DNA from: an uncultured Flavobacteriaceae bacterium
GTDB taxonomy: Bacteria > Bacteroidota > Bacteroidia > Flavobacteriales > Flavobacteriaceae
Reading direction: 5' to 3'
Assembly: GCA_905479475.1 (NCBI GenBank)
Contig: CAJQMT010000002.1
Location: forward strand, 1 to 64,000
DNA length: 64,000 nucleotides
This document shows positions 1-64,000 of the stretch, piece by piece (the stretch's first letter is position 1; each line of letters starts with the position of its first letter). The notes beneath the pieces are model-generated. The model was not told where the DNA came from, made no database searches, and worked only from the letters and a program-made list of their open reading frames with translations. The position numbers and the translations under genes were made by a program.

Positions 1-82
1 AGCTGCTCTGTTTAGTTTTTTTAAAAAAACTTTGGCCTTCTCCATTATTTCTTATTTTTACCTAACAAAAAACGGCACCTCA

Positions 83-2071
83 ATGACCAACCACAGAAAC
101 CCTAGCTCAGAAGAAATTGCAACTCTAATTTCTGAAAACTGTTCTGCAACCGACTGGAATTCTTTTTGGATTACTGAGAAGACAGATCTGACAAAAATAA
201 AGAACGTTCAATTTTCTGGAACCGTAAAGCTGCAAGAAATCTCTGGAGAAAACAAATCGTACGGGGATATCATAAGACCTAATGGGATTTACAATGCTCG
301 AATTCACAATTCAGAAATTGGGAAAAACCCTTTCATCACCAACGTCAGTAATTTTATTGCAAATTATTCCATTGGCGACAATATTGTGATTGACTGTGTT
401 GGTCACATTGCCGTTCATGGCAGTTCTTCTTTTGGAAATGGGACTCAAGTAGAAGCCATCAATGAAGGTGGAGGTCGAGAAATTCCTATTTACGACGCCC
501 TTTCTGCGCAAGAGGCCTATATTCTTTCTTTGTACAGGCATCGAAATGGTTTGATTTCAAATCTAAAAAAAATGATTGCTACCTATACAGATAAAATCAC
601 ATCTGATCGAGGTAGCATTGGGGATGATGTGAGAATTTTGAACTGTCGTTCTATCAAAAACATCAACATTGGTGACCATGCAAAACTCGAAGGAGTGGTT
701 AGCCTTAAAAATGGAAGCATCAACTCCTTCCAAGAAGCTCCTGTTTATATTGGGTCAGGTGTGATGGCTGAAAATTTTATCATCTCTAGTGACACAAGAA
801 TTGACAACGCAACCATTTTGACCAATTGTTTTGTCGGACAGGGTTGTGTTTTGGACAAGCATTATTCGGCAGAACACTCTGTGTTTTTTGCCAACAGCCA
901 AGGTTTTAATGGAGAGGCCTGTTCTATTTTTGCAGGACCCTATACCGTAACGCATCACAAATCAACCTTACTCATTGCAGGGATGTTTTCATTTATGAAT
1001 GCGGGCTCTGGTTCCAACCAAAGCAATCATATGTACAAACTTGGACCGATTCATCAAGGAATTATGGAGCGTGGGGCTAAAACCACGAGTAACTCCTACA
1101 TTCTATGGCCTTCCAAAGTAGGCGCCTTTACTTTGGTGTCGGGACGTCATTATAAAAATGTAGACTCTTCCAAATTCCCCTTTTCCTATTTGATAGAATC
1201 CAACGATGAGAGCGTATTGTTTCCTGGAATCAATTTGCGAAGTGTCGGAACCGTAAGAGATGCTCAGAAATGGGGAAAACGAGACAAACGACACAAAAAC
1301 TATCAGACAGACATCATCAATTTCAATTTGTTAAGTCCGTTTACGATTCACAAGGTAATGGAAGGACTTTCCAATTTAGAAAACATTCAAAAGATTTCTG
1401 GAAACAATTCCAAAGAATATACTTTCGAGGGAATGAAAATCAAATCGAGTTCTTTGCTCAAAGGAATGCATATTTACAAAATGGTAGTTCACAAATTCCT
1501 AGGAAACTCCATCATTAGTAGAATCTATAAAAAAGACCTTCAAACAACCGCCAATTTGCAAAAAGTTTTGAAACCTAGTTCTTCGATTGGAACAGGGAAA
1601 TGGCTGGATGTGAGCGGTATGATCTGTCCCGTAGAATCCATAAATGGCTTTTTGTCCGATATCGAATCAGAGAAAATCAATAGCTTGAAGCAAGTGCAAC
1701 AAGCCTTGAAAAGTATCCACGACCATTATTACGAGTATGAATGGAATTGGGCGAGCGCTTGGATTGAAAAGTTTTACAAGGTAGATTTGAAAAATATCAC
1801 AACCAAGGAGATCATTTCTATTGTAAAAAAATGGCAAAAAGCGGTGGTCGAATTGGATCATATGTTGTACGCAGATGCTAAAAAAGAATTTTCACTTTCT
1901 ACGCAGGTAGGTTTTGGTGTTGACGGCGATTTGGAGGAGCGAAAACAAGATTTTAGCAGTGTGCGTGGAGATTTTGACAGCAATACTACGGTCATCGAAA
2001 TTTTAAATCACATCGATCGCAAAACAACTTTGGGGAATAACACTATCAAAGAGCTCCAAAGAATCAAATAG
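83..2071 (+). CDS. DUF4954 family protein (left-handed beta-helix-like)
   Basis: Long ORF; internal ATG at 83 gives MTNHRNPSSEEIATLISENC; repeated IGD/IGS-type hexapeptide-like stretches; recognised as DUF4954-like. Confidence 0.7.
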   Translation: MTNHRNPSSEEIATLISENCSATDWNSFWITEKTDLTKIKNVQFSGTVKLQEISGENKSYGDIIRPNGIYNARIHNSEIGKNPFITNVSNFIANYSIGDNIVIDCVGHIAVHGSSSFGNGTQVEAINEGGGREIPIYDALSAQEAYILSLYRHRNGLISNLKKMIATYTDKITSDRGSIGDDVRILNCRSIKNINIGDHAKLEGVVSLKNGSINSFQEAPVYIGSGVMAENFIISSDTRIDNATILTNCFVGQGCVLDKHYSAEHSVFFANSQGFNGEACSIFAGPYTVTHHKSTLLIAGMFSFMNAGSGSNQSNHMYKLGPIHQGIMERGAKTTSNSYILWPSKVGAFTLVSGRHYKNVDSSKFPFSYLIESNDESVLFPGINLRSVGTVRDAQKWGKRDKRHKNYQTDIINFNLLSPFTIHKVMEGLSNLENIQKISGNNSKEYTFEGMKIKSSSLLKGMHIYKMVVHKFLGNSIISRIYKKDLQTTANLQKVLKPSSSIGTGKWLDVSGMICPVESINGFLSDIESEKINSLKQVQQALKSIHDHYYEYEWNWASAWIEKFYKVDLKNITTKEIISIVKKWQKAVVELDHMLYADAKKEFSLSTQVGFGVDGDLEERKQDFSSVRGDFDSNTTVIEILNHIDRKTTLGNNTIKELQRIK

Positions 2072-3404
2072 GAATGTTTACCGTAATTCGAGTTCCTTCT
2101 CCTTTGTTCGACTGTATAAAAAGTCGACCATTGACATAATTCACGCGTTCTTTCATAAAAAAAAGACCCATTCCTAAACCTTTTTCTGACGTTTCTACCT
2201 CCTGAACGTCAAATCCGTTTCCATTGTCATCAATCATGATACTCAACAGATCTTTGTTGTGGCTTATCGTCACCAATACATAATTGGAATTGGCATACTT
2301 CAGCGCATTGTTCACCGCTTCCTGCCCTACTCTGTATAAATTTGTTTCTGTCAAGGAATCAAAACGACCCTCAAAATCCGTTTTGTTTTCAAAAAGAATT
2401 TGTTTCCCTGATAATTTGGAAATTTCCTCTGTCATCTTTTTAAAAGCTGGTGCGATACCATGATCGCTCAACTCCGGAGGTGTCAAACTAAAAGTGACGG
2501 CACGTACATCTTTGATCAATTGTCCAAAAACCTTTTTCAAGTTGGAAAACTTATTTTCCGCATCTTCTGTATTTTCAACATTGATCGATTCGACGCTAAA
2601 TTTCAAAGCGGTTAGCATCTGTCCAATACCATCGTGAATGTCTTTCGCAATTCTTTTTCGCTCTTCTTCTTGTGCTTCTACAATTTGGCTAGCTTGATTT
2701 TTTTGATATTGCACTTCCTTTTCATATTCACTTTCCTTGATCTTGTCAATGGTTTCTCGGGCAATTTTACTTTCAGTAATATTGTTTCCTAAAATAAAAA
2801 GACTTTGTTTTCCAAAAGATTGATTCATCGGAATGATCGTCAACTCCAACCACAATTCTTCCCTTTTTCTCGAAGTCAAAGCCACCTCACCTTTCCATAT
2901 CTTATGCCTCGTTGCGCCGATTAAATCATTGATATTTTGCTGTTCTCCTTCTTTTACAGACAACAATCTTTCGATGGCTCCTCTGACTTCTTTTTTATCA
3001 AGTCCTAAGAGATCTCCCAGTTTTTTACTCATATAAATCACCGTCCCATCCAACTTCGTGCTTGCAAACAAGGCCGCATTGTCAATGACAAAGTTCAAGC
3101 TCTCCAATTCCTGATAAGCCACTTCTTTGAGCTTGTATTGTTCGCGTAATTCTGTTATTTGTGCTTTGTTGTAAAGATTGGATTTCGTTAAAACATGCAT
3201 GATTTTTTGAAAGTATTTTCTCACAAATACCAACACAAAAAAAACAAACACCAAAATCAGCAGTATGGAGATACTGATATCTACCTGAAAGTAGGACAAA
3301 ACGACATAAAACAGCACCGGAACTCCTGAAAGCAAGAAAAAAGCCCTGACTAAGAGCTTTTTCAGTAGCAAAGGCACAATTGCAAATTCTTTTTGATGGG
3401 TCAT
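2064..3404 (-). CDS. Sensor histidine kinase, PAS + HisKA_3 (NarX/DegS type)
   Basis: Two N-terminal TM segments, PAS-like region, RKRIAKDIHDGIGQML H-box, C-terminal GxGxG ATPase region (DDNGNGFDV...GLGMGLFFMKERV). Confidence 0.88.
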   Translation of the reverse strand: MTHQKEFAIVPLLLKKLLVRAFFLLSGVPVLFYVVLSYFQVDISISILLILVFVFFVLVFVRKYFQKIMHVLTKSNLYNKAQITELREQYKLKEVAYQELESLNFVIDNAALFASTKLDGTVIYMSKKLGDLLGLDKKEVRGAIERLLSVKEGEQQNINDLIGATRHKIWKGEVALTSRKREELWLELTIIPMNQSFGKQSLFILGNNITESKIARETIDKIKESEYEKEVQYQKNQASQIVEAQEEERKRIAKDIHDGIGQMLTALKFSVESINVENTEDAENKFSNLKKVFGQLIKDVRAVTFSLTPPELSDHGIAPAFKKMTEEISKLSGKQILFENKTDFEGRFDSLTETNLYRVGQEAVNNALKYANSNYVLVTISHNKDLLSIMIDDNGNGFDVQEVETSEKGLGMGLFFMKERVNYVNGRLFIQSNKGEGTRITVNIPI

Positions 3405-3506
3405 AGCACAAAAGTATAAAAAAAGAATGGCATGCCGTCAACGAACAGATTGATGAACAATTATTCCCGTTGGATTTTGAACATGCTGAAAGGCAAGCAT
3501 GGAATT

Positions 3507-4094
3507 TTACAAATTCAACGCTTTGGAAAGCAAAGCCAGTGCAGGTTTTGAAAAAGGTAGTTTCAACGCCTCACTGTGCGCACGTTCCGACATTTTACGC
3601 CATGTTTTTTGAACGATATCTATCATTTTTTCTTCCGAATATTTTTCCGCAAACGGGTCAAAATAAAACTCTAAAAACACCAAGCAAATGACATCTTCTA
3701 AAAGTTGTGTTTCTGGATCGCGCTTCAATTGTTTTTTTTGTACTAAAAAAGCGACTCTTTTTATCGTTTCTTTCTCATAGCCAACTTTTTCCAATATTTC
3801 GATCGCTTTTTGGGCATGAAATTTCTTCAAATCTTGTCTCCACAACAAATAACCTGTACGGTTCATCTCATAAGAATTTCTCGCACTCTCCCATCGGCAA
3901 ATGTGTTGACAACGCGCTGCCAATTGCACTGCCTCCGATGCATTGGGTTCAAAACCCCTCAAAACCTGGGTCATTCTTTCGGCATACAAAAGCTCTTTCG
4001 GATAGCTTTTACCTTCAAAAGTTTCCTGGTTGGGGTCTTTGCTATTGGCCTCATCAAATAATTGTACCGCGTGTTGAAATTTATCTAAATTCAT
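3507..4094 (-). CDS. DUF4202 family protein
   Basis: 195-aa ORF, FEGKSYPKELLYAERMTQVL...LAARCQHICRWESARNSYEMNRTGYLLWR, typical of DUF4202; downstream of nirBD. Confidence 0.75.
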   Translation of the reverse strand: MNLDKFQHAVQLFDEANSKDPNQETFEGKSYPKELLYAERMTQVLRGFEPNASEAVQLAARCQHICRWESARNSYEMNRTGYLLWRQDLKKFHAQKAIEILEKVGYEKETIKRVAFLVQKKQLKRDPETQLLEDVICLVFLEFYFDPFAEKYSEEKMIDIVQKTWRKMSERAHSEALKLPFSKPALALLSKALNL

Positions 4095-4129
4095 ATTGTT
4101 CTGTAGTTTGTGCTGCTACAAAAATAAAA

Positions 4130-4157
4130 AAAGTGTTGGAGCCAGGCTCCAACACTT
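4130..4157 (-). terminator. Rho-independent terminator after nirBD
   Basis: Perfect stem AAAGTGTTGGAG/CTCCAACACTTT followed by a T-rich run on the minus strand. Confidence 0.75.
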
Positions 4158-4188
4158 TGTAAAAATTTCATTTTTTAAAACAATTCCC

Positions 4189-4566
4189 CTATTCCGAAAA
4201 ACCTATATACACATTTCCTTCTTTAATTTGAACGGGATAAACGGCAATGGATTCGAGTTCTCCATTTAGGTTTTCACCATTCTCCAAAGAAAATGTTTTT
4301 TTATGCAGCGGACAAGCTACCTTGGGTGTACCACAATCATCGCCTATCATTCCTCGCGACAAAACCATTTCCATTTTGTGTGGACATAAATTTTGACAGG
4401 CATACCATTTCTTTTCTCTTGTGAAGTTGAAAACGGCAATTTGTTTGTCTTTGTATTTTACACAAGCCCCTCCGTTTTCTGGAAAATTCTCTACAGGAGC
4501 TGCTTTGAACCAAACTTTTACCTCTTCCTCATTTGTTGTAAAATACTTTTCTAATACTGCTGACAT
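4189..4566 (-). CDS. nirD: Nitrite reductase (NAD(P)H) small subunit, Rieske-type
   Basis: 125 aa; CPH...CPLHKKTF Rieske-like motifs; downstream of nirB. Confidence 0.88.
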   Translation of the reverse strand: MSAVLEKYFTTNEEEVKVWFKAAPVENFPENGGACVKYKDKQIAVFNFTREKKWYACQNLCPHKMEMVLSRGMIGDDCGTPKVACPLHKKTFSLENGENLNGELESIAVYPVQIKEGNVYIGFSE

Positions 4567-4694
4567 GTTTTTTATTTTTTTGTTCTATTCAGAGGAACGC
4601 TCAAAAACGAGTCCTAAATTATCAAAGAACCCGCCTTTGATGACCGTCCCTCCTTCATAGAAATCAAACTATAATTATTTCTTTTTCATTATTC

Positions 4695-7208
4695 TTACGA
4701 TTCCCACAACTCAGGCATTTTCTGATCTCTGAGGGGAACAAAATTTAAATTGGCGTCAATTTCATCAGAATTTACGAAATGACTGTACTTATTTTGAATT
4801 TCTATATTTTCAATCGCCTCTTTCCACTCACATTTGTAAGTATTCACCAAGCCTTGCATTTCTTTGTCCAAATCTTCGCAAATTCCTAAAGAATCGTTTA
4901 CAACGAGATCCTTGAGGTATTCAATGCCACCTTCTAATTTGTCCAACCATGCAGCTGTTCTTTGCAAAGGCAACGCTGTTTTTATATAGTACATTAAAAA
5001 GCGATCCACATACTTGACAACAGTTTCGTTGTCAATTTTTTCTGCCAACAATTCCGCATGCCTTGGATTGGCACCTCCATTTCCAGCAACATATAAATTC
5101 CAACCTCCTTCTACCGCGATCATCCCAAAATCTTTGCAACGTGCTTCTGCGCATTCGCGAATACATCCAGAAACCCCACCTTTGATTTTGTGCGGCGATC
5201 GAATTCCTTTGTATCGATTTTCAACTTCTATCGCAAAACTGACGCTTTCGTCCATTCCGTAACGACACCATGTAGAACCTACACAACTTTTTACCGTTCG
5301 CAAGGATTTTCCATAAGCGTGGCCGCTTTCGAAACCTTCGTCAATCAATTCTTTCCAAATAGCTGGCAATTGATCCAATCTTGCTCCAAACAAATCGATG
5401 CGCTGTCCTCCTGTTATTTTTGTATACAGGTCGTACTTTGAAGCAATCTCTCCAATTACAATCAATTGCTTTGGGGTAATTTCTCCTCCAGCAACACGGG
5501 GTACTACCGAGTAGGTTCCGTTTCTTTGGATGTTTGCTAAAAAGCGATCGTTGGAATCTTGAATGGCTTCTTGTTTGTTCGCTGTTTCGTTGTAGATGCT
5601 TGCAAACAATGAGGCCATTGCCGGTTTGCAAATTTCGCATCCATGCCCATTTCCGTAATTATCCAAGAGTTCGTCGTAAGAACGGATGTTTTTCATGGTA
5701 ATGATATCAAACAATTCTTGACGCGAATATTCAAAATGCTCACAAATGGTTTCTTTCACCACTTTTCCTGCCGCTTTGAGTGTTTCGTTCAATAGGTCGG
5801 TTACCATGGGTTTACAGCCTCCACATCCTGTGGTCACTTTGGTTTCTGCAGCCAATCCTTTGAGTGTATCCACCCCTTCTTCTACCTTACAGCAAATGGC
5901 TCCTTTGGTAACCGATTCACAGGAACAAACCACTGCGGCATCTGGCAAGTCCAACACCGAACCAAAACTGGCTTCTCCTCCTCCTCTGGCCCCTAAAATC
6001 AAATCTTCTGGATTCTCTGGAATGGCCAATCCATTCAAATAGATCTGATGCAGCATATTGTAATCACTTGCATCTCCAACCAAAATACCTCCTAAAAGAG
6101 ATTTTCCGTCTTTGGAAACGACGATTTTTTTGTAGATACCTTGAAATTTGTTTTCATAGACAATTCCTTCTCCTTCTTTTTGCTCGTTCAAGGCGTCTCC
6201 AAAACTCGCCACATCGATTCCACTTAATTTCAACTTGGTAGACATGTCTATTGACGTTGGCATCGCAGCTTCTTGACCCATAATTTGATCAACCGCCACT
6301 CCGGCCATGTCGTATCCTGGTGCTACCAAACCATAAATCATTTGGTTTAACAGAGCACATTCTCCAATGGCATAAATATGTTCGTCTGAGGTTTTCATGT
6401 CGTTGGATACGACAATTCCTCCTCTTGTTCCTACTTCCAATCCACAGGTTTTTGCCAATTCATCTCTCGGACGAATTCCGGCTGAAACCAATAGCATATC
6501 GACATCCAACACATCTCCGTTTCCGAAATCCATTCCGGTAATTGCGGTGTCTCCTAAAATTTGTTGGGTTCCTTTGTTTAGTAAAATCTCAATCCCTAAT
6601 TCTTCTAGCTTGCCTTGCAAGACGTTACTAGCATCTGTATCCAATTGCCTAGGCATCAAACGCGGAGCAAACTCTACAACAGCAGCTTCTAGGTCCATGT
6701 CTAAAATGGCCTTTCCTGCTTCCAAACCTAAGAGTCCTCCTCCAAGAATGGCGGCTTTCTTTTTGCCTCCATCTTGTTTTAATGTTTCGGCATAAGCCAT
6801 GGTCGCGTCCAAATCTTCAATGGTTCGGTATACAAAAATTCCTTCTTTTTCAATTTTAGGGATGGGTGGCACAAAGGCTGAAGAACCCGTTGCCAAAACC
6901 AAGTAGTCGTACGAATACACTGCCTCACTAATGGTTGTGATCGTTTTGTTATCTCTATGAATGTCTGTAACTCTTTCGTTGGTGATCAGTTCTATATTGT
7001 TCTCTTCATACCAAGATCTCGGTGCCATACTCAATCGTTCGGCATCTTGATTTGCAAAATACTCACTCAAATGCACACGATCGTAGGCAGGTCTGGGCTC
7101 TTCCCCAAAGACTACCAACTTGAATGCTGCAGAATTTTCTTTTCCCACAAACTTCTCGCAAAATTTGTAGCCGACCATTCCGTTTCCGATAACTAAAATC
7201 CTTTTCAT
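4695..7208 (-). CDS. nirB: Nitrite reductase (NAD(P)H) large subunit
   Basis: 837 aa; FAD/NAD GxGxxG motifs, BFD-type [2Fe-2S] Cys motifs, siroheme/[4Fe-4S] motif CVGSTWC...CIRECAEARC. Confidence 0.95.
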   Translation of the reverse strand: MKRILVIGNGMVGYKFCEKFVGKENSAAFKLVVFGEEPRPAYDRVHLSEYFANQDAERLSMAPRSWYEENNIELITNERVTDIHRDNKTITTISEAVYSYDYLVLATGSSAFVPPIPKIEKEGIFVYRTIEDLDATMAYAETLKQDGGKKKAAILGGGLLGLEAGKAILDMDLEAAVVEFAPRLMPRQLDTDASNVLQGKLEELGIEILLNKGTQQILGDTAITGMDFGNGDVLDVDMLLVSAGIRPRDELAKTCGLEVGTRGGIVVSNDMKTSDEHIYAIGECALLNQMIYGLVAPGYDMAGVAVDQIMGQEAAMPTSIDMSTKLKLSGIDVASFGDALNEQKEGEGIVYENKFQGIYKKIVVSKDGKSLLGGILVGDASDYNMLHQIYLNGLAIPENPEDLILGARGGGEASFGSVLDLPDAAVVCSCESVTKGAICCKVEEGVDTLKGLAAETKVTTGCGGCKPMVTDLLNETLKAAGKVVKETICEHFEYSRQELFDIITMKNIRSYDELLDNYGNGHGCEICKPAMASLFASIYNETANKQEAIQDSNDRFLANIQRNGTYSVVPRVAGGEITPKQLIVIGEIASKYDLYTKITGGQRIDLFGARLDQLPAIWKELIDEGFESGHAYGKSLRTVKSCVGSTWCRYGMDESVSFAIEVENRYKGIRSPHKIKGGVSGCIRECAEARCKDFGMIAVEGGWNLYVAGNGGANPRHAELLAEKIDNETVVKYVDRFLMYYIKTALPLQRTAAWLDKLEGGIEYLKDLVVNDSLGICEDLDKEMQGLVNTYKCEWKEAIENIEIQNKYSHFVNSDEIDANLNFVPLRDQKMPELWES

Positions 7209-7239
7209 ATATCTTAATTTCTAAATTATGGTACAAAAT

Positions 7240-7265
7240 TACGTAATAATACGTAAATATACGTA
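7240..7265. promoter_or_regulatory. Triple TACGTA operator upstream of nirB, exact 10-bp period
   Basis: TACGTA at 7240, 7250 and 7260; abuts a minus-strand TAATTTTG -7 box (7234-7241). Confidence 0.6.
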
Positions 7266-7471
7266 GTTTTTTAGGTAAAAAACTGGATTATTTCGTTCTT
7301 GTCAAGATTTGCAAAGAAAATTGACCTACTTCTTAAAAAAGAAATGAAAATATTACTAAAACCATATAAAAACATGGATTAACTACAGGTATTTTCCTCA
7401 AATCTGTTTTGGTTAAACACAACCAAGAGGTCGGTTATTTTCTTTCGCGTACTTTCTACTTGGAATTTATT

Positions 7472-7487
7472 TAAGTATATATACGTA
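7472..7487. promoter_or_regulatory. TAAGTA-n4-TACGTA site upstream of the first crp/fnr gene
   Basis: TACGTA at 7482 with TAAGTA exactly 10 bp upstream; TATTTTTG -7 box at 7506. Confidence 0.4.
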
Positions 7488-7546
7488 GTTTTGAATAATA
7501 TTTCCTATTTTTGCGCTTTATTAATGTTTCTTAATCATTGTAAATT

Positions 7547-8251
7547 ATGTCTGACTGTATTTCTTGTGAAAACACGAATTGCCTGATCAAAAAGAATCTT
7601 AAAAATCCCTTGATTGCCAAGTTTCTTGATGAAAAACACACGATTAAATGTAAGAAATCACAACAGTTTATCATGGAGGGTGCGCCAGCGCATGGTCTCT
7701 TCTTTGTAAAGAAAGGGCAAGTCAAGGTGGTGAAGACAGGGATTTATGGCCGCGAACAGATTGTGCGTTTTGCACACGATGGTGAGATCATCGGGCATCG
7801 TGGTTTTGGACCCGGAAAACAATACCCTATTGGTGCCTTGGCCATCAAGGAAACATTGCTTTGCAACTTCACCAATGATGTGTTGTCAAAAATGCTTCAT
7901 GAAATTCCAGACGTGACTTTTGACCTCATGCTCTTTTACGCCGAGGAATTGAATCGTTCGGAGACAAAGGTTCGAAAATTTGCTCAAATGACTGTTCGAG
8001 AAAAAGTCATCGACTCCTTTTTATACATCCATCGAAAATTTGGACAAACAGACGAAGGTTTTTTCAACATTCAACTTCCAAGAAAAGATTTTGCAGATTT
8101 TGCAGGAACAACGGAAGAGCAAGTCATTCGAATCATTTCGAGCTTGAAAAAGGAAAAACTCCTGATCACCAAAGGCAAAAAAATCGGTATTGCCAACATT
8201 CCTCTGCTCAAGAAAGAAATTTCGGAACACAATTATTTCTTGGACAGCTAA
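7547..8251 (+). CDS. Crp/Fnr family transcriptional regulator with N-terminal Cys motif
   Basis: cNMP-binding-like domain and C-terminal HTH (RKDFADFAGTTEEQVIRIISSLKKE); N-terminal CISCENTNC plus IKC. Confidence 0.88.
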   Translation: MSDCISCENTNCLIKKNLKNPLIAKFLDEKHTIKCKKSQQFIMEGAPAHGLFFVKKGQVKVVKTGIYGREQIVRFAHDGEIIGHRGFGPGKQYPIGALAIKETLLCNFTNDVLSKMLHEIPDVTFDLMLFYAEELNRSETKVRKFAQMTVREKVIDSFLYIHRKFGQTDEGFFNIQLPRKDFADFAGTTEEQVIRIISSLKKEKLLITKGKKIGIANIPLLKKEISEHNYFLDS

Positions 8252-8361
8252 AGAGATCCATCCCTACAATAAAAAAACTATACATCTCCTTAACAATCGC
8301 ATAAACTCGTGAAATATACTATTTTTTCTGTATAGTTTAGAGGAAACAAATCTTTAACAAA

Positions 8362-9747
8362 ATGCGATTGAATACTTCCTTGGCCATGATTGCCAGCCTT
8401 ACTCTTTTTATTGCCTGCTCAGATGACAGCACGCAAAGTTCTGACAACAACTCCTTTCCAGTTCCAGAAGGATATACCCTGGTCTGGTCTGACGAGTTCA
8501 ACGAAAATGAGATTGACTCCAATAAATGGAGTTACGAATTGGGAGATGGAACGGACTATGGTTTGAAACCAGGTTGGGGAAACAACGAAAAACAGTTGTA
8601 CACAGATTCTAGTGAAAATTCTTTTATCACTCAAGATGCTACAACATCTGCCTTGGCAATCACTGCTCTAAAAGACGGAGATGGATTTACTTCTGCAAAA
8701 GTAACCACACAAAATACCTTTACCACCCGATTTGGTCGTGTGAGCGTGCGCGCCAAAATTCCAAAAGGACAAGGTATGTGGCCTGCTATCTGGATGCTCG
8801 GTGCCAACAAAACTGACATCGACTGGCCTGGTTGCGGAGAAATTGACATCATGGAAATTCTGGGTCATGAAACAGACAAATTGCTCACGACTCTTCATTA
8901 TACAGGAGAAAACAACAAATACGAAACCATCGAAAACACGCATGTTTTAAGTACCGGAGATTTCAGCGAAAGCTACCACGAATACACCTTGGATTGGACA
9001 CCAGAAAAATTAAGTTTTTCTTTGGACAACAACTTTTTATACGAGGTTCCTATTGAAAGCGACATGAAGGAATACCTTCGCGATTTTTACCTCATTTTAA
9101 ATGTGGCTGTTGGTGGAAATTTACCAGGAGAGGTAGATGAAACGACTTCTTTTCCGCAAGCGATGTTGGTGGATTATGTGCGTGTCTACTCAAAAGACGA
9201 CCTTGACATTCCAGATGCCCCACCTTTGGATCTTGAAGAAGAAACGGTAGGACAGGTAATTGATGAAAGTTTGGCAAGCAATGCTATCCAAAGTGGTTTT
9301 ACAAGCTTTGGAGATTTAAAAGCGGCTAGCTGGGGGCCTGGTGCTCCTTTTATCTCGAGTTCCGAAACTGCCATCGAGGGTGAGCAAAGCCTGTCTTTTT
9401 CGTATCCTGGAGGAGAATGGGGTGGTAGTTTTATAGAACTCGAAACTCCAAAGAGCGTCCTCAACTACAATTCTCTTGTGTTTTCGTTGCACAAACCGAC
9501 AACATTGGTAGATGCCGAAATAAAATTAGAAAACCCTGACAACAAGGGTGCTGCGGTATTTTTGATAGATTATACACCCACAGACGTAAGCAATGGGTTT
9601 GTCGAATACAACATTCCTTTGTCCGACTTTACAGGTTTGGATTTGGAGAACCTGAGCATTCCATTCTCTATTTGGAACCCAAAAGACAGCGATGAAAATT
9701 ATTTCGAAGGGGAAATCCTTATTGACAATCTTTATTTTTCAAACTAG
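8362..9747 (+). CDS. GH16 family glycoside hydrolase (laminarinase-like) lipoprotein
   Basis: Lipobox-like LFIACS, catalytic GEIDIME, WPAIWMLG; extra ~180-aa C-terminal beta-sandwich-like domain. Confidence 0.88.
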   Translation: MRLNTSLAMIASLTLFIACSDDSTQSSDNNSFPVPEGYTLVWSDEFNENEIDSNKWSYELGDGTDYGLKPGWGNNEKQLYTDSSENSFITQDATTSALAITALKDGDGFTSAKVTTQNTFTTRFGRVSVRAKIPKGQGMWPAIWMLGANKTDIDWPGCGEIDIMEILGHETDKLLTTLHYTGENNKYETIENTHVLSTGDFSESYHEYTLDWTPEKLSFSLDNNFLYEVPIESDMKEYLRDFYLILNVAVGGNLPGEVDETTSFPQAMLVDYVRVYSKDDLDIPDAPPLDLEEETVGQVIDESLASNAIQSGFTSFGDLKAASWGPGAPFISSSETAIEGEQSLSFSYPGGEWGGSFIELETPKSVLNYNSLVFSLHKPTTLVDAEIKLENPDNKGAAVFLIDYTPTDVSNGFVEYNIPLSDFTGLDLENLSIPFSIWNPKDSDENYFEGEILIDNLYFSN

Positions 9748-9798
9748 CTTTTTACAATATTTACGAAATTTTCTTTTTTTTAAAGAACCTTACCCTTG

Positions 9799-9834
9799 AA
9801 AAACGCCCGTACATTTTGTAAGGGCGTTTTTTTT
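9799..9834 (+). terminator. Intrinsic terminator after GH16
   Basis: AAAAACGCCC / GGGCGTTTTT stem plus T run. Confidence 0.75.
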
Positions 9835-10077
9835 GGCGTACATAATATTCCTGAAAGGAATAGTAAACTAAATAAGGTAGTGGAAAAACACCCAAACCTA
9901 TTCCTGTAAAAACGCAGTTTTCCTTATGGAAAAAAATGCATTTTCAGCTACACAAGTCCATATTTTAAGTAAGCTCTTCCAACTAACTTTGTACACTTTA
10001 GAAACCCATAGATTTGGTTTCTGATACACAAACTCTATAAAAGTATCTGGAAAAACGTTTCAAGAAAACAACCCATT

Positions 10078-10782
10078 ATGGCCAACTGCATCACTTGTGA
10101 AAACACAAACTGCTTGATTAAAAAAAATAGCAAAGACCCCAATATTCTTTCTTTCTTAAACAAAAAGCACACCATCAAATGTAAAAAGTCACAACAATTT
10201 ATCATGGAAGGAACCCCCGCCCATGGCCTCTTTTTTGCATTTAAAGGAAAAGTAAAAGTTCTCAAAACAGGCGTTGACGACAGAGAACAAATTGTTCGCT
10301 TTGCCAAAGATGGTGAAATCATTGGACACCGTGGTGGCTTTGGATCCTCCAAATACTATTCTATTTCTGCGCAAGCCCTTGAAAACACCACCCTGTGTTA
10401 CTTTGCCAAAGAAGACTTAAAAAACATCCTACTCGCCATTCCTAGACTCACATTTGAATTCATGCTTTTCTATGCAGACGAATTGAGTGAAAGTGAAACA
10501 CGCGTACGGAAATTGACACAAATGTCGGTTCGAGAACGTGTCATAGACTCCCTATTACACATGGAAAACAAATTCGGTTCTTCGGATGGACTTCTTTCCA
10601 TTACCCTTAGCCGAAAAGATTATGCCGATTATTCAGGCACCACCGAGGAACAAGTGATTCGGACACTCTCCGCATTGAAAAAAGAAAAACTCCTACTTGC
10701 CGAAGGAAGACGCTTGGGAATTCTAAATGCCAGCGCATTGAAAGCAGAAATTTCCAAACACACTTTCTCGCTGAACTCTTAA
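10078..10782 (+). CDS. Crp/Fnr family transcriptional regulator (paralogue of 7547-8251)
   Basis: Same length and extensively similar to the first regulator; N-terminal CITCENTNC...IKC. Confidence 0.88.
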   Translation: MANCITCENTNCLIKKNSKDPNILSFLNKKHTIKCKKSQQFIMEGTPAHGLFFAFKGKVKVLKTGVDDREQIVRFAKDGEIIGHRGGFGSSKYYSISAQALENTTLCYFAKEDLKNILLAIPRLTFEFMLFYADELSESETRVRKLTQMSVRERVIDSLLHMENKFGSSDGLLSITLSRKDYADYSGTTEEQVIRTLSALKKEKLLLAEGRRLGILNASALKAEISKHTFSLNS

Positions 10783-11026
10783 TATTTAGGCTTTTACAAC
10801 CTAATAATAACAAATTCAAAGCACTAATAAGCCTCCAGTGACAAGAATCGAAAAGGTTTTAATTGATAAAACCTGCAATCTGTCAGTTTTTTAAATGATT
10901 AATCACCTCTTAAAACCGGTGTAAAAAATTGTTTAACACTGTAAAACCTCATAACTAAAAACAGACCTTGAATCTATCTTTGCCCTATCACATTGAAACA
11001 AAAAATCATTAATTTAAAATAAGAGT

Positions 11027-12400
11027 ATGAAATCAACATTTGTAAAAGTAACAGCATTGGCTACCTTACTCCTCACCATATCTTGTGGAGGGAAAGACAG
11101 CAAGAAAAAAGAAGAAACCAAAGCAACACCAGAAGTAAGTGCCTCTTTGGAAATTGAAAAACCACAATTGACCTTTGGTTTTATCAAATTGACCGATATG
11201 GCACCTTTGGCTATTGCCAAAGAAAAAGGATTTTTTGAAGAAGAGGGTTTGTTTGTCTCAGTGGAAGCCCAGTCCAACTGGAAAAACATTTTAGACAGAG
11301 TTATTGACGGTCAATTGGACGGTTCTCACATGCTAGCGGGACAGCCTATTGCGGCAGGAGCTGGCTATGGTCGTCAAGCAGAACTCGTTACCCCTTTTTC
11401 TATGGACTTGAACGGAAATGGAATTACCGTATCCAACGATGTTTGGTCTAAAATGAAACCAAACATTCCAAAAGATGAAAATGGAAAACCAATACACCCT
11501 ATTAGTGCAGAATCTTTAAAGCCGGTTATTTCAGACTACAAAAACAACGGAAAAGCCTTCAAAATGGGAATGGTATTTCCAGTATCTACACACAATTATG
11601 AAATTCGTTACTGGTTGGCAGCTGCTGGAATCCACCCAGGAATGTATTCTGCAGAAAATATCCAAGGACAAATCGACGCAGAAGTACTACTATCTGTAAC
11701 ACCACCGCCACAAATGCCCGCTACTTTAGAAGCAGGAACTATTTATGGATACTGTGTAGGAGAACCATGGAACCAACAAGCCGTATTCAAAGGAATTGGA
11801 GTTCCAGTAACAACAAACTACGACATCTGGAAGAACAACCCAGAGAAAGTATTTGTAATGACTAAAAAATTTGTAGAGCAGTACCCAAATACAGCCGTTG
11901 CTGTAACCAAAGCATTGATCAGAGCCGGAAAATGGTTGGATACTCCTGGAAACAGAGAAGAAGCAGTGAAAATATTATCAATGTCACAATACGTAGGAGC
12001 TGACGAAGTGGTATTGGCCAACTCAATGACAGGTACTTTTGAATTCGAAAAAGGAGACAAAAGATCGATGCCAGACTTCAACGTATTCTACCGTTACAAT
12101 GCAACCTACCCTTTCTATTCAGATGCAGTTTGGTTCTTGACTCAGATGAGAAGATGGGGACAAATTACAACAGAAAAGCCAGCAGCATGGTATGCAGAAA
12201 AAGCAAAAGAAATCTACCGTCCTGATATCTGGGAAAAAGCAGCAAAAATCTTAGCAGCAGAAGGAAAAATTCCTGCTACGGACATTCCGGAAACAGACGG
12301 ATACAAGCCAGCAACCACAGATTTTATTGACGGGAAAAACTACGATGCAAAAGATCCTGTTGGATACATCAACAGTTTCAAAATCGGAAACAAAGACTAA
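11027..12400 (+). CDS. nrtA: Nitrate ABC transporter substrate-binding protein (CmpA/NrtA family)
   Basis: Lipobox (LLTISCGG), NrtA-type fold signatures ([38 protein letters not shown]). Confidence 0.92.
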
Positions 12401-12450
12401 AAACGCTCCACAAAAATATGCCATCGAGCATCTCAATTAAAATTTGAGAG

Positions 12451-12539
12451 ATATCGAGAAACCTGTTTCCATCTTAAAACACTGTTTCTCGATATTCTTT
12501 TCTCCTTCAATCTAGGTTGAAGGAGAAAATTTCTCGATA
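12451..12539 (+). other. Intercistronic RNA stem-loops between nrtA and nrtB
   Basis: 12-bp perfect stem 12451-12462/12484-12495; 13-bp perfect stem 12498-12510/12517-12529; third complementary copy TTTCTCGATA at 12530-12539. Confidence 0.65.
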
Positions 12540-12576
12540 AGACAGATTCATAAAAGAACTCAGCAAAACAAACAAA

Positions 12577-13677
12577 ATGAAAGATTCTATCATCAAAGGA
12601 TTCCGATTTATCGGACTTGGTTTTTTTGAACCACTCGTAAGACTAATTGCCGGCGAGGACTCGAGAAAAAACAGTACAGAAGTTTTAAAGAAAATAATCG
12701 CTCCAATCGCTTCTATTCTATTATTTATTGGAATTTGGTACAGCGGATCCAAATCGCTTTTCAATACAGAGGCCAACTACAAAATAGAAAAAGTACGCAA
12801 AGAACAAGGTGATGAAGAAGCCGCTAAAATGAAAGCCTGTATTGAATCTGGAGATGTGAGCTGTCAACCCAATACACTGCCTTCTCCTTCTCAAGTTTGG
12901 GCGTCTTACAAGCTGCTTTTGAAAGATCACAAAATCATTAGTGCGGACAAAGATGCTTTCAAGCAAAAAACAGCTGCCATGAATGAGAAGAGAGTCGCGC
13001 AAGGAAAAAATCCGATTGTATATACCGGAAGACCTTCTTTTGTAGACCAGATAAAAACAAGTATCAAAACGGTATTCGCAGGATTTTTATTGGCGCTGCT
13101 TATTGCCACTCCAATCGGTATTATTATTGGGCTGAGTGAAACCTTGAGAACTTCTTTCAACTGGTTGATTCAAATTTTAAAACCTGTGTCACCCGTAGTT
13201 TGGTTGTTGTTGGTTTTTATGATCGTCAAAACATTGACAAAAGATTCTAACGGAGATACCTCTTTTATCATCTCGTTTATCAGTGTAGGACTTTGTTCTA
13301 TGTGGGCAACTTTGGTAAATACAGCCATGGGAGTTTCTTCGGTAGACAAAGATTACATCAATGTCGCAAAAGTATTGAAACTCGGTTCGCTTCAAAAAAT
13401 ATTCAAAGTAATCCTTCCAGCCTCTTTGCCTCTTATTTTTACGGGATTGAGAATTACCCTATCGGTAGCATGGATGGTATTGATTGCCATTGAACTCTTG
13501 GCACAAAGTCCAGGATTGGGCTCATTTGTATGGGAAGAATTCCAAAACGGAGCCAACGATTCCAACTCTAAGATAATTGTTGCCATGTTTGTGATTGGTT
13601 TTATTGGATTCTTACTGGACAGAATTATGCTGACTATCCAAAAATTTATCTCATTTGATAAAAACGAAGGCATCTAA
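12577..13677 (+). CDS. nrtB: Nitrate ABC transporter permease
   Basis: Multi-TM BPD-type permease with the EAA-like loop region; between nrtA and two ATPases. Confidence 0.9.
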   Translation: MKDSIIKGFRFIGLGFFEPLVRLIAGEDSRKNSTEVLKKIIAPIASILLFIGIWYSGSKSLFNTEANYKIEKVRKEQGDEEAAKMKACIESGDVSCQPNTLPSPSQVWASYKLLLKDHKIISADKDAFKQKTAAMNEKRVAQGKNPIVYTGRPSFVDQIKTSIKTVFAGFLLALLIATPIGIIIGLSETLRTSFNWLIQILKPVSPVVWLLLVFMIVKTLTKDSNGDTSFIISFISVGLCSMWATLVNTAMGVSSVDKDYINVAKVLKLGSLQKIFKVILPASLPLIFTGLRITLSVAWMVLIAIELLAQSPGLGSFVWEEFQNGANDSNSKIIVAMFVIGFIGFLLDRIMLTIQKFISFDKNEGI

Positions 13678-13685
13678 CAAACTAC

Positions 13686-13727
13686 TTTGTGCTGTGAACA
13701 GCAGTCAAACATTGTTCACAGCACAAA
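13686..13727 (+). other. Intercistronic hairpin between nrtB and nrtC
   Basis: 15-bp perfect stem TTTGTGCTGTGAACA / TGTTCACAGCACAAA with a 12-nt loop, no U-tract after it. Confidence 0.65.
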
Positions 13728-13786
13728 AAAACAAGAACAAACGATTGAATCGCCTCACATAGATAGGCTCTTAAAGAATAAGTAAA

Positions 13787-14644
13787 ATGGCATATTTAGA
13801 ATTGAACAACGTAACAAAAACCTATGGCACTGGTGAGAACACCACCAAGGTTTTGGACAATATCAACCTTCATATTGAAGAAGGAGAGTTTGTTGCCATC
13901 GTAGGATTTACAGGTAGTGGAAAAACAACCTTGGTAAATTTGATCAACGGTCTCGAAAAACCGACCAGCGGTGAGGTTTTATTCAAAGGAAAACCCGTAG
14001 AAGATACCAGCCATGAACGAGGTGTTATCTTTCAGAATTACTCCTTACTTCCGTGGTTGACAGTCTATCAAAATGTAGAAATGGCAGTAAAAGAAGCCTT
14101 TCCAAAAAAACCGAAAAAATTCATTGACCAACGTATCAAAGAATACGTGGAAATGGTAAGTCTTTCACATGCCATCCACAAAAGACCCAAAGAACTATCA
14201 GGAGGTATGCGACAACGCGTATCTGTTGCCCGAGCCTTGTCTATGGATCCTGAAATGATCATCATGGACGAACCTTTGGGGGCTTTAGATGCACTGACAC
14301 GCGGAAATCTTCAAGACGAAATTTTAAATATTTGGAACAAAAACAAACGCACCGCACTCCTCATTACAAATGATGTGGACGAAGGGATTTACATGGCTGA
14401 TCGAATCATTCCATTACGCCCGGGACCAAAAGCAACTTTGGGGCCTGAATTTAAAATTGACATTGAACGACCTCGTGACAAAACAGCATTGAACGACAAC
14501 GCTTCCTTTAAGAAAACGAGAAATGAAATCATCGAGTATTTGATGGAGATCGGAAACGAACGCTCTTCAAATTCAGAAATACAGTACGAACTACCTGACA
14601 TCCAACCGAAAGATTTGCGATGGGAATTCAAAGCTTCTAAATAA
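13787..14644 (+). CDS. nrtC: Nitrate ABC transporter ATP-binding protein
   Basis: Walker [25 protein letters not shown], Walker B. Confidence 0.88.
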
Positions 14645-14651
14645 TACGATC

Positions 14652-15455
14652 ATGAAAACAAGCATACTTCAAGAAAAATTTGCGCCAGCCGAAACGATGT
14701 TGGACTTACAAAAATTAAAAAAAGTATACCCTACTCCAAAAGGGGATTACGTCGTATTGGAAGACTTGAACCTCCAAGTGAAAAAAGAAGAATTCATCAC
14801 CATTATTGGACATTCTGGTTGTGGAAAAACAACCATGCTTTCCATGATTGCTGGATTGAATGAAATTTCTGGAGGAAAAATCTCGGTACTAGGATCTTCG
14901 ATCAAAGGCCCTGGACCCGACAGAGGTGTTATTTTCCAAGCACCCAGTTTGATGCCCTGGATGACCGCTTTTGAAAATGTCATGCTCGGTGTGAAAAAAG
15001 TATTTCCACACGGAACCAAAAAAGAAAGAGAAGACATCTGTAAATACTACTTGAGTAAAGTAGGATTGGAGGGTTCTTTTCACAAAAGAGCTTCTGAACT
15101 TTCCCAAGGAATGCAACAACGTGTCGGAATTGCCAGAGCGTTTGCCATCAAACCCAAAGTACTTCTTTTAGACGAACCTTTTGGAATGTTAGATTCTTTG
15201 ACACGGGGTGAATTGCAAGATGTTCTGATAGAAATCTGGAACAAAGAAAAAATTACCGCAGTTATGATTACACATGATGTAGACGAAGCGATATTTCTTT
15301 CCGATAGAGTGGTGATGATGACCAGCGGACCAAAGGCAAAAATTGGAGATATTCTTCCCATTGGATTTGAACGACCTCGTTCGAGAAAAGCCGTACTCAC
15401 ACATGACGATTACTACAAGTACAGAAAACATTTGATCGATTTCCTAGAACATTAA
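14652..15455 (+). CDS. nrtD: Nitrate ABC transporter ATP-binding protein
   Basis: Walker [25 protein letters not shown], Walker B; 7 bp after nrtC. Confidence 0.88.
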
Positions 15456-15592
15456 AACTGTTTAAAAACAGGGGTACAGTGCTATAAAAAGACCTTAAAA
15501 CCTGTTTTTTATCATATTCTGTATTTCAAATTGAAACTACATTTGTCAACATAAAACAACAACTATAATAGCAACCCTTAAAATAACAAAAA

Positions 15593-16777
15593 ATGAAACT
15601 CAAAAATTTAATCTTTACAGTGGCAGTACTTGCTTCGACAAGCATGTTTGCCCAATTCTCATTAAGTGGTGAATTTAGACCTCGTACAGAATGGTTCGGT
15701 CACGGACAAAAAGCAACAGCCTTAGAGGGAACGAAGGGATATCTTTCAACAAGCGTAAGAGCAGCCTTGAAAGGAACCTACAAATCAGAAGGATACACCT
15801 TATTTACAAGCTTTCAAGAAGTGTTTAAATTTGGAGATCGCGCACAAATTTCTCCTGCTGGAAACGGAAACTTCCGTGTGCAAGAAGCTTGGGCAGACAT
15901 CAAATTGAACGACGCACTTAGCTTGAAATTTGGTCGCCAACCTCTTTCTTACGATGACCAACGAATTTTAGGAGGTCTTGGATGGGCTCAGCAAGCAAGA
16001 ACCCACGATGCAGGAGTCTTCAAATACAAAAAAGGAGGCTACAATTTAGACTTAGGTTTTGCATTGAACACACCTACCTCTGCAATCTACGACCAAGCTG
16101 CCGCATTCTCATACAGAGAAATGGCTTTTGTTCGTGCGAACAAAAAGTACAAAAACTTAAACTTGAGCGCTTTGATCTTGTCAAATACTTACCAGAACGG
16201 AAGCGAAGACAAATCAAGTCTTTTGACAGCAGGTCTTCATGCAGACTTAAAGCTTAACAAATTGACACTTACAGCAAATGCATATTTACAAGAAGGAGAC
16301 CGATTGAATGATGTAGCCGTAGAAGGTGCTTATTTGGCAAGCCTTTTGGCAAAATACAAAGCTACAGGAAAAACAACTTTCAAAGCAGGTTTCGAAACAA
16401 TTTCTGGGAAAACAGACGATTCTGCAGCTTTCTTCCCTTTGTATGGAACCAACCATGCTTTCAACGGTTTGATGGATAGATTTTATGTAGGAAACCACGG
16501 AAATGCTGGAGGGCTGAACGATCTACAATTGGGAGTTTCAACAAAAATCTCTGGTTTGGCAGTAAGCTTGACAGGGCATTACTTTACAGAAGTTGAAGAT
16601 CTTGATGGACTTGGAAGTGACCTAGGGTCAGAATTGGATTTGGTAGTTGCCAAAAAGTTCAAAGATTTCAAATTGGTAGGAGGATACTCTCAATTCTTTG
16701 AACCATCTGAAGTTGTTGGTAAAGACACACAAAACTGGGCTTGGTTAATGCTCATCATTTCTCCTAAATTCTTGTAA
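15593..16777 (+). CDS. Alginate-export-type outer membrane beta-barrel porin
   Basis: Signal peptide ending SMFAQ; FSLSGEFRPRTEWFGHG...QEAWADIKLNDALSLKFGRQPLSYDDQRILG typical of Alginate_exp porins. Confidence 0.8.
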   Translation: MKLKNLIFTVAVLASTSMFAQFSLSGEFRPRTEWFGHGQKATALEGTKGYLSTSVRAALKGTYKSEGYTLFTSFQEVFKFGDRAQISPAGNGNFRVQEAWADIKLNDALSLKFGRQPLSYDDQRILGGLGWAQQARTHDAGVFKYKKGGYNLDLGFALNTPTSAIYDQAAAFSYREMAFVRANKKYKNLNLSALILSNTYQNGSEDKSSLLTAGLHADLKLNKLTLTANAYLQEGDRLNDVAVEGAYLASLLAKYKATGKTTFKAGFETISGKTDDSAAFFPLYGTNHAFNGLMDRFYVGNHGNAGGLNDLQLGVSTKISGLAVSLTGHYFTEVEDLDGLGSDLGSELDLVVAKKFKDFKLVGGYSQFFEPSEVVGKDTQNWAWLMLIISPKFL

Positions 16778-16802
16778 GAACTTTCTTAAAATCTGATAAT
16801 CT

Positions 16803-16828
16803 AAAACTGCCTTCGGGCAGTTTTTTTG
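16803..16828 (+). terminator. Intrinsic terminator after the porin gene
   Basis: AAAACTGCC-TTCG-GGCAGTTTT plus T run. Confidence 0.85.
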
Positions 16829-16999
16829 TTTTTAACAGATTCATTTCTGTTATTCGACAGTTTTTTTATTGAGACACACCCCTTTTTAAATGGGTAAAAA
16901 AGTGGACTTCGCATGCTCATTCTCATAAAATGAATCTTCAATACAACCTATTTTTACCATGCAAGAAAAAACAGTGTAAACCCTTTAAAACAAAATCTT

Positions 17000-17488
17000 A
17001 TGTTGACATTTTTAAAAAAACTAATCAAAAAACCCAAAGAAGAAAAAAGCCCCATTGACGAACAAACCATTGTACTTGTGCAAGGGTCTTTTGAAAAAGT
17101 AAAGCCCATTGCTGCCACCGCTGCAGAAATTTTTTACACAAAACTATTTGAATTAGACCCAAAATTAAAGCCTATGTTTCCTACAGAAAAAGAGGGTGCC
17201 ATGGCCGAGCAAGGCAACAAATTGATGACCATGCTCTCAAGCGCGGTTGCTGGACTAACGGCTCTAGACAAGTTGATACCAATACTCCAAGATTTAGGAA
17301 AAAGACACGTGCAGTATGGAGTAGAAAAATCACATTATGACACCGTAGGTGCAGCACTACTTGACACACTTCAAGCGGGTCTAGGAGAAGGTTTTACACC
17401 AAGTATAAAACAAGCCTGGACTGATGTATACACCGTAATGGCAGGCGTGATGATCGAAGCCTCTTATGGAAAATCTGCAGATGCCTAA
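17000..17488 (+). CDS. Single-domain globin
   Basis: 162 aa; LVQGSFEKVKP...FYTKLFELDPKLKPMFP...LGKRHVQYGV with distal/proximal His candidates. Confidence 0.85.
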   Translation: MLTFLKKLIKKPKEEKSPIDEQTIVLVQGSFEKVKPIAATAAEIFYTKLFELDPKLKPMFPTEKEGAMAEQGNKLMTMLSSAVAGLTALDKLIPILQDLGKRHVQYGVEKSHYDTVGAALLDTLQAGLGEGFTPSIKQAWTDVYTVMAGVMIEASYGKSADA

Positions 17489-17758
17489 ACCATGTAATTT
17501 TTCACGAAACAATTGAAAATCAATAGAAAAGAAACAACAAATTGCAAAAAAAAAATTTTATTAAAAAATGTTTAAAACAAGTCGCTCATAAAAAAACAAA
17601 AGAATTTTGCAAAAAAAAATGAGATAACATTTATCTTTGTTGTTGAAAACAACAAATTTAAAGTATCGAAATGCAGTCTTTGTTTCATAGTAAGCTTTAG
17701 CACTATTTTTAAACAAGTTAAGAATCTTGTAAATAAATAACACTAAAAAACACTTCTC

Positions 17759-18565
17759 ATGAAAAATCTAACAACCCTAACAACTCCATTTCTTACCTTA
17801 CTTTTGTTTGCATGTGGTGGAGTTCCTGAAAAAAAAGAAACAGCTGCTGTTGAAAAAATGGAATTTGCCGTTGCTGAAGTCCTTGAAATGGTCGCAAAAG
17901 AAAACGACATCACACGAACGCTCTACACCAAAGCCATTGTGGGAGGTGGAAAAAAACAAGGAATGAAATTTGACGAAGACTGGCAAAAAGAAGAAGTAGA
18001 AGCAGGACCACTTCCGGCTTTATTTTTAAGAGGAATTGCCAATGACATTCGCAAAAGCGAAACGCCTCTCGGTCTTTATTTAGGATCTGATTTCCCAATC
18101 AACAAAGCCAATAAATTGGAAGGAAAACAAGCAGATCTGTTTAAAAAGATAAAAGAAGACAGAAAACCTCAATTCTTTTACGATGAAAACCAAGAAGTAC
18201 ATACGGCTATGTTTGCCGATGTTGCTGGAGCTGGAGCCTGTGTTTCGTGCCATAACGATCACGAACAAACTACTAAAACGGATTGGAAACTTGGAGATGT
18301 TATGGGTGCTACCACTTGGCAATACCCAGCAGACTCTTTAAGTTACGAAGCTACTTTGGGAGTCTTAAAAGCTTACAGAAACGGAACCAAGGCTGTTTAT
18401 GAAGACTATCTTGCAGAAATATCAAAGTTTGAAAAGAGTGAAAAACCTGAAATTGGTGATAAATGGCCTTCTGCTGGAGGATTGTACTTGCCAAGTCCAG
18501 AGGTCTTTTTAGACAGTGTCAGAGAACTAGCTTCTTATGACACCATGAAGGTATTGCTCAACTAA
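17759..18565 (+). CDS. c-type heme lipoprotein, DUF3365/Tll0287-like
   Basis: Lipobox LLFACGG; single CVSCH heme motif; DUF3365-like sequence (GLYLGSDFPINKANKLEGKQADLFKKI). Confidence 0.8.
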   Translation: MKNLTTLTTPFLTLLLFACGGVPEKKETAAVEKMEFAVAEVLEMVAKENDITRTLYTKAIVGGGKKQGMKFDEDWQKEEVEAGPLPALFLRGIANDIRKSETPLGLYLGSDFPINKANKLEGKQADLFKKIKEDRKPQFFYDENQEVHTAMFADVAGAGACVSCHNDHEQTTKTDWKLGDVMGATTWQYPADSLSYEATLGVLKAYRNGTKAVYEDYLAEISKFEKSEKPEIGDKWPSAGGLYLPSPEVFLDSVRELASYDTMKVLLN

Positions 18566-18577
18566 GAAAATACGGAA

Positions 18578-19057
18578 TTGAAAAATAATAGTTACATACC
18601 CCTAATAGGCCTACTGCTTTTCTTCGCCTATCTTTTGCAAGAAGTCCTGCAATTAAAATGGTCTTTTTTAGAAGATCTACAAAGATTGGAGCCCTACAAA
18701 AGATGGTCGGGATTAGCGCTAGGTCTCTTTATTTTGTTTCAATGGTTGCTTACCTTTAGCAGGATCATTCCTGCTTTTAGAAAAAAAGCACTGACCATCA
18801 ACAAATTGCACAAATGGATCGGTATTTTTAGTCCCCTGTTGTTGTATGCTCACAGCACACAATTTGGTTTTGGGTACTTAGCATTGTTCTCCTATTTGTT
18901 TCTCGCAAATATGCTGCTAGGAACCGTTAATTTGGATGTATTGAAATCAACCAAGTCATGGATTTTCAAAGGGTGGATGATCGCTCATGTATCACTTTCT
19001 ATGTGTATTACTTTTTTACTTTTTTTTCATATCAACATCGTTTTTTACTACAAATAA
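18578..19057 (+). CDS. Integral membrane protein, predicted diheme b-type (ferric-reductase-like)
   Basis: 159 aa, about four TM helices; two H-x13-H pairs (HKWIGIFSPLLLYAH and HVSLSMCITFLLFFH). Confidence 0.6.
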   Translation: MKNNSYIPLIGLLLFFAYLLQEVLQLKWSFLEDLQRLEPYKRWSGLALGLFILFQWLLTFSRIIPAFRKKALTINKLHKWIGIFSPLLLYAHSTQFGFGYLALFSYLFLANMLLGTVNLDVLKSTKSWIFKGWMIAHVSLSMCITFLLFFHINIVFYYK

Positions 19058-19062
19058 CCCCT

Positions 19063-20091
19063 ATGAAATTAACCGTAGTCAACGTCAAAAAAGAAACTGA
19101 TCAAGCGGTCACAATCTCTTTTAAAAACAATCGTATTTTTAACAAAATACACTACAAGCCTGGACAATTTTTAACTCTAAAAATTCCAATCAATGGACGC
19201 GTAGAAAGTCGAGCCTACTCTTTCAGCAGCGATCCTTACACAGAAAAATCGCTGAAAATAACGGTGAAAAAAGTAGCGAATGGGTTGATTTCAAACTATC
19301 TAAATACTGAGGTAAAAGCTGGTCAAAAAATGACCATTGACAAACCAATGGGAAGTTTCTACATTGAACCTGATGCCGAGCAAAAACAACAATATGTTTT
19401 ATTTGCCGGAGGAAGCGGAATAACACCAGTTTTCTCTATCCTAAAAACGGTTTTGGCCAAAGAACCGCATTCCAAAGTAGTATTGATCTATGCCAATCTG
19501 AATATTGAAAATATCATTTTCCTTGAAGAATTGCAGGAACTGAGTAAAACCTATTCAGATCGATTGTCTGTAGAATACATTCTCAGTGAAAATACAAATC
19601 CACTTTTTCATTCTGGTTTTGTCACAAAAGAAATCATCGAAAAAATATTTGACAAATACGATTTGGAATTTACAGATCACAAATACATGATGTGCGGCCC
19701 CTCGGGATTTATGAGAACGGTCAAAGAAATTTTGAAAGCCAAATCCATAGCGCCCTCAAAAGTTCAAACGGAAGTTTTCAAAGCGGCGAAAATTAAGATT
19801 GATTCAAAAAACTTGCTTAGCAAGGTGACTATCAAACACAAAGGCACCACTCACAACCTGGAAGTTCCTGGTAATAGAACCATTCTCGAACAAGCGATGA
19901 AAGATAACATTGCCCTGCCCTACTCATGTAGATCTGGCATGTGCAGTACGTGCAAAGCACAGTGCGTATCTGGCGAAGTCCAATTGACAAAAGGTCACCT
20001 GCTCCCTGACAACGAAGTTGAAAACGGAGCCATATTAACCTGTGTCAGCTACCCAAGTAGCGAAGAAGTAACCATAGAAATTCCGAAATAA
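19063..20091 (+). CDS. FAD/NAD(P)-binding oxidoreductase with C-terminal [2Fe-2S] ferredoxin
   Basis: RAYSFSS flavin motif, GGSGITPVFSI, MMCGPSGF, C-terminal CRSGMCSTCKAQC. Track ORF starts at 18958 but ATG 19063 follows the upstream stop. Confidence 0.88.
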   Translation: MKLTVVNVKKETDQAVTISFKNNRIFNKIHYKPGQFLTLKIPINGRVESRAYSFSSDPYTEKSLKITVKKVANGLISNYLNTEVKAGQKMTIDKPMGSFYIEPDAEQKQQYVLFAGGSGITPVFSILKTVLAKEPHSKVVLIYANLNIENIIFLEELQELSKTYSDRLSVEYILSENTNPLFHSGFVTKEIIEKIFDKYDLEFTDHKYMMCGPSGFMRTVKEILKAKSIAPSKVQTEVFKAAKIKIDSKNLLSKVTIKHKGTTHNLEVPGNRTILEQAMKDNIALPYSCRSGMCSTCKAQCVSGEVQLTKGHLLPDNEVENGAILTCVSYPSSEEVTIEIPK

Positions 20092-20094
20092 GGT

Positions 20095-20805
20095 ATGAAG
20101 TTCGAAATAAATCCATTGCGAAAAAGACAAGTTCTCGGAATGCTCATAGGAACCATCTTAGGCGTCTTTTTATTCCTATTCCTCTCGAGTGAGGCTAATG
20201 AAGAATACAAAAGCCTGGGTCCGATGAACACCGGTCATGAAGATTTTTCTTGTAGCAGCTGTCATTCAGATGCGGAAGGAAGTTTATGGGCACAAACACA
20301 ATCCAACCTACAGTACAGTATCGGATTGAGAGCGAATTCTGTTGCATACGGAACCCTAGATGTAGAAACTAAGAAATGCCTTGCCTGTCATGAAAGAGAC
20401 AACGACAGACATCCTACACATCGATTTTTAGAACCCAAATACAAAGAAGCTGTTGAAAAAATAAATACCGCCAGTTGCATCACATGTCACTCAGAACACA
20501 ATGCAAAAAGACTTACCCTTTCGAAAGTCGACTATTGCATGCATTGTCATGAGGATTTAACAGTTAAAAATGATCCGATAGACATTTCACACGAAACCTT
20601 GATTGCAACAGAACAGTGGGACACTTGTCTTCAGTGCCATGACTTCCATGGAAATCACGAATACAAAACACCCTCCGTAATGAAAGACACCCTTTCTTAT
20701 GAAGCACTAGACATTTACTTTAATGGTGGAAAAGATCCTTACAGCACAAAGAAAAAATTTACTGCACTTTCGGAAAAAGAGTGGATTGAAAAATTTCTTA
20801 AATAA
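20095..20805 (+). CDS. Membrane-anchored pentaheme c-type cytochrome
   Basis: N-terminal TM anchor; five CxxCH motifs (CSSCH, CLACH, CITCH, CMHCH, CLQCH). Confidence 0.85.
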   Translation: MKFEINPLRKRQVLGMLIGTILGVFLFLFLSSEANEEYKSLGPMNTGHEDFSCSSCHSDAEGSLWAQTQSNLQYSIGLRANSVAYGTLDVETKKCLACHERDNDRHPTHRFLEPKYKEAVEKINTASCITCHSEHNAKRLTLSKVDYCMHCHEDLTVKNDPIDISHETLIATEQWDTCLQCHDFHGNHEYKTPSVMKDTLSYEALDIYFNGGKDPYSTKKKFTALSEKEWIEKFLK

Positions 20806-20923
20806 AGAGTATTTGAACGCCCTTGGCGTACCTGATTTGTAAATTAATGTTGAAATTTGAACAAAATTACCTTTTCAAAAAAACCAAACACAGTCCAATT
20901 AAAAGAGTCTTTTGCCTTTAAAC

Positions 20924-20941
20924 TACCTAAATAAATACGTA
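20924..20941. promoter_or_regulatory. TACCTA-n6-TACGTA site upstream of the response regulator
   Basis: 12-bp spacing, as between the first two nasA sites; TATATTTG -7 box at 20971. Confidence 0.35.
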
Positions 20942-20998
20942 ATTTCCTTTAAAGTAAACCGAAGTTCTGCTATATTTGTAGTATAAAACACTAAAAAA

Positions 20999-21658
20999 TT
21001 GGAAAAAGTAATCAAAATCATATTGGCTGATGATCATTTGCTAGTAAGAAATGGTATCAAATCTTTATTGCTCGAAGATGCTACATTGGATGTCATTGGA
21101 GAAGCTTCCAATGGAAAAGAAGCCCTAGAATTGGCAAAAGAAACGCAACCCGACCTTTTAATTATTGACGTGCGCATGCCCGTTATGGACGGTATTGAAG
21201 CCGCTGGTCATTTGAAGGATTATGCACCAAACACCAAATCCATTGTACTGTCGATGCACGACTCTGAAGAATACATCTTAAAGTCTATCAAAGCTGGAGC
21301 AAGTGGTTATTTATTAAAAGACACAGGAAAAGAAGAATTCCTAAAAGCCATAAAAACAGTCTTTAATGGAGGAAAATACTTCAGCGGAGACATCTCAAAT
21401 GTGATTGTTTCCAATTACCTACAAACCACTTCAACGACAAACCCCACTGTCAAGACACCCAAAAATACGCTTGGACTCACCAAAAAGGAAATCGAAATCT
21501 TATCGTTGATTTTATCTGGAATGACCAACACTGAAATATCAGACAAACTGGGTAAAAGCAAACGCACCATAGAAACACATCGTTTCAATTTGATGAAAAA
21601 AATGAACGTTAAAAACCTCATCGAATTATCTTCCAAAGCGAAAGAATTAGGATTTTAA
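20999..21658 (+). CDS. NarL/FixJ family response regulator
   Basis: DDH acidic pocket, IIDVRMPVMDG, LuxR-type HTH LTKKEIEILSLILSGMTNTEISDKLGKSKRTIETHRFNLMKK. Start appears to be TTG. Confidence 0.92.
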   Translation: MEKVIKIILADDHLLVRNGIKSLLLEDATLDVIGEASNGKEALELAKETQPDLLIIDVRMPVMDGIEAAGHLKDYAPNTKSIVLSMHDSEEYILKSIKAGASGYLLKDTGKEEFLKAIKTVFNGGKYFSGDISNVIVSNYLQTTSTTNPTVKTPKNTLGLTKKEIEILSLILSGMTNTEISDKLGKSKRTIETHRFNLMKKMNVKNLIELSSKAKELGF

Positions 21659-21727
21659 TAGTTATGTCTTCCTTTTTTCTAGAAAACAGCAAGACGCAGA
21701 CTACTTAAAAAAAATAACTGTAAAAAT

Positions 21728-21755
21728 TACGTATTTCACTACGTATTTATACGTA
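21728..21755. promoter_or_regulatory. Triple TACGTA operator upstream of the nasA fusion
   Basis: TACGTA at 21728, 21740 and 21750; TAAATTTG -7 box at 21762-21769. Confidence 0.6.
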
Positions 21756-21861
21756 AATTAGTAAATTTGCTTTCCGTTTGATACATGGTATGCCCTCGGG
21801 ACCGACCACGAATACGGAACAAAAGAAACTGAATTCTTAAACTGACAAAATTAAGAGAGAT

Positions 21862-24800
21862 ATGTCAATCTTAAAATCCTATAAAACAACATGTTCTTAT
21901 TGCGGTGTGGGCTGTGGAATCATTGTAGACAAAAACCACAACGGTACGCTAAAAGTAAAAGGTGACCCAGATCATCCTACGAACAAAGGAATGCTTTGTT
22001 CTAAAGGAATGAACCTGCACTATGTGGCACAGGATACTTCTGACAGGATCCTACACCCACAGATGAAATGGAGTAAAAACCACCCCCTAAAAAAAGTATC
22101 TTGGGATACGGCTTTAGATAGAGCTGCAGCAGTTTTCAAAAGTATCATCAAAAAGCACGGACCAGATAGTGTTGGATTTTACGTCTCTGGACAATGTTTG
22201 ACTGAAGAATATTATTTGGTCAACAAACTTACCAAGGGATTTATTGGAACGAACAACGTCGACACAAATTCAAGATTGTGTATGAGTTCCGCAGTTGTAG
22301 GATATAAGAAAGCCCTCGGAGACGACAACGTTCCCATCGCTTATGAGGACATTGAACTCGCAGACACCTTCTTGATAACGGGTGCCAACCCAGCTTGGTG
22401 TCATCCCATACTCTTCAGACGTTTGGAAAAACACAAAGAGGACAATCCAAATACCAAAATTATCGTTGTGGATCCGCGAAAAACACAAACTTGTGCCATC
22501 GCTGATTTGCATTTACAAATCATCCCAGGAACAGATGTGGTGTTGCACAATGCCATTGCAAAAAGACTCATCGACAAAAAGAAGGTGGACGCGGATTTTA
22601 TCAAAAAGCACACCAACAATTTTGAAGCTTTGAAAAAACTGGTTTCTGAAACCTCTCTTAACAAAGCCGCTAAAATTTGTGGAATTTCGACAGCAGACAT
22701 CAAATTAGCAGCGCAATATATAGGAGATGCCAAAGGGTTTATCAGCATGTGGACCATGGGCATCAATCAGAGCGTCATTGGAGTAGACAAAAACACTTCT
22801 TTGCTCAACATATCCTTACTAACAGGACATATTGGAAAGCCCGGATCAGGACCTTTTTCATTGACCGGACAACCCAATGCCATGGGAGGCCGTGAAGTTG
22901 GTGGAATGGCAAATTTATTGGCCGCTCACAAAAACTTAGCAGACCCACAACACAGAAAAGAAGTCGCTGACTTTTGGGGAAGCAAACCCATTTCACCAAA
23001 CCCTGGATTGACCGCAACAGAAATGTTTGATGCCTTGGACAGCGGCAAATTAAAAGCAATTTGGATCATTTGCACGAATCCTGTGGTCAGCCTACCGGAT
23101 GCAAATAAGGTTGAAAAAGCCCTTAAAAAAGCGAATTTTGTAGTCGTACAAGACATTTCCGAAAATTCAGAAACCGTTGCCTTTGCAGATCTCGTATTGC
23201 CTGCTGCAGGATGGTTAGAAAAAGAAGGAACGATGACCAACTCCGAACGCAGAGTGAGTTACCTACCAAAAGGAATTGAACCTCCTGGAGAAGCTTTGCC
23301 AGATGCTGAAATTTTATGGAAGTTCGCCCAAAAAATGGACTTTTTAGGATTTAACTACAAACATGTGAGTGAAGTGTACGACGAACATTGTGCGCTCACT
23401 AAAGGTACCAAAATAGACGTTTCAGGCCTCTCTCATGAGCGATTGAAATCTGAAGGGAGTATGCAATGGCCTGTTCCTCATAAAAAACACAAAGGCACTA
23501 CAAGACTTTATACAGATTACCAATTTGACACACTGAATGGGAAAGCGGCTTTTAACATTCCTTCAAGTACCGAAAACCTATCCGAAAAAACTTCTTCGAA
23601 ATTTCCTTTGGTTTTAAACACCGGAAGAATTCGCGACCAATGGCACACACGCACCAAAACAGGAAAAGTGCAACGATTGCTGACGCATATCGAAGGTCCT
23701 TATGTGGAAATGAACGCAGCTGATGCCTTTCAGAGAAATTTAAAAGACGGAGACATTGCCGTCGTAAAAAACAACCGCGGAGAAACCAGAGTTCCCGTAG
23801 TAACCAACCATGATATCCGATCAGGCGTTGTCTTCATGCCGATGCACTTTGGAAAAGTTTCTAACAGCACACTGGGAAGAGCAAACAACCTTACCCATTC
23901 CTTGATTGACCCGATTTCGAAAGAACCCGACTTTAAATTTGCGGCAGTAGAAGTCAGCAAATACAAAAAGAAAAAACAAAAAATATGCGTGATTGGCGGC
24001 GGTGCAGCCGCCTATCGTTTTGTACAAACCTATCGAGAAAATAACAAAATAGACGATATTGAAGTATTTTCTTTGGAAGAAACGCCTTTTTACAATCGCG
24101 TTCTTCTGCCAGAATATGTAAACGATGAATTGACATGGGAGCAACTTCAAAAAATCAAAAAAGGAGAACTCGCCAAATTAAAAATCAAACTACACGCAAA
24201 CACTTCCATTACTTCCATAGACAAAGTAGCAAAATCGATTGTCGATAGCAATGAGGTCGAACACACCTACGATATTTTGATCATGGCCACTGGAAGTCGT
24301 GCCTTTGTGCCTTCTGACGCACAACTCGATTTGCCTGGAAGATTTACTATGCGGAACAAAGGGGATGCCGATGCCCTAAAAAATTATTTAGAGCAAACAG
24401 GATTGCCAAACAATGAGCAACATGTTGTGATTGTAGGAGGTGGCTTGCTAGGGCTCGAGCTTGCGGCCGCATTGAACAAACGAAAAGTAAACATCACTAT
24501 CATTCAAAGAGCGTCCCGATTGATGGAACGACAATTGGATTTGGTTGCCAGTCGTCTTCTCGCTCAAGACGTACAAGAAAGAGGCATTCAAATATATTTT
24601 GACAACGAGGTCAATACTGTGTTTGATGACACACAGATAAACAACCTGTCGATCAACTTGAAAACAGGAAAAACAATCAACGCCAATGCCATTGTATATG
24701 CCATTGGAACCATTCCAAACGTAGAACTTGCCAGAGAAGCAAAACTAACTGTTCAAAGAGGTGTCGTTGTCAATGAATACCTGCAAACAAGTACTCCTGA

Positions 24801-25395
24801 AATTTTTGCGATGGGAGAAATTGCAGAATTCAACAATTTCTTATTCGGAATTACTTCTGCGGCAGAGCAACAAGCAGATATTGCTGCAAAATTCATTTTA
24901 GGAAACCTCAACAACCACTACAAAGGGTCTGTACTGATGAATATTCTAAAATTTGAAGATTTGGATTTGTGTAGTATCGGGAATATTGAATTTCCTGAAA
25001 ACGACCCAAGCTACGAGGAAATACTACTTATGGACGTAAGCAAACGTTTTTACAAAAAATGCATCGTAAAAGACGACAAGCTTATTGGTGCATTGATGAT
25101 GGGAGACAAAAGTGAATTCGCAGAATTCAAAAGCTTGATTGAGGACAAAACAGAATTGTCTGAAAAAAGAGTAGAATTATTACGAGGCAGAAGCGACGCA
25201 AAACCAGTCATTGGAAAGCTCATTTGCTCTTGCAGTCAAGTAGGAGAAGGAAACCTAAAAGAGGCCATAAAAGGAGGTTGTTCTGAGTTTATAGATTTGT
25301 GCAAAACCACAGGAGCAGGATTGGGTTGTGGAAGCTGCAAACCAGAAGTCAGAGATATTTTAGTAAATGCGAAAAGCGAAACAGTAAACGGGTAA
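21862..25395 (+). CDS. nasA: Assimilatory nitrate reductase catalytic subunit fused to NirB-like FAD/NAD(P) reductase and BFD domain
   Basis: CSYCGVGCG N-terminal [4Fe-4S] motif and molybdopterin domains; from ~aa 710 KICVIGGGAAAYRF...VVIVGGGLLGLEL; C-terminal CSCSQVGEGNL...CGSCKPEV BFD motif. Confidence 0.92.
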   Translation: MSILKSYKTTCSYCGVGCGIIVDKNHNGTLKVKGDPDHPTNKGMLCSKGMNLHYVAQDTSDRILHPQMKWSKNHPLKKVSWDTALDRAAAVFKSIIKKHGPDSVGFYVSGQCLTEEYYLVNKLTKGFIGTNNVDTNSRLCMSSAVVGYKKALGDDNVPIAYEDIELADTFLITGANPAWCHPILFRRLEKHKEDNPNTKIIVVDPRKTQTCAIADLHLQIIPGTDVVLHNAIAKRLIDKKKVDADFIKKHTNNFEALKKLVSETSLNKAAKICGISTADIKLAAQYIGDAKGFISMWTMGINQSVIGVDKNTSLLNISLLTGHIGKPGSGPFSLTGQPNAMGGREVGGMANLLAAHKNLADPQHRKEVADFWGSKPISPNPGLTATEMFDALDSGKLKAIWIICTNPVVSLPDANKVEKALKKANFVVVQDISENSETVAFADLVLPAAGWLEKEGTMTNSERRVSYLPKGIEPPGEALPDAEILWKFAQKMDFLGFNYKHVSEVYDEHCALTKGTKIDVSGLSHERLKSEGSMQWPVPHKKHKGTTRLYTDYQFDTLNGKAAFNIPSSTENLSEKTSSKFPLVLNTGRIRDQWHTRTKTGKVQRLLTHIEGPYVEMNAADAFQRNLKDGDIAVVKNNRGETRVPVVTNHDIRSGVVFMPMHFGKVSNSTLGRANNLTHSLIDPISKEPDFKFAAVEVSKYKKKKQKICVIGGGAAAYRFVQTYRENNKIDDIEVFSLEETPFYNRVLLPEYVNDELTWEQLQKIKKGELAKLKIKLHANTSITSIDKVAKSIVDSNEVEHTYDILIMATGSRAFVPSDAQLDLPGRFTMRNKGDADALKNYLEQTGLPNNEQHVVIVGGGLLGLELAAALNKRKVNITIIQRASRLMERQLDLVASRLLAQDVQERGIQIYFDNEVNTVFDDTQINNLSINLKTGKTINANAIVYAIGTIPNVELAREAKLTVQRGVVVNEYLQTSTPEIFAMGEIAEFNNFLFGITSAAEQQADIAAKFILGNLNNHYKGSVLMNILKFEDLDLCSIGNIEFPENDPSYEEILLMDVSKRFYKKCIVKDDKLIGALMMGDKSEFAEFKSLIEDKTELSEKRVELLRGRSDAKPVIGKLICSCSQVGEGNLKEAIKGGCSEFIDLCKTTGAGLGCGSCKPEVRDILVNAKSETVNG

Positions 25396-25397
25396 AC

Positions 25398-26831
25398 ATG
25401 AGAAACAAAGATCTAAAACGTATTTTTATCAAAGGAGGAGTGTTGTCACCTGGAGAATTGAAACAAATCATTCGACTGGCTGAGACCTTGGGACTTAACG
25501 ATATTTTCTTTGGTTCAAGACAAGATATTATTTTGCCTTTTCAAGAGGCTGACAACGAAATTCTGGAGCAGTTTCCCGATTTAAAAATGGAAATTATTTC
25601 TGAAAGAAACTACCAAAACATTGTTTGTTCTTATGTTTCTGCCGACATCTTCAAAAATACACCTTGGCTGAATGGGGTAAAGTATTTGTACATTTTGGAA
25701 GATTTCAAACACACGCCAAAAATTAAAATCAACATTACGGATCCACAACAGCAGTTGGTCCCTGTTTTCAGTGGAAACTTGAATTTTATTGCCTCCGAGC
25801 ACGAAGATTATTGGTACTTGCATTTGAACCTTCCCCACTGGGAAACCCCAGAATATTATCCCGTATTGATTTTTAGCTATGACATTGCTAAGATTTCGAG
25901 AACCATTGAAGAAATCGGTTCCGATGCCGACGACGCACAAGAACTTTTTGACTTGATCAACGACCGCATCGAAACGAACAACCGTTCCATTGAAAAAAAA
26001 CTAGCCATTCCCTATGAGCCTTTTCCTTACTACGAAGGAATGAATAAAATGGGCATAAACAGGTATTGGCTTGGTTTGTACTGGAGAAACAACCGATACG
26101 ATCTCAATTTCTTAAAAGATTTTTCCGAATTCTGTTTGAACCACAAAGTAGGTAAAATTTGTATTACCCCCTGGAAATCCTTCATCGTAAAAGGAATTGG
26201 CCAAGAAGACAAATTGACCTTAGAAAAGTTTTTGGGAAAAAAAGGAATCAATGTAAGACACTCTTCCTTAGAGTTGAACTGGAACATTCCTGTGAATGAC
26301 AACGACGCCTTGAATTTGAAAGAATTTGTGGTAAAAACATTCGATCAAAACGACATCAGTACCTACGGTATGACTTTTGGAATCAGCTATCATGAAACTG
26401 AAAAAACTTATTTCACAACCGTTACGATTGAAAAAAACAAAACCCCGGACATTGTAAAAAATTTCCAAGTACGGCCCACATTTAATGTGCTCTACTCAAA
26501 AAACTTTGACCCCAACACCCAAGAATACATTGCCTATGCGCAGGATGTCGACAAAATTGAATTGCCTGGTTTGTTGATGGAATTGAGTCGAATGTACTTT
26601 GAACAATTAGGAGCCATTACTCCTTCTTCAAGTACAAAATCTGACGCTAACGACGCTCCGGAGTTGTCTGAAGTTTACCAATGTCAAAACTGTATGACTC
26701 TATACGACAGCACTTATGGTGACGAACAATCGGGAATCTTACCGAACACACCTTTTGAAAAATTACCAGACGATTATTGCTGTGGTGTCTGCGAAGGGGA
26801 AAAGAAATATTTTAAAAAAATCCTGATGTAA
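25398..26831 (+). CDS. Siroheme-reductase-like protein with C-terminal rubredoxin domain
   Basis: ATG 3 bp after the nasA stop; C-terminal CQNCMTLYDSTYGDEQSGILPNTPFEKLPDDYCCGVCEG is rubredoxin; N-terminal part resembles nitrite/sulfite reductase half-domains without the siroheme Cys motif. Confidence 0.75.
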   Translation: MRNKDLKRIFIKGGVLSPGELKQIIRLAETLGLNDIFFGSRQDIILPFQEADNEILEQFPDLKMEIISERNYQNIVCSYVSADIFKNTPWLNGVKYLYILEDFKHTPKIKINITDPQQQLVPVFSGNLNFIASEHEDYWYLHLNLPHWETPEYYPVLIFSYDIAKISRTIEEIGSDADDAQELFDLINDRIETNNRSIEKKLAIPYEPFPYYEGMNKMGINRYWLGLYWRNNRYDLNFLKDFSEFCLNHKVGKICITPWKSFIVKGIGQEDKLTLEKFLGKKGINVRHSSLELNWNIPVNDNDALNLKEFVVKTFDQNDISTYGMTFGISYHETEKTYFTTVTIEKNKTPDIVKNFQVRPTFNVLYSKNFDPNTQEYIAYAQDVDKIELPGLLMELSRMYFEQLGAITPSSSTKSDANDAPELSEVYQCQNCMTLYDSTYGDEQSGILPNTPFEKLPDDYCCGVCEGEKKYFKKILM

Positions 26832-26964
26832 GGAGCGATTTTCAAATTTCTCTTACATCGCTTCGTTGCATTTGTTTTCTTCACTTGTCAATTTTTTTTT
26901 ATCTTTCTAAGAAAATTGTGAGTTTGTTGCTTTTCTAAGTGACACTCTTTGAAAAAAAATTGCT

Positions 26965-28503
26965 ATGTTAATCAAAGTTTATGGTTCTGCCGTGTTCGGC
27001 ATTGAAGCTACCACTATTGTTGTTGAAGTAAATATTGACCAAGGCATCGGTTACCACCTTGTGGGCCTTCCTGACAATGCGGTTCGAGAAAGCAGTTACC
27101 GGATTTCCGCAGCCTTACACAATATCGGTTACAAACTTCCCGGAAAAAAAATCACGCTGAACATGGCTCCCGCCGATTTGCGCAAAGAAGGATCTGCTTA
27201 TGATTTGACCTTGGCCATTGGAATATTAGCTGCTTCAAATCAAATAAAGAGTACCAATATTGGAGAATATCTGATCATGGGTGAACTCTCTTTAGATGGA
27301 AATTTGCAACCTATCAAAGGAGCCTTACCCATTGCTATCAATGCGAAATCAGAGGGTTTCAAAGGCTTTATACTTCCCAAACAAAATGTCCAAGAAGCCG
27401 CTATTGTAAAAGGACTCGAAGTATATGGTATTGAAAACATCCGAGAAGCCATCTCTTTTTTTGACGGAAAAAATTCCTTAGAAGCCACTGTGATCGATGT
27501 ACAAAAACAATTTCAACAGACCTTGGAAAATCCAGAATTTGACTTTTCAGATGTCAAAGGACAAGAATCCATCAAACGCTGTATGGAAATTGCCGCCGCA
27601 GGAGGACACAATATAATTCTCATTGGACCTCCTGGATCTGGAAAAACCATGTTGGCCAAAAGATTGCCCACAATCTTACCTCCCATGACATTGGAAGAGG
27701 CTTTGGAAACTACAAAGATCCATTCTGTCGTGGGACGTGTGAAAGAAAATTTTGGCTTGATGAGCCAACGCCCCTTTCGATCTCCACATCACACCATTTC
27801 AGATGTGGCCTTGGTAGGTGGCGGACAATACCCGCAACCTGGAGAAATTTCCATGTCGCACAACGGTGTTTTATTTCTTGACGAACTCCCCGAATTCAAA
27901 CGCACTGTTTTGGAAGTAATGCGACAACCGCTCGAAGATCGTGAAATAACGATATCTAGGGCTCGTTTTACCGTCACCTATCCGAGTAGTTTTATGTTGG
28001 TAGCAAGCATGAACCCCAGTCCTAGCGGTTTTTTCAACGACCCTGACAGCCCGATGACTTCTAGCCCACAAGAAATGCAACGTTATTTGAACAGAATATC
28101 GGGCCCTTTATTAGACCGCATAGACATTCATATTGAAGTGACTCCTGTTCCTTTTGAAAAACTAGCAGAAGAACGCAAAGGAGAACCTAGCAAGGTTATC
28201 AGAGAACGCGTAACGATGGCAAGAAAACAACAAACGCTTCGCTTTTCTAAATCTGAAAACACACATTACAACGCTCAGATGTCTGTCCAACAAATTCGAG
28301 AATTTTGCAATTTAGACAAAGCCTCCAAAGATCTTTTAAAATCAGCAATGGAACGGTTGAATTTATCTGCACGAGCCTACGATCGAATTTTAAAAGTAAG
28401 CAGAACCATCGCTGATTTAGACCAGCAAAAAAACATCCAACCCAACCATATTGGTGAAGCCATTCAATACCGTAGTTTGGACAGAGATGGATGGCTAGGG
28501 TGA
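26965..28503 (+). CDS. YifB/ComM family Mg-chelatase-like AAA ATPase
   Basis: N-terminal YifB domain, Walker A GPPGSGKTM, GGGQYPQPGEISMSHNGVLFLDELPEF. Confidence 0.93.
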   Translation: MLIKVYGSAVFGIEATTIVVEVNIDQGIGYHLVGLPDNAVRESSYRISAALHNIGYKLPGKKITLNMAPADLRKEGSAYDLTLAIGILAASNQIKSTNIGEYLIMGELSLDGNLQPIKGALPIAINAKSEGFKGFILPKQNVQEAAIVKGLEVYGIENIREAISFFDGKNSLEATVIDVQKQFQQTLENPEFDFSDVKGQESIKRCMEIAAAGGHNIILIGPPGSGKTMLAKRLPTILPPMTLEEALETTKIHSVVGRVKENFGLMSQRPFRSPHHTISDVALVGGGQYPQPGEISMSHNGVLFLDELPEFKRTVLEVMRQPLEDREITISRARFTVTYPSSFMLVASMNPSPSGFFNDPDSPMTSSPQEMQRYLNRISGPLLDRIDIHIEVTPVPFEKLAEERKGEPSKVIRERVTMARKQQTLRFSKSENTHYNAQMSVQQIREFCNLDKASKDLLKSAMERLNLSARAYDRILKVSRTIADLDQQKNIQPNHIGEAIQYRSLDRDGWLG

Positions 28504-28599
28504 CTCAAAATTGAAAAACAATTTGCTTTTTAAATCTAAAAATTTTAAATTAGAGAATTGCTTGTTAACAAAATTCTTACACTCAAAAAAATTTTACTT

Positions 28600-28866
28600 A
28601 TGCTCCCTTTTCGAACAGAAATACGAAATTCTCCCAAAGAACAAACTTTGAAAATTTATTTGAGTGATATCTCTTTAGACATCGAACTTCAAGGTCTGCT
28701 TGAAGAAATAGAAGGTGTCCGAATGGCAGAGGTACAAACGAGTATGAGTAGAAATAGAGTTCCTGAGAATTTGACTGTTTTTAGAGAGGATACGATCTCC
28801 ATCAATGATTTAAAGGATAAAATTGATTCATTTTTAAATAGCTTTTTTGACCAGATAGACAACTAG
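28600..28866 (+). CDS. Hypothetical small protein
   Basis: ORF starts TTG 28558; ATG at 28600 gives 88 aa MLPFRTEIRNSPKEQTLK; followed by a terminator. Confidence 0.4.
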   Translation: MLPFRTEIRNSPKEQTLKIYLSDISLDIELQGLLEEIEGVRMAEVQTSMSRNRVPENLTVFREDTISINDLKDKIDSFLNSFFDQIDN

Positions 28867-28875
28867 AATCAAGAA

Positions 28876-28921
28876 AAAATAAACCCTCTGAGAAATCATT
28901 CAAAGAGGGTATTTTATTTTT
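28876..28921. terminator. Bidirectional terminator
   Basis: ACCCTCT/AGAGGGT stem with A/T-rich flanks between convergent genes. Confidence 0.6.
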
Positions 28922-28976
28922 TTATACGAGCAACAGCGCAAGGTCATCTACAATTGTTTGATTTCCTCAGCAACTA

Positions 28977-30293
28977 TTAATATCTGTAGTATTCCGGCTT
29001 GTAAGGCCCCTCCACTTTTACATCGATATAGGCTGCTTGTTCGTTATTCAATTCATCCAATTCCACACCAATTTTTGCCAAGTGTAAACGTGCTACTTTT
29101 TCATCTAGATGTTTTGGCAACATGTAAACTTCGTTTTTATAAGCTGCTGCATTCTGCCACAATTCCAATTGTGCCAAAGTCTGATTTGTAAAAGAATTTG
29201 ACATTACAAAACTTGGATGCCCGGTAGCACATCCAAGATTTACCAAACGTCCTTCCGCCAATACTAAGAATTCTTTGCCATCAATGGTGTATTGATCTAC
29301 TTGAGGTTTGATTTCCACTTTCGTGTCTCCATAATTTCCATTCAACCAAGCCATGTCAATTTCATTGTCAAAGTGACCGATGTTACAAACAATTGTTTTG
29401 TCTTTGATTGCTTTGAAATGACGATCAACAATGATGTCTTTGTTTCCTGTGGTCGTAATCACAATATCGGCCCTCGAAATCGCATTGTCCATTTTACGCA
29501 CTTCAAAACCGTCCATCGCTGCTTGCAACGCACAGATTGGGTCTATCTCAGTAACAATGACTCTTGCTCCTGCTCCTGCTAAAGATGCGGCAGTCCCTTT
29601 TCCTACGTCTCCGTATCCAGCAACCAATGCAACTTTACCAGCCATCATAATGTCGGTTGCTCTACGAATCGCATCCACAGCCGATTCTTTACATCCGTAT
29701 TTGTTGTCAAATTTCGATTTTGTAACCGAATCATTCACATTGATTGCCGGCATTGGCAACGTTCCTTCTTTTACTCTATCGTACAAACGATGAACTCCTG
29801 TAGTGGTTTCTTCAGAAAGTCCTTTGATTCCTGAAACCAATTCTGGATATCGATCCAATACCATGTTTGTCAAATCACCTCCATCGTCTAGAATCATGTT
29901 CAACGGTTTTTTATCTTCTCCAAAAAACAAGGTTTGCTCAATACACCAGTCAAACTCTTCTTCGGAAAGTCCTTTCCAAGCGTATACTGAAACTCCTGCA
30001 GCAGCAATGGCCGCAGCAGCTTGGTCTTGGGTAGAAAAAATATTACAAGAACTCCAAGTTACCTCGGCACCCAAATCTACCAATGTTTCTATCAAAACAG
30101 CGGTTTGAATGGTCATGTGCAAACATCCTGCGATACGCGCACCTGCCAAAGGTTTTTGCCCTTTGTATTCTTCTCTCAAACTCATCAAACCTGGCATTTC
30201 TGCTTCTGCCAAATGAATTTCTTTGCGACCCCAATCTGCTAAATTGATGTCTTTTACCTTAAATTTTACGTATGTTGATGTTTGTGAACTCAT
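28977..30293 (-). CDS. ahcY: Adenosylhomocysteinase
   Basis: [38 protein letters not shown]-terminal KPEYYRY. Confidence 0.97.
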
Positions 30294-30439
30294 AGTTCTT
30301 ATATTTGTGAATTAGGATGCAAAATTACGAAATACTTTTTGATTTCTATAATCCCTAAAATGTTTAAAAGCAGAATGTTTTCTTTGTTCAATCTTCCATC
30401 CCAACAACCTAAAAATTCACTCTAAATTTTCATAGAAGA

Positions 30440-31081
30440 ATGCCACTCGTAAAAACAATTCGTGTTGACCAAAACACCGAAGTCTTTGTCTGGAAAATCA
30501 CAGAGACCTTGGAAGAATTGAAAACCATTTCGCTAAAACCGGAAAGCTTGAAACGCCTTCAAAACATGCGATCTGAAATGCATCGAAAAGGGTTTTCCAG
30601 CATCAGACACCTCATGAAAACAGCGGGTTATTCAGATAACGATTTGTACTACACCCAGGACGGGAAACCTCATCTAAAAGATGGAAAATATATTTCTATT
30701 ACTCATTCTTTTGACTATTCCGCTCTTATCATTAGCAACAGTTGCGTTGGTATTGACATTGAAAAAAACAGGGAAACGGTCAAACGTATTGCTTCAAAAT
30801 TCATTGATTCCGAAAATTATTTTTTAAAGGAACAGCACTTAATTGAACAACTGACTGTTATTTGGGGGGCCAAAGAATCATTATACAAAATTCATCCAAA
30901 AGGCGGCCTCTTGTTCAAAGAACACCTGCCTATTGATTCTTTTGAACTCAAAGACAACAAAACGACAGGTTGGATATTGAAAAGCCCTTTGAAAGAGTGT
31001 TATTCGATTTATTTTCACCAAATAGACGGTTTTTCATTGGTATATGCACTTCCAAAACTGAATTCTATCCAAAGCGAATAA
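30440..31081 (+). CDS. 4'-phosphopantetheinyl transferase superfamily protein
   Basis: VGIDIEK...VIWGAKESLYK motif of Sfp-type PPTases. Confidence 0.85.
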   Translation: MPLVKTIRVDQNTEVFVWKITETLEELKTISLKPESLKRLQNMRSEMHRKGFSSIRHLMKTAGYSDNDLYYTQDGKPHLKDGKYISITHSFDYSALIISNSCVGIDIEKNRETVKRIASKFIDSENYFLKEQHLIEQLTVIWGAKESLYKIHPKGGLLFKEHLPIDSFELKDNKTTGWILKSPLKECYSIYFHQIDGFSLVYALPKLNSIQSE

Positions 31082-31120
31082 CTCTTGGTTTGTCATTGAT
31101 ATCCAAAAAATAACTTGAAA

Positions 31121-32368
31121 TTATTTACGGTTGGAATTATTTTTATTATTCCGTGATCTATTTCTATTCTGGTTGGAATTTCTATTTTGTCCTCTCGAAT
31201 TTCCTTGTTTTTTATTGGCATTCGGTGTCGGGTTATTGGTAGGTTCAAAACCTTCTACAATTTCACTCTCTAAAGTTTCGCCCAATAATTTTTCTATTTC
31301 TCTGACATATGCTATTTCATCCACGTCTACCAAAGACAAAGCTTGACCACTTGCTCCTGCTCTACCGGTTCTTCCGATTCTATGCACATAATCTTCAGGC
31401 ACATTTGGCAACTCAAAATTGATTACATGTGGTAATAACGGAATGTCGATGCCTCGCGCTGCAATGTCGGTCGCTACGAGCACTCGAATTTTTTGACTTT
31501 TAAATCCCGCCAAAGCCTTTGTTCTGGCGGCCTGACTTTTATTCCCATGTATGGGCGCTGCTGTAATCCCAGCTTTTACCAACTTCTCACTCAAACGATT
31601 TGCTCTGTGTTTGGTCCTTGTAAAAATCAATACCTGTTTCCAATTTCCATCCGCAATCAATTTGATGGTAAGGGCTACTTTTTTCTCTTTGTCAACGCGA
31701 TAAGTTTTTTGATTTACTTTTTCTGCGGTGGTATTCTCTGGTGTGGCACTGATTTCCAATGGATTGTTCAAAATTTCGGACGCCAATTTTTTTATTTCTT
31801 TTGAAAAGGTAGCAGAAAACAATAAATTTTGACGTTTTTTAGGCATCAATGCAATGATTCTTTTAATGTCTCTTAAAAAACCCATGTTCAACATTTGGTC
31901 TGCCTCGTCTAAAACCAATATTTCTATTCGTTTCAAAGACAAAGCATTTTGACTCTCCAAATCCAACAAACGTCCTGGTGTTGCAACAACAATATCCACT
32001 CCTGAACGAAGGGCACTTATTTGGGGTTTGGCATTCACACCGCCAAAAATGACAGTTGACCTAATGTCTAAGTATTCGCTGTAACTACGTACATTGTCAT
32101 ATACCTGTGCTGCTAATTCTCTGGTGGGTGTGAGTACCAATGCTCGAATAGGTCTGAATTTTTCTTTTTTCGTTGCTGCTAAATTTTGCAACATCGGCAA
32201 GGTAAAACCTGCTGTTTTTCCGGTTCCTGTTTGGGCAGACGCCAACACATCTGCTCCTTTCAATATGGTTGGAATTGTTTTTTCTTGGATGGGGGAAGGA
32301 CTTGTATATCCTTGTTTATCAACTGCTTTTAGCAATTCTGAAAGCAGTCCTAAAGATTTAAATGACAT
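31121..32368 (-). CDS. DEAD/DEAH box RNA helicase
   Basis: [32 protein letters not shown]; basic Asn-rich tail. Likely start MSFKSLGL at 32368, not the ORF-track start. Confidence 0.93.
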
Positions 32369-32501
32369 AATTTTTTTGTATAAGCAGCAAAAGTACGTTT
32401 TATTAATTTGGTATCGTTCTTTTGTAAGACTTCTCTCTTCAAAACAAAAGCGCGACTGATTCCTTACCTTTGTGTCTACCAACAAATATTCCTCCTTAAA
32501 A

Positions 32502-32902
32502 TGAATCGCTCAAAACTTCTTTCTGAGTTGTCTTTCAAAGCCATCCGAAGCAGTGGTGCTGGGGGTCAGCATGTCAACAAAGTTTCTTCAAAAATTGAGT
32601 TGACCTTTGATCTAAAAAATTCGCTGGGACTGTCCTCTTTTGAAAAAGAATTATTGGAAAAATCATGGGTTTCAAAGCTTACAAAAGAGGGTGTCTTACT
32701 ACTTCAATGCGACGCACTAAGAAGTCAGCATAAAAACAAAGGAATTGCTATAAAACGTTTTTTTAAATTGATAGAATCCGGCTTGTATGTTCCCAAAAAA
32801 AGAAAAAAAACGACTCCTAAAAAATCGGCCATATTAAATCGCCTCAAGAATAAAAAAATCGCAGCACTCAAAAAAGAAAATCGAAAAAAGCCAGAAATTT
32901 AG
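32502..32902 (+). CDS. arfB: Alternative ribosome-rescue peptidyl-tRNA hydrolase
   Basis: [24 protein letters not shown] domain, basic C-terminal tail. Confidence 0.9.
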
Positions 32903-32987
32903 GTCCTTGAATTTCAAGTTTGTTAAAAAAAATACACTTTGTTTTTTTTATGTCAACTTTCTGTTCTAATTTTGTTCCGTTCTCAAT

Positions 32988-33053
32988 AAAGGGGTGCCGC
33001 AAGGCTGAGATCACACCCAAAGAACCTGGGCAGGTAATGCTGCCAAGGGAAAT
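32988..33053 (+). promoter_or_regulatory. TPP (THI-box) riboswitch
   Basis: GGGGTGCC...GGCTGAGATCACACCC...GAACCTGGGCAGGTAATGCTGCCAAGGGAAAT matches the conserved THI element. Confidence 0.92.
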
Positions 33054-33154
33054 GCGAAAGCATTATTTATTATTTACCGTACGTACAACCGTACACAATT
33101 ATTATTAATTTAAAAATTAAGAATAATTGCCTCTTTTTATTCATTTGTAAAAAA

Positions 33155-35533
33155 ATGAAAAAAAATCATTCTCTTAAAAAAGCGAAGGCTTTAGTAGCTT
33201 TTTTTGGTCTCTTGTTTGTTTCATGGACAGGAAGTGGACAAACCAGTAAACTCATTGGAAAAGTAGTTGACGAAAACAACCAGCCTCTTATAGGAGCTAC
33301 CGTATTGGTCAAAGAACAATCCCAAGGAACTTCGACCAACTACGATGGTGAATTTACCATGGAATTGGAAAACGGCAATCACACCCTTATCATTTCTTAT
33401 GTAGGCTTTCGTTCGTTGACAAAAAGTATTGCTGTGAAAAGCAACAAAGAAATTCTTTTTACGCTTGTTTCAAATGAAAATATTTTGGAAGAGGTATTGG
33501 TTTCTGCAGTGCGTGTAAAAGAAAATGCGCCAGTAACTCATTCGAATCTCGGTAAAAAAGAATTGGCAAAACGCAACTTGGGACAAGACATCCCGATTTT
33601 AATGAACTATTTACCATCTGTAGTTTCTTCTTCTGATGCGGGTGCTGGCGTAGGTTACACTTACATACGTGTACGTGGGTCTGATGCTTCTCGTGTCAAC
33701 GTTACGATCAACGGAATCCCATACAATGATGCCGAAAGTCAAGGAACGTTTTGGGTAAACATGGGAGATTTTGCTTCTTCTGTTGAAAACTTACAATTGC
33801 AACGTGGTGTTGGTACGTCAACAAATGGGTCTGGTGCTTTTGGTGCAAGTCTAAATATTTTAACAGACGCTGTTTCTAAAGAGGCTGGTGGAGAAATTTC
33901 GAATTCTTTTGGTTCATACGGAACAAGAAAACACACCGTAAAATTTACAACTGGAAAGCTAAACAATCATTTTGAACTGGCGGGAAGAGTGTCTAAAATT
34001 AAATCCAATGGATACATCGACAGGGCTTCTTCTGATTTAACAACTTATTTCTTACAAGGAAGTTATGCCGATAAAAACACCTTAATTAAGGCATTGGTTT
34101 TCGGAGGACACGAAAAAACTTACCAAGCCTGGTATGGTATCGATGCGACTCAATTAAAAGAAAATCGCCGTCAAAACCCTTATACTTATGATAATGAGAC
34201 TGACAACTATTGGCAAGATCATTACCAATTGCATTGGAATGAAAAACTGAACAATAATTGGTCTACAAATATTGGCTTAAATTACACCCGTGGAAAAGGT
34301 TTCTTCGAACAATTTAAAGGAGAAAGTGCTGTAAGCAAATATAATAATGTTGTAGAAGCGACAACGACAACATGGGACGGAAAACCTGCCACAGATTTAA
34401 TAGTAAGACGCTGGTTGGACAATCATTTCTATGTTGTTAATGGGAATATTACATATAAAAAGGGTAGTCTCGAAATTATTTCTGGAGGTTCTTATAGTAA
34501 CTATACAGGGGATCATTTTGGAGAAGTCATTTGGGCAAAGCAGTTTGCGCCAAATGCAAGCATTAGAGATCGTTATTATTTTAGTGATGCTACTAAAAAT
34601 GATTTTAGCATATTTTCGAAAGCTACTTTCAATTTTACTGACAACTTAATCGCGATGATTGATGTTCAAGGAAGGTTTATCAATTACAAAACTGATGGAT
34701 TGACATCAGATAGAATTCCTTTAAATGTCAATAATAAATTTAATTTTTTCAATCCAAAGGTGGGGCTGACCTATGTAATCGATGAAGAAAATAGCATTTA
34801 CGCCTCCTATGCACGAGCAAACAGAGAGCCCAACCGAAGTGACTTTGAAAATGGTGAAACTGTAAAACACGAATCATTAAATGATTTTGAATTGGGTTGG
34901 CGTTTAAAAAACAACATCGTTCAACTAAACACAAATTTGTATTGTATGATTTATGACAATCAATTAATTCAAACGGGAGGTTTGAATGATGTTGGTGAAT
35001 ATCTAAGAGAAAATGTAAAAGATAGTTATCGTGTTGGATTAGAAATTGATGCAAACGTAAAAGTTTCTAAAAAATTTAATATAAATCAAAATCTAACCAT
35101 CAGTAGTAATAAAATCGAGAATTTTATTTTAGATAGAGACGGGGCTCAAAGAAATATTGGAACTACCAATATTGCTTTCTCGCCAAATATCATTGCTGGA
35201 AATACGCTATCTTATAATCTCACAGAGAGCTTTCAAGTTTCTTTATTGTCGAAATTTGTGGGAGAGCAATACTTAAGCAACACAGATACTGAAGCCTCTA
35301 AACTTGACAACTACTTTACAAGTGATTTGAATTTTATCTATGAACTAAAAACAAATTCGATTTTTAAATCTATTGTGTTTTCAGGCGTTGTAAATAATCT
35401 TTTTGACAAAGAATATGTAGACAGAGGTTATACTTATTTAGATTATTGGACAGGACCAACTTCATTTGAAGTACAAGGGTACTATCCTCAAGCCACCAGA
35501 AACTTCTTAGTTGGATTGACTTTGAACTTCTAA
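33155..35533 (+). CDS. TonB-dependent receptor with carboxypeptidase-regulatory-like N-domain (candidate thiamin-related importer)
   Basis: Signal peptide, GKVVDENNQPLIGATVLVKE plug extension, TonB plug (VRGSDASRVNVTINGIPYND), C-terminal barrel; TPP riboswitch upstream. Confidence 0.88.
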   Translation: MKKNHSLKKAKALVAFFGLLFVSWTGSGQTSKLIGKVVDENNQPLIGATVLVKEQSQGTSTNYDGEFTMELENGNHTLIISYVGFRSLTKSIAVKSNKEILFTLVSNENILEEVLVSAVRVKENAPVTHSNLGKKELAKRNLGQDIPILMNYLPSVVSSSDAGAGVGYTYIRVRGSDASRVNVTINGIPYNDAESQGTFWVNMGDFASSVENLQLQRGVGTSTNGSGAFGASLNILTDAVSKEAGGEISNSFGSYGTRKHTVKFTTGKLNNHFELAGRVSKIKSNGYIDRASSDLTTYFLQGSYADKNTLIKALVFGGHEKTYQAWYGIDATQLKENRRQNPYTYDNETDNYWQDHYQLHWNEKLNNNWSTNIGLNYTRGKGFFEQFKGESAVSKYNNVVEATTTTWDGKPATDLIVRRWLDNHFYVVNGNITYKKGSLEIISGGSYSNYTGDHFGEVIWAKQFAPNASIRDRYYFSDATKNDFSIFSKATFNFTDNLIAMIDVQGRFINYKTDGLTSDRIPLNVNNKFNFFNPKVGLTYVIDEENSIYASYARANREPNRSDFENGETVKHESLNDFELGWRLKNNIVQLNTNLYCMIYDNQLIQTGGLNDVGEYLRENVKDSYRVGLEIDANVKVSKKFNINQNLTISSNKIENFILDRDGAQRNIGTTNIAFSPNIIAGNTLSYNLTESFQVSLLSKFVGEQYLSNTDTEASKLDNYFTSDLNFIYELKTNSIFKSIVFSGVVNNLFDKEYVDRGYTYLDYWTGPTSFEVQGYYPQATRNFLVGLTLNF

Positions 35534-35552
35534 AAAAATTAACGAACATTTC

Positions 35553-35589
35553 AAACCCGACCGATTTTAAAATCGGTCGGGTTTTTTTT
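35553..35589 (+). terminator. Intrinsic terminator after the TonB receptor
   Basis: AAACCCGACCGATTTTAAAATCGGTCGGGTTTTTTTT. Confidence 0.9.
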
Positions 35590-35605
35590 AAATAAAAAAA
35601 ACCGT

Positions 35606-35725
35606 TTAATGACAATCACAATCTGAGTCACATTTGTTTTTTTTCTTTCCTTTGAAGATGTATTTTCGAAGTAAAAATAAAAGGGCTGTTACCAATAAGA
35701 CATAAACAAGAACTTGCTGAAGCAT
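35606..35725 (-). CDS. FeoB-associated Cys-rich small membrane protein
   Basis: Not in ORF track; translated as MLQQVLVYVLLVTALLFLLRKYIFKGKKKNKCDSDCDCH (39 aa) directly downstream of feoB. Confidence 0.75.
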   Translation of the reverse strand: MLQQVLVYVLLVTALLFLLRKYIFKGKKKNKCDSDCDCH

Positions 35726-35731
35726 AAGGCA

Positions 35732-37837
35732 TTATTTTAGAATGACAAAAGTGATAAAAGCTGTAAGATAAGCCAAAGCACCCATTCCAACCAATTGTAG
35801 AATCGGCCATTTCCAAGATTTTGTCTCTCTTTTTACAATTGCCAAAGTACCCATACACTGCATCGCGAAAGCATAAAAAACCAACAACGACATTCCTGCT
35901 GGAAAATTGAATCGCTTTTCTTTGGTAATTGGATTTATTTCTGCTGCCATGCGCTGTTTGATCGTTCCTTCATCATCACTACCCACACTGTAAATAGTGG
36001 AAAGGGCCCCTACAAAAACTTCTCGAGCCGCAAAAGAACTGATCAATGCGACTCCTATTTTCCAGTCATATCCCAAGGGAGCAATCACGGGTTCTATTAT
36101 TTTTCCCATCCTACCAATGTAAGATTTTTCTAGTTTAAATGCCGCGATCTCCCCTTCTAATTCTTGTGGAGTCAAGTTCTGTGAAGTTGATTTATCCACA
36201 ACAATCTGTGAGGCATTTTTAAAATCTTCACCGCCATTAGATGCCAAAAACCAAAGTACGATAGAGATGGCTAAAATGATTTTACCTGCACCCAATACAA
36301 AAGCCTTCGTTTTTTCGAATACATCAAAAGCGATATTTTTAAGAGAGGGCAATTTGTAATTAGGCATTTCTACTATAAAAAACGTTTTTCCATCTACTTT
36401 TAGAAACTTGTTCAGTAAAAAAGCAGAAATCAATGCGGAAGCAAAACCCAATATATACAGAGCCATCAAAACCAAACCTTGCAAACTAAACAGCCCGAGA
36501 ATTCTATTGTCTGGAATGATCAAAGCAATGATAATAGCATAGACCGGTAATCGTGCAGAACAGGTGGTAAACGGTGTGACCAAAATAGTAATCAAGCGGT
36601 CTTTCCAACCTACTATATTTCGAGTAGCCATAATAGCTGGTATGGCGCATGCCGTTCCTGAAATCAAAGGAATGACACTTTTACCGCTCATTCCATAACG
36701 CCTCATAATTTTGTCCATTAAAAAAACAACTCGACTCATGTAGCCTGTTTCCTCAAGAATGGATACAAATAAAAACAAAATTGCTATTTGGGGAATGAAA
36801 ATGACAATCCCTCCGATTCCAGGGATGATGCCTTCGGTAATTAGATTGGATATAACTCCTTGTGGGAGCATTTTTTTTGCCCATTCACTAAGGTTGGAAA
36901 AGGAAAGATCAATGGAATCCATTGGCACGCTTGCCCAATTAAAGACAGACTGAAACATCACAAATAAGATGGCTGTAAAAATCACATAACCAAAAACTTT
37001 GTGCGTCAATATTCGATCCAAGTTACTGCGCAAGTCTTTTGCTTTACTTCTATCAATAAAATAGGTCTTTTTCAAAATTTCATTGATGTACTGGTAGCGG
37101 TAAATTGTTTCTTTGTGTTGGTATTTTTTTACTTGTTGTTGCTCTTTCTTAAAGGACTCTATAATCGTTCTAGAGGCTTCTGAAATAAAACTAACTGGAT
37201 TTTTTTGGGTAATCAACAGCCATGATTTGTAGGTTGAAAAACCTTTAAGTCTCGATTTTATTTTTTCGAAATAAGCTTTGTCTATTTTATCTGAGATCGA
37301 CTGAAGAGGTGTGGTATCAAAAGTTTCATAGCGAAGAAGTGCTTCTTTTAAAGTCTCTATCCCTTCTCTTTTCCGCGCACTTACTAAAACAATCTCTGTA
37401 TTTAAAATTGTTTTTAATGCCTCTATGTTGATAGAAATTCCTTTTCTATCCATTTGATCGGCCATATTGACAACCAATAGGGTGGGAATTTTTAAATCTT
37501 TCACTTGCGTAAAAAGCAACAAATTCCGCTTGATGTTTTCTACCTCTGCAACCACCACCACAATGTCTGGATAATTTTCGTGGTCACTGTCTAGCAGGGT
37601 TTCCAAAACGATACTTTCGTCTAAGGATGTTGGGTTGATACTGTACGTTCCTGGCAAATCGGTAATAATTGCTGTTTCCTTAGCTCCTAATTTACAGGTC
37701 CCTTGTTTTTTATCTACCGTAATTCCTGGATAATTTCCTACTTTCTGTGTAAGTCCAGTAAGTTGATTGAATAAAGAAGTTTTTCCTGTATTCGGATTCC
37801 CTACCAAGGAGATGTTTACCGTTTTTTTAGATTTCAT
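35732..37837 (-). CDS. feoB: Ferrous iron transport protein B
   Basis: GNPNTGKTSLFNQLTGL G-domain, Gate domains, overlaps feoA. Confidence 0.95.
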   Translation of the reverse strand: MKSKKTVNISLVGNPNTGKTSLFNQLTGLTQKVGNYPGITVDKKQGTCKLGAKETAIITDLPGTYSINPTSLDESIVLETLLDSDHENYPDIVVVVAEVENIKRNLLLFTQVKDLKIPTLLVVNMADQMDRKGISINIEALKTILNTEIVLVSARKREGIETLKEALLRYETFDTTPLQSISDKIDKAYFEKIKSRLKGFSTYKSWLLITQKNPVSFISEASRTIIESFKKEQQQVKKYQHKETIYRYQYINEILKKTYFIDRSKAKDLRSNLDRILTHKVFGYVIFTAILFVMFQSVFNWASVPMDSIDLSFSNLSEWAKKMLPQGVISNLITEGIIPGIGGIVIFIPQIAILFLFVSILEETGYMSRVVFLMDKIMRRYGMSGKSVIPLISGTACAIPAIMATRNIVGWKDRLITILVTPFTTCSARLPVYAIIIALIIPDNRILGLFSLQGLVLMALYILGFASALISAFLLNKFLKVDGKTFFIVEMPNYKLPSLKNIAFDVFEKTKAFVLGAGKIILAISIVLWFLASNGGEDFKNASQIVVDKSTSQNLTPQELEGEIAAFKLEKSYIGRMGKIIEPVIAPLGYDWKIGVALISSFAAREVFVGALSTIYSVGSDDEGTIKQRMAAEINPITKEKRFNFPAGMSLLVFYAFAMQCMGTLAIVKRETKSWKWPILQLVGMGALAYLTAFITFVILK

Positions 37838-38066
37838 CGCACAAGAGTTTGGCTAAAATAATACGTTGTGCTGTTTCTCGACGAATTGCAAAATGACTTC
37901 CGTTCACACTAATATACAAAGGGTCTTTCATGGGGGCTGATTGAATCAAAACAACCTGTTTCCCAGGGATGCATCCCATCTCCATCAAAGCCAATGGAAT
38001 TTCATCAAAAGCCAATTCCTCAATGGTGGCTTTTTCTCCTTTTTGTAAATCTGCAACTGTACGCAT
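37827..38066 (-). CDS. feoA: Ferrous iron transport protein A
   Basis: 79-aa SH3-like FeoA adjacent to feoB. Confidence 0.9.
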   Translation of the reverse strand: MRTVADLQKGEKATIEELAFDEIPLALMEMGCIPGKQVVLIQSAPMKDPLYISVNGSHFAIRRETAQRIILAKLLCDEI

Positions 38067-38151
38067 TTGTCCTTGAACTCTTATTAAAAGTGAAACAAAG
38101 GTAAGGATTTAGAATGATTCTAAAGAGGGCTTTGCTATAAAAAGCAAAGAA

Positions 38152-38823
38152 TTATCTTTCTTGTTGTAGCAAGCGAATATCCGAAATCAATCGTTGTACA
38201 TCTTTCAAGTCGGTTCCATCGTAATAACCACGGATTCTTTTCTTTTTGTCAATCAAGACAAATTGTTCTGTGTGAATAAAATCTTGATCGCCTCCGTCTC
38301 CTTCATCCAATACGGCAAAATAACTTTTGCGAGCAAGTTTGTAAATCTCTTTTTTGGTTCCCGTAACCAAATGCCACTTATTTGAAAGGACTCCTTTTGC
38401 ATCCGCATAAGTTTTGAGTATCGGAACACTGTCCATGACGGGAGTGACGGAATGAGAAAGCAGTAGAATTTCAGGATCGTTCAAAAATTCTTTTTGTACA
38501 ACTCCCATATTTGTGGTCATTACTGGGCAGATTGTTCCGCATCGGGTAAAGAAAAAATCGGTCACATAAATCTTATCTTCGAATGTTTGCTCTGTCACCT
38601 CCTCTCCATTTTGGTTGATCAGGTCAAAATTGGCGATGGTATGATTTTTCCGAATGTGCTGCATCGAAGCATCTACCAAACGGGGGTTGACATCGACAGG
38701 ACTGTAAATAGGCAATATTTTTTGCGGAGTCAAGAGCTGATAAAAAACACAAACACCGACAATACTAAAGGCCAACATTGTCAGGAGGGTTGGAATTGAT
38801 TTCTTAAAAAAATGTGTACTCAT
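38152..38823 (-). CDS. SCO1/SenC family protein
   Basis: DFFFTRCGTICPVMTTNM copper-binding/redox motif. Confidence 0.88.
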   Translation of the reverse strand: MSTHFFKKSIPTLLTMLAFSIVGVCVFYQLLTPQKILPIYSPVDVNPRLVDASMQHIRKNHTIANFDLINQNGEEVTEQTFEDKIYVTDFFFTRCGTICPVMTTNMGVVQKEFLNDPEILLLSHSVTPVMDSVPILKTYADAKGVLSNKWHLVTGTKKEIYKLARKSYFAVLDEGDGGDQDFIHTEQFVLIDKKKRIRGYYDGTDLKDVQRLISDIRLLQQER

Positions 38824-38961
38824 CTTTATAATTTAATTACAAATTTAAGAAGTATTTTCCGACAAATTACCATTTTATTAACACCAATTACGACAGTACA
38901 CCTCTCCATAATTCCACTTTAATTATGTACATTTGCTTTCGTATTTTACAAAAAACACCTT

Positions 38962-40302
38962 ATGGAAATTCTTATAAAAGCTTCGCAGTTCCTGCTAAGT
39001 CTGTCCTTACTGATCGTACTTCATGAATTGGGGCATTTTATCCCTGCCAAACTATTCAAAACAAGAGTAGAAAAATTTTATTTGTTCTTTGATTATAAAT
39101 TTTCTCTTCTCAAGAAAAAAATAGGGGGCACCGAGTATGGTATTGGCTGGATTCCGTTAGGAGGATATGTAAAAATCTCGGGAATGATTGACGAAAGCAT
39201 GGATACCGAGCAGCTACAAGAACCTGCAAAACCTTGGGAATTTCGTTCGAAACCAGCCTGGCAACGTTTGATTATTATGCTCGGTGGTATTTTTGTCAAT
39301 TTTATCTTAGGATTTGCGCTTTACATTTTAATTCTTTTTACTTGGGGAGAAAGCTACATCTCTAATGAAAATTTAGAGGGAGGCATTTGGGTTACAAATC
39401 GATTAGGAACAGAATTGGGCTTACAAACAGGGGATCAAATAAAAACCATTGACGGAAAACCCATCAAAGCTTTCTCGAATATTGTACCCGAATTAATCAA
39501 TGGAAATGAATTTACAATAGAAAGAGAAGGACAACGTATTGTAAAAGAGATACCGGTTGATTTTATTGCAAAATTAATTGAAGAAGGCAAAGGGCGTTTT
39601 ATTTCTCCTCGTTATCCTTTTGTTGTCGGACAAATTTCTGAGTCCTCTCTCAATATAAAAAGTGGTTTGCAGTCTAAAGACATGATTACTGCCATCAACA
39701 ATACGCCTGTCAAATATTTTGACCAAGCTGAAATCCTTTTGAGCCCATTCAAAAACCAAGAGGTTTCTTTGACTGTAAAAAGAGGAAAGGAACAACTAGA
39801 AATTCCTGTCACACTGGATGAAAATGGGAAAACAGGAGTCGCTCTCGGTGCGCTCTCCAACGAAGACATGGAGCGATTGGGTTATTACACCTTAGAGACA
39901 AAGACCTACAGTTTCGGTGAAGCTATTCCCGCGGGAATTGAAAAAGGATATGGTACTTTAACAGGGTACCTCAAACAATTGAAAAAAGTATTCAACCCAG
40001 AAACAGGAGCTTACAAAGGCTTGGGTGGATTTATTTCTATCGGAAGTATTTTTCCTTCCACCTGGAGCTGGCAAGTATTTTGGAGCATCACCGCGTTCTT
40101 ATCCATCATGCTCGCAGTCATGAATTTGTTGCCTATTCCTGCTTTGGATGGTGGTCATGTGGTATTTACATTGTACGAAATGATCACAGGTAAAAAACCG
40201 AGTGATAAGTTTTTAGAATATGCTCAGATCACTGGTTTTGTTCTTCTAATGGCCTTGCTATTGTTTGCCAATGCCAATGATGTTATCAAACTATTTGATT
40301 AA
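38962..40302 (+). CDS. rseP: RIP site-2 metalloprotease
   Basis: VLHELGHFIPAKLF HExxH motif, PDZ region, NLLPIPALDGGH. Confidence 0.93.
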   Translation: MEILIKASQFLLSLSLLIVLHELGHFIPAKLFKTRVEKFYLFFDYKFSLLKKKIGGTEYGIGWIPLGGYVKISGMIDESMDTEQLQEPAKPWEFRSKPAWQRLIIMLGGIFVNFILGFALYILILFTWGESYISNENLEGGIWVTNRLGTELGLQTGDQIKTIDGKPIKAFSNIVPELINGNEFTIEREGQRIVKEIPVDFIAKLIEEGKGRFISPRYPFVVGQISESSLNIKSGLQSKDMITAINNTPVKYFDQAEILLSPFKNQEVSLTVKRGKEQLEIPVTLDENGKTGVALGALSNEDMERLGYYTLETKTYSFGEAIPAGIEKGYGTLTGYLKQLKKVFNPETGAYKGLGGFISIGSIFPSTWSWQVFWSITAFLSIMLAVMNLLPIPALDGGHVVFTLYEMITGKKPSDKFLEYAQITGFVLLMALLLFANANDVIKLFD

Positions 40303-40325
40303 AAAAAATAAAACAACTTTACAAA

Positions 40326-40363
40326 AAAATCCCGTTACAACATGTTGTGTAACGGGATTTTTT
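40326..40363. terminator. Bidirectional terminator between rseP and bioB
   Basis: AAAATCCCGTTAC / GTAACGGGATTTT. Confidence 0.85.
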
Positions 40364-40378
40364 TATTGAAAATAAGCC

Positions 40379-41488
40379 TTAGTCTTTTAACTGAGCTCTT
40401 ATCTCTTTTGCTTTTACTTTCGATTCTTCGTTTCGTTCAATTTTATGTTCTGGACGTGTCCATTTCGGATTCTCTCCTTGCGCTTTGTATTCAGAATGCT
40501 GCGATTCTACAGTTTTTGGCTGTACCTTTTTCGTAAAAGGTTTCATCGGATTTAAGCCCAATTTTTTGAACAATTTCATGTCTTCATTTACATCAGGATT
40601 TGGCGTGGTTAGCAATTTATCTCCTGCAAAAATAGAATTTGCTCCGGAAAAGAAACACATGGCTTGCCCTTCTTGACTCATCTGGGTTCTTCCTGCCGAC
40701 AAACGCACTTGGGTTTCTGGCATCACAATACGTGTTGTAGCGACCATCCGAATCATCTCCCAAATTTCTACAGGTTTTTGATCTTCTAATGGCGTTCCTT
40801 CCACGGCTACCAATGCATTGATAGGTGTCGATTCTGGTTGTGGGTTTAAAGTGGACAAGGCAACTAACATTCCTGCTCTGTCCTCAATAGTTTCCCCCAT
40901 TCCAATAATACCTCCTGAGCAAACAGTAACATTTGTTTTACGGACATTGTCAATCGTATCCAAACGATCCTGGTAACCTCTTGTCGATATAACCTCTTTG
41001 TAATATTCTTCAGAAGAATCTAAATTATGATTGTAAGCGTACAAACCGGCCTCTGCCAATCTTTTTGCTTGGTTTTCTGTTACCATTCCCAATGTACAGC
41101 AAACCTCCATATCTAATTTATTAATGGTACGAACCATTTCCAATACTTCGTCAAATTCTGGACCGTCTTTCACATTACGCCAAGATGCTCCCATACAAAC
41201 TCGCGAGGATCCACTTGCCTTCGCTCTTAAAGCCTGCGCTTTTACTTGTTGTACCGGCATTAAGTCATTTCCTTCAATATCGGTATGGTATCTTGCAGCT
41301 TGTGGGCAATAGCCACAATCTTCAGAACATCCTCCCGTTTTTATTGACAGTAAAGTTGACACTTGAACTGCATTTGGATCATGATGCAAACGGTGTATCT
41401 GAGCAGCCTCAAACAAGAGTTCCATCAAGGGTTTGTTATAAATCTTTAAGATCTCTTCTTTTGTCCAATTATGTCTGATTTCACTCAT
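40379..41488 (-). CDS. bioB: Biotin synthase
   Basis: Radical SAM CSEDCGYC motif; YNHNLD; RLSAGR. Confidence 0.97.
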   Translation of the reverse strand: MSEIRHNWTKEEILKIYNKPLMELLFEAAQIHRLHHDPNAVQVSTLLSIKTGGCSEDCGYCPQAARYHTDIEGNDLMPVQQVKAQALRAKASGSSRVCMGASWRNVKDGPEFDEVLEMVRTINKLDMEVCCTLGMVTENQAKRLAEAGLYAYNHNLDSSEEYYKEVISTRGYQDRLDTIDNVRKTNVTVCSGGIIGMGETIEDRAGMLVALSTLNPQPESTPINALVAVEGTPLEDQKPVEIWEMIRMVATTRIVMPETQVRLSAGRTQMSQEGQAMCFFSGANSIFAGDKLLTTPNPDVNEDMKLFKKLGLNPMKPFTKKVQPKTVESQHSEYKAQGENPKWTRPEHKIERNEESKVKAKEIRAQLKD

Positions 41489-41560
41489 AATTACTCTAAA
41501 TTTTTCGATTTCAAAAATACGTAATTAAATGATTGTTGTCCTATTCAATTAAATATATTT

Positions 41561-42718
41561 TTATTTTACAAGCAATATACTAACTGCATTCCCGCCAAAA
41601 CCCACGGCATTAATCAGTACTGAATTTATCTTTTTAGGGTCTTTATTTTTTTCTAAAAAAGGGACCGGAATAAACTGCTGGTATTGCAACATCAATAGCG
41701 CCAGCTCCATACTTAGGACTCCAGACGCGCCAAGAGTGTGTCCAATTTTCCATTTATTGGTTGTGAGGGCTGGCAGTTCTGCATCAAATACGCTTTGAAT
41801 CGCCTTGTATTCTGACAGATCTCCTTTTATAGTACCTGGTGCATGCATGACAATAACATCTACACTTTCCAACTTTGCATCTTGTAATGCCATTCGCATG
41901 GACTTTTGAAAACACAAAGCATCTGACGAAATTGATATGTTGTGTTTTAATTTTTCAGTAGCATATCCAACTCCCGAAATAAGCGCCAATGAATTTTTAG
42001 AAATTCCTTTTTCTAAACAAATAGCGACGGCTCCTTCTCCCAACACCATCGTGTTTTTTTCTTTGGAAAAATCAAAAGCTCGGCAAGGATATTTTGTTTC
42101 TTCTTGTTTGGCATAAATTTTCAAGGCTTTCATTTGAGCTACCGTAAATGCTGTCAAAGGGGCTTCACTGCCTCCCACAAGAAAAGTTTCAGCCATTCCT
42201 GAACGCAACCATGCCACACCATTTAGAAGGGAATGCAAGGCGGTGGAACAGGTAATTGAATGACTGATTACGGGACCTTTTGTTTGCAAATCATGTGCGA
42301 CCCATGAGGCAATATTCCCCAAAGTTGTTGTGGGAGAAGTTAGTGTTTCTGTTCTCCCAAAAGGATCGGACTGAAAAGCATCGTAGTATTTCTCAAAAAG
42401 TTCGGTAGCTCCTCTGGAGGAACCTATATTCACTCCAAAAGATTGATCCCAAGAGACTTTTTCCAAAGCCCTTCTTGATACATACATGGCCAACAAAACA
42501 GATCTATCTAGGTTTTTATATTTGCTATCCGAATCTCTAAAAGCCTCCACTTCTTTATTTAGTATGTCAGATATGGCACTTACAGGGGCACTGAATTTAC
42601 CGAAATCTTTGGTAGCTAGAAAGTGGTTTGGATTCAAGTAACTATTCCAAACAGATCTAGAAGAATTTCCTAAACTTGAAATAGATGAAAAACTTGCAAT
42701 TGAAATGGGTTCTTTCAT
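41561..42718 (-). CDS. Beta-ketoacyl synthase-like protein
   Basis: Catalytic-type Cys (ITCSTALHSLLNG), His (VMHAPGTIKGD), His (KIGHTLGASG) all present. Confidence 0.85.
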   Translation of the reverse strand: MKEPISIASFSSISSLGNSSRSVWNSYLNPNHFLATKDFGKFSAPVSAISDILNKEVEAFRDSDSKYKNLDRSVLLAMYVSRRALEKVSWDQSFGVNIGSSRGATELFEKYYDAFQSDPFGRTETLTSPTTTLGNIASWVAHDLQTKGPVISHSITCSTALHSLLNGVAWLRSGMAETFLVGGSEAPLTAFTVAQMKALKIYAKQEETKYPCRAFDFSKEKNTMVLGEGAVAICLEKGISKNSLALISGVGYATEKLKHNISISSDALCFQKSMRMALQDAKLESVDVIVMHAPGTIKGDLSEYKAIQSVFDAELPALTTNKWKIGHTLGASGVLSMELALLMLQYQQFIPVPFLEKNKDPKKINSVLINAVGFGGNAVSILLVK

Positions 42719-42802
42719 GAAAATCGAATAAGCTACAAATATAATTTGTTTCTACTTGCTAGAACATAATATTCGAAAATTCTTAAGAGTGTTTCGGTCA
42801 AG

Positions 42803-42982
42803 TCATTTGCTTACAATAGTAATGAACTTTTGTTGATGTACCTCCTCATTTTGCTGTACCTGTAACAATTTATCTTCCTGCGCTTTGAGAACAAAGAGCA
42901 ATCCAACAACCAATATGATAAGAATAATTGCGAGATAACCTTCATTCAATTTTCGGAATCTATCGATAAACATAAATGTCAT
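42803..42982 (-). CDS. Small single-pass membrane protein (59 aa)
   Basis: Below ORF-track cutoff; translates to MTFMFIDRFRKLNEGYLAIILIILVVGLLFVLKAQEDKLLQVQQNEEVHQQKFITIVSK; alternative ATG 3 codons in. Confidence 0.5.
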   Translation of the reverse strand: MTFMFIDRFRKLNEGYLAIILIILVVGLLFVLKAQEDKLLQVQQNEEVHQQKFITIVSK

Positions 42983-43185
42983 TTTTTTAATGAATGTTTG
43001 GTATTAAAACCTAATTTCAAGCAGGGATGAAGGACAAACATGAGTCGAAAAGACTTTTTATTTATAGCAAGATACAATATCTTGTGAAGAACATGTATGC
43101 AAGAGCAATACATTAAATAACGAAACAATAACGGAAATAAGTGGGGTATTTACTGTTAAATCTGTGTTGTACAAAACAACGATTG

Positions 43186-43920
43186 CTAATTTCTCCCTTT
43201 TTCATCAGGATACATTTGACAAACAGGGTCACTCTGCCAGAATTGCTTGGTCTCTACATCCATGAGCGTCAACGGGTTTTTATGAGCGGCTCCAGTATCG
43301 ACATTCCATACGTTGGCTACATTTTTAGGAATCGCTTCGCCAATTCTTGAGAGCGCTGTATGTCCAATAAATATTTCATGGTAACGCGTCAATCGCTTCG
43401 GATAAAAAATATTTCCTTTTTCTAAATTTTTGTCCATTGCCAATACCATCTCCCACAAAGAGCGATCCCAGTACAACATCTTCTCAAAATATTCGTCTTT
43501 GACGCCATTTTGGTTCGTAAACCCAGCATGCACAAACAAACGGTTTTTTTGGTCAATATAATAGTTTACCAAATTTTCAAAAAAATACAGATGTATGTTT
43601 CTAATATTCATAGATACCTTGGCATACGAATCTATCGTTGTTTGCCCTCCGTGAAACAACCATGTCTCATTGCTCTCTCCATACTTCAGCCAACGGTAAA
43701 AAAGTTCATCGTGATTTCCTCGTAAGAATATACAGGTATGAATTGATTTCAATTCTATCAAATAATTGATCAACTCTGGGGTTTGACTCCAACCATCGAC
43801 GTAATCACCTAAAAAGACAAGCGTATCATCTGGTGTCACTTTCGCGCGATCCAATACTTGTATCAATGCTTTCAATGCGCCGTGAATATCTCCAATTACA
43901 AGGGTTCGGGTTGAGGTCAT
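43186..43920 (-). CDS. Metallophosphoesterase (Ser/Thr phosphatase / Ap4A hydrolase-like)
   Basis: GDIHG, GDYVDGW, RGNHDE motifs. Confidence 0.9.
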   Translation of the reverse strand: MTSTRTLVIGDIHGALKALIQVLDRAKVTPDDTLVFLGDYVDGWSQTPELINYLIELKSIHTCIFLRGNHDELFYRWLKYGESNETWLFHGGQTTIDSYAKVSMNIRNIHLYFFENLVNYYIDQKNRLFVHAGFTNQNGVKDEYFEKMLYWDRSLWEMVLAMDKNLEKGNIFYPKRLTRYHEIFIGHTALSRIGEAIPKNVANVWNVDTGAAHKNPLTLMDVETKQFWQSDPVCQMYPDEKGRN

Positions 43921-44099
43921 TTTTTTCTTTTCAAAGCTAACGGAAAGTTTTCAAAATACCACACGATCATTCCTGAAATTTGAGATGCGCTAAAAAACAA
44001 TCACAACTTTACGTGTGACGCACTGCATTCACTATTGCGAAGCAAACTAGTACTATTTTAAAAAAAGACCTATGGTAAAAGTGTGATTTCTATACAAGA

Positions 44100-44131
44100 A
44101 AGCCGCTCCGGAAAAGAGCGGCTTTTGTTTG
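44100..44131 (+). terminator. Orphan intrinsic terminator
   Basis: AAGCCGCTC / GAGCGGCTT followed by TTGTTT; no plus-strand CDS directly upstream. Confidence 0.5.
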
Positions 44132-44374
44132 ACTGGATAACCACAACCAATCAAAAATTAACTAACCAAACTTAATATGAACATCAATCTATTTATTATT
44201 TTTCAGGTAGCCTGCAAAGACCTTCCATCTCTAATTTAATAATGTCTAGAATTCAATTAAATCTAGTGTGTATTGTGCAAGACTCGTGCCAAAATTGATT
44301 TATTCGGAAAAAAGTTTCTAAAATTAGCTTCGTCCAAAAAGAACTACATCCAGAGAATATACTTCCCTTTCGAA

Positions 44375-44409
44375 ACAAAAAAAGGGCTTCTCAACGTTGA
44401 GAAGCCCTT
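44375..44409 (-). terminator. Terminator of the atp operon
   Basis: Perfect AAGGGCTTCTCAACGTTGAGAAGCCCTT palindrome with a T run on the minus strand. Confidence 0.85.
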
Positions 44410-44433
44410 CACTATTATTTTGCTCTTTAAAAA

Positions 44434-45294
44434 TTACGCATTCAAAGCTTCTGCTCCTCCCACGATTTCTAAAATTTCATTGGTAATTGCTGCTTGACGC
44501 GCCTTATTGTACGTCAACAACAAGTCATTTCTCAAATCATTTGCGTTGTCTGTTGCTTTGTGCATTGCCGTCATTCGCGCACCGTGTTCAGATGCAAAAG
44601 AATCACGTAAGGCTTTGTAAAGCTGTGTTTTCAATGATTTCGGAATCAAGGCCGCCACGATTTCTTCTTTCTGCGGTTCAAAAATATAATCCGACACTAC
44701 GGTATTTTCATTCTCTACGGGTTTGATAGGTAAAAACTGCTCTACCTTTACTAGCTGAGTAGCTGCATTTTTAAAGCTGTTGTACACCACCTCAATTTTG
44801 TCATAGGAACCGTCCACAAATAATTGCATGAGATTTTCAGCAATCTCAGCAACATTCTCAAAAGTCAACTCATCAAAAACGGATGACTGATTGTCTATGA
44901 CATTGAAATCACGACTCAAAAGATCGTTTCCTTTTTTACCAATAGTCAATAAACTCACCTCTTTTCCTTGGTAATGTTCCGCGATTACTTTTTGCGTTTC
45001 TTTGACAATCGCAGAATTGAACCCGCCACACAATCCTCTGTTTGAGGTAACAACCACGAGCAAAACTTTAGAGACATTTCTTTGTTCGGAAAAAGCACCC
45101 CCTGCATCTGTATCCAAAGTTGCACTTAAACTTTGTAACAATTCTGTCAACTTATTAGAATACGGGCGCATTGCCGTAATTGCATCTTGTGCTTTTTTCA
45201 ATTTAGCAGCAGATACCATCTTCATAGCTTTCGTGATTTTCATCGTAGAACCTATCGAGGTAATTCTGTTTCTAATTTCTTTTAAGTTTGGCAT
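44434..45294 (-). CDS. atpG: ATP synthase F1 gamma subunit
   Basis: MPNLKEIRNRITSIGSTMKITKAMKMVSAAKL; C-terminal ARQAAITNEILEIVGGAEAL. Confidence 0.97.
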   Translation of the reverse strand: MPNLKEIRNRITSIGSTMKITKAMKMVSAAKLKKAQDAITAMRPYSNKLTELLQSLSATLDTDAGGAFSEQRNVSKVLLVVVTSNRGLCGGFNSAIVKETQKVIAEHYQGKEVSLLTIGKKGNDLLSRDFNVIDNQSSVFDELTFENVAEIAENLMQLFVDGSYDKIEVVYNSFKNAATQLVKVEQFLPIKPVENENTVVSDYIFEPQKEEIVAALIPKSLKTQLYKALRDSFASEHGARMTAMHKATDNANDLRNDLLLTYNKARQAAITNEILEIVGGAEALNA

Positions 45295-45401
45295 ACCTTT
45301 TAGTATTTGTTTCTTGTAGTTGGACTACCTAAATTTACGATGACTAAAACTCCTAGAAAGCGATTTGATATTCGCCTCACTTTCTAGAATTCTTTATGAT
45401 A

Positions 45402-46979
45402 TTAAGCAAATTTCGCAGAAATTTCAGAGGCCGCAGCTTCCAAAACATCTAATGAAGATTGCTCTAATTTACCTGATTTTAATGAATCCAAAACATCCCT
45501 GTGCTTACCGTTCAAGTAAGAAATATAATCTGCTTCAAATTCTTTTACTTTGTTAACCGGTACATCTTTCAACAAGTTTTTTGAACCTGCATAGATAATG
45601 GCTACTTGGTCTTCTACAGTATAAGGATCATTTTGTGCTTGTTTCAAAATTTCAACATTGCGTTGCCCTTTCGAAATTACATTCATCGTTGCTGCATCCA
45701 AATCAGAACCAAACTTTGCAAATGCTTCCAATTCACGGTATTGTGCTTGATCTAGTTTCAAAGTACCTGATACTTTTTTCATCGATTTGATCTGCGCTGA
45801 CCCTCCTACACGTGATACCGAAATACCCACGTTAATAGCTGGACGGACTCCCGAGTTAAACAAATCAGACTCCAAAAAGATTTGTCCATCTGTAATCGAA
45901 ATTACGTTTGTTGGAATATAGGCAGATACATCTCCTGCTTGTGTTTCAATAATTGGCAATGCCGTTAAAGAACCTCCTCCTTTGATTTTTCCTTGTAGCG
46001 ATTCAGGAACATCGTTCATCTGAGAAGCAATTGTGTCATCGTTGATTACTTTTGCAGCACGTTCTAACAATCTTGAATGTAAGTAAAATACATCTCCTGG
46101 GTATGCCTCACGTCCCGGTGGTCTTCTTAACAACAAAGACACCTCACGATACGCGACCGCTTGCTTAGACAAATCATCATAAACAATCAAAGCAGGTCTA
46201 CCTGTATCTCTAAAATATTCTCCAATAGCTGCACCTGCGAATGGTGCATATACCTGCATTGGTGCTGGATCAGAAGCGTTTGCTGCAACAACTGTTGTAT
46301 AAGCCAATGCTCCTTTTTCTTCTAACAAATTCACGATTCCTGCAACCGTAGAGGCTTTTTGTCCAATCGCTACATAAATACAATAAACTGGCTCACCGGC
46401 ATCGTAAAATTCTTTTTGGTTCAAAATAGTATCTAAGGCTACCGTAGATTTTCCAGTTTGACGGTCACCAATAATCAATTCACGTTGTCCACGACCTACT
46501 GGAATCATGGCATCTACTGACTTGATTCCTGTTTGCAATGGTTCCGTTACAGGCTCTCTAAAAATAACTCCGGGTGCTTTGCGCTCCAAAGGCATTTCAA
46601 AAGTTTCTCCTTCAATCGGACCTTTACCATCAATTGGATTTCCTAAAGTATCTACAACACGACCTACAATTCCTTCTCCTACATTTAAAGAAGCAATACG
46701 TTCTGTACGTTTTACTGTAGACCCTTCAACAACAGATGTGGAAGCTCCTAAAAGCACCACCCCAACATTGTCTTCTTCCAAGTTCAATACAATTCCTTCT
46801 AGACCTGATTCAAATTGAACCAATTCACCGTATTGTACATTTTCCAACCCGTAAACACGAGCAATACCATCTCCTACTTGTAAAACTGTTCCAACCTCAC
46901 TCAATGAAGCAGAAGCTTCAAAACTTGTCAATTGTTCTTTTAAAATTGCTGATACTTCAGCTGCTTTAATTGATGCCAT
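45402..46979 (-). CDS. atpA: ATP synthase F1 alpha subunit
   Basis: [15 protein letters not shown] and full-length alpha signatures. Confidence 0.98.
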
Positions 46980-47001
46980 CTTATCTTATTTTGATGTAAA
47001 A

Positions 47002-47559
47002 TTAAATTTTTGCTACAAAATGACTATTGTCAAATTGTCTTTTCAATTCGTTTAAATTATTTGAAATACTTGCGTCGTACTGAATATCGCCTACTCTCAA
47101 AACGAAACCTCCGATAATGTCGGGATTCACTACATTTTCAAGAGAAGCTGCATGTCCGGTCAACTCTTTGATTTTTGCAAGTACTTTGTCTTTTAATTCC
47201 GTTGTCAAAGGAACGGCTGTCGTCACTTTAGCAACATCTATCAGCTTATCATGATCAAACGAAATCGTGTATTGTTTCGCGACCATCGACAACAAAGGCA
47301 AACGCTTATTTTCACCTAACAAACCGATTACCCCTAATGAAATTTGATCTATCGCTTCCGTGAATATTGCTTGCAATACTTTTATTTTATGGTCGACTTT
47401 GATCACCGGGCTATTTAAAACTGCTTCAAGCTCTTTGTTTTCATCAATAGTTTCCGCTATCAACAACATCGATTTATTTACGTCAGCTTCTTTGTTTGAA
47501 TCTTTTGCAAGACTCAAAACTGCTTTTGCATAACGTAATGCTGCTCTCGTACCTTTCAT
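47002..47559 (-). CDS. atpH: ATP synthase F1 delta subunit
   Basis: RYAKAVLSLA N-terminus; VVNPDIIGGFVLRVGDIQYDASI. Confidence 0.95.
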   Translation of the reverse strand: MKGTRAALRYAKAVLSLAKDSNKEADVNKSMLLIAETIDENKELEAVLNSPVIKVDHKIKVLQAIFTEAIDQISLGVIGLLGENKRLPLLSMVAKQYTISFDHDKLIDVAKVTTAVPLTTELKDKVLAKIKELTGHAASLENVVNPDIIGGFVLRVGDIQYDASISNNLNELKRQFDNSHFVAKI

Positions 47560-47566
47560 CTTCTAT

Positions 47567-48066
47567 CTAGTTTAAAGTAACGTCTCCCAACATTTTGTCA
47601 ACCAATTTCAATTGATCGTCTTTTGAAGACAATTCATTTTTAACTACTTTCTCAGCAATTTCAATAGACAAATGTGCAACCTGTGTTTTCAATTCAGCAA
47701 TGGCAGCTTTCTTCTCCACATCAATAGCAGCTTTGGCACTTTCCATAATAGAACTCGCCTGCTCTTGAGCTTCTTCTTTCGCTTCTAAAATGATTTGCTC
47801 TTTGATATCACGTGCTTCTTTCAACAGGCCGTCTCTTTCAGCTCTTGCCTCTTTTAAAATACGCTCGTTATCTGCATTCAAAGATGTCATTTCTTTTTTG
47901 GCTTCTTCCGCAGCATCTAATGCTTCTTGAATTCCATCTTCTCTACTTTGTAGTGCATCTAAGATAGGCTTCCAAGCGAACTTTCTCATCAACCCGATTA
48001 AGATTAGTAAGATGATTGCTTGCATAAAAAACAATCCTGGTGAAAAATCATTTAATAACTGATCCA
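47567..48066 (-). CDS. atpF: ATP synthase F0 b subunit
   Basis: Single TM plus long coiled coil; start set to MDQLLNDFSPGLFF (48066) rather than the longer ORF. Confidence 0.93.
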
Positions 48067-48163
48067 TTGTATCTCTAATTAATTTTTTAACTTCTTTTTG
48101 TTTAATATAAAAAACACATTCTGCAACCAACCGTTACAGAAATGTGTTTCAAATCTTTTCGGA

Positions 48164-48364
<201 letters not shown>

Positions 48365-48396
48365 TTATATTAATTAAACAAATTCTAACTCTCTTT

Positions 48397-49536
48397 TTAA
48401 TGATGTTCGTGTTCCTCTACTGCCATTCCAATAAACAGAGATGACAACATGGTAAATATGAACGCCTGTAAAAACGCTACCAATATTTCAATTATGGAAA
48501 TAAACAATGACAACACCAATGACATACCTGTCGATGCTACGGGTCCGAAAGCTGCTTTCATCGTAATCATCAAGGCGATCAAACTCATCACAACAAAATG
48601 TCCTGCTGTAATGTTTGCATACAAACGAACCAATAACGAAAATGGCTTGATCAGCACAAATCCAACCAGTTCAATCACTGCCAATATAGGTCTCAATACC
48701 ACAGGTACTCCCGGCATCCACAAAGTGTGTTGCCAAAAGTCTTTACTTCCACTAAACATATAGATAAACATGGTAAACAGTCCCAAACAAACGGTCACTG
48801 CTATTTGACCTGTTACGTTGAATCCAAGCGGTGTCAATCCCAACAAGTTCAAAATCCATATGAAGAAAAAAACCGTCAGCAAAAAGCTCATGAATTTTCG
48901 GTATTTTTTCTCTCCAATATTCGGTCTTGCTATTTCATCTCTTACATAAATAACAAGTGGCTCTAAAACTCGAGCAAATCCGGTTGGAATGGCTCCTTTC
49001 TTATAGCCTCTAGCCAATGAAGAAAAACCCAAAAACATCAACAAAGCTGTCAACAACATTCCAACAACACTTTTTGTTATCGATAAATCGATTACTTTGT
49101 GTGCATTGGTAGCATGATGGTCTGCATCAAATTCTACAGTCACTGAACCCTCATTTAACTCGTATATTTTACTGTGAATCTTTGCTAATTTCACCCCATC
49201 TTTTTCGACAACTACATGCCCATCATCGTTGTGATGAAATTCGGAAGACATGAAAAATTTCATTCCTTTGCTTGTAGAAACAATGACCGGCAATGAGAAT
49301 CCATAATGCTTTCCTGTTGCACCGTCTGTATAAAGCACAAAATCATGAGAATCTTGCAAGTGATGCTTGATATACCCTCTAATTTCTTCTGCAGTATCAA
49401 TCTGATTTCCGTGAGCCTCACTATCGTGATTATCTTCACCATGACCTCCACTCGCATGTGTAAAAACAGTCACTAACATAACTGCAAATAGCATCATTCC
49501 TTTGATCGACTTCTGTACTGTATTCATACTTTTCAA
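48397..49536 (-). CDS. atpB: ATP synthase F0 a subunit
   Basis: SLLVRLYANITAGHFV and N-terminal His-rich extension typical of Bacteroidota AtpB. Confidence 0.95.
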   Translation of the reverse strand: MKSMNTVQKSIKGMMLFAVMLVTVFTHASGGHGEDNHDSEAHGNQIDTAEEIRGYIKHHLQDSHDFVLYTDGATGKHYGFSLPVIVSTSKGMKFFMSSEFHHNDDGHVVVEKDGVKLAKIHSKIYELNEGSVTVEFDADHHATNAHKVIDLSITKSVVGMLLTALLMFLGFSSLARGYKKGAIPTGFARVLEPLVIYVRDEIARPNIGEKKYRKFMSFLLTVFFFIWILNLLGLTPLGFNVTGQIAVTVCLGLFTMFIYMFSGSKDFWQHTLWMPGVPVVLRPILAVIELVGFVLIKPFSLLVRLYANITAGHFVVMSLIALMITMKAAFGPVASTGMSLVLSLFISIIEILVAFLQAFIFTMLSSLFIGMAVEEHEHH

Positions 49537-49740
49537 TTCTGTATAAAATTTACATTTTCTAAATTTCCGTGCAAAGGTAACAATATATTAAATATTCATC
49601 CTCTTTTTTTACAAGTTTCTACGTAGTTTTTTTTTGATCTTATGTTTTTATGTTTTTTGTCATAAACATAACATTGTAAATCACTTAAATACAATCATCG
49701 GACATTATCCAGGCTATAAAAAAATAAAGAGAAAATCAAA

Positions 49741-50118
49741 TTACAATTTGGAATTCAACAATCTTGAAACCGCGATCGCCTCGGCTATTAGAAACAAAAA
49801 TAAAGGGACGATAAGAGAAATTCTTCCCTCTTTTTCCAAGACAATATCTGAAAAAATAGTTGCCTTAAAAAGCAATACAAAAAAGCCAATTTTTAAAAAA
49901 ATTGATGCCAAATAGGCATAGCCTGCTTGGTTGGGCATTTTCCAAGAAACGCCCTCTATCAAAGTATAAATAACAAGCGTTGAAATAAAATGAAACAAAT
50001 ACACATGGAACAAGGAGTACTGTAAATCTTCCACGCTCATAAAATTTTGATGTACAAAAAACACCACTAAAAACAGCAGTGTTGCTATAAAAACATACGA
50101 AATTATTCTTTTTACCAT
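49741..50118 (-). CDS. Hypothetical membrane protein (AtpI-position)
   Basis: 125 aa, four TM-like segments, between atpB and the AtpZ/AtpI-like gene. Confidence 0.6.
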   Translation of the reverse strand: MVKRIISYVFIATLLFLVVFFVHQNFMSVEDLQYSLFHVYLFHFISTLVIYTLIEGVSWKMPNQAGYAYLASIFLKIGFFVLLFKATIFSDIVLEKEGRISLIVPLFLFLIAEAIAVSRLLNSKL

Positions 50119-50120
50119 TT

Positions 50121-50348
50121 CTATTTACCTCCTATTTTGTGCACCTTTTTTATCACAGTATACATGGCTAAAAAAACAGCCACTAATGTCAGGACTTTAA
50201 AGTAAAATTGATTTTCATTTTCAAATTTGACATCCAACCAAGACCCTAAAAGACTTCCTAAATAAATGGTTCCTCCCATTTGAAAAGCCATGCCTGTAAA
50301 TTGGAAAAACGTACTAAGCTGTTTTTTCTTCTGATCTTTCTTGCTCAT
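50121..50348 (-). CDS. AtpZ/AtpI family protein
   Basis: 75 aa; FTGMAFQMGGTIYLGSLLGSWLDVKF. Confidence 0.8.
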   Translation of the reverse strand: MSKKDQKKKQLSTFFQFTGMAFQMGGTIYLGSLLGSWLDVKFENENQFYFKVLTLVAVFLAMYTVIKKVHKIGGK

Positions 50349-50706
50349 TTTTCACCAATTCTTTCACCATTCCTTTCATACTGCAAACCGCATTGAAAAC
50401 CGCTCCTGGTTCTACGGTTAATTTCCCAATTATCACCTCTCCTGTGACAGATGAAGATGCCTTCAAACTGAGCATATTGTCTACCACAAGATTGCCTGAA
50501 ACATGTCCTTCTATCTCTGCATTGGAACAATTTATTTCTCCTTGCACTCGGCCTTCCTTTCCGACAATCACTTTCCCTTTGGCTTGTATACTCCCCTCAA
50601 CAACACCGTCAATTCTAAAATCTCCTTGTGAATTGATTTCTCCGTTAATCGTTGTTTTTTTTCCTATCACATTTCGTTCGTAAATTGTCGTATCCTTCAT
50701 AATCAA
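50314..50706 (-). CDS. Bactofilin (polymer-forming cytoskeletal protein)
   Basis: GKKTTINGEINSQGDFRIDGVVEGSIQAKGKVIVGKEGRVQGEINCSNAEIEGHVSGNL beta-helix repeats. Confidence 0.93.
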   Translation of the reverse strand: MIMKDTTIYERNVIGKKTTINGEINSQGDFRIDGVVEGSIQAKGKVIVGKEGRVQGEINCSNAEIEGHVSGNLVVDNMLSLKASSSVTGEVIIGKLTVEPGAVFNAVCSMKGMVKELVKNEQERSEEKTA

Positions 50707-50724
50707 ATTGTTAATATTGAGGTT

Positions 50725-53007
50725 TTATTTTATTTTTTTCAACAGCTCTTTAGCTCTTTTTTCTTCTTCTGTATTGACGTGATTCAAAACTATAAATTCC
50801 AATGCTTTTTTATAAGCTGTCTTTCCTGCTAGTTTTGCCAATACATGAGCACGAAGCAATGCCAACTTTGGTTGTAATTTATCTCCTTCAAATGAAAACA
50901 TTGCCTTTTCAATTTCTTTCAAAGCCCCTTTGTAATTTTCAGAACTGTAAAGATAATAGATTTCTTTGTACTTGTCTTCTAGCAATGCTTCACCTTGTTC
51001 TCGGACATTATAATCTTCCGGCTGCAAGATCATTCTAGCGAAAATAGAATTGGGAAATTGATTGACAACAACTTTTTTATAAATTCCTGCTAAGGGAGAG
51101 TTTTGTGCTTTGTACATTTTGTACAACTGATAATTTGCTCCGAGTACCAATCTTTGACTTGGATCATAAGAAAGCAACTTTTCTAACTTTTCCAATGCCA
51201 GTTCTGTTTCTTTGAATTGTTCTTTATAAACCAATCCTAATTGGTAATACGTTGTATTTCTAAGGACAAAAATACTGTCTCTTTCTTTTGTTGTTTTTGG
51301 CAATTTATCGATATAAAACATCGGATTGTATTTTTCCAACAGCTCATTTGAAACTGCATTTTTTTTCTTTTCAAGCGAAGCATCCTCCAATTTATTTTCA
51401 ACAATCGCCAATTTTGAAGACCACCTCCAATTGTCTTTTAATTCTCGTTTACCCCAGTTCCTTTGAAAGTCCTGAGCTCCATAAGCCAAGGTTTCTTGAT
51501 TGTAAAAATACCATTTCCCTCCTGATTTAGAGGTGTATTGCTGCCCAGGGCCCACAGTATTTACAGCTCTTTCTTGATAGACTGCCAACTTTTGTTGCAA
51601 TGTTGCTACTTTCAATGCCTCCGCCTCTTTGATTTTTAACTGTGTGATGTATTTTTCAAAAAAAAGAACCTGCTCTGAGGGTTCAATGGACAACAAATGA
51701 AAGATGCTATCATTTCTTTTGATTCGTTGTTCAAAAACGAGTACTATTTCTAAATTTTCTCGCTTTTTCGAGATTCTACGGATCCGTTTGCTTTTTATTT
51801 TTCCTGAAACCTGGAGGACACTATCGTAATATGCTCCTGCATTTTTATAGTTGGCTTCCTTAAAAAACAAATCTCCCAAAATTTCATAAGAAAGTCCTTT
51901 TTGGAAATTTTGAGCGTTTTTGGTATGAATGGATTTTACAAAATTCTGAACGGACAAATCTCTCGAACCGCTTTCTTTATGAACAACACCCAATTGATGA
52001 TACAATGCCGCCAAATAAGGACGATTTTCTCTGATTTCAATAAGTTCTTGCAGTCTGTCAACTATTTGACTTGGAGGAGTGTCATTTGTGTAGTTTTTTG
52101 CCCTTTCTATTTCTGCATGAATTTTATATTTGTAAGGAATTTTCTTCAATGAAATCACCTCTTGAAAGGATTTCTGAGAAAGCTCACGCTCGCCTTCCTG
52201 AAGGTATAGCTGCCCGAGAATCAAAAGGTTTCTTGCTTTTTTGGATTTGTCTTTGCTAAAATTTACGGCTTCGTTCAAATGATGAATCACCATCGCGACA
52301 CTGTCCAATTGATTCCAAGCCATTGCGGATATCATATGCGCTTCTTCAACAATTGATGCGTCAATTTTACCCTGTGCTTTTTCTTCTTGCAGCCTTTCTT
52401 GCAAGGACTCCAAAGCAACTTCTTCATTTTCCAAACGAACGTTGGTTTTTGCTCTCCATACAATTGCTTCTTTGATCAGACTTGCCTCTGGATAGTTCTT
52501 TAAGATATAGTCAAAAGCTTCCAAGGCGGGGATAAAACGCTGTGAATAATACCGCGACTTCCCTAAAAGCAAATAAGCATCGTCTATTTTACTGTTACGT
52601 TCTGAACCGTCTATGAACATCGAATGTTTTTGCACGGCTTTTACTGCTTTTGCCTCAGCAATTTCAAATGGCGTTTGTTTTTCATCTGATTCGTTTTCTA
52701 AAACTCCCTTCTTTTTGGGAACAGACTCTTCAACATAATCCTCCTTAATTTCAAGGGGTTCTATTGGCAGTACATTCCAATAATTGTCTTCATAGTTCTC
52801 TTGCATTTCTTTCCAATCTTTTTCAAAAGCAATTTCACCATTGTACAAAATATTGTATTCTGTTGTCATCGCATGGTATTTACGATTGAGAAAACGATTT
52901 TTTTTTGTGCTACATCCAAGCACTGTGGCAATCAAAAAAAGAATATGGAAAAATTTCGTGTTCAAGTAGTTTTTATATTTTTTCGCTGCCTTACAACTGA
53001 AGGTCAA
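50725..53007 (-). CDS. TPR lipoprotein, SprE/PorW-like type IX secretion/gliding component
   Basis: Lipobox FLIATVLGCSTKKNRFLNRKYHAMTTEYNILYNGEIAFEKD typical of PorW/SprE; TPR repeats; next to bactofilin. Confidence 0.82.
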   Translation of the reverse strand: MTFSCKAAKKYKNYLNTKFFHILFLIATVLGCSTKKNRFLNRKYHAMTTEYNILYNGEIAFEKDWKEMQENYEDNYWNVLPIEPLEIKEDYVEESVPKKKGVLENESDEKQTPFEIAEAKAVKAVQKHSMFIDGSERNSKIDDAYLLLGKSRYYSQRFIPALEAFDYILKNYPEASLIKEAIVWRAKTNVRLENEEVALESLQERLQEEKAQGKIDASIVEEAHMISAMAWNQLDSVAMVIHHLNEAVNFSKDKSKKARNLLILGQLYLQEGERELSQKSFQEVISLKKIPYKYKIHAEIERAKNYTNDTPPSQIVDRLQELIEIRENRPYLAALYHQLGVVHKESGSRDLSVQNFVKSIHTKNAQNFQKGLSYEILGDLFFKEANYKNAGAYYDSVLQVSGKIKSKRIRRISKKRENLEIVLVFEQRIKRNDSIFHLLSIEPSEQVLFFEKYITQLKIKEAEALKVATLQQKLAVYQERAVNTVGPGQQYTSKSGGKWYFYNQETLAYGAQDFQRNWGKRELKDNWRWSSKLAIVENKLEDASLEKKKNAVSNELLEKYNPMFYIDKLPKTTKERDSIFVLRNTTYYQLGLVYKEQFKETELALEKLEKLLSYDPSQRLVLGANYQLYKMYKAQNSPLAGIYKKVVVNQFPNSIFARMILQPEDYNVREQGEALLEDKYKEIYYLYSSENYKGALKEIEKAMFSFEGDKLQPKLALLRAHVLAKLAGKTAYKKALEFIVLNHVNTEEEKRAKELLKKIK

Positions 53008-53095
53008 AAATGAAACGTAAAACTACAAATTATATTATGGTTTGACCCCTTGGGAAAACGCAATTTTGTTTGTCGGAGCTGAAGCATGTCATGCT

Positions 53096-54049
53096 TTACA
53101 GAAAACGATCCACGATAGATTTTACGGACTCTATTTTTTTCGTATGACCAATACTCGGCCCAGCAACCCAGACAGTTTTGTAAGTTACTTTTTTAGCTGC
53201 TTGTGCCACATCGGCAGATCCCTTGAGATAACGGAGTAATTTTACCCATTTTTTCAATCTTTTATTCCGCTTCAGCAAGTTTTCAAGCCACGTTTCTTGG
53301 GTACCCACTTTTTTCACATAGGGTGTATTGATCACTGTACAAGGAGTTCCAGAAATTTTTTGAGTGACTACAATATCTTCCGAACCATAATCCACGCATG
53401 CTTGTTTGTATTCATTTGAAATGCTCGCTTCTTCAGACGCAATAAAAGGACTTCCAATAGAAGCTCCAACTGCACCTAAATCCAACATCTCCTTCAGTTC
53501 TTCTTTATTCCCAACTCCTCCTGCCGAAATTACTGGGATATTGCATTGTTTGACGAGCTCTGGAATCAATTCTTCCGGTTTCAAATCTCCGCGATGCCCT
53601 CCTGCTCTGTTATTGACAGCAATCAAAGCATCACAACCCAAAGCAGCTACTTTTTTGGCATGCACTACACTGACCACATCGCAAAATACTTTGATGTTTT
53701 TTTGATGTGCCTTGCGAATAATTTCTTCTGGATTGCCAAGAGAAGTAATGATAAAATCGACTCCAACCTCACAACAAGCATACAATTGCTCTTTGTACTT
53801 TAAATTGGATTTGTTTACGATGATATTGATTCCAAAAGCTCCTTTTGGCGTTTTGACTTTCTGAAGTGTTCGTATCGCTTTTTTGAGCTCTGGAATCGTG
53901 CGGTAATTCAAAGCTGGAATACATCCCGCCACATTTTTTTCCATCACTGCTTTTACCATTTCGACATTGGAAACTAAAAACATAGGAGCTACAATGATGG
54001 GGTGTTCAATCCCCAACATCTCTTGCAAAGTAAAACCAGATTCTTTCAT
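53096..54049 (-). CDS. Nitronate monooxygenase / FabK-like FMN TIM-barrel
   Basis: GIEHPIIVAPMFLVSN, NNRAGGHRGDL, ISAGGVGNKEELKEML, GASIGSPF. Confidence 0.88.
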   Translation of the reverse strand: MKESGFTLQEMLGIEHPIIVAPMFLVSNVEMVKAVMEKNVAGCIPALNYRTIPELKKAIRTLQKVKTPKGAFGINIIVNKSNLKYKEQLYACCEVGVDFIITSLGNPEEIIRKAHQKNIKVFCDVVSVVHAKKVAALGCDALIAVNNRAGGHRGDLKPEELIPELVKQCNIPVISAGGVGNKEELKEMLDLGAVGASIGSPFIASEEASISNEYKQACVDYGSEDIVVTQKISGTPCTVINTPYVKKVGTQETWLENLLKRNKRLKKWVKLLRYLKGSADVAQAAKKVTYKTVWVAGPSIGHTKKIESVKSIVDRFL

Positions 54050-54195
54050 TTTTTTTTATCTGTTTAAAGATACTTTATTTAAAGTCAGGAATCCTTAAGA
54101 TATGTTTATAATTAAACTTCTCTTAAATTCAAACAATTTGAGCTGCATCTTTTAGAAGTTTCTTACTTTTGTATGGAATTACATACCATAGATCA

Positions 54196-55245
54196 ATGCC
54201 ACAATTTCACAACTTAAAAATCAAAGAAATCGTCAAAGAAACATTCAATGCGGTTTCCATTCTTTTTGAAGTTCCTTCTGATTTGGAAAAAACATATAAG
54301 TTCATAGCCGGACAGTACGTCACTATTCGAACTGAAATAAACAATGAAACCATTCGCAGAGCTTATTCTATTTGTTCGTCCGAAAAAAGTGGTGATTTGC
54401 GAATTGCTGTCAAAGCCATCAAAAACGGGGTGTTTTCCAACCACGCCTTTCAATATTTGAATTTGGGAGATTCTTTGGAGGTGGCGCCTCCCGAGGGAAT
54501 TTTCAAACTAAACACCGACAATAAGGCGCTGAAAAATTATGTAGGTTTCGCTGCAGGAAGTGGGATTACACCCATTCTTTCCATGATTAAAACTGTCCTG
54601 GAAAACGAACCCAAATCCACTTTTACTCTAGTTTATGGGAACAAAAGCAATCAAGAAACCATTTTTAAAGAAGAACTCGATGCTTTGGCGCAAAAATTTA
54701 TAGCCCGTTTAAACATAAAATATGTATTTAGCCAAGAAGAAACAAAAGGCGCCGAATATGGCAGAATCGACAAAGCGACTGTACATGCTATTGTAAGAGA
54801 AAAATTCAACCACCTTCGTTTTGACGAAGCCTTTCTTTGCGGTCCTGAAGAAATGATCCAGACCGTTTCAAAGACGCTATCAGAAGACGGCTTCTCGAAA
54901 AAAAATATACATTTTGAATTGTTTGTCTCTTCCACCAACACGAAAGAAGTTACCAACCAGGAAGGCATTTCAGAAATCACGGTTTTGGTAGATGATGAAG
55001 AAACGACCTTTTCTATGGACAAAAACGACACTCTTTTGGCTGCTTCATTACGCAACAATTTGGATGTTCCATACTCCTGTCAAGGAGGGGTTTGTAGCAG
55101 CTGTATGTGCAAAGTAACGGAAGGGAAAGCACGCATGACTGCTAATTCTATCCTAAGCGAAAGCGATTTGGAAGAAGGACTTGTTTTATCATGCCTGGCG
55201 CACCCAACCACCGAAAAAATCACCATCGATTTTGACGATGTCTGA
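54196..55245 (+). CDS. PaaE-like ferredoxin:NAD(P)H oxidoreductase
   Basis: RAYSICSS, AAGSGITPILSM, LCGPEEMI, CQGGVCSSCMCKV. Starts at internal ATG 54196. Confidence 0.88.
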   Translation: MPQFHNLKIKEIVKETFNAVSILFEVPSDLEKTYKFIAGQYVTIRTEINNETIRRAYSICSSEKSGDLRIAVKAIKNGVFSNHAFQYLNLGDSLEVAPPEGIFKLNTDNKALKNYVGFAAGSGITPILSMIKTVLENEPKSTFTLVYGNKSNQETIFKEELDALAQKFIARLNIKYVFSQEETKGAEYGRIDKATVHAIVREKFNHLRFDEAFLCGPEEMIQTVSKTLSEDGFSKKNIHFELFVSSTNTKEVTNQEGISEITVLVDDEETTFSMDKNDTLLAASLRNNLDVPYSCQGGVCSSCMCKVTEGKARMTANSILSESDLEEGLVLSCLAHPTTEKITIDFDDV

Positions 55246-55266
55246 TTCCTAGTAGCTACTATTCAA

Positions 55267-57111
55267 TTACTTTCTTGGAAAACGATTGTTGCTTTTGTCA
55301 ATATCTGCCATCAATTCTAGCGGGTCGATGGAAACTGACTGGATCTTTTTTTGAACTGAAAAACGGTATTTCGGAGCCACCCATGACCAATCGTTTAAGA
55401 GTTCTGCATTGGTTCTCTTTTCTCCCCTCATAGCAACTATAGGGATGTAAAAATATGCTTTTGTTCCATCTTCATAAGAAACCATAAGATCTATGGGCAT
55501 GTGCATAGAACCTATTCTTTCGAGAACAATTTCATTTCCGTTCTTTACCGATACACTGTAATCAATAGTACGTGTTGTTTCTATCCAATTGTTATAATAC
55601 CAGTCCAAGGATATTCCTGAAATTTTCTCCACTGTTCGCAAAAAATTGTGAGGTGTCGGATGTTTGAATATAAAATCTACATAGTACTTCTGCAAGGCTT
55701 TTTCTAAAGAATCCTCTCCGATAACATACGCCAGTTGTTTCAAAAATATAGCGCCTTTGTCATAACTAGAAATTCCATAAGCATAATTGTAACGATAATA
55801 ATCAGCGTGGGTTGTCATGGGCTCACTAATATTGTACTTTACAAATTTGTAATAACTGTCGTAGCTTGCTTTGTTTGGGTTTTTAGAAAACCTCTCGAGT
55901 ACCTTATCCTCTGCTTTTTGTGAAATATACGTTGCAAAACCTTCATCCATCCATGGGTACTTACTTTCGTTAGTCGCTAATACAAACTGGAACCAAGAAT
56001 GTGCCAATTCATGGGCTACTACCCCGACCAAACTTCCAAAACTTCTTTCCCCGGTAATCAAGGTACACATCCCGTATTCCATTCCTCCATCTCCCCCTTG
56101 TATCACAGAATATTGTGGGTACGGATATGTCCCAATTTGCTGGTTATAGTACGACAGTAACTCTGCTATTTTCGGCTGCAAATCTTTCCAATTTTGCAAG
56201 AAGGATTTCGTCATGGTGCTTTTGTAAAAAAAGCGAAGTACCGTTCCTTCTTTTGTTAAAATAACATCGTGTGTAAAATCAGGATCTGCTGCCCAAGTAA
56301 AATCATGTACGTTGTGCGCTTTGAAATGCCATTTTAATTTGCCTTCTTCTCCTTTTTTAAATTCTTCACCCGCTTGCGAATAACCATGTCCAACTTCTTC
56401 CGTGTTTTGTAGAACTCCTGTCCCACCAACTGTATATTTTTTATCGAGATACAAGGTGACATCAAAATCGCCCCACTCGCCATAGAATTCTCTCCCAATA
56501 TACGATTGCGCATGCCATCCTTCAACATCATAGACTGCCATTTTGGGGTACCATTGCGTCATGGACAGCGCAACGTTTTCTTTATTATTTCTTCCCGAGC
56601 GTCTCACCTGATTTGGTACCTGTCCCAAAAATTCCATCTCAAAAACAGCCTTCTTCCCAGGTGCAATAGGCTTGTTTAAATACACTTCTAAGATCGTCCC
56701 ATCAATCTTGTAGGTCAGTAGTTCCTTGTTCTGCTTCAAAGAATTAATTTCGATAAATCCGATTTCATTAGGTTTCAAAAGCGCTATTTTACTTGTCAGT
56801 ACAGGATTTTCCGAAGTGCCTGTATTTGTAACCATACGCGGATCGGGATCTTTGCTGTGTTGCACGCGGACATCCATTTCCGAATTTGGCTGAAAAGCAT
56901 TGAAATACAAATGATAGTACACTTTTTTCAAGACATCCGGAGAATTGTTCGTGTAGGTCAATTTTTGTTTTCCCTTGTATTGATAGGTTTGTACATCCAT
57001 ATCAATCTCCATCACATAGTCAACCTCTTGCTGCCAATAGCAACTTTTTTGTGCCCTCGAGGATTGCGTCAAGAAAACGGCAAAAACAAAACTTACAAAC
57101 AGTGCTCTCAC
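55267..57111 (-). CDS. M1 family metallopeptidase
   Basis: GGMEYGM and HELAHSWFQF...E zinc motif. Confidence 0.93.
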   Translation of the reverse strand: MRALFVSFVFAVFLTQSSRAQKSCYWQQEVDYVMEIDMDVQTYQYKGKQKLTYTNNSPDVLKKVYYHLYFNAFQPNSEMDVRVQHSKDPDPRMVTNTGTSENPVLTSKIALLKPNEIGFIEINSLKQNKELLTYKIDGTILEVYLNKPIAPGKKAVFEMEFLGQVPNQVRRSGRNNKENVALSMTQWYPKMAVYDVEGWHAQSYIGREFYGEWGDFDVTLYLDKKYTVGGTGVLQNTEEVGHGYSQAGEEFKKGEEGKLKWHFKAHNVHDFTWAADPDFTHDVILTKEGTVLRFFYKSTMTKSFLQNWKDLQPKIAELLSYYNQQIGTYPYPQYSVIQGGDGGMEYGMCTLITGERSFGSLVGVVAHELAHSWFQFVLATNESKYPWMDEGFATYISQKAEDKVLERFSKNPNKASYDSYYKFVKYNISEPMTTHADYYRYNYAYGISSYDKGAIFLKQLAYVIGEDSLEKALQKYYVDFIFKHPTPHNFLRTVEKISGISLDWYYNNWIETTRTIDYSVSVKNGNEIVLERIGSMHMPIDLMVSYEDGTKAYFYIPIVAMRGEKRTNAELLNDWSWVAPKYRFSVQKKIQSVSIDPLELMADIDKSNNRFPRK

Positions 57112-57136
57112 TTGTTCATCATTAAAAAATTAAACC

Positions 57137-58804
57137 CTACTTTTTCGATACCATACTTTCAGCCATACGGACAGCGTTGTATGCATTTACAATTCTTCCA
57201 GTGACACACAATTCAGACAACGAAACCAAAACATCTGTTGTTCCTGGTTGGATGACCTTGAAAGGAATAAGTGTTCCAGAATTCATCAAAATACGCTTTA
57301 CTTGTTTTGCCGAAAGGGCGGGGTAATAGGAACGTAGCAAGGCTGCTACCCCTGCCGTTGAAGGAGAAGCCATGGAGGTTCCACTTAAAAACCGATACGA
57401 ATTCTCCGTAACAGGCGCATAGATTTTTACGCCGGGAGCAAAAATATCTACATTTTTTTTTCCATAATTTGAAAATGTAGCCAAGAGGTGTTCGTCGTAA
57501 GAAGAACTCATTGCCCCAACCGTAATCATATTGTCAGAAATTTCATTTGTCAAATCTGGGGCATCGTTTGGAAATACACCTATCTCATCAATATTTTGCG
57601 CGTTGTTGCCTGCTGCATTTACGATCAATACGTCGTGTTTTTCCGCATAGCGAATAGCTTCGTAAACCCATTCCACATTTGGAGAATACCCTTTGCCAAA
57701 ACTTGTATTGATTACTTTTGCACCGTTGTCAACGGCATATCTGAATCCCAAAGCCACGTCTTTGTCATACTCATCTCCGTTCGGTACGCAACGCACCGAC
57801 ATCAATTTCACATTCTTTGCGATTCCACTCATCCCATTTTCATTAATCTTTTCCGCCAAAATAATTCCTGCAACGTGCGTGCCGTGAATTTCATCTTTTT
57901 CCCGATTGCTTGGGTCTCCATCTCCATAATCTGTTACTGACATATCAAACTCATTATCTCCCAACAATGTACTTCTGGGATTGAAATCCAAATTGTAAAA
58001 AGCGTTTACTTGGGATGTGTAATAAGCAACACCTCCTTTCAAATGAGCCATTTCTTCTTGGTAGCTCGTTCCTCCTGTCAATACTCGGATAGTCATTTCT
58101 TTTTGTTTGCTCAACGCTTCATCCGTTGTTACAATAGCCGTCACGTCTGCCAACGTATAAACCTCTTTACCCGTGCTTTGTAACATGGCATTGTGGGCAG
58201 ATTCGTACATCTTATAATAAGAAGTATACTTATTTTTACTTTCGGAAGCCTTGTCCAATTTTGCATCAAACACTTCTTTGAGTTCCATGTATTCTTGGTA
58301 TTCTTTTTTATCAGCCTCTGAAATTTGAGCTGTTGTCGTGCCTTCAAATTTTACAGATTTCTGTTTTATCAATCGAGTTATTTCAAGGTTCTCATCGTAG
58401 ATTTCACCCAAAAAATTCCAGCCATGAACATCATCGACATAACCATTTTTATCATCATCGACTCCGTTTCCTGGTATTTCGTCTTCATTGACCCACAGTA
58501 CATTTTTCAAAGCATCGTGTTTCAATTCGATTCCTGAATCATTTACTGCGACAATAATTTCTGTCGCTTTTTTCCCTTTTAAAAAATCATATGCTTTTGC
58601 AACACTCATTCCTGGAATGGTGTCTGTCGCAAGATCTGCATGTCCCCAAGTTTGTTTTTGGAATTCAGTAAGCATCTGCTCTTTTGCAGGCAATTCCACA
58701 GCGTTCAAACTTGCTTTGGGAACCGGTATATTGCGAATAGACCTACAACTTCCTATAGAAATTAGTAAGAGAACAGCGAAGCAGGTTTCATTGAATCGTT
58801 TCAT
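57137..58804 (-). CDS. S8 family serine peptidase (subtilisin-like lipoprotein)
   Basis: VNDSGI, HGTHVAGI, SGTSMASPSTAGVAALL; lipobox ISIGSC. Confidence 0.93.
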   Translation of the reverse strand: MKRFNETCFAVLLLISIGSCRSIRNIPVPKASLNAVELPAKEQMLTEFQKQTWGHADLATDTIPGMSVAKAYDFLKGKKATEIIVAVNDSGIELKHDALKNVLWVNEDEIPGNGVDDDKNGYVDDVHGWNFLGEIYDENLEITRLIKQKSVKFEGTTTAQISEADKKEYQEYMELKEVFDAKLDKASESKNKYTSYYKMYESAHNAMLQSTGKEVYTLADVTAIVTTDEALSKQKEMTIRVLTGGTSYQEEMAHLKGGVAYYTSQVNAFYNLDFNPRSTLLGDNEFDMSVTDYGDGDPSNREKDEIHGTHVAGIILAEKINENGMSGIAKNVKLMSVRCVPNGDEYDKDVALGFRYAVDNGAKVINTSFGKGYSPNVEWVYEAIRYAEKHDVLIVNAAGNNAQNIDEIGVFPNDAPDLTNEISDNMITVGAMSSSYDEHLLATFSNYGKKNVDIFAPGVKIYAPVTENSYRFLSGTSMASPSTAGVAALLRSYYPALSAKQVKRILMNSGTLIPFKVIQPGTTDVLVSLSELCVTGRIVNAYNAVRMAESMVSKK

Positions 58805-58816
58805 GTTTTTTATTTT

Positions 58817-59680
58817 TTAAATAGTGAATTGATCTTTAAAAGAAAATGTTTCTTTCAAACGAAACCCTTTGTCCGTTTGTTTGATGGTGCATAATTCGTT
58901 CGAAGCATCGTGTTCCAAAAACAACAAGTATTCTTGAGCTACTGCTTCCCTTAAAAAAAGCTCTTTTTCTTGCATCGTTAAAAGTGGTCGGGTGTCATAA
59001 CTCATCACATATGGCAATGGAATATGACCAATTGTCGGCAACAAATCAGCGACAAAAACAATGGTTTTCCCTTTGTAACGAATGTGCGGTAACATTTGTT
59101 TTTCTGTATGTCCATCCACCGTAAATATCTCAAAGCCCAAAGCAGTATTTTTCAAATAATTTTCATCGTTGACTTCAACGAAATTCAATTGTCCACTTTC
59201 TTGTATGGGTAAAATATTCTCTGATAAAAAAGAGGCTTTTTCTCTTGAATTTGGCTCAGTTGCCCATTTCCAATGTTCTTTGTTGGACCAAAACCGCGCA
59301 TTTTTAAAGGCGGGTTGAAAAAATGTTTTGGTGGCATTCCACTCGATACATCCTCCACAGTGATCGAAGTGCAAATGCGTTAAAAAAACATCTGTGATAT
59401 CGTCTTTATGGAAACCGTAGTTGGCCAGTGAACGTTCTAAAGAAAAATCTCTCGACACATCAAAATGACCAAAAAAAGATTCGGATTGTTTGTTACCTAT
59501 CCCCGTGTCAATCAATAGCAATCGTTCTCCATCTTCAATCAACAAACTTCGCATAGAAACCTCAATCCTATTATGCGCGTCTGCTGGATTTGTTCTTTGC
59601 CAAATAGTTTTGGGTACGACTCCAAACATGGCTCCGCCATCGAGTTTGATACGTCCGGTTTCGATAGGATAAATTTTCAA
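58817..59680 (-). CDS. MBL-fold metallo-hydrolase
   Basis: THLHFDHCGG motif and DGHTEKQM. Confidence 0.9.
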   Translation of the reverse strand: MKIYPIETGRIKLDGGAMFGVVPKTIWQRTNPADAHNRIEVSMRSLLIEDGERLLLIDTGIGNKQSESFFGHFDVSRDFSLERSLANYGFHKDDITDVFLTHLHFDHCGGCIEWNATKTFFQPAFKNARFWSNKEHWKWATEPNSREKASFLSENILPIQESGQLNFVEVNDENYLKNTALGFEIFTVDGHTEKQMLPHIRYKGKTIVFVADLLPTIGHIPLPYVMSYDTRPLLTMQEKELFLREAVAQEYLLFLEHDASNELCTIKQTDKGFRLKETFSFKDQFTI

Positions 59681-59819
59681 AGGCTCCTTTTTTAAAATTT
59701 ACGAGTGCGCGTTCTCTACGAATATAAGAAATTCTACATTCATGAATGCGGCTGCTTTTGCCAAATATGGCAATGCTTACAAAAGTGCTACTTTTTTCGG
59801 AAGAAGTATGTTAAATAAA

Positions 59820-59851
59820 TAAAAAAACCATCTTGGATCAAGATGGTTTTT
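59820..59851 (-). terminator. Terminator downstream of tRNA-Cys
   Basis: AAAAAACCATCTTGGATCAAGATGGTTTTTT. Confidence 0.85.
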
Positions 59852-59853
59852 TA

Positions 59854-59925
59854 GAGGCGTCGAGCGGATTCGAACCGCTGTAGATGGTTTTGCAGACCAC
59901 TGCCTAGCCACTCGGCCACAACGCC
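59854..59925 (-). tRNA. tRNA-Cys (GCA)
   Basis: GGCGTTGTGGCCGAGTGGCTAGGCAGTGGTCTGCAAAACCATCTACAGCGGTTCGAATCCGCTCGACGCC cloverleaf with GCA anticodon. Confidence 0.97.
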
Positions 59926-59978
59926 ATTGCGGATGCAAATTTAGACATTTTTACTATCTGCACAAGAACTTTCAAGGA

Positions 59979-60338
59979 TTATTTTCTCTTTTCAGAAAGC
60001 ACTACAGTCACTTGTTCAACATCTCCTCCAATAGGTGGATTTATCTTAGAAACAGCAACTTTTACTTTTTGCACCATCGGTATTTCAACCAACACTCGGT
60101 CAATAATTCTTTTGGCAACATGTTCCAATAATTCTGATCGAATTGCCATTTCTTGTTTTGCGATCAAGTTCAAATGAACGTAATCTACCGTATCTGAAAG
60201 CCGATCAGTGGAAGAAGATTTTTCCAAATCTGCTTTGACAGCAATGTCCACGCGATAATCAGAGCCTATTTTTGCCTCTTCCTCCAGACACCCGTGATAG
60301 GAATAGGTACGTATATTTTCAACTTTGATGGTTCCCAT
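59979..60338 (-). CDS. folB: Dihydroneopterin aldolase
   Basis: IKVENIRTYSYHGCLEEEAKIGSDYRVD; start MGTIKVEN. Confidence 0.92.
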   Translation of the reverse strand: MGTIKVENIRTYSYHGCLEEEAKIGSDYRVDIAVKADLEKSSSTDRLSDTVDYVHLNLIAKQEMAIRSELLEHVAKRIIDRVLVEIPMVQKVKVAVSKINPPIGGDVEQVTVVLSEKRK

Positions 60339-60565
60339 TTTTATTTTGTTTGATTGCAAATTTACGGAAACTCAAACGAGAAGCCTCCGCCACACTGGAA
60401 AAATATATCCAATCCACACAGGATCGCTTTTTTTCTAAATTTGACAAAAAAATCACATCTTCAAATCACCAATTCCATTTCAAACAAAGGCTTGTTCAAT
60501 TCCGCTATTTTTTATTCTATTTTCTTTAAATTTGCAGCTTTACAAACCCTTTCAACTCGTTGAAG

Positions 60566-62659
60566 ATGACAGATGAAAAAAAGTCTTTGAACTTTATTGA
60601 ACAAATCATTGAGGAAGATCTTAAAAACGGTTTGTCTCCTGACAAGTTGCGTTTTCGTTTTCCACCTGAACCAAATGGATATTTACATATCGGACATGCA
60701 GCTTCTATTTGTCTTAATTTTGGTTTAGGATTGAAATACGAGGCTCCTGTAAACCTTCGCTTTGACGACACCAATCCTGCTAAAGAAGAGCAAGAATATG
60801 TAGATGCCATACGCAGAGATGTAAAGTGGTTGGGCTTTGAGTGGGACAAAGAATTTTTCTCTTCCGATTATTTTCAACAACTCTACGATTGGACACTCCA
60901 ACTCATTAAAGAAGGCAAGGCATATGTAGACAATCTTTCTTCTGAGGAAATGGCCTTACAAAAAGGAACCCCCACAGAACCTGGAGTGGATAGCCCTAAT
61001 AGAAACCGTGCTATCGAAGACAACTTGGCACTCTTTCAACAAATGAAAAATGGAGATTTTGAAGAAGGTTCTCACGTATTGCGTGCCAAAATAGACATGC
61101 AACACATAAATATGCACATGCGTGACCCAATTATGTATCGCATCCTTAAAAAAGAACACCATAGAACTGGAAACGATTGGTGCATTTATCCAATGTACGA
61201 TTGGACGCATGGCGAATCGGATTATTTGGAGCAAATTTCCCATTCTATCTGTACATTAGAATTCAAAAGTCACCGCGACTTATACGATTGGTATGTGGAT
61301 CAAATTGTGGACACCCACCAATTAAGACCCAAACAACGAGAATTTGCCCGTAGAAATTTAAGTTATACGGTCATGAGCAAACGAAAGTTATTACAACTCG
61401 TTGAAGAAGGAGTTGTCAATGGCTGGGACGACCCTCGTATGCCTACCATCTCTGGTTTAAGAAGACGAGGATATACACCCGCTTCCATCCGAAAGTTTAG
61501 TGAAACTGCAGGAATTTCGAAAAGAGACAATGTTACGGATGTTGCCTTGCTCGAGTATTGTATCAAAGATGACCTGAACAAAACGGCTCCCCGTGTCATG
61601 GCTGTTTTAAATCCTTTGAAATTGATCATTACCAATTACCCTGAAGGAAAAGAGGAGTGGGTGACTGCCGAAAACAACCCAGAAGATCCAAGTGCAGGTG
61701 ACAGACAGGTTCCTTTTTCGAGAGAAATTTATATTGAAAAAGAAGACTTTAGAGAACAGGCTAATAAAAAATTCTTCCGACTAAAATTGGGAGGTGAGGT
61801 GCGTTTGAAAAACACCTATATCATCAAAGCACATGATGTGGTAAAAGATGCCGATGGAAATATTACAGAAGTACATTGCACTTATGATGAAGATTCTAAA
61901 AGTGGAAGTGGTACCGAAGCGAGTACACGACGCGTAAAAGGAACCTTGCACTGGGTATCGATACAGCACGCCGAAAAAGTGGAGGTTCGTTTGTACGACC
62001 GGCTATTTACAGAGGAAGCGCCCGACGGCCACAAAGAAAGAGATTTCAAAGAATTTATAAACCCAAACTCCTTGTCAGTTGGAAGTGCCTTTGTAGAGCC
62101 GAGTTTGAAAAATGCGCAAATAGGAGACAAATTTCAATTCCAAAGAAAAGGGTATTTCTGTATGGACACAGACGCTTCTACTGACAACTTGATTTTCAAC
62201 AAAACAGTAGGCTTGACCGATTCTTTTGCTAAAATTGAAAAGAAAGCCAAAGCACCTGCTCGAAACGAATCCTTTGAAAAAGTGGGACCTCTTGCCGGAA
62301 AATATTTGAAAGCAAGAAGTGACAAGGAAAGAAATGCCTTAAAAGAAGCCATTACTGAACTGGGCAAAAACATTCCTTTCGAAGCGTTACTTGCTCCCAT
62401 GGAAGTTGCAAAATCAAACAAAGAAATTTTATCGTGTCTCTTGACACTAGCAACAGGTGTTGAAAGTGAAGAAAATGAAGTCTTAGAAAAATTTGCAACA
62501 ACCACACTTGGCTCGAACAATAGCACCCTAAAAGTAGAAGCTATCAAATATCTATTGGAAAATAATTGGCTAAAAAAGAAATTTGACCATGCCTTACAAA
62601 CCTTAAAAACGGAAGATAAAAACCCATTTGTTCGAAGTTTACTCGAAGAAAACCTTTAA
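60566..62659 (+). CDS. glnS: Glutamine--tRNA ligase
   Basis: RFPPEPNGYLHIGHA, LRFDDTNP, VMSKRK. Confidence 0.97.
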   Translation: MTDEKKSLNFIEQIIEEDLKNGLSPDKLRFRFPPEPNGYLHIGHAASICLNFGLGLKYEAPVNLRFDDTNPAKEEQEYVDAIRRDVKWLGFEWDKEFFSSDYFQQLYDWTLQLIKEGKAYVDNLSSEEMALQKGTPTEPGVDSPNRNRAIEDNLALFQQMKNGDFEEGSHVLRAKIDMQHINMHMRDPIMYRILKKEHHRTGNDWCIYPMYDWTHGESDYLEQISHSICTLEFKSHRDLYDWYVDQIVDTHQLRPKQREFARRNLSYTVMSKRKLLQLVEEGVVNGWDDPRMPTISGLRRRGYTPASIRKFSETAGISKRDNVTDVALLEYCIKDDLNKTAPRVMAVLNPLKLIITNYPEGKEEWVTAENNPEDPSAGDRQVPFSREIYIEKEDFREQANKKFFRLKLGGEVRLKNTYIIKAHDVVKDADGNITEVHCTYDEDSKSGSGTEASTRRVKGTLHWVSIQHAEKVEVRLYDRLFTEEAPDGHKERDFKEFINPNSLSVGSAFVEPSLKNAQIGDKFQFQRKGYFCMDTDASTDNLIFNKTVGLTDSFAKIEKKAKAPARNESFEKVGPLAGKYLKARSDKERNALKEAITELGKNIPFEALLAPMEVAKSNKEILSCLLTLATGVESEENEVLEKFATTTLGSNNSTLKVEAIKYLLENNWLKKKFDHALQTLKTEDKNPFVRSLLEENL

Positions 62660-62675
62660 GTAATACTTTTTTATC

Positions 62676-62712
62676 AAAAGGGCGATTTCTTTGAAACTGC
62701 CCTTTTTTTTTA
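62676..62712. terminator. Terminator between glnS and bioA
   Basis: AAAAGGGC / GCCCTTTT plus T run. Confidence 0.65.
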
Positions 62713-62736
62713 TGCTTCCATAAAACTTTATTCTAC

Positions 62737-64000
62737 CTACAACAAAGACAAGGCTTTTTCAATAGTCGAATAAATTTTTTGCAAGTCCACATCAGAAATA
62801 ACAAAGGGTGGAAGAATATAGATTGTATTCCCCAAAGGCCTAAGACAGACGCCATTTTCCATAAAAAAAGAAAACAACTGATCTCGCAAGGCACCATAAC
62901 GATCCATTTCAATGGCCAAATCCAACGCCACAATAACGCCTAGTTGTCGCGTTGCTTTTACTTTGGGATGCTGCTTTATTTTTGCTTCAAAAAGCTGATG
63001 CTGTTTCGAAATTCTTTGGATGTTTTGCTGTATCTCATCCGAAACCAACAAATCAATTCCTGCTGAAACAGCCGTACATCCCAACGGATTTGCAGAATAA
63101 GTATGCCCATGAAAAAACCCTTTTCCAATATCATCGGCTAAAAATGCATCGTATATCTTCTGCGTACAGGTAGTCAAGGCCATCGGTACGACACCTCCTG
63201 TCAATGACTTGGACAAACACATGATGTCAGGAAGATTTTGCAGATAATCAGAGGCAAAATATTTTCCAGTTTTCCCAAATCCTGTCATTACCTCATCGGC
63301 AATCGCGAGTACGTGATGTTGCTTTGCTATGCCAATCAATTCATCCAATAATTTTGCATCGTACATTTTCATGGCTGCCGCACCTTGCACCAGGGGTTCA
63401 AAAATAAAAGCGGCCACCTCACCTGAAGAAACGAAGGAGGTAAACTTTCTTTTTACCGCTTCAAAGTTGTCTTGATTCGGAACTGCAATCCTGTCAACAT
63501 TCAATAAAAAATCTTCAAAAGGACCGTTGTATACAGACAAACCTGAAACAGACATCGCACCAAAAGTATCTCCGTGAAATGCATGTTCCAATGCAATGAT
63601 TTTCAATCTTTTTTCTCCTTGATTGAAATGGTATTGCAAAGCCATTTTCACAGCAATATCTACCGAGGTAGATCCATTGTCAGAAAAAAATATTTTTTGC
63701 TGATTTACTGGAAGAATCGCCATCAATTTTTCAGACATTTTTACGGCGGGTTCATGTGTAAATCCGCTAAAAACTACCTGATCTAACTTGAACAATTGCG
63801 CGGTTATTTTCTGAGTGATGTATTCGTTGCAATGTCCGTACATACATGTATACCAAGATGCAATTCCGTCGATATAAGAATTGCCTTCTTCATCGTATAG
63901 CCACACCCCTTTGGCCGCAGTAACCGCCAAATGCTTGGAATGCAACTTATGCTGAGTCAAGGGATGCCACAAATGTTTTTGATCTCTTTCTGATAATGTC
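62737..64000 (-). CDS. bioA: Adenosylmethionine--8-amino-7-oxononanoate aminotransferase (partial, runs off the window)
   Basis: WHPLTQHK, GIASWYTCMYGH, DEVMTGFGKTGKYFAS; reading frame stays open to the window edge (TLSERDQKHLWHPLTQ), so the ORF-track TTG start is internal. Confidence 0.93.
   Translation of the reverse strand, partial: TLSERDQKHLWHPLTQHKLHSKHLAVTAAKGVWLYDEEGNSYIDGIASWYTCMYGHCNEYITQKITAQLFKLDQVVFSGFTHEPAVKMSEKLMAILPVNQQKIFFSDNGSTSVDIAVKMALQYHFNQGEKRLKIIALEHAFHGDTFGAMSVSGLSVYNGPFEDFLLNVDRIAVPNQDNFEAVKRKFTSFVSSGEVAAFIFEPLVQGAAAMKMYDAKLLDELIGIAKQHHVLAIADEVMTGFGKTGKYFASDYLQNLPDIMCLSKSLTGGVVPMALTTCTQKIYDAFLADDIGKGFFHGHTYSANPLGCTAVSAGIDLLVSDEIQQNIQRISKQHQLFEAKIKQHPKVKATRQLGVIVALDLAIEMDRYGALRDQLFSFFMENGVCLRPLGNTIYILPPFVISDVDLQKIYSTIEKALSLL

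Follow-up and report, generated by a model that had tools for sequence, protein, structure and literature searches.

Does the block of five genes that lies among the nitrate assimilation genes of this flavobacterial contig carry electrons across the inner membrane and, if so, to what end? Nitrate-using marine flavobacteria are abundant, and their handling of NO and nitrite is little studied. Those equipped for nitrate uptake often carry this extra five-gene block, which resembles an electron wire running from inside to outside. The window, that is the whole stretch of DNA analysed, comprises 64,000 nt (contig CAJQMT010000002.1 of GCA_905479475.1, positions 1-64,000, forward strand), and the block is found at 17000-20805.

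On the forward strand the block is preceded by a nitrate ABC transporter (NrtA, NrtB and two ATPases, 11027..15455; ORFs and neighbourhoods) and an outer-membrane porin of the Alginate_exp family (15593..16777; domain search). It is followed on the same strand by a NarL-type response regulator (20999..21658; domain search and homologues), the assimilatory nitrate reductase NasA (21862..25395; domain search and homologues) and a nitrite/sulfite-reductase half-domain with rubredoxin (25389..26831; domain search). NasA is joined in one chain to an FAD domain of the NirB type and to a BFD 2Fe-2S domain, which constitute its own reductase. NirD and NirB, the assimilatory nitrite reductase, lie on the reverse strand at 4189..7208 (profile matches). 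The preliminary description had the four genes from lipoprotein to cytochrome tightly packed with gaps of 12, 5 and 3 bp, and the ORF list of the window confirmed both the coordinates and the gaps. Motif and domain searches likewise bore out the products it had named, a mono-CxxCH lipoprotein, a membrane protein with two H-x13-H pairs, an FAD/2Fe-2S reductase and a five-CxxCH cytochrome. The start codon of the membrane protein gene is TTG, and no match to the Bacteroidota promoter consensus was found in the window.

With each species represented by one genome, a scan led to 80 named loci, almost all from Flavobacteriaceae, including Flavicella, Wenyingzhuangia, Aquimarina, Maribacter, Zobellia, Algibacter, Tamlana and others. 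The proposed linkage of the four genes held throughout, since lipoprotein, membrane protein, reductase and cytochrome follow one another in the same order in 80/80 of these loci, with median gaps of 41.5, 8 and 9.5 bp. The median distance between globin and lipoprotein is 24 bp in the other loci compared to 270 bp in the window, where the globin may therefore be transcribed apart. Within a sample of 301 genomes of the family the block spans 20 genera; the membrane protein is present in 24 genomes and the cytochrome in exactly those 24. Chance or a local oddity is rejected by the uniform gene order together with this exact co-occurrence, and the breadth of conservation, 20 genera and 80 named loci, rules it out as well. 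A phylum-wide profile search, in which the genomes listed were mostly of the same family, returned one weak partial match besides the window.

The connection to nitrate genes, previously proposed from position, is supported. NrtA was found in 54 of the 301 genomes, all 24 module carriers included (p 7e-21, kinship ignored), and among these 54 the lipoprotein profile matches precisely the 24 carriers. NrtA-D fall inside the fetched stretch in 63-65 of the 80 named loci. The block may occupy the interval between Crp and NrtA, the region from the porin to the response regulator and NasA, or, on the opposite strand, the interval between NasA and NrtD, and its staying with nitrate genes through these relocations speaks for a functional connection. 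The cluster is, however, assimilatory (NrtABCD, NasA, NirBD), and the module is absent from 30/54 genomes with NrtA and NirB, which marks the block as an optional accessory cassette. In the 20 module-less genomes inspected (of 30) the nitrate cluster was otherwise alike, and no shared gene set was found in place of the block. Across a tree built from the NrtA of 34 genomes, presence of the module switches at least three times on well supported branches and eight times on the best tree, suggesting that the cassette has been gained or lost at least three, and up to eight, times. No link to NirK, and thereby to denitrification, was seen (4/24 carriers, 4/30 non-carriers). As NirB is present in 54/54 NrtA genomes, the module being the cell's assimilatory nitrite reductase was rejected; that it is the electron supply needed by NasA is unlikely given the flavin and 2Fe-2S domains of NasA and the 30 genomes without the module. 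A conserved five-gene unit with invariant heme ligands that has been repeatedly gained or lost offers a concrete, testable system.

The membrane protein (18578..19057, +) has 159 residues and five helices and is assigned to the ferric-reductase-like transmembrane superfamily by its invariant histidines, PF01794, the structural model and loop charges. It holds exactly two H-x13-H pairs, 78/92 and 137/151, a configuration that arose in 31 of 20,000 residue shuffles of the protein. When the conservation of these pairs was checked, H78, H92, H137 and H151 proved to be kept without exception, in a set of 24 as well as in one of 43 homologues. Together with the upheld linkage of the four genes, this means that both refuting conditions named in the preliminary description were checked and spoke for it. 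The window protein alone scores 16.9 bits, below the cut-off of 28 for Ferric_reduct (PF01794), while 43/43 homologues match this family at E<=1, the best at 6.3e-6. The helices of the AlphaFold model (pLDDT 87.9) fit five membrane spans. The loops obey the positive-inside rule and the loop preceding H78, with a mean net charge of +4.9, would accordingly be cytosolic; by these charges the first histidine of each pair (H78 and H137) lies towards the cytoplasm and the second (H92 and H151) towards the periplasm. Two stacked b hemes are thus predicted for the protein. No solved relatives were found by sequence, and a fold search gave no significant PDB match, the NOX5 domain 5o0t being listed at E 1.1.

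The next gene (19063..20091, +) encodes a cytosolic reductase of PaaE/Hcr-like layout, in which domain search and homologues identify FAD_binding_6, NAD_binding_1 and a C-terminal plant-type 2Fe-2S domain, Fer2. The last (20095..20805, +) encodes a pentaheme c cytochrome with an N-terminal membrane anchor, as judged from domains, alignment and motif count; no solved relatives were found by sequence. Its CxxCH motifs at 53, 95, 128, 148 and 178 are all kept in 80/81 aligned rows, and six further histidines (48, 106, 135, 166, 185 and 188) are invariant. These would suffice for bis-His ligation of all hemes, suggesting a wire rather than an active site. In one genome, G231, reductase, membrane helix and pentaheme form a single 571-aa protein whose gene adjoins those of the lipoprotein and the membrane protein. 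This block has no globin and lies apart from the nitrate cluster, with a cNMP-binding regulator and a binding protein of phosphonate type near its core. The fusion unites both ends of the proposed chain and indicates that the flavin domain is cytosolic and the c hemes periplasmic. The route from NAD(P)H by way of FAD/2Fe-2S and heme b to the pentaheme, as put forward in the preliminary description, is accordingly strongly supported by the invariant histidines, the positive-inside topology and the G231 fusion, and its direction is probably outward. The cytochrome has the look of a pure wire and no known terminal reductase is encoded in the block, an observation that counts against the explanation preferred below.

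The mono-heme lipoprotein (17759..18565, +), predicted to be periplasmic, carries one Tll0287/DUF3365 (sCache_heme) domain, as identified by PF11845, alignment and fold match. It scores 34.6 bits against PF11845 (Tll0287-like; cut-off 24.1), which is also matched by 32/32 homologues, and among PDB folds its model is matched best by that of Tll0287 (5b82, E 0.013, probability 1.00); no solved relatives of the profile were found at the sequence level. Motif search located a lipobox cysteine at residue 19 and the CxxCH at 161, which is kept in 80/81 aligned rows. Since the alignment shows cysteines 19, 161 and 164 to be the sole conserved ones, the lipoprotein has no axial cysteine. DUF3365/Tll0287 domains were described as heme-bearing Cache domains in a 2026 preprint, according to which they sense NO where a signalling module is fused to them, and the proteins tested produce superoxide with oxygen (PMC12889525). 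The axial cysteine is a subgroup trait of redox-type stand-alone members and is not family-wide; one stand-alone protein that has it bound NO weakly, whereas a signalling member lacking it held NO tightly, with a k_off of 6e-4 per second (PMC12889525). As the only stand-alone protein tested let NO go fast even after replacement of its axial cysteine (PMC12889525), absence of this residue is by itself no proof of NO chemistry. The block lipoprotein shares with stand-alone sCache_heme/Tll0287 proteins the Pfam domain, the single CxxCH and the lack of a fused signalling module, but differs in being a lipoprotein without conserved axial cysteine that is locked in an electron-conduit operon. It thus seems to be of mixed character, and NO binding is possible. 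Here the newly described heme-bearing Cache domain appears tied to an electron supply, which may help to settle the role of the stand-alone members of the family.

The first gene (17000..17488, +) encodes a single-domain globin of the flavohemoglobin type (PF00042, 3.8e-18), as further judged from homologues, PDB matches and conservation. The closest solved globins are HGbI (3s1i, 5.7e-26) and VHb (1vhb, 9.5e-17), and the protein also resembles the globin domain of Hmp. Its Tyr46, Gln71 and His103, which we take to be the B10, E7 and F8 positions, align with heme-pocket residues of solved bacterial globins. Sequence and heme pocket are therefore like those of Vitreoscilla hemoglobin, Cgb, HGbI and Hmp globin domains, but this globin has no fused reductase and is part of a five-gene unit. 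Its inclusion in the module had been based on position, by which it is found in 75/80 named loci and in 23/24 carriers of the family sample; the tie is also statistical, as a globin was detected at E 1e-20 in 19/24 carriers against 1/30 non-carriers among the NrtA genomes (p 4e-9, kinship ignored). The conduit can do without it, since the globin is gone in 5/80 loci and in G231 and is set apart from the block in an Aquimarina subgroup. A full flavohemoglobin occurs in just 2/54 NrtA genomes, and such a protein was rejected as a stand-in where the module is missing.

The claim that no characterised system has this gene set holds for the whole, as no description of the five-gene set was found in a literature search largely without subscription journals; it does not hold for the parts, for which there are precedents (PMC4724949, PMC5676040, PMC12889525). 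In Bradyrhizobium narK-bjgb-flp-nasC, the single-domain globin Bjgb and the flavoprotein Flp guard against NO formed by NasC, and this protection was shown there (PMC4724949). A single-domain globin and an NAD(P)H flavoprotein amid assimilatory nitrate reductase and transport genes are found here too. The Bradyrhizobium unit differs in having no membrane heme b protein, pentaheme or sCache_heme lipoprotein; its Flp is thought to feed NasC as well, whereas the present NasA has its own flavin domain. In E. coli MsrPQ, a split relative of NOX, electrons pass from Fre to MsrQ and on to MsrP (PMC5676040). This arrangement of a separate flavin reductase, a ferric-reductase-like transmembrane heme protein and a periplasmic partner is the one proposed for the block, but here the partner would be a pentaheme cytochrome and a c-heme lipoprotein rather than the molybdoenzyme MsrP, of which no gene was found in the conserved neighbourhood (80 loci), and the reductase has an extra 2Fe-2S. 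The Bradyrhizobium unit is the closest functional and Fre-MsrQ-MsrP the closest mechanical precedent; the present unit unites the two and brings in a pentaheme and a Cache-heme lipoprotein besides.

From the components, gene order, co-inheritance, invariant ligands, topology and fusion seen in the sequences, we infer the direction of the electrons, the last step and the purpose of the module, including the identity of the acceptor and a role in NO or nitrite chemistry. The reductase would pass electrons from NAD(P)H to FAD and its own 2Fe-2S cluster, from where they would cross the inner membrane over the two stacked b hemes of the 159-aa protein to reach the membrane-anchored pentaheme in the periplasm and finally the sCache-heme lipoprotein. 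With no conserved axial cysteine, the heme of the latter would be the likeliest site of binding and reduction of a small nitrogen oxide, either NO or perhaps nitrite or hydroxylamine. The globin may form a cytosolic arm, as an NO dioxygenase or denitrosylase that could be reduced by the same reductase. The unit as a whole would be an accessory of nitrate assimilation that guards cells against NO or nitrite arising as by-products of, or met alongside, nitrate use. A transmembrane electron conduit as such is very probable, and we give about even chances to a split NOX/MsrQ-like conduit that protects from nitrogen oxides (NO or nitrite). Should the unit be an NAD(P)H-driven periplasmic nitrogen-oxide reductase, in which the Cache-fold lipoprotein itself reduces NO (or nitrite or hydroxylamine) and the globin clears NO inside, which we consider unlikely, both compartments would be guarded during nitrate assimilation. 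A Cache fold would then, to our knowledge, have an enzymatic role for the first time.

The same conduit anatomy could serve another periplasmic task, such as an NAD(P)H redox valve, reduction of proteins or metals, or reduction of oxygen or peroxide, the nitrate linkage then reflecting shared conditions of low oxygen or redox stress. The block encodes no nitrogen-oxide reductase, the G231 core is found away from nitrate genes, and MsrQ-type proteins serve several acceptors (PMC5676040, PMC11334425), all of which would suit such a task. With NrtA in 24/24 carriers of the family sample, nitrate genes flanking most of the 80 loci in several different arrangements and a flavohemoglobin-type globin strongly tied to the module, it is nevertheless on the unlikely side. 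One may also speculate that the reductase serves the cytosol, reducing the globin, NasA or both, and that the heme proteins constitute a separate redox/NO sensing branch reporting on the periplasm, as could be imagined from the proposal that Bradyrhizobium Flp feeds NasC and Bjgb (PMC4724949) and from the NO sensing of signalling-fused DUF3365 domains (PMC12889525). The reductase, however, remains with the heme proteins where the globin is absent and in G231 forms one chain with the pentaheme. Furthermore, NasA has FAD and 2Fe-2S domains of its own, 30 genomes lack the block although they have NirB and the nitrate transporter, and the block has no kinase or transducer domain, so that this division of labour is decidedly improbable.

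True NOX function, that is a superoxide-generating NADPH oxidase, has in its favour that both H-x13-H pairs comply with the His-X12/14-His pattern by which bacterial NOX have been screened for (PMC5676040) and that tested sCache_heme proteins form superoxide with oxygen (PMC12889525). Like SpNOX and the ferric reductases of PF01794, the block combines His pairs on two helices with an NAD(P)H/FAD donor, but it does so in two proteins, with five predicted helices instead of six and a dedicated cytochrome acceptor. In NOX the FAD/NAD(P)H domain shares one chain with the heme domain; here it stands in a protein of its own, which has a 2Fe-2S domain in addition and is encoded by a distinct gene in 80/80 loci. 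This separate flavoprotein and the pentaheme, which is always encoded, argue for a protein acceptor and leave an oxidase very improbable. Under the preferred reading, a conduit protecting from nitrogen oxides, the block would provide an example from nature in which a NOX-like core delivers its electrons to a cytochrome instead of to oxygen. Also in favour of this reading, dedicated genes for cytochrome c maturation, ResB and CcsA, are found downstream of the block in Aquimarina-type loci and in locus L069, and in locus L110 a CcmF-like gene sits between reductase and cytochrome, with the glutamyl-tRNA reductase HemA of heme synthesis also there.

The assimilatory nitrate reductase encoded at 21862-25395 (+) of the window is part of a fusion protein of 1177 aa, which also carries an FAD domain like that of NirB together with a 2Fe-2S domain of the BFD type. 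The start of the adjoining gene (25389-26831, +) overlaps the end of nasA, and its product combines a single nitrite/sulfite reductase half-domain with a C-terminal rubredoxin in one protein. The nitrate cluster has two Crp-type regulators, and the gene between them (8362-9747) encodes what was judged by eye to be a GH16-like secreted glycan hydrolase. Elsewhere in the window, 54208-54933 codes for a second FAD/NAD reductase, broadly similar in type to that of the module and resembling the reductase part of a flavohemoprotein.

The module is extended 3′ of the pentaheme cytochrome gene in the Aquimarina-type loci and one Cytophagales locus among those fetched for comparison (L063 12251-15780, L070 and L069), the added genes encoding a small mono-heme lipoprotein of about 120 aa and the maturation proteins ResB and CcsA. 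The module reductase is more divergent in the Aquimarina-type loci (44-46%), and their globin is longer (about 295 aa) and encoded on the opposite strand. Two consecutive globin genes precede the lipoprotein gene in Flavicella relatives (L046, L047 and L048). A globin, 45-49% identical, is also kept in the module-less nitrate clusters L131 (genome G215) and L141 (G182), where it is perhaps a remnant or a separate NO defence.

Some Algibacter/Tamlana-type genomes harbour an extra gene set upstream of the Crp gene (L124 1140-7547, also L132 and L139), found both with and without the module. Besides a distantly related homologue of NasA (35%), the set encodes two tetraheme cytochromes, one 4Fe-4S protein and, judging by eye, an NrfD-like membrane protein; it possibly constitutes a respiratory nitrate or other oxidoreductase.
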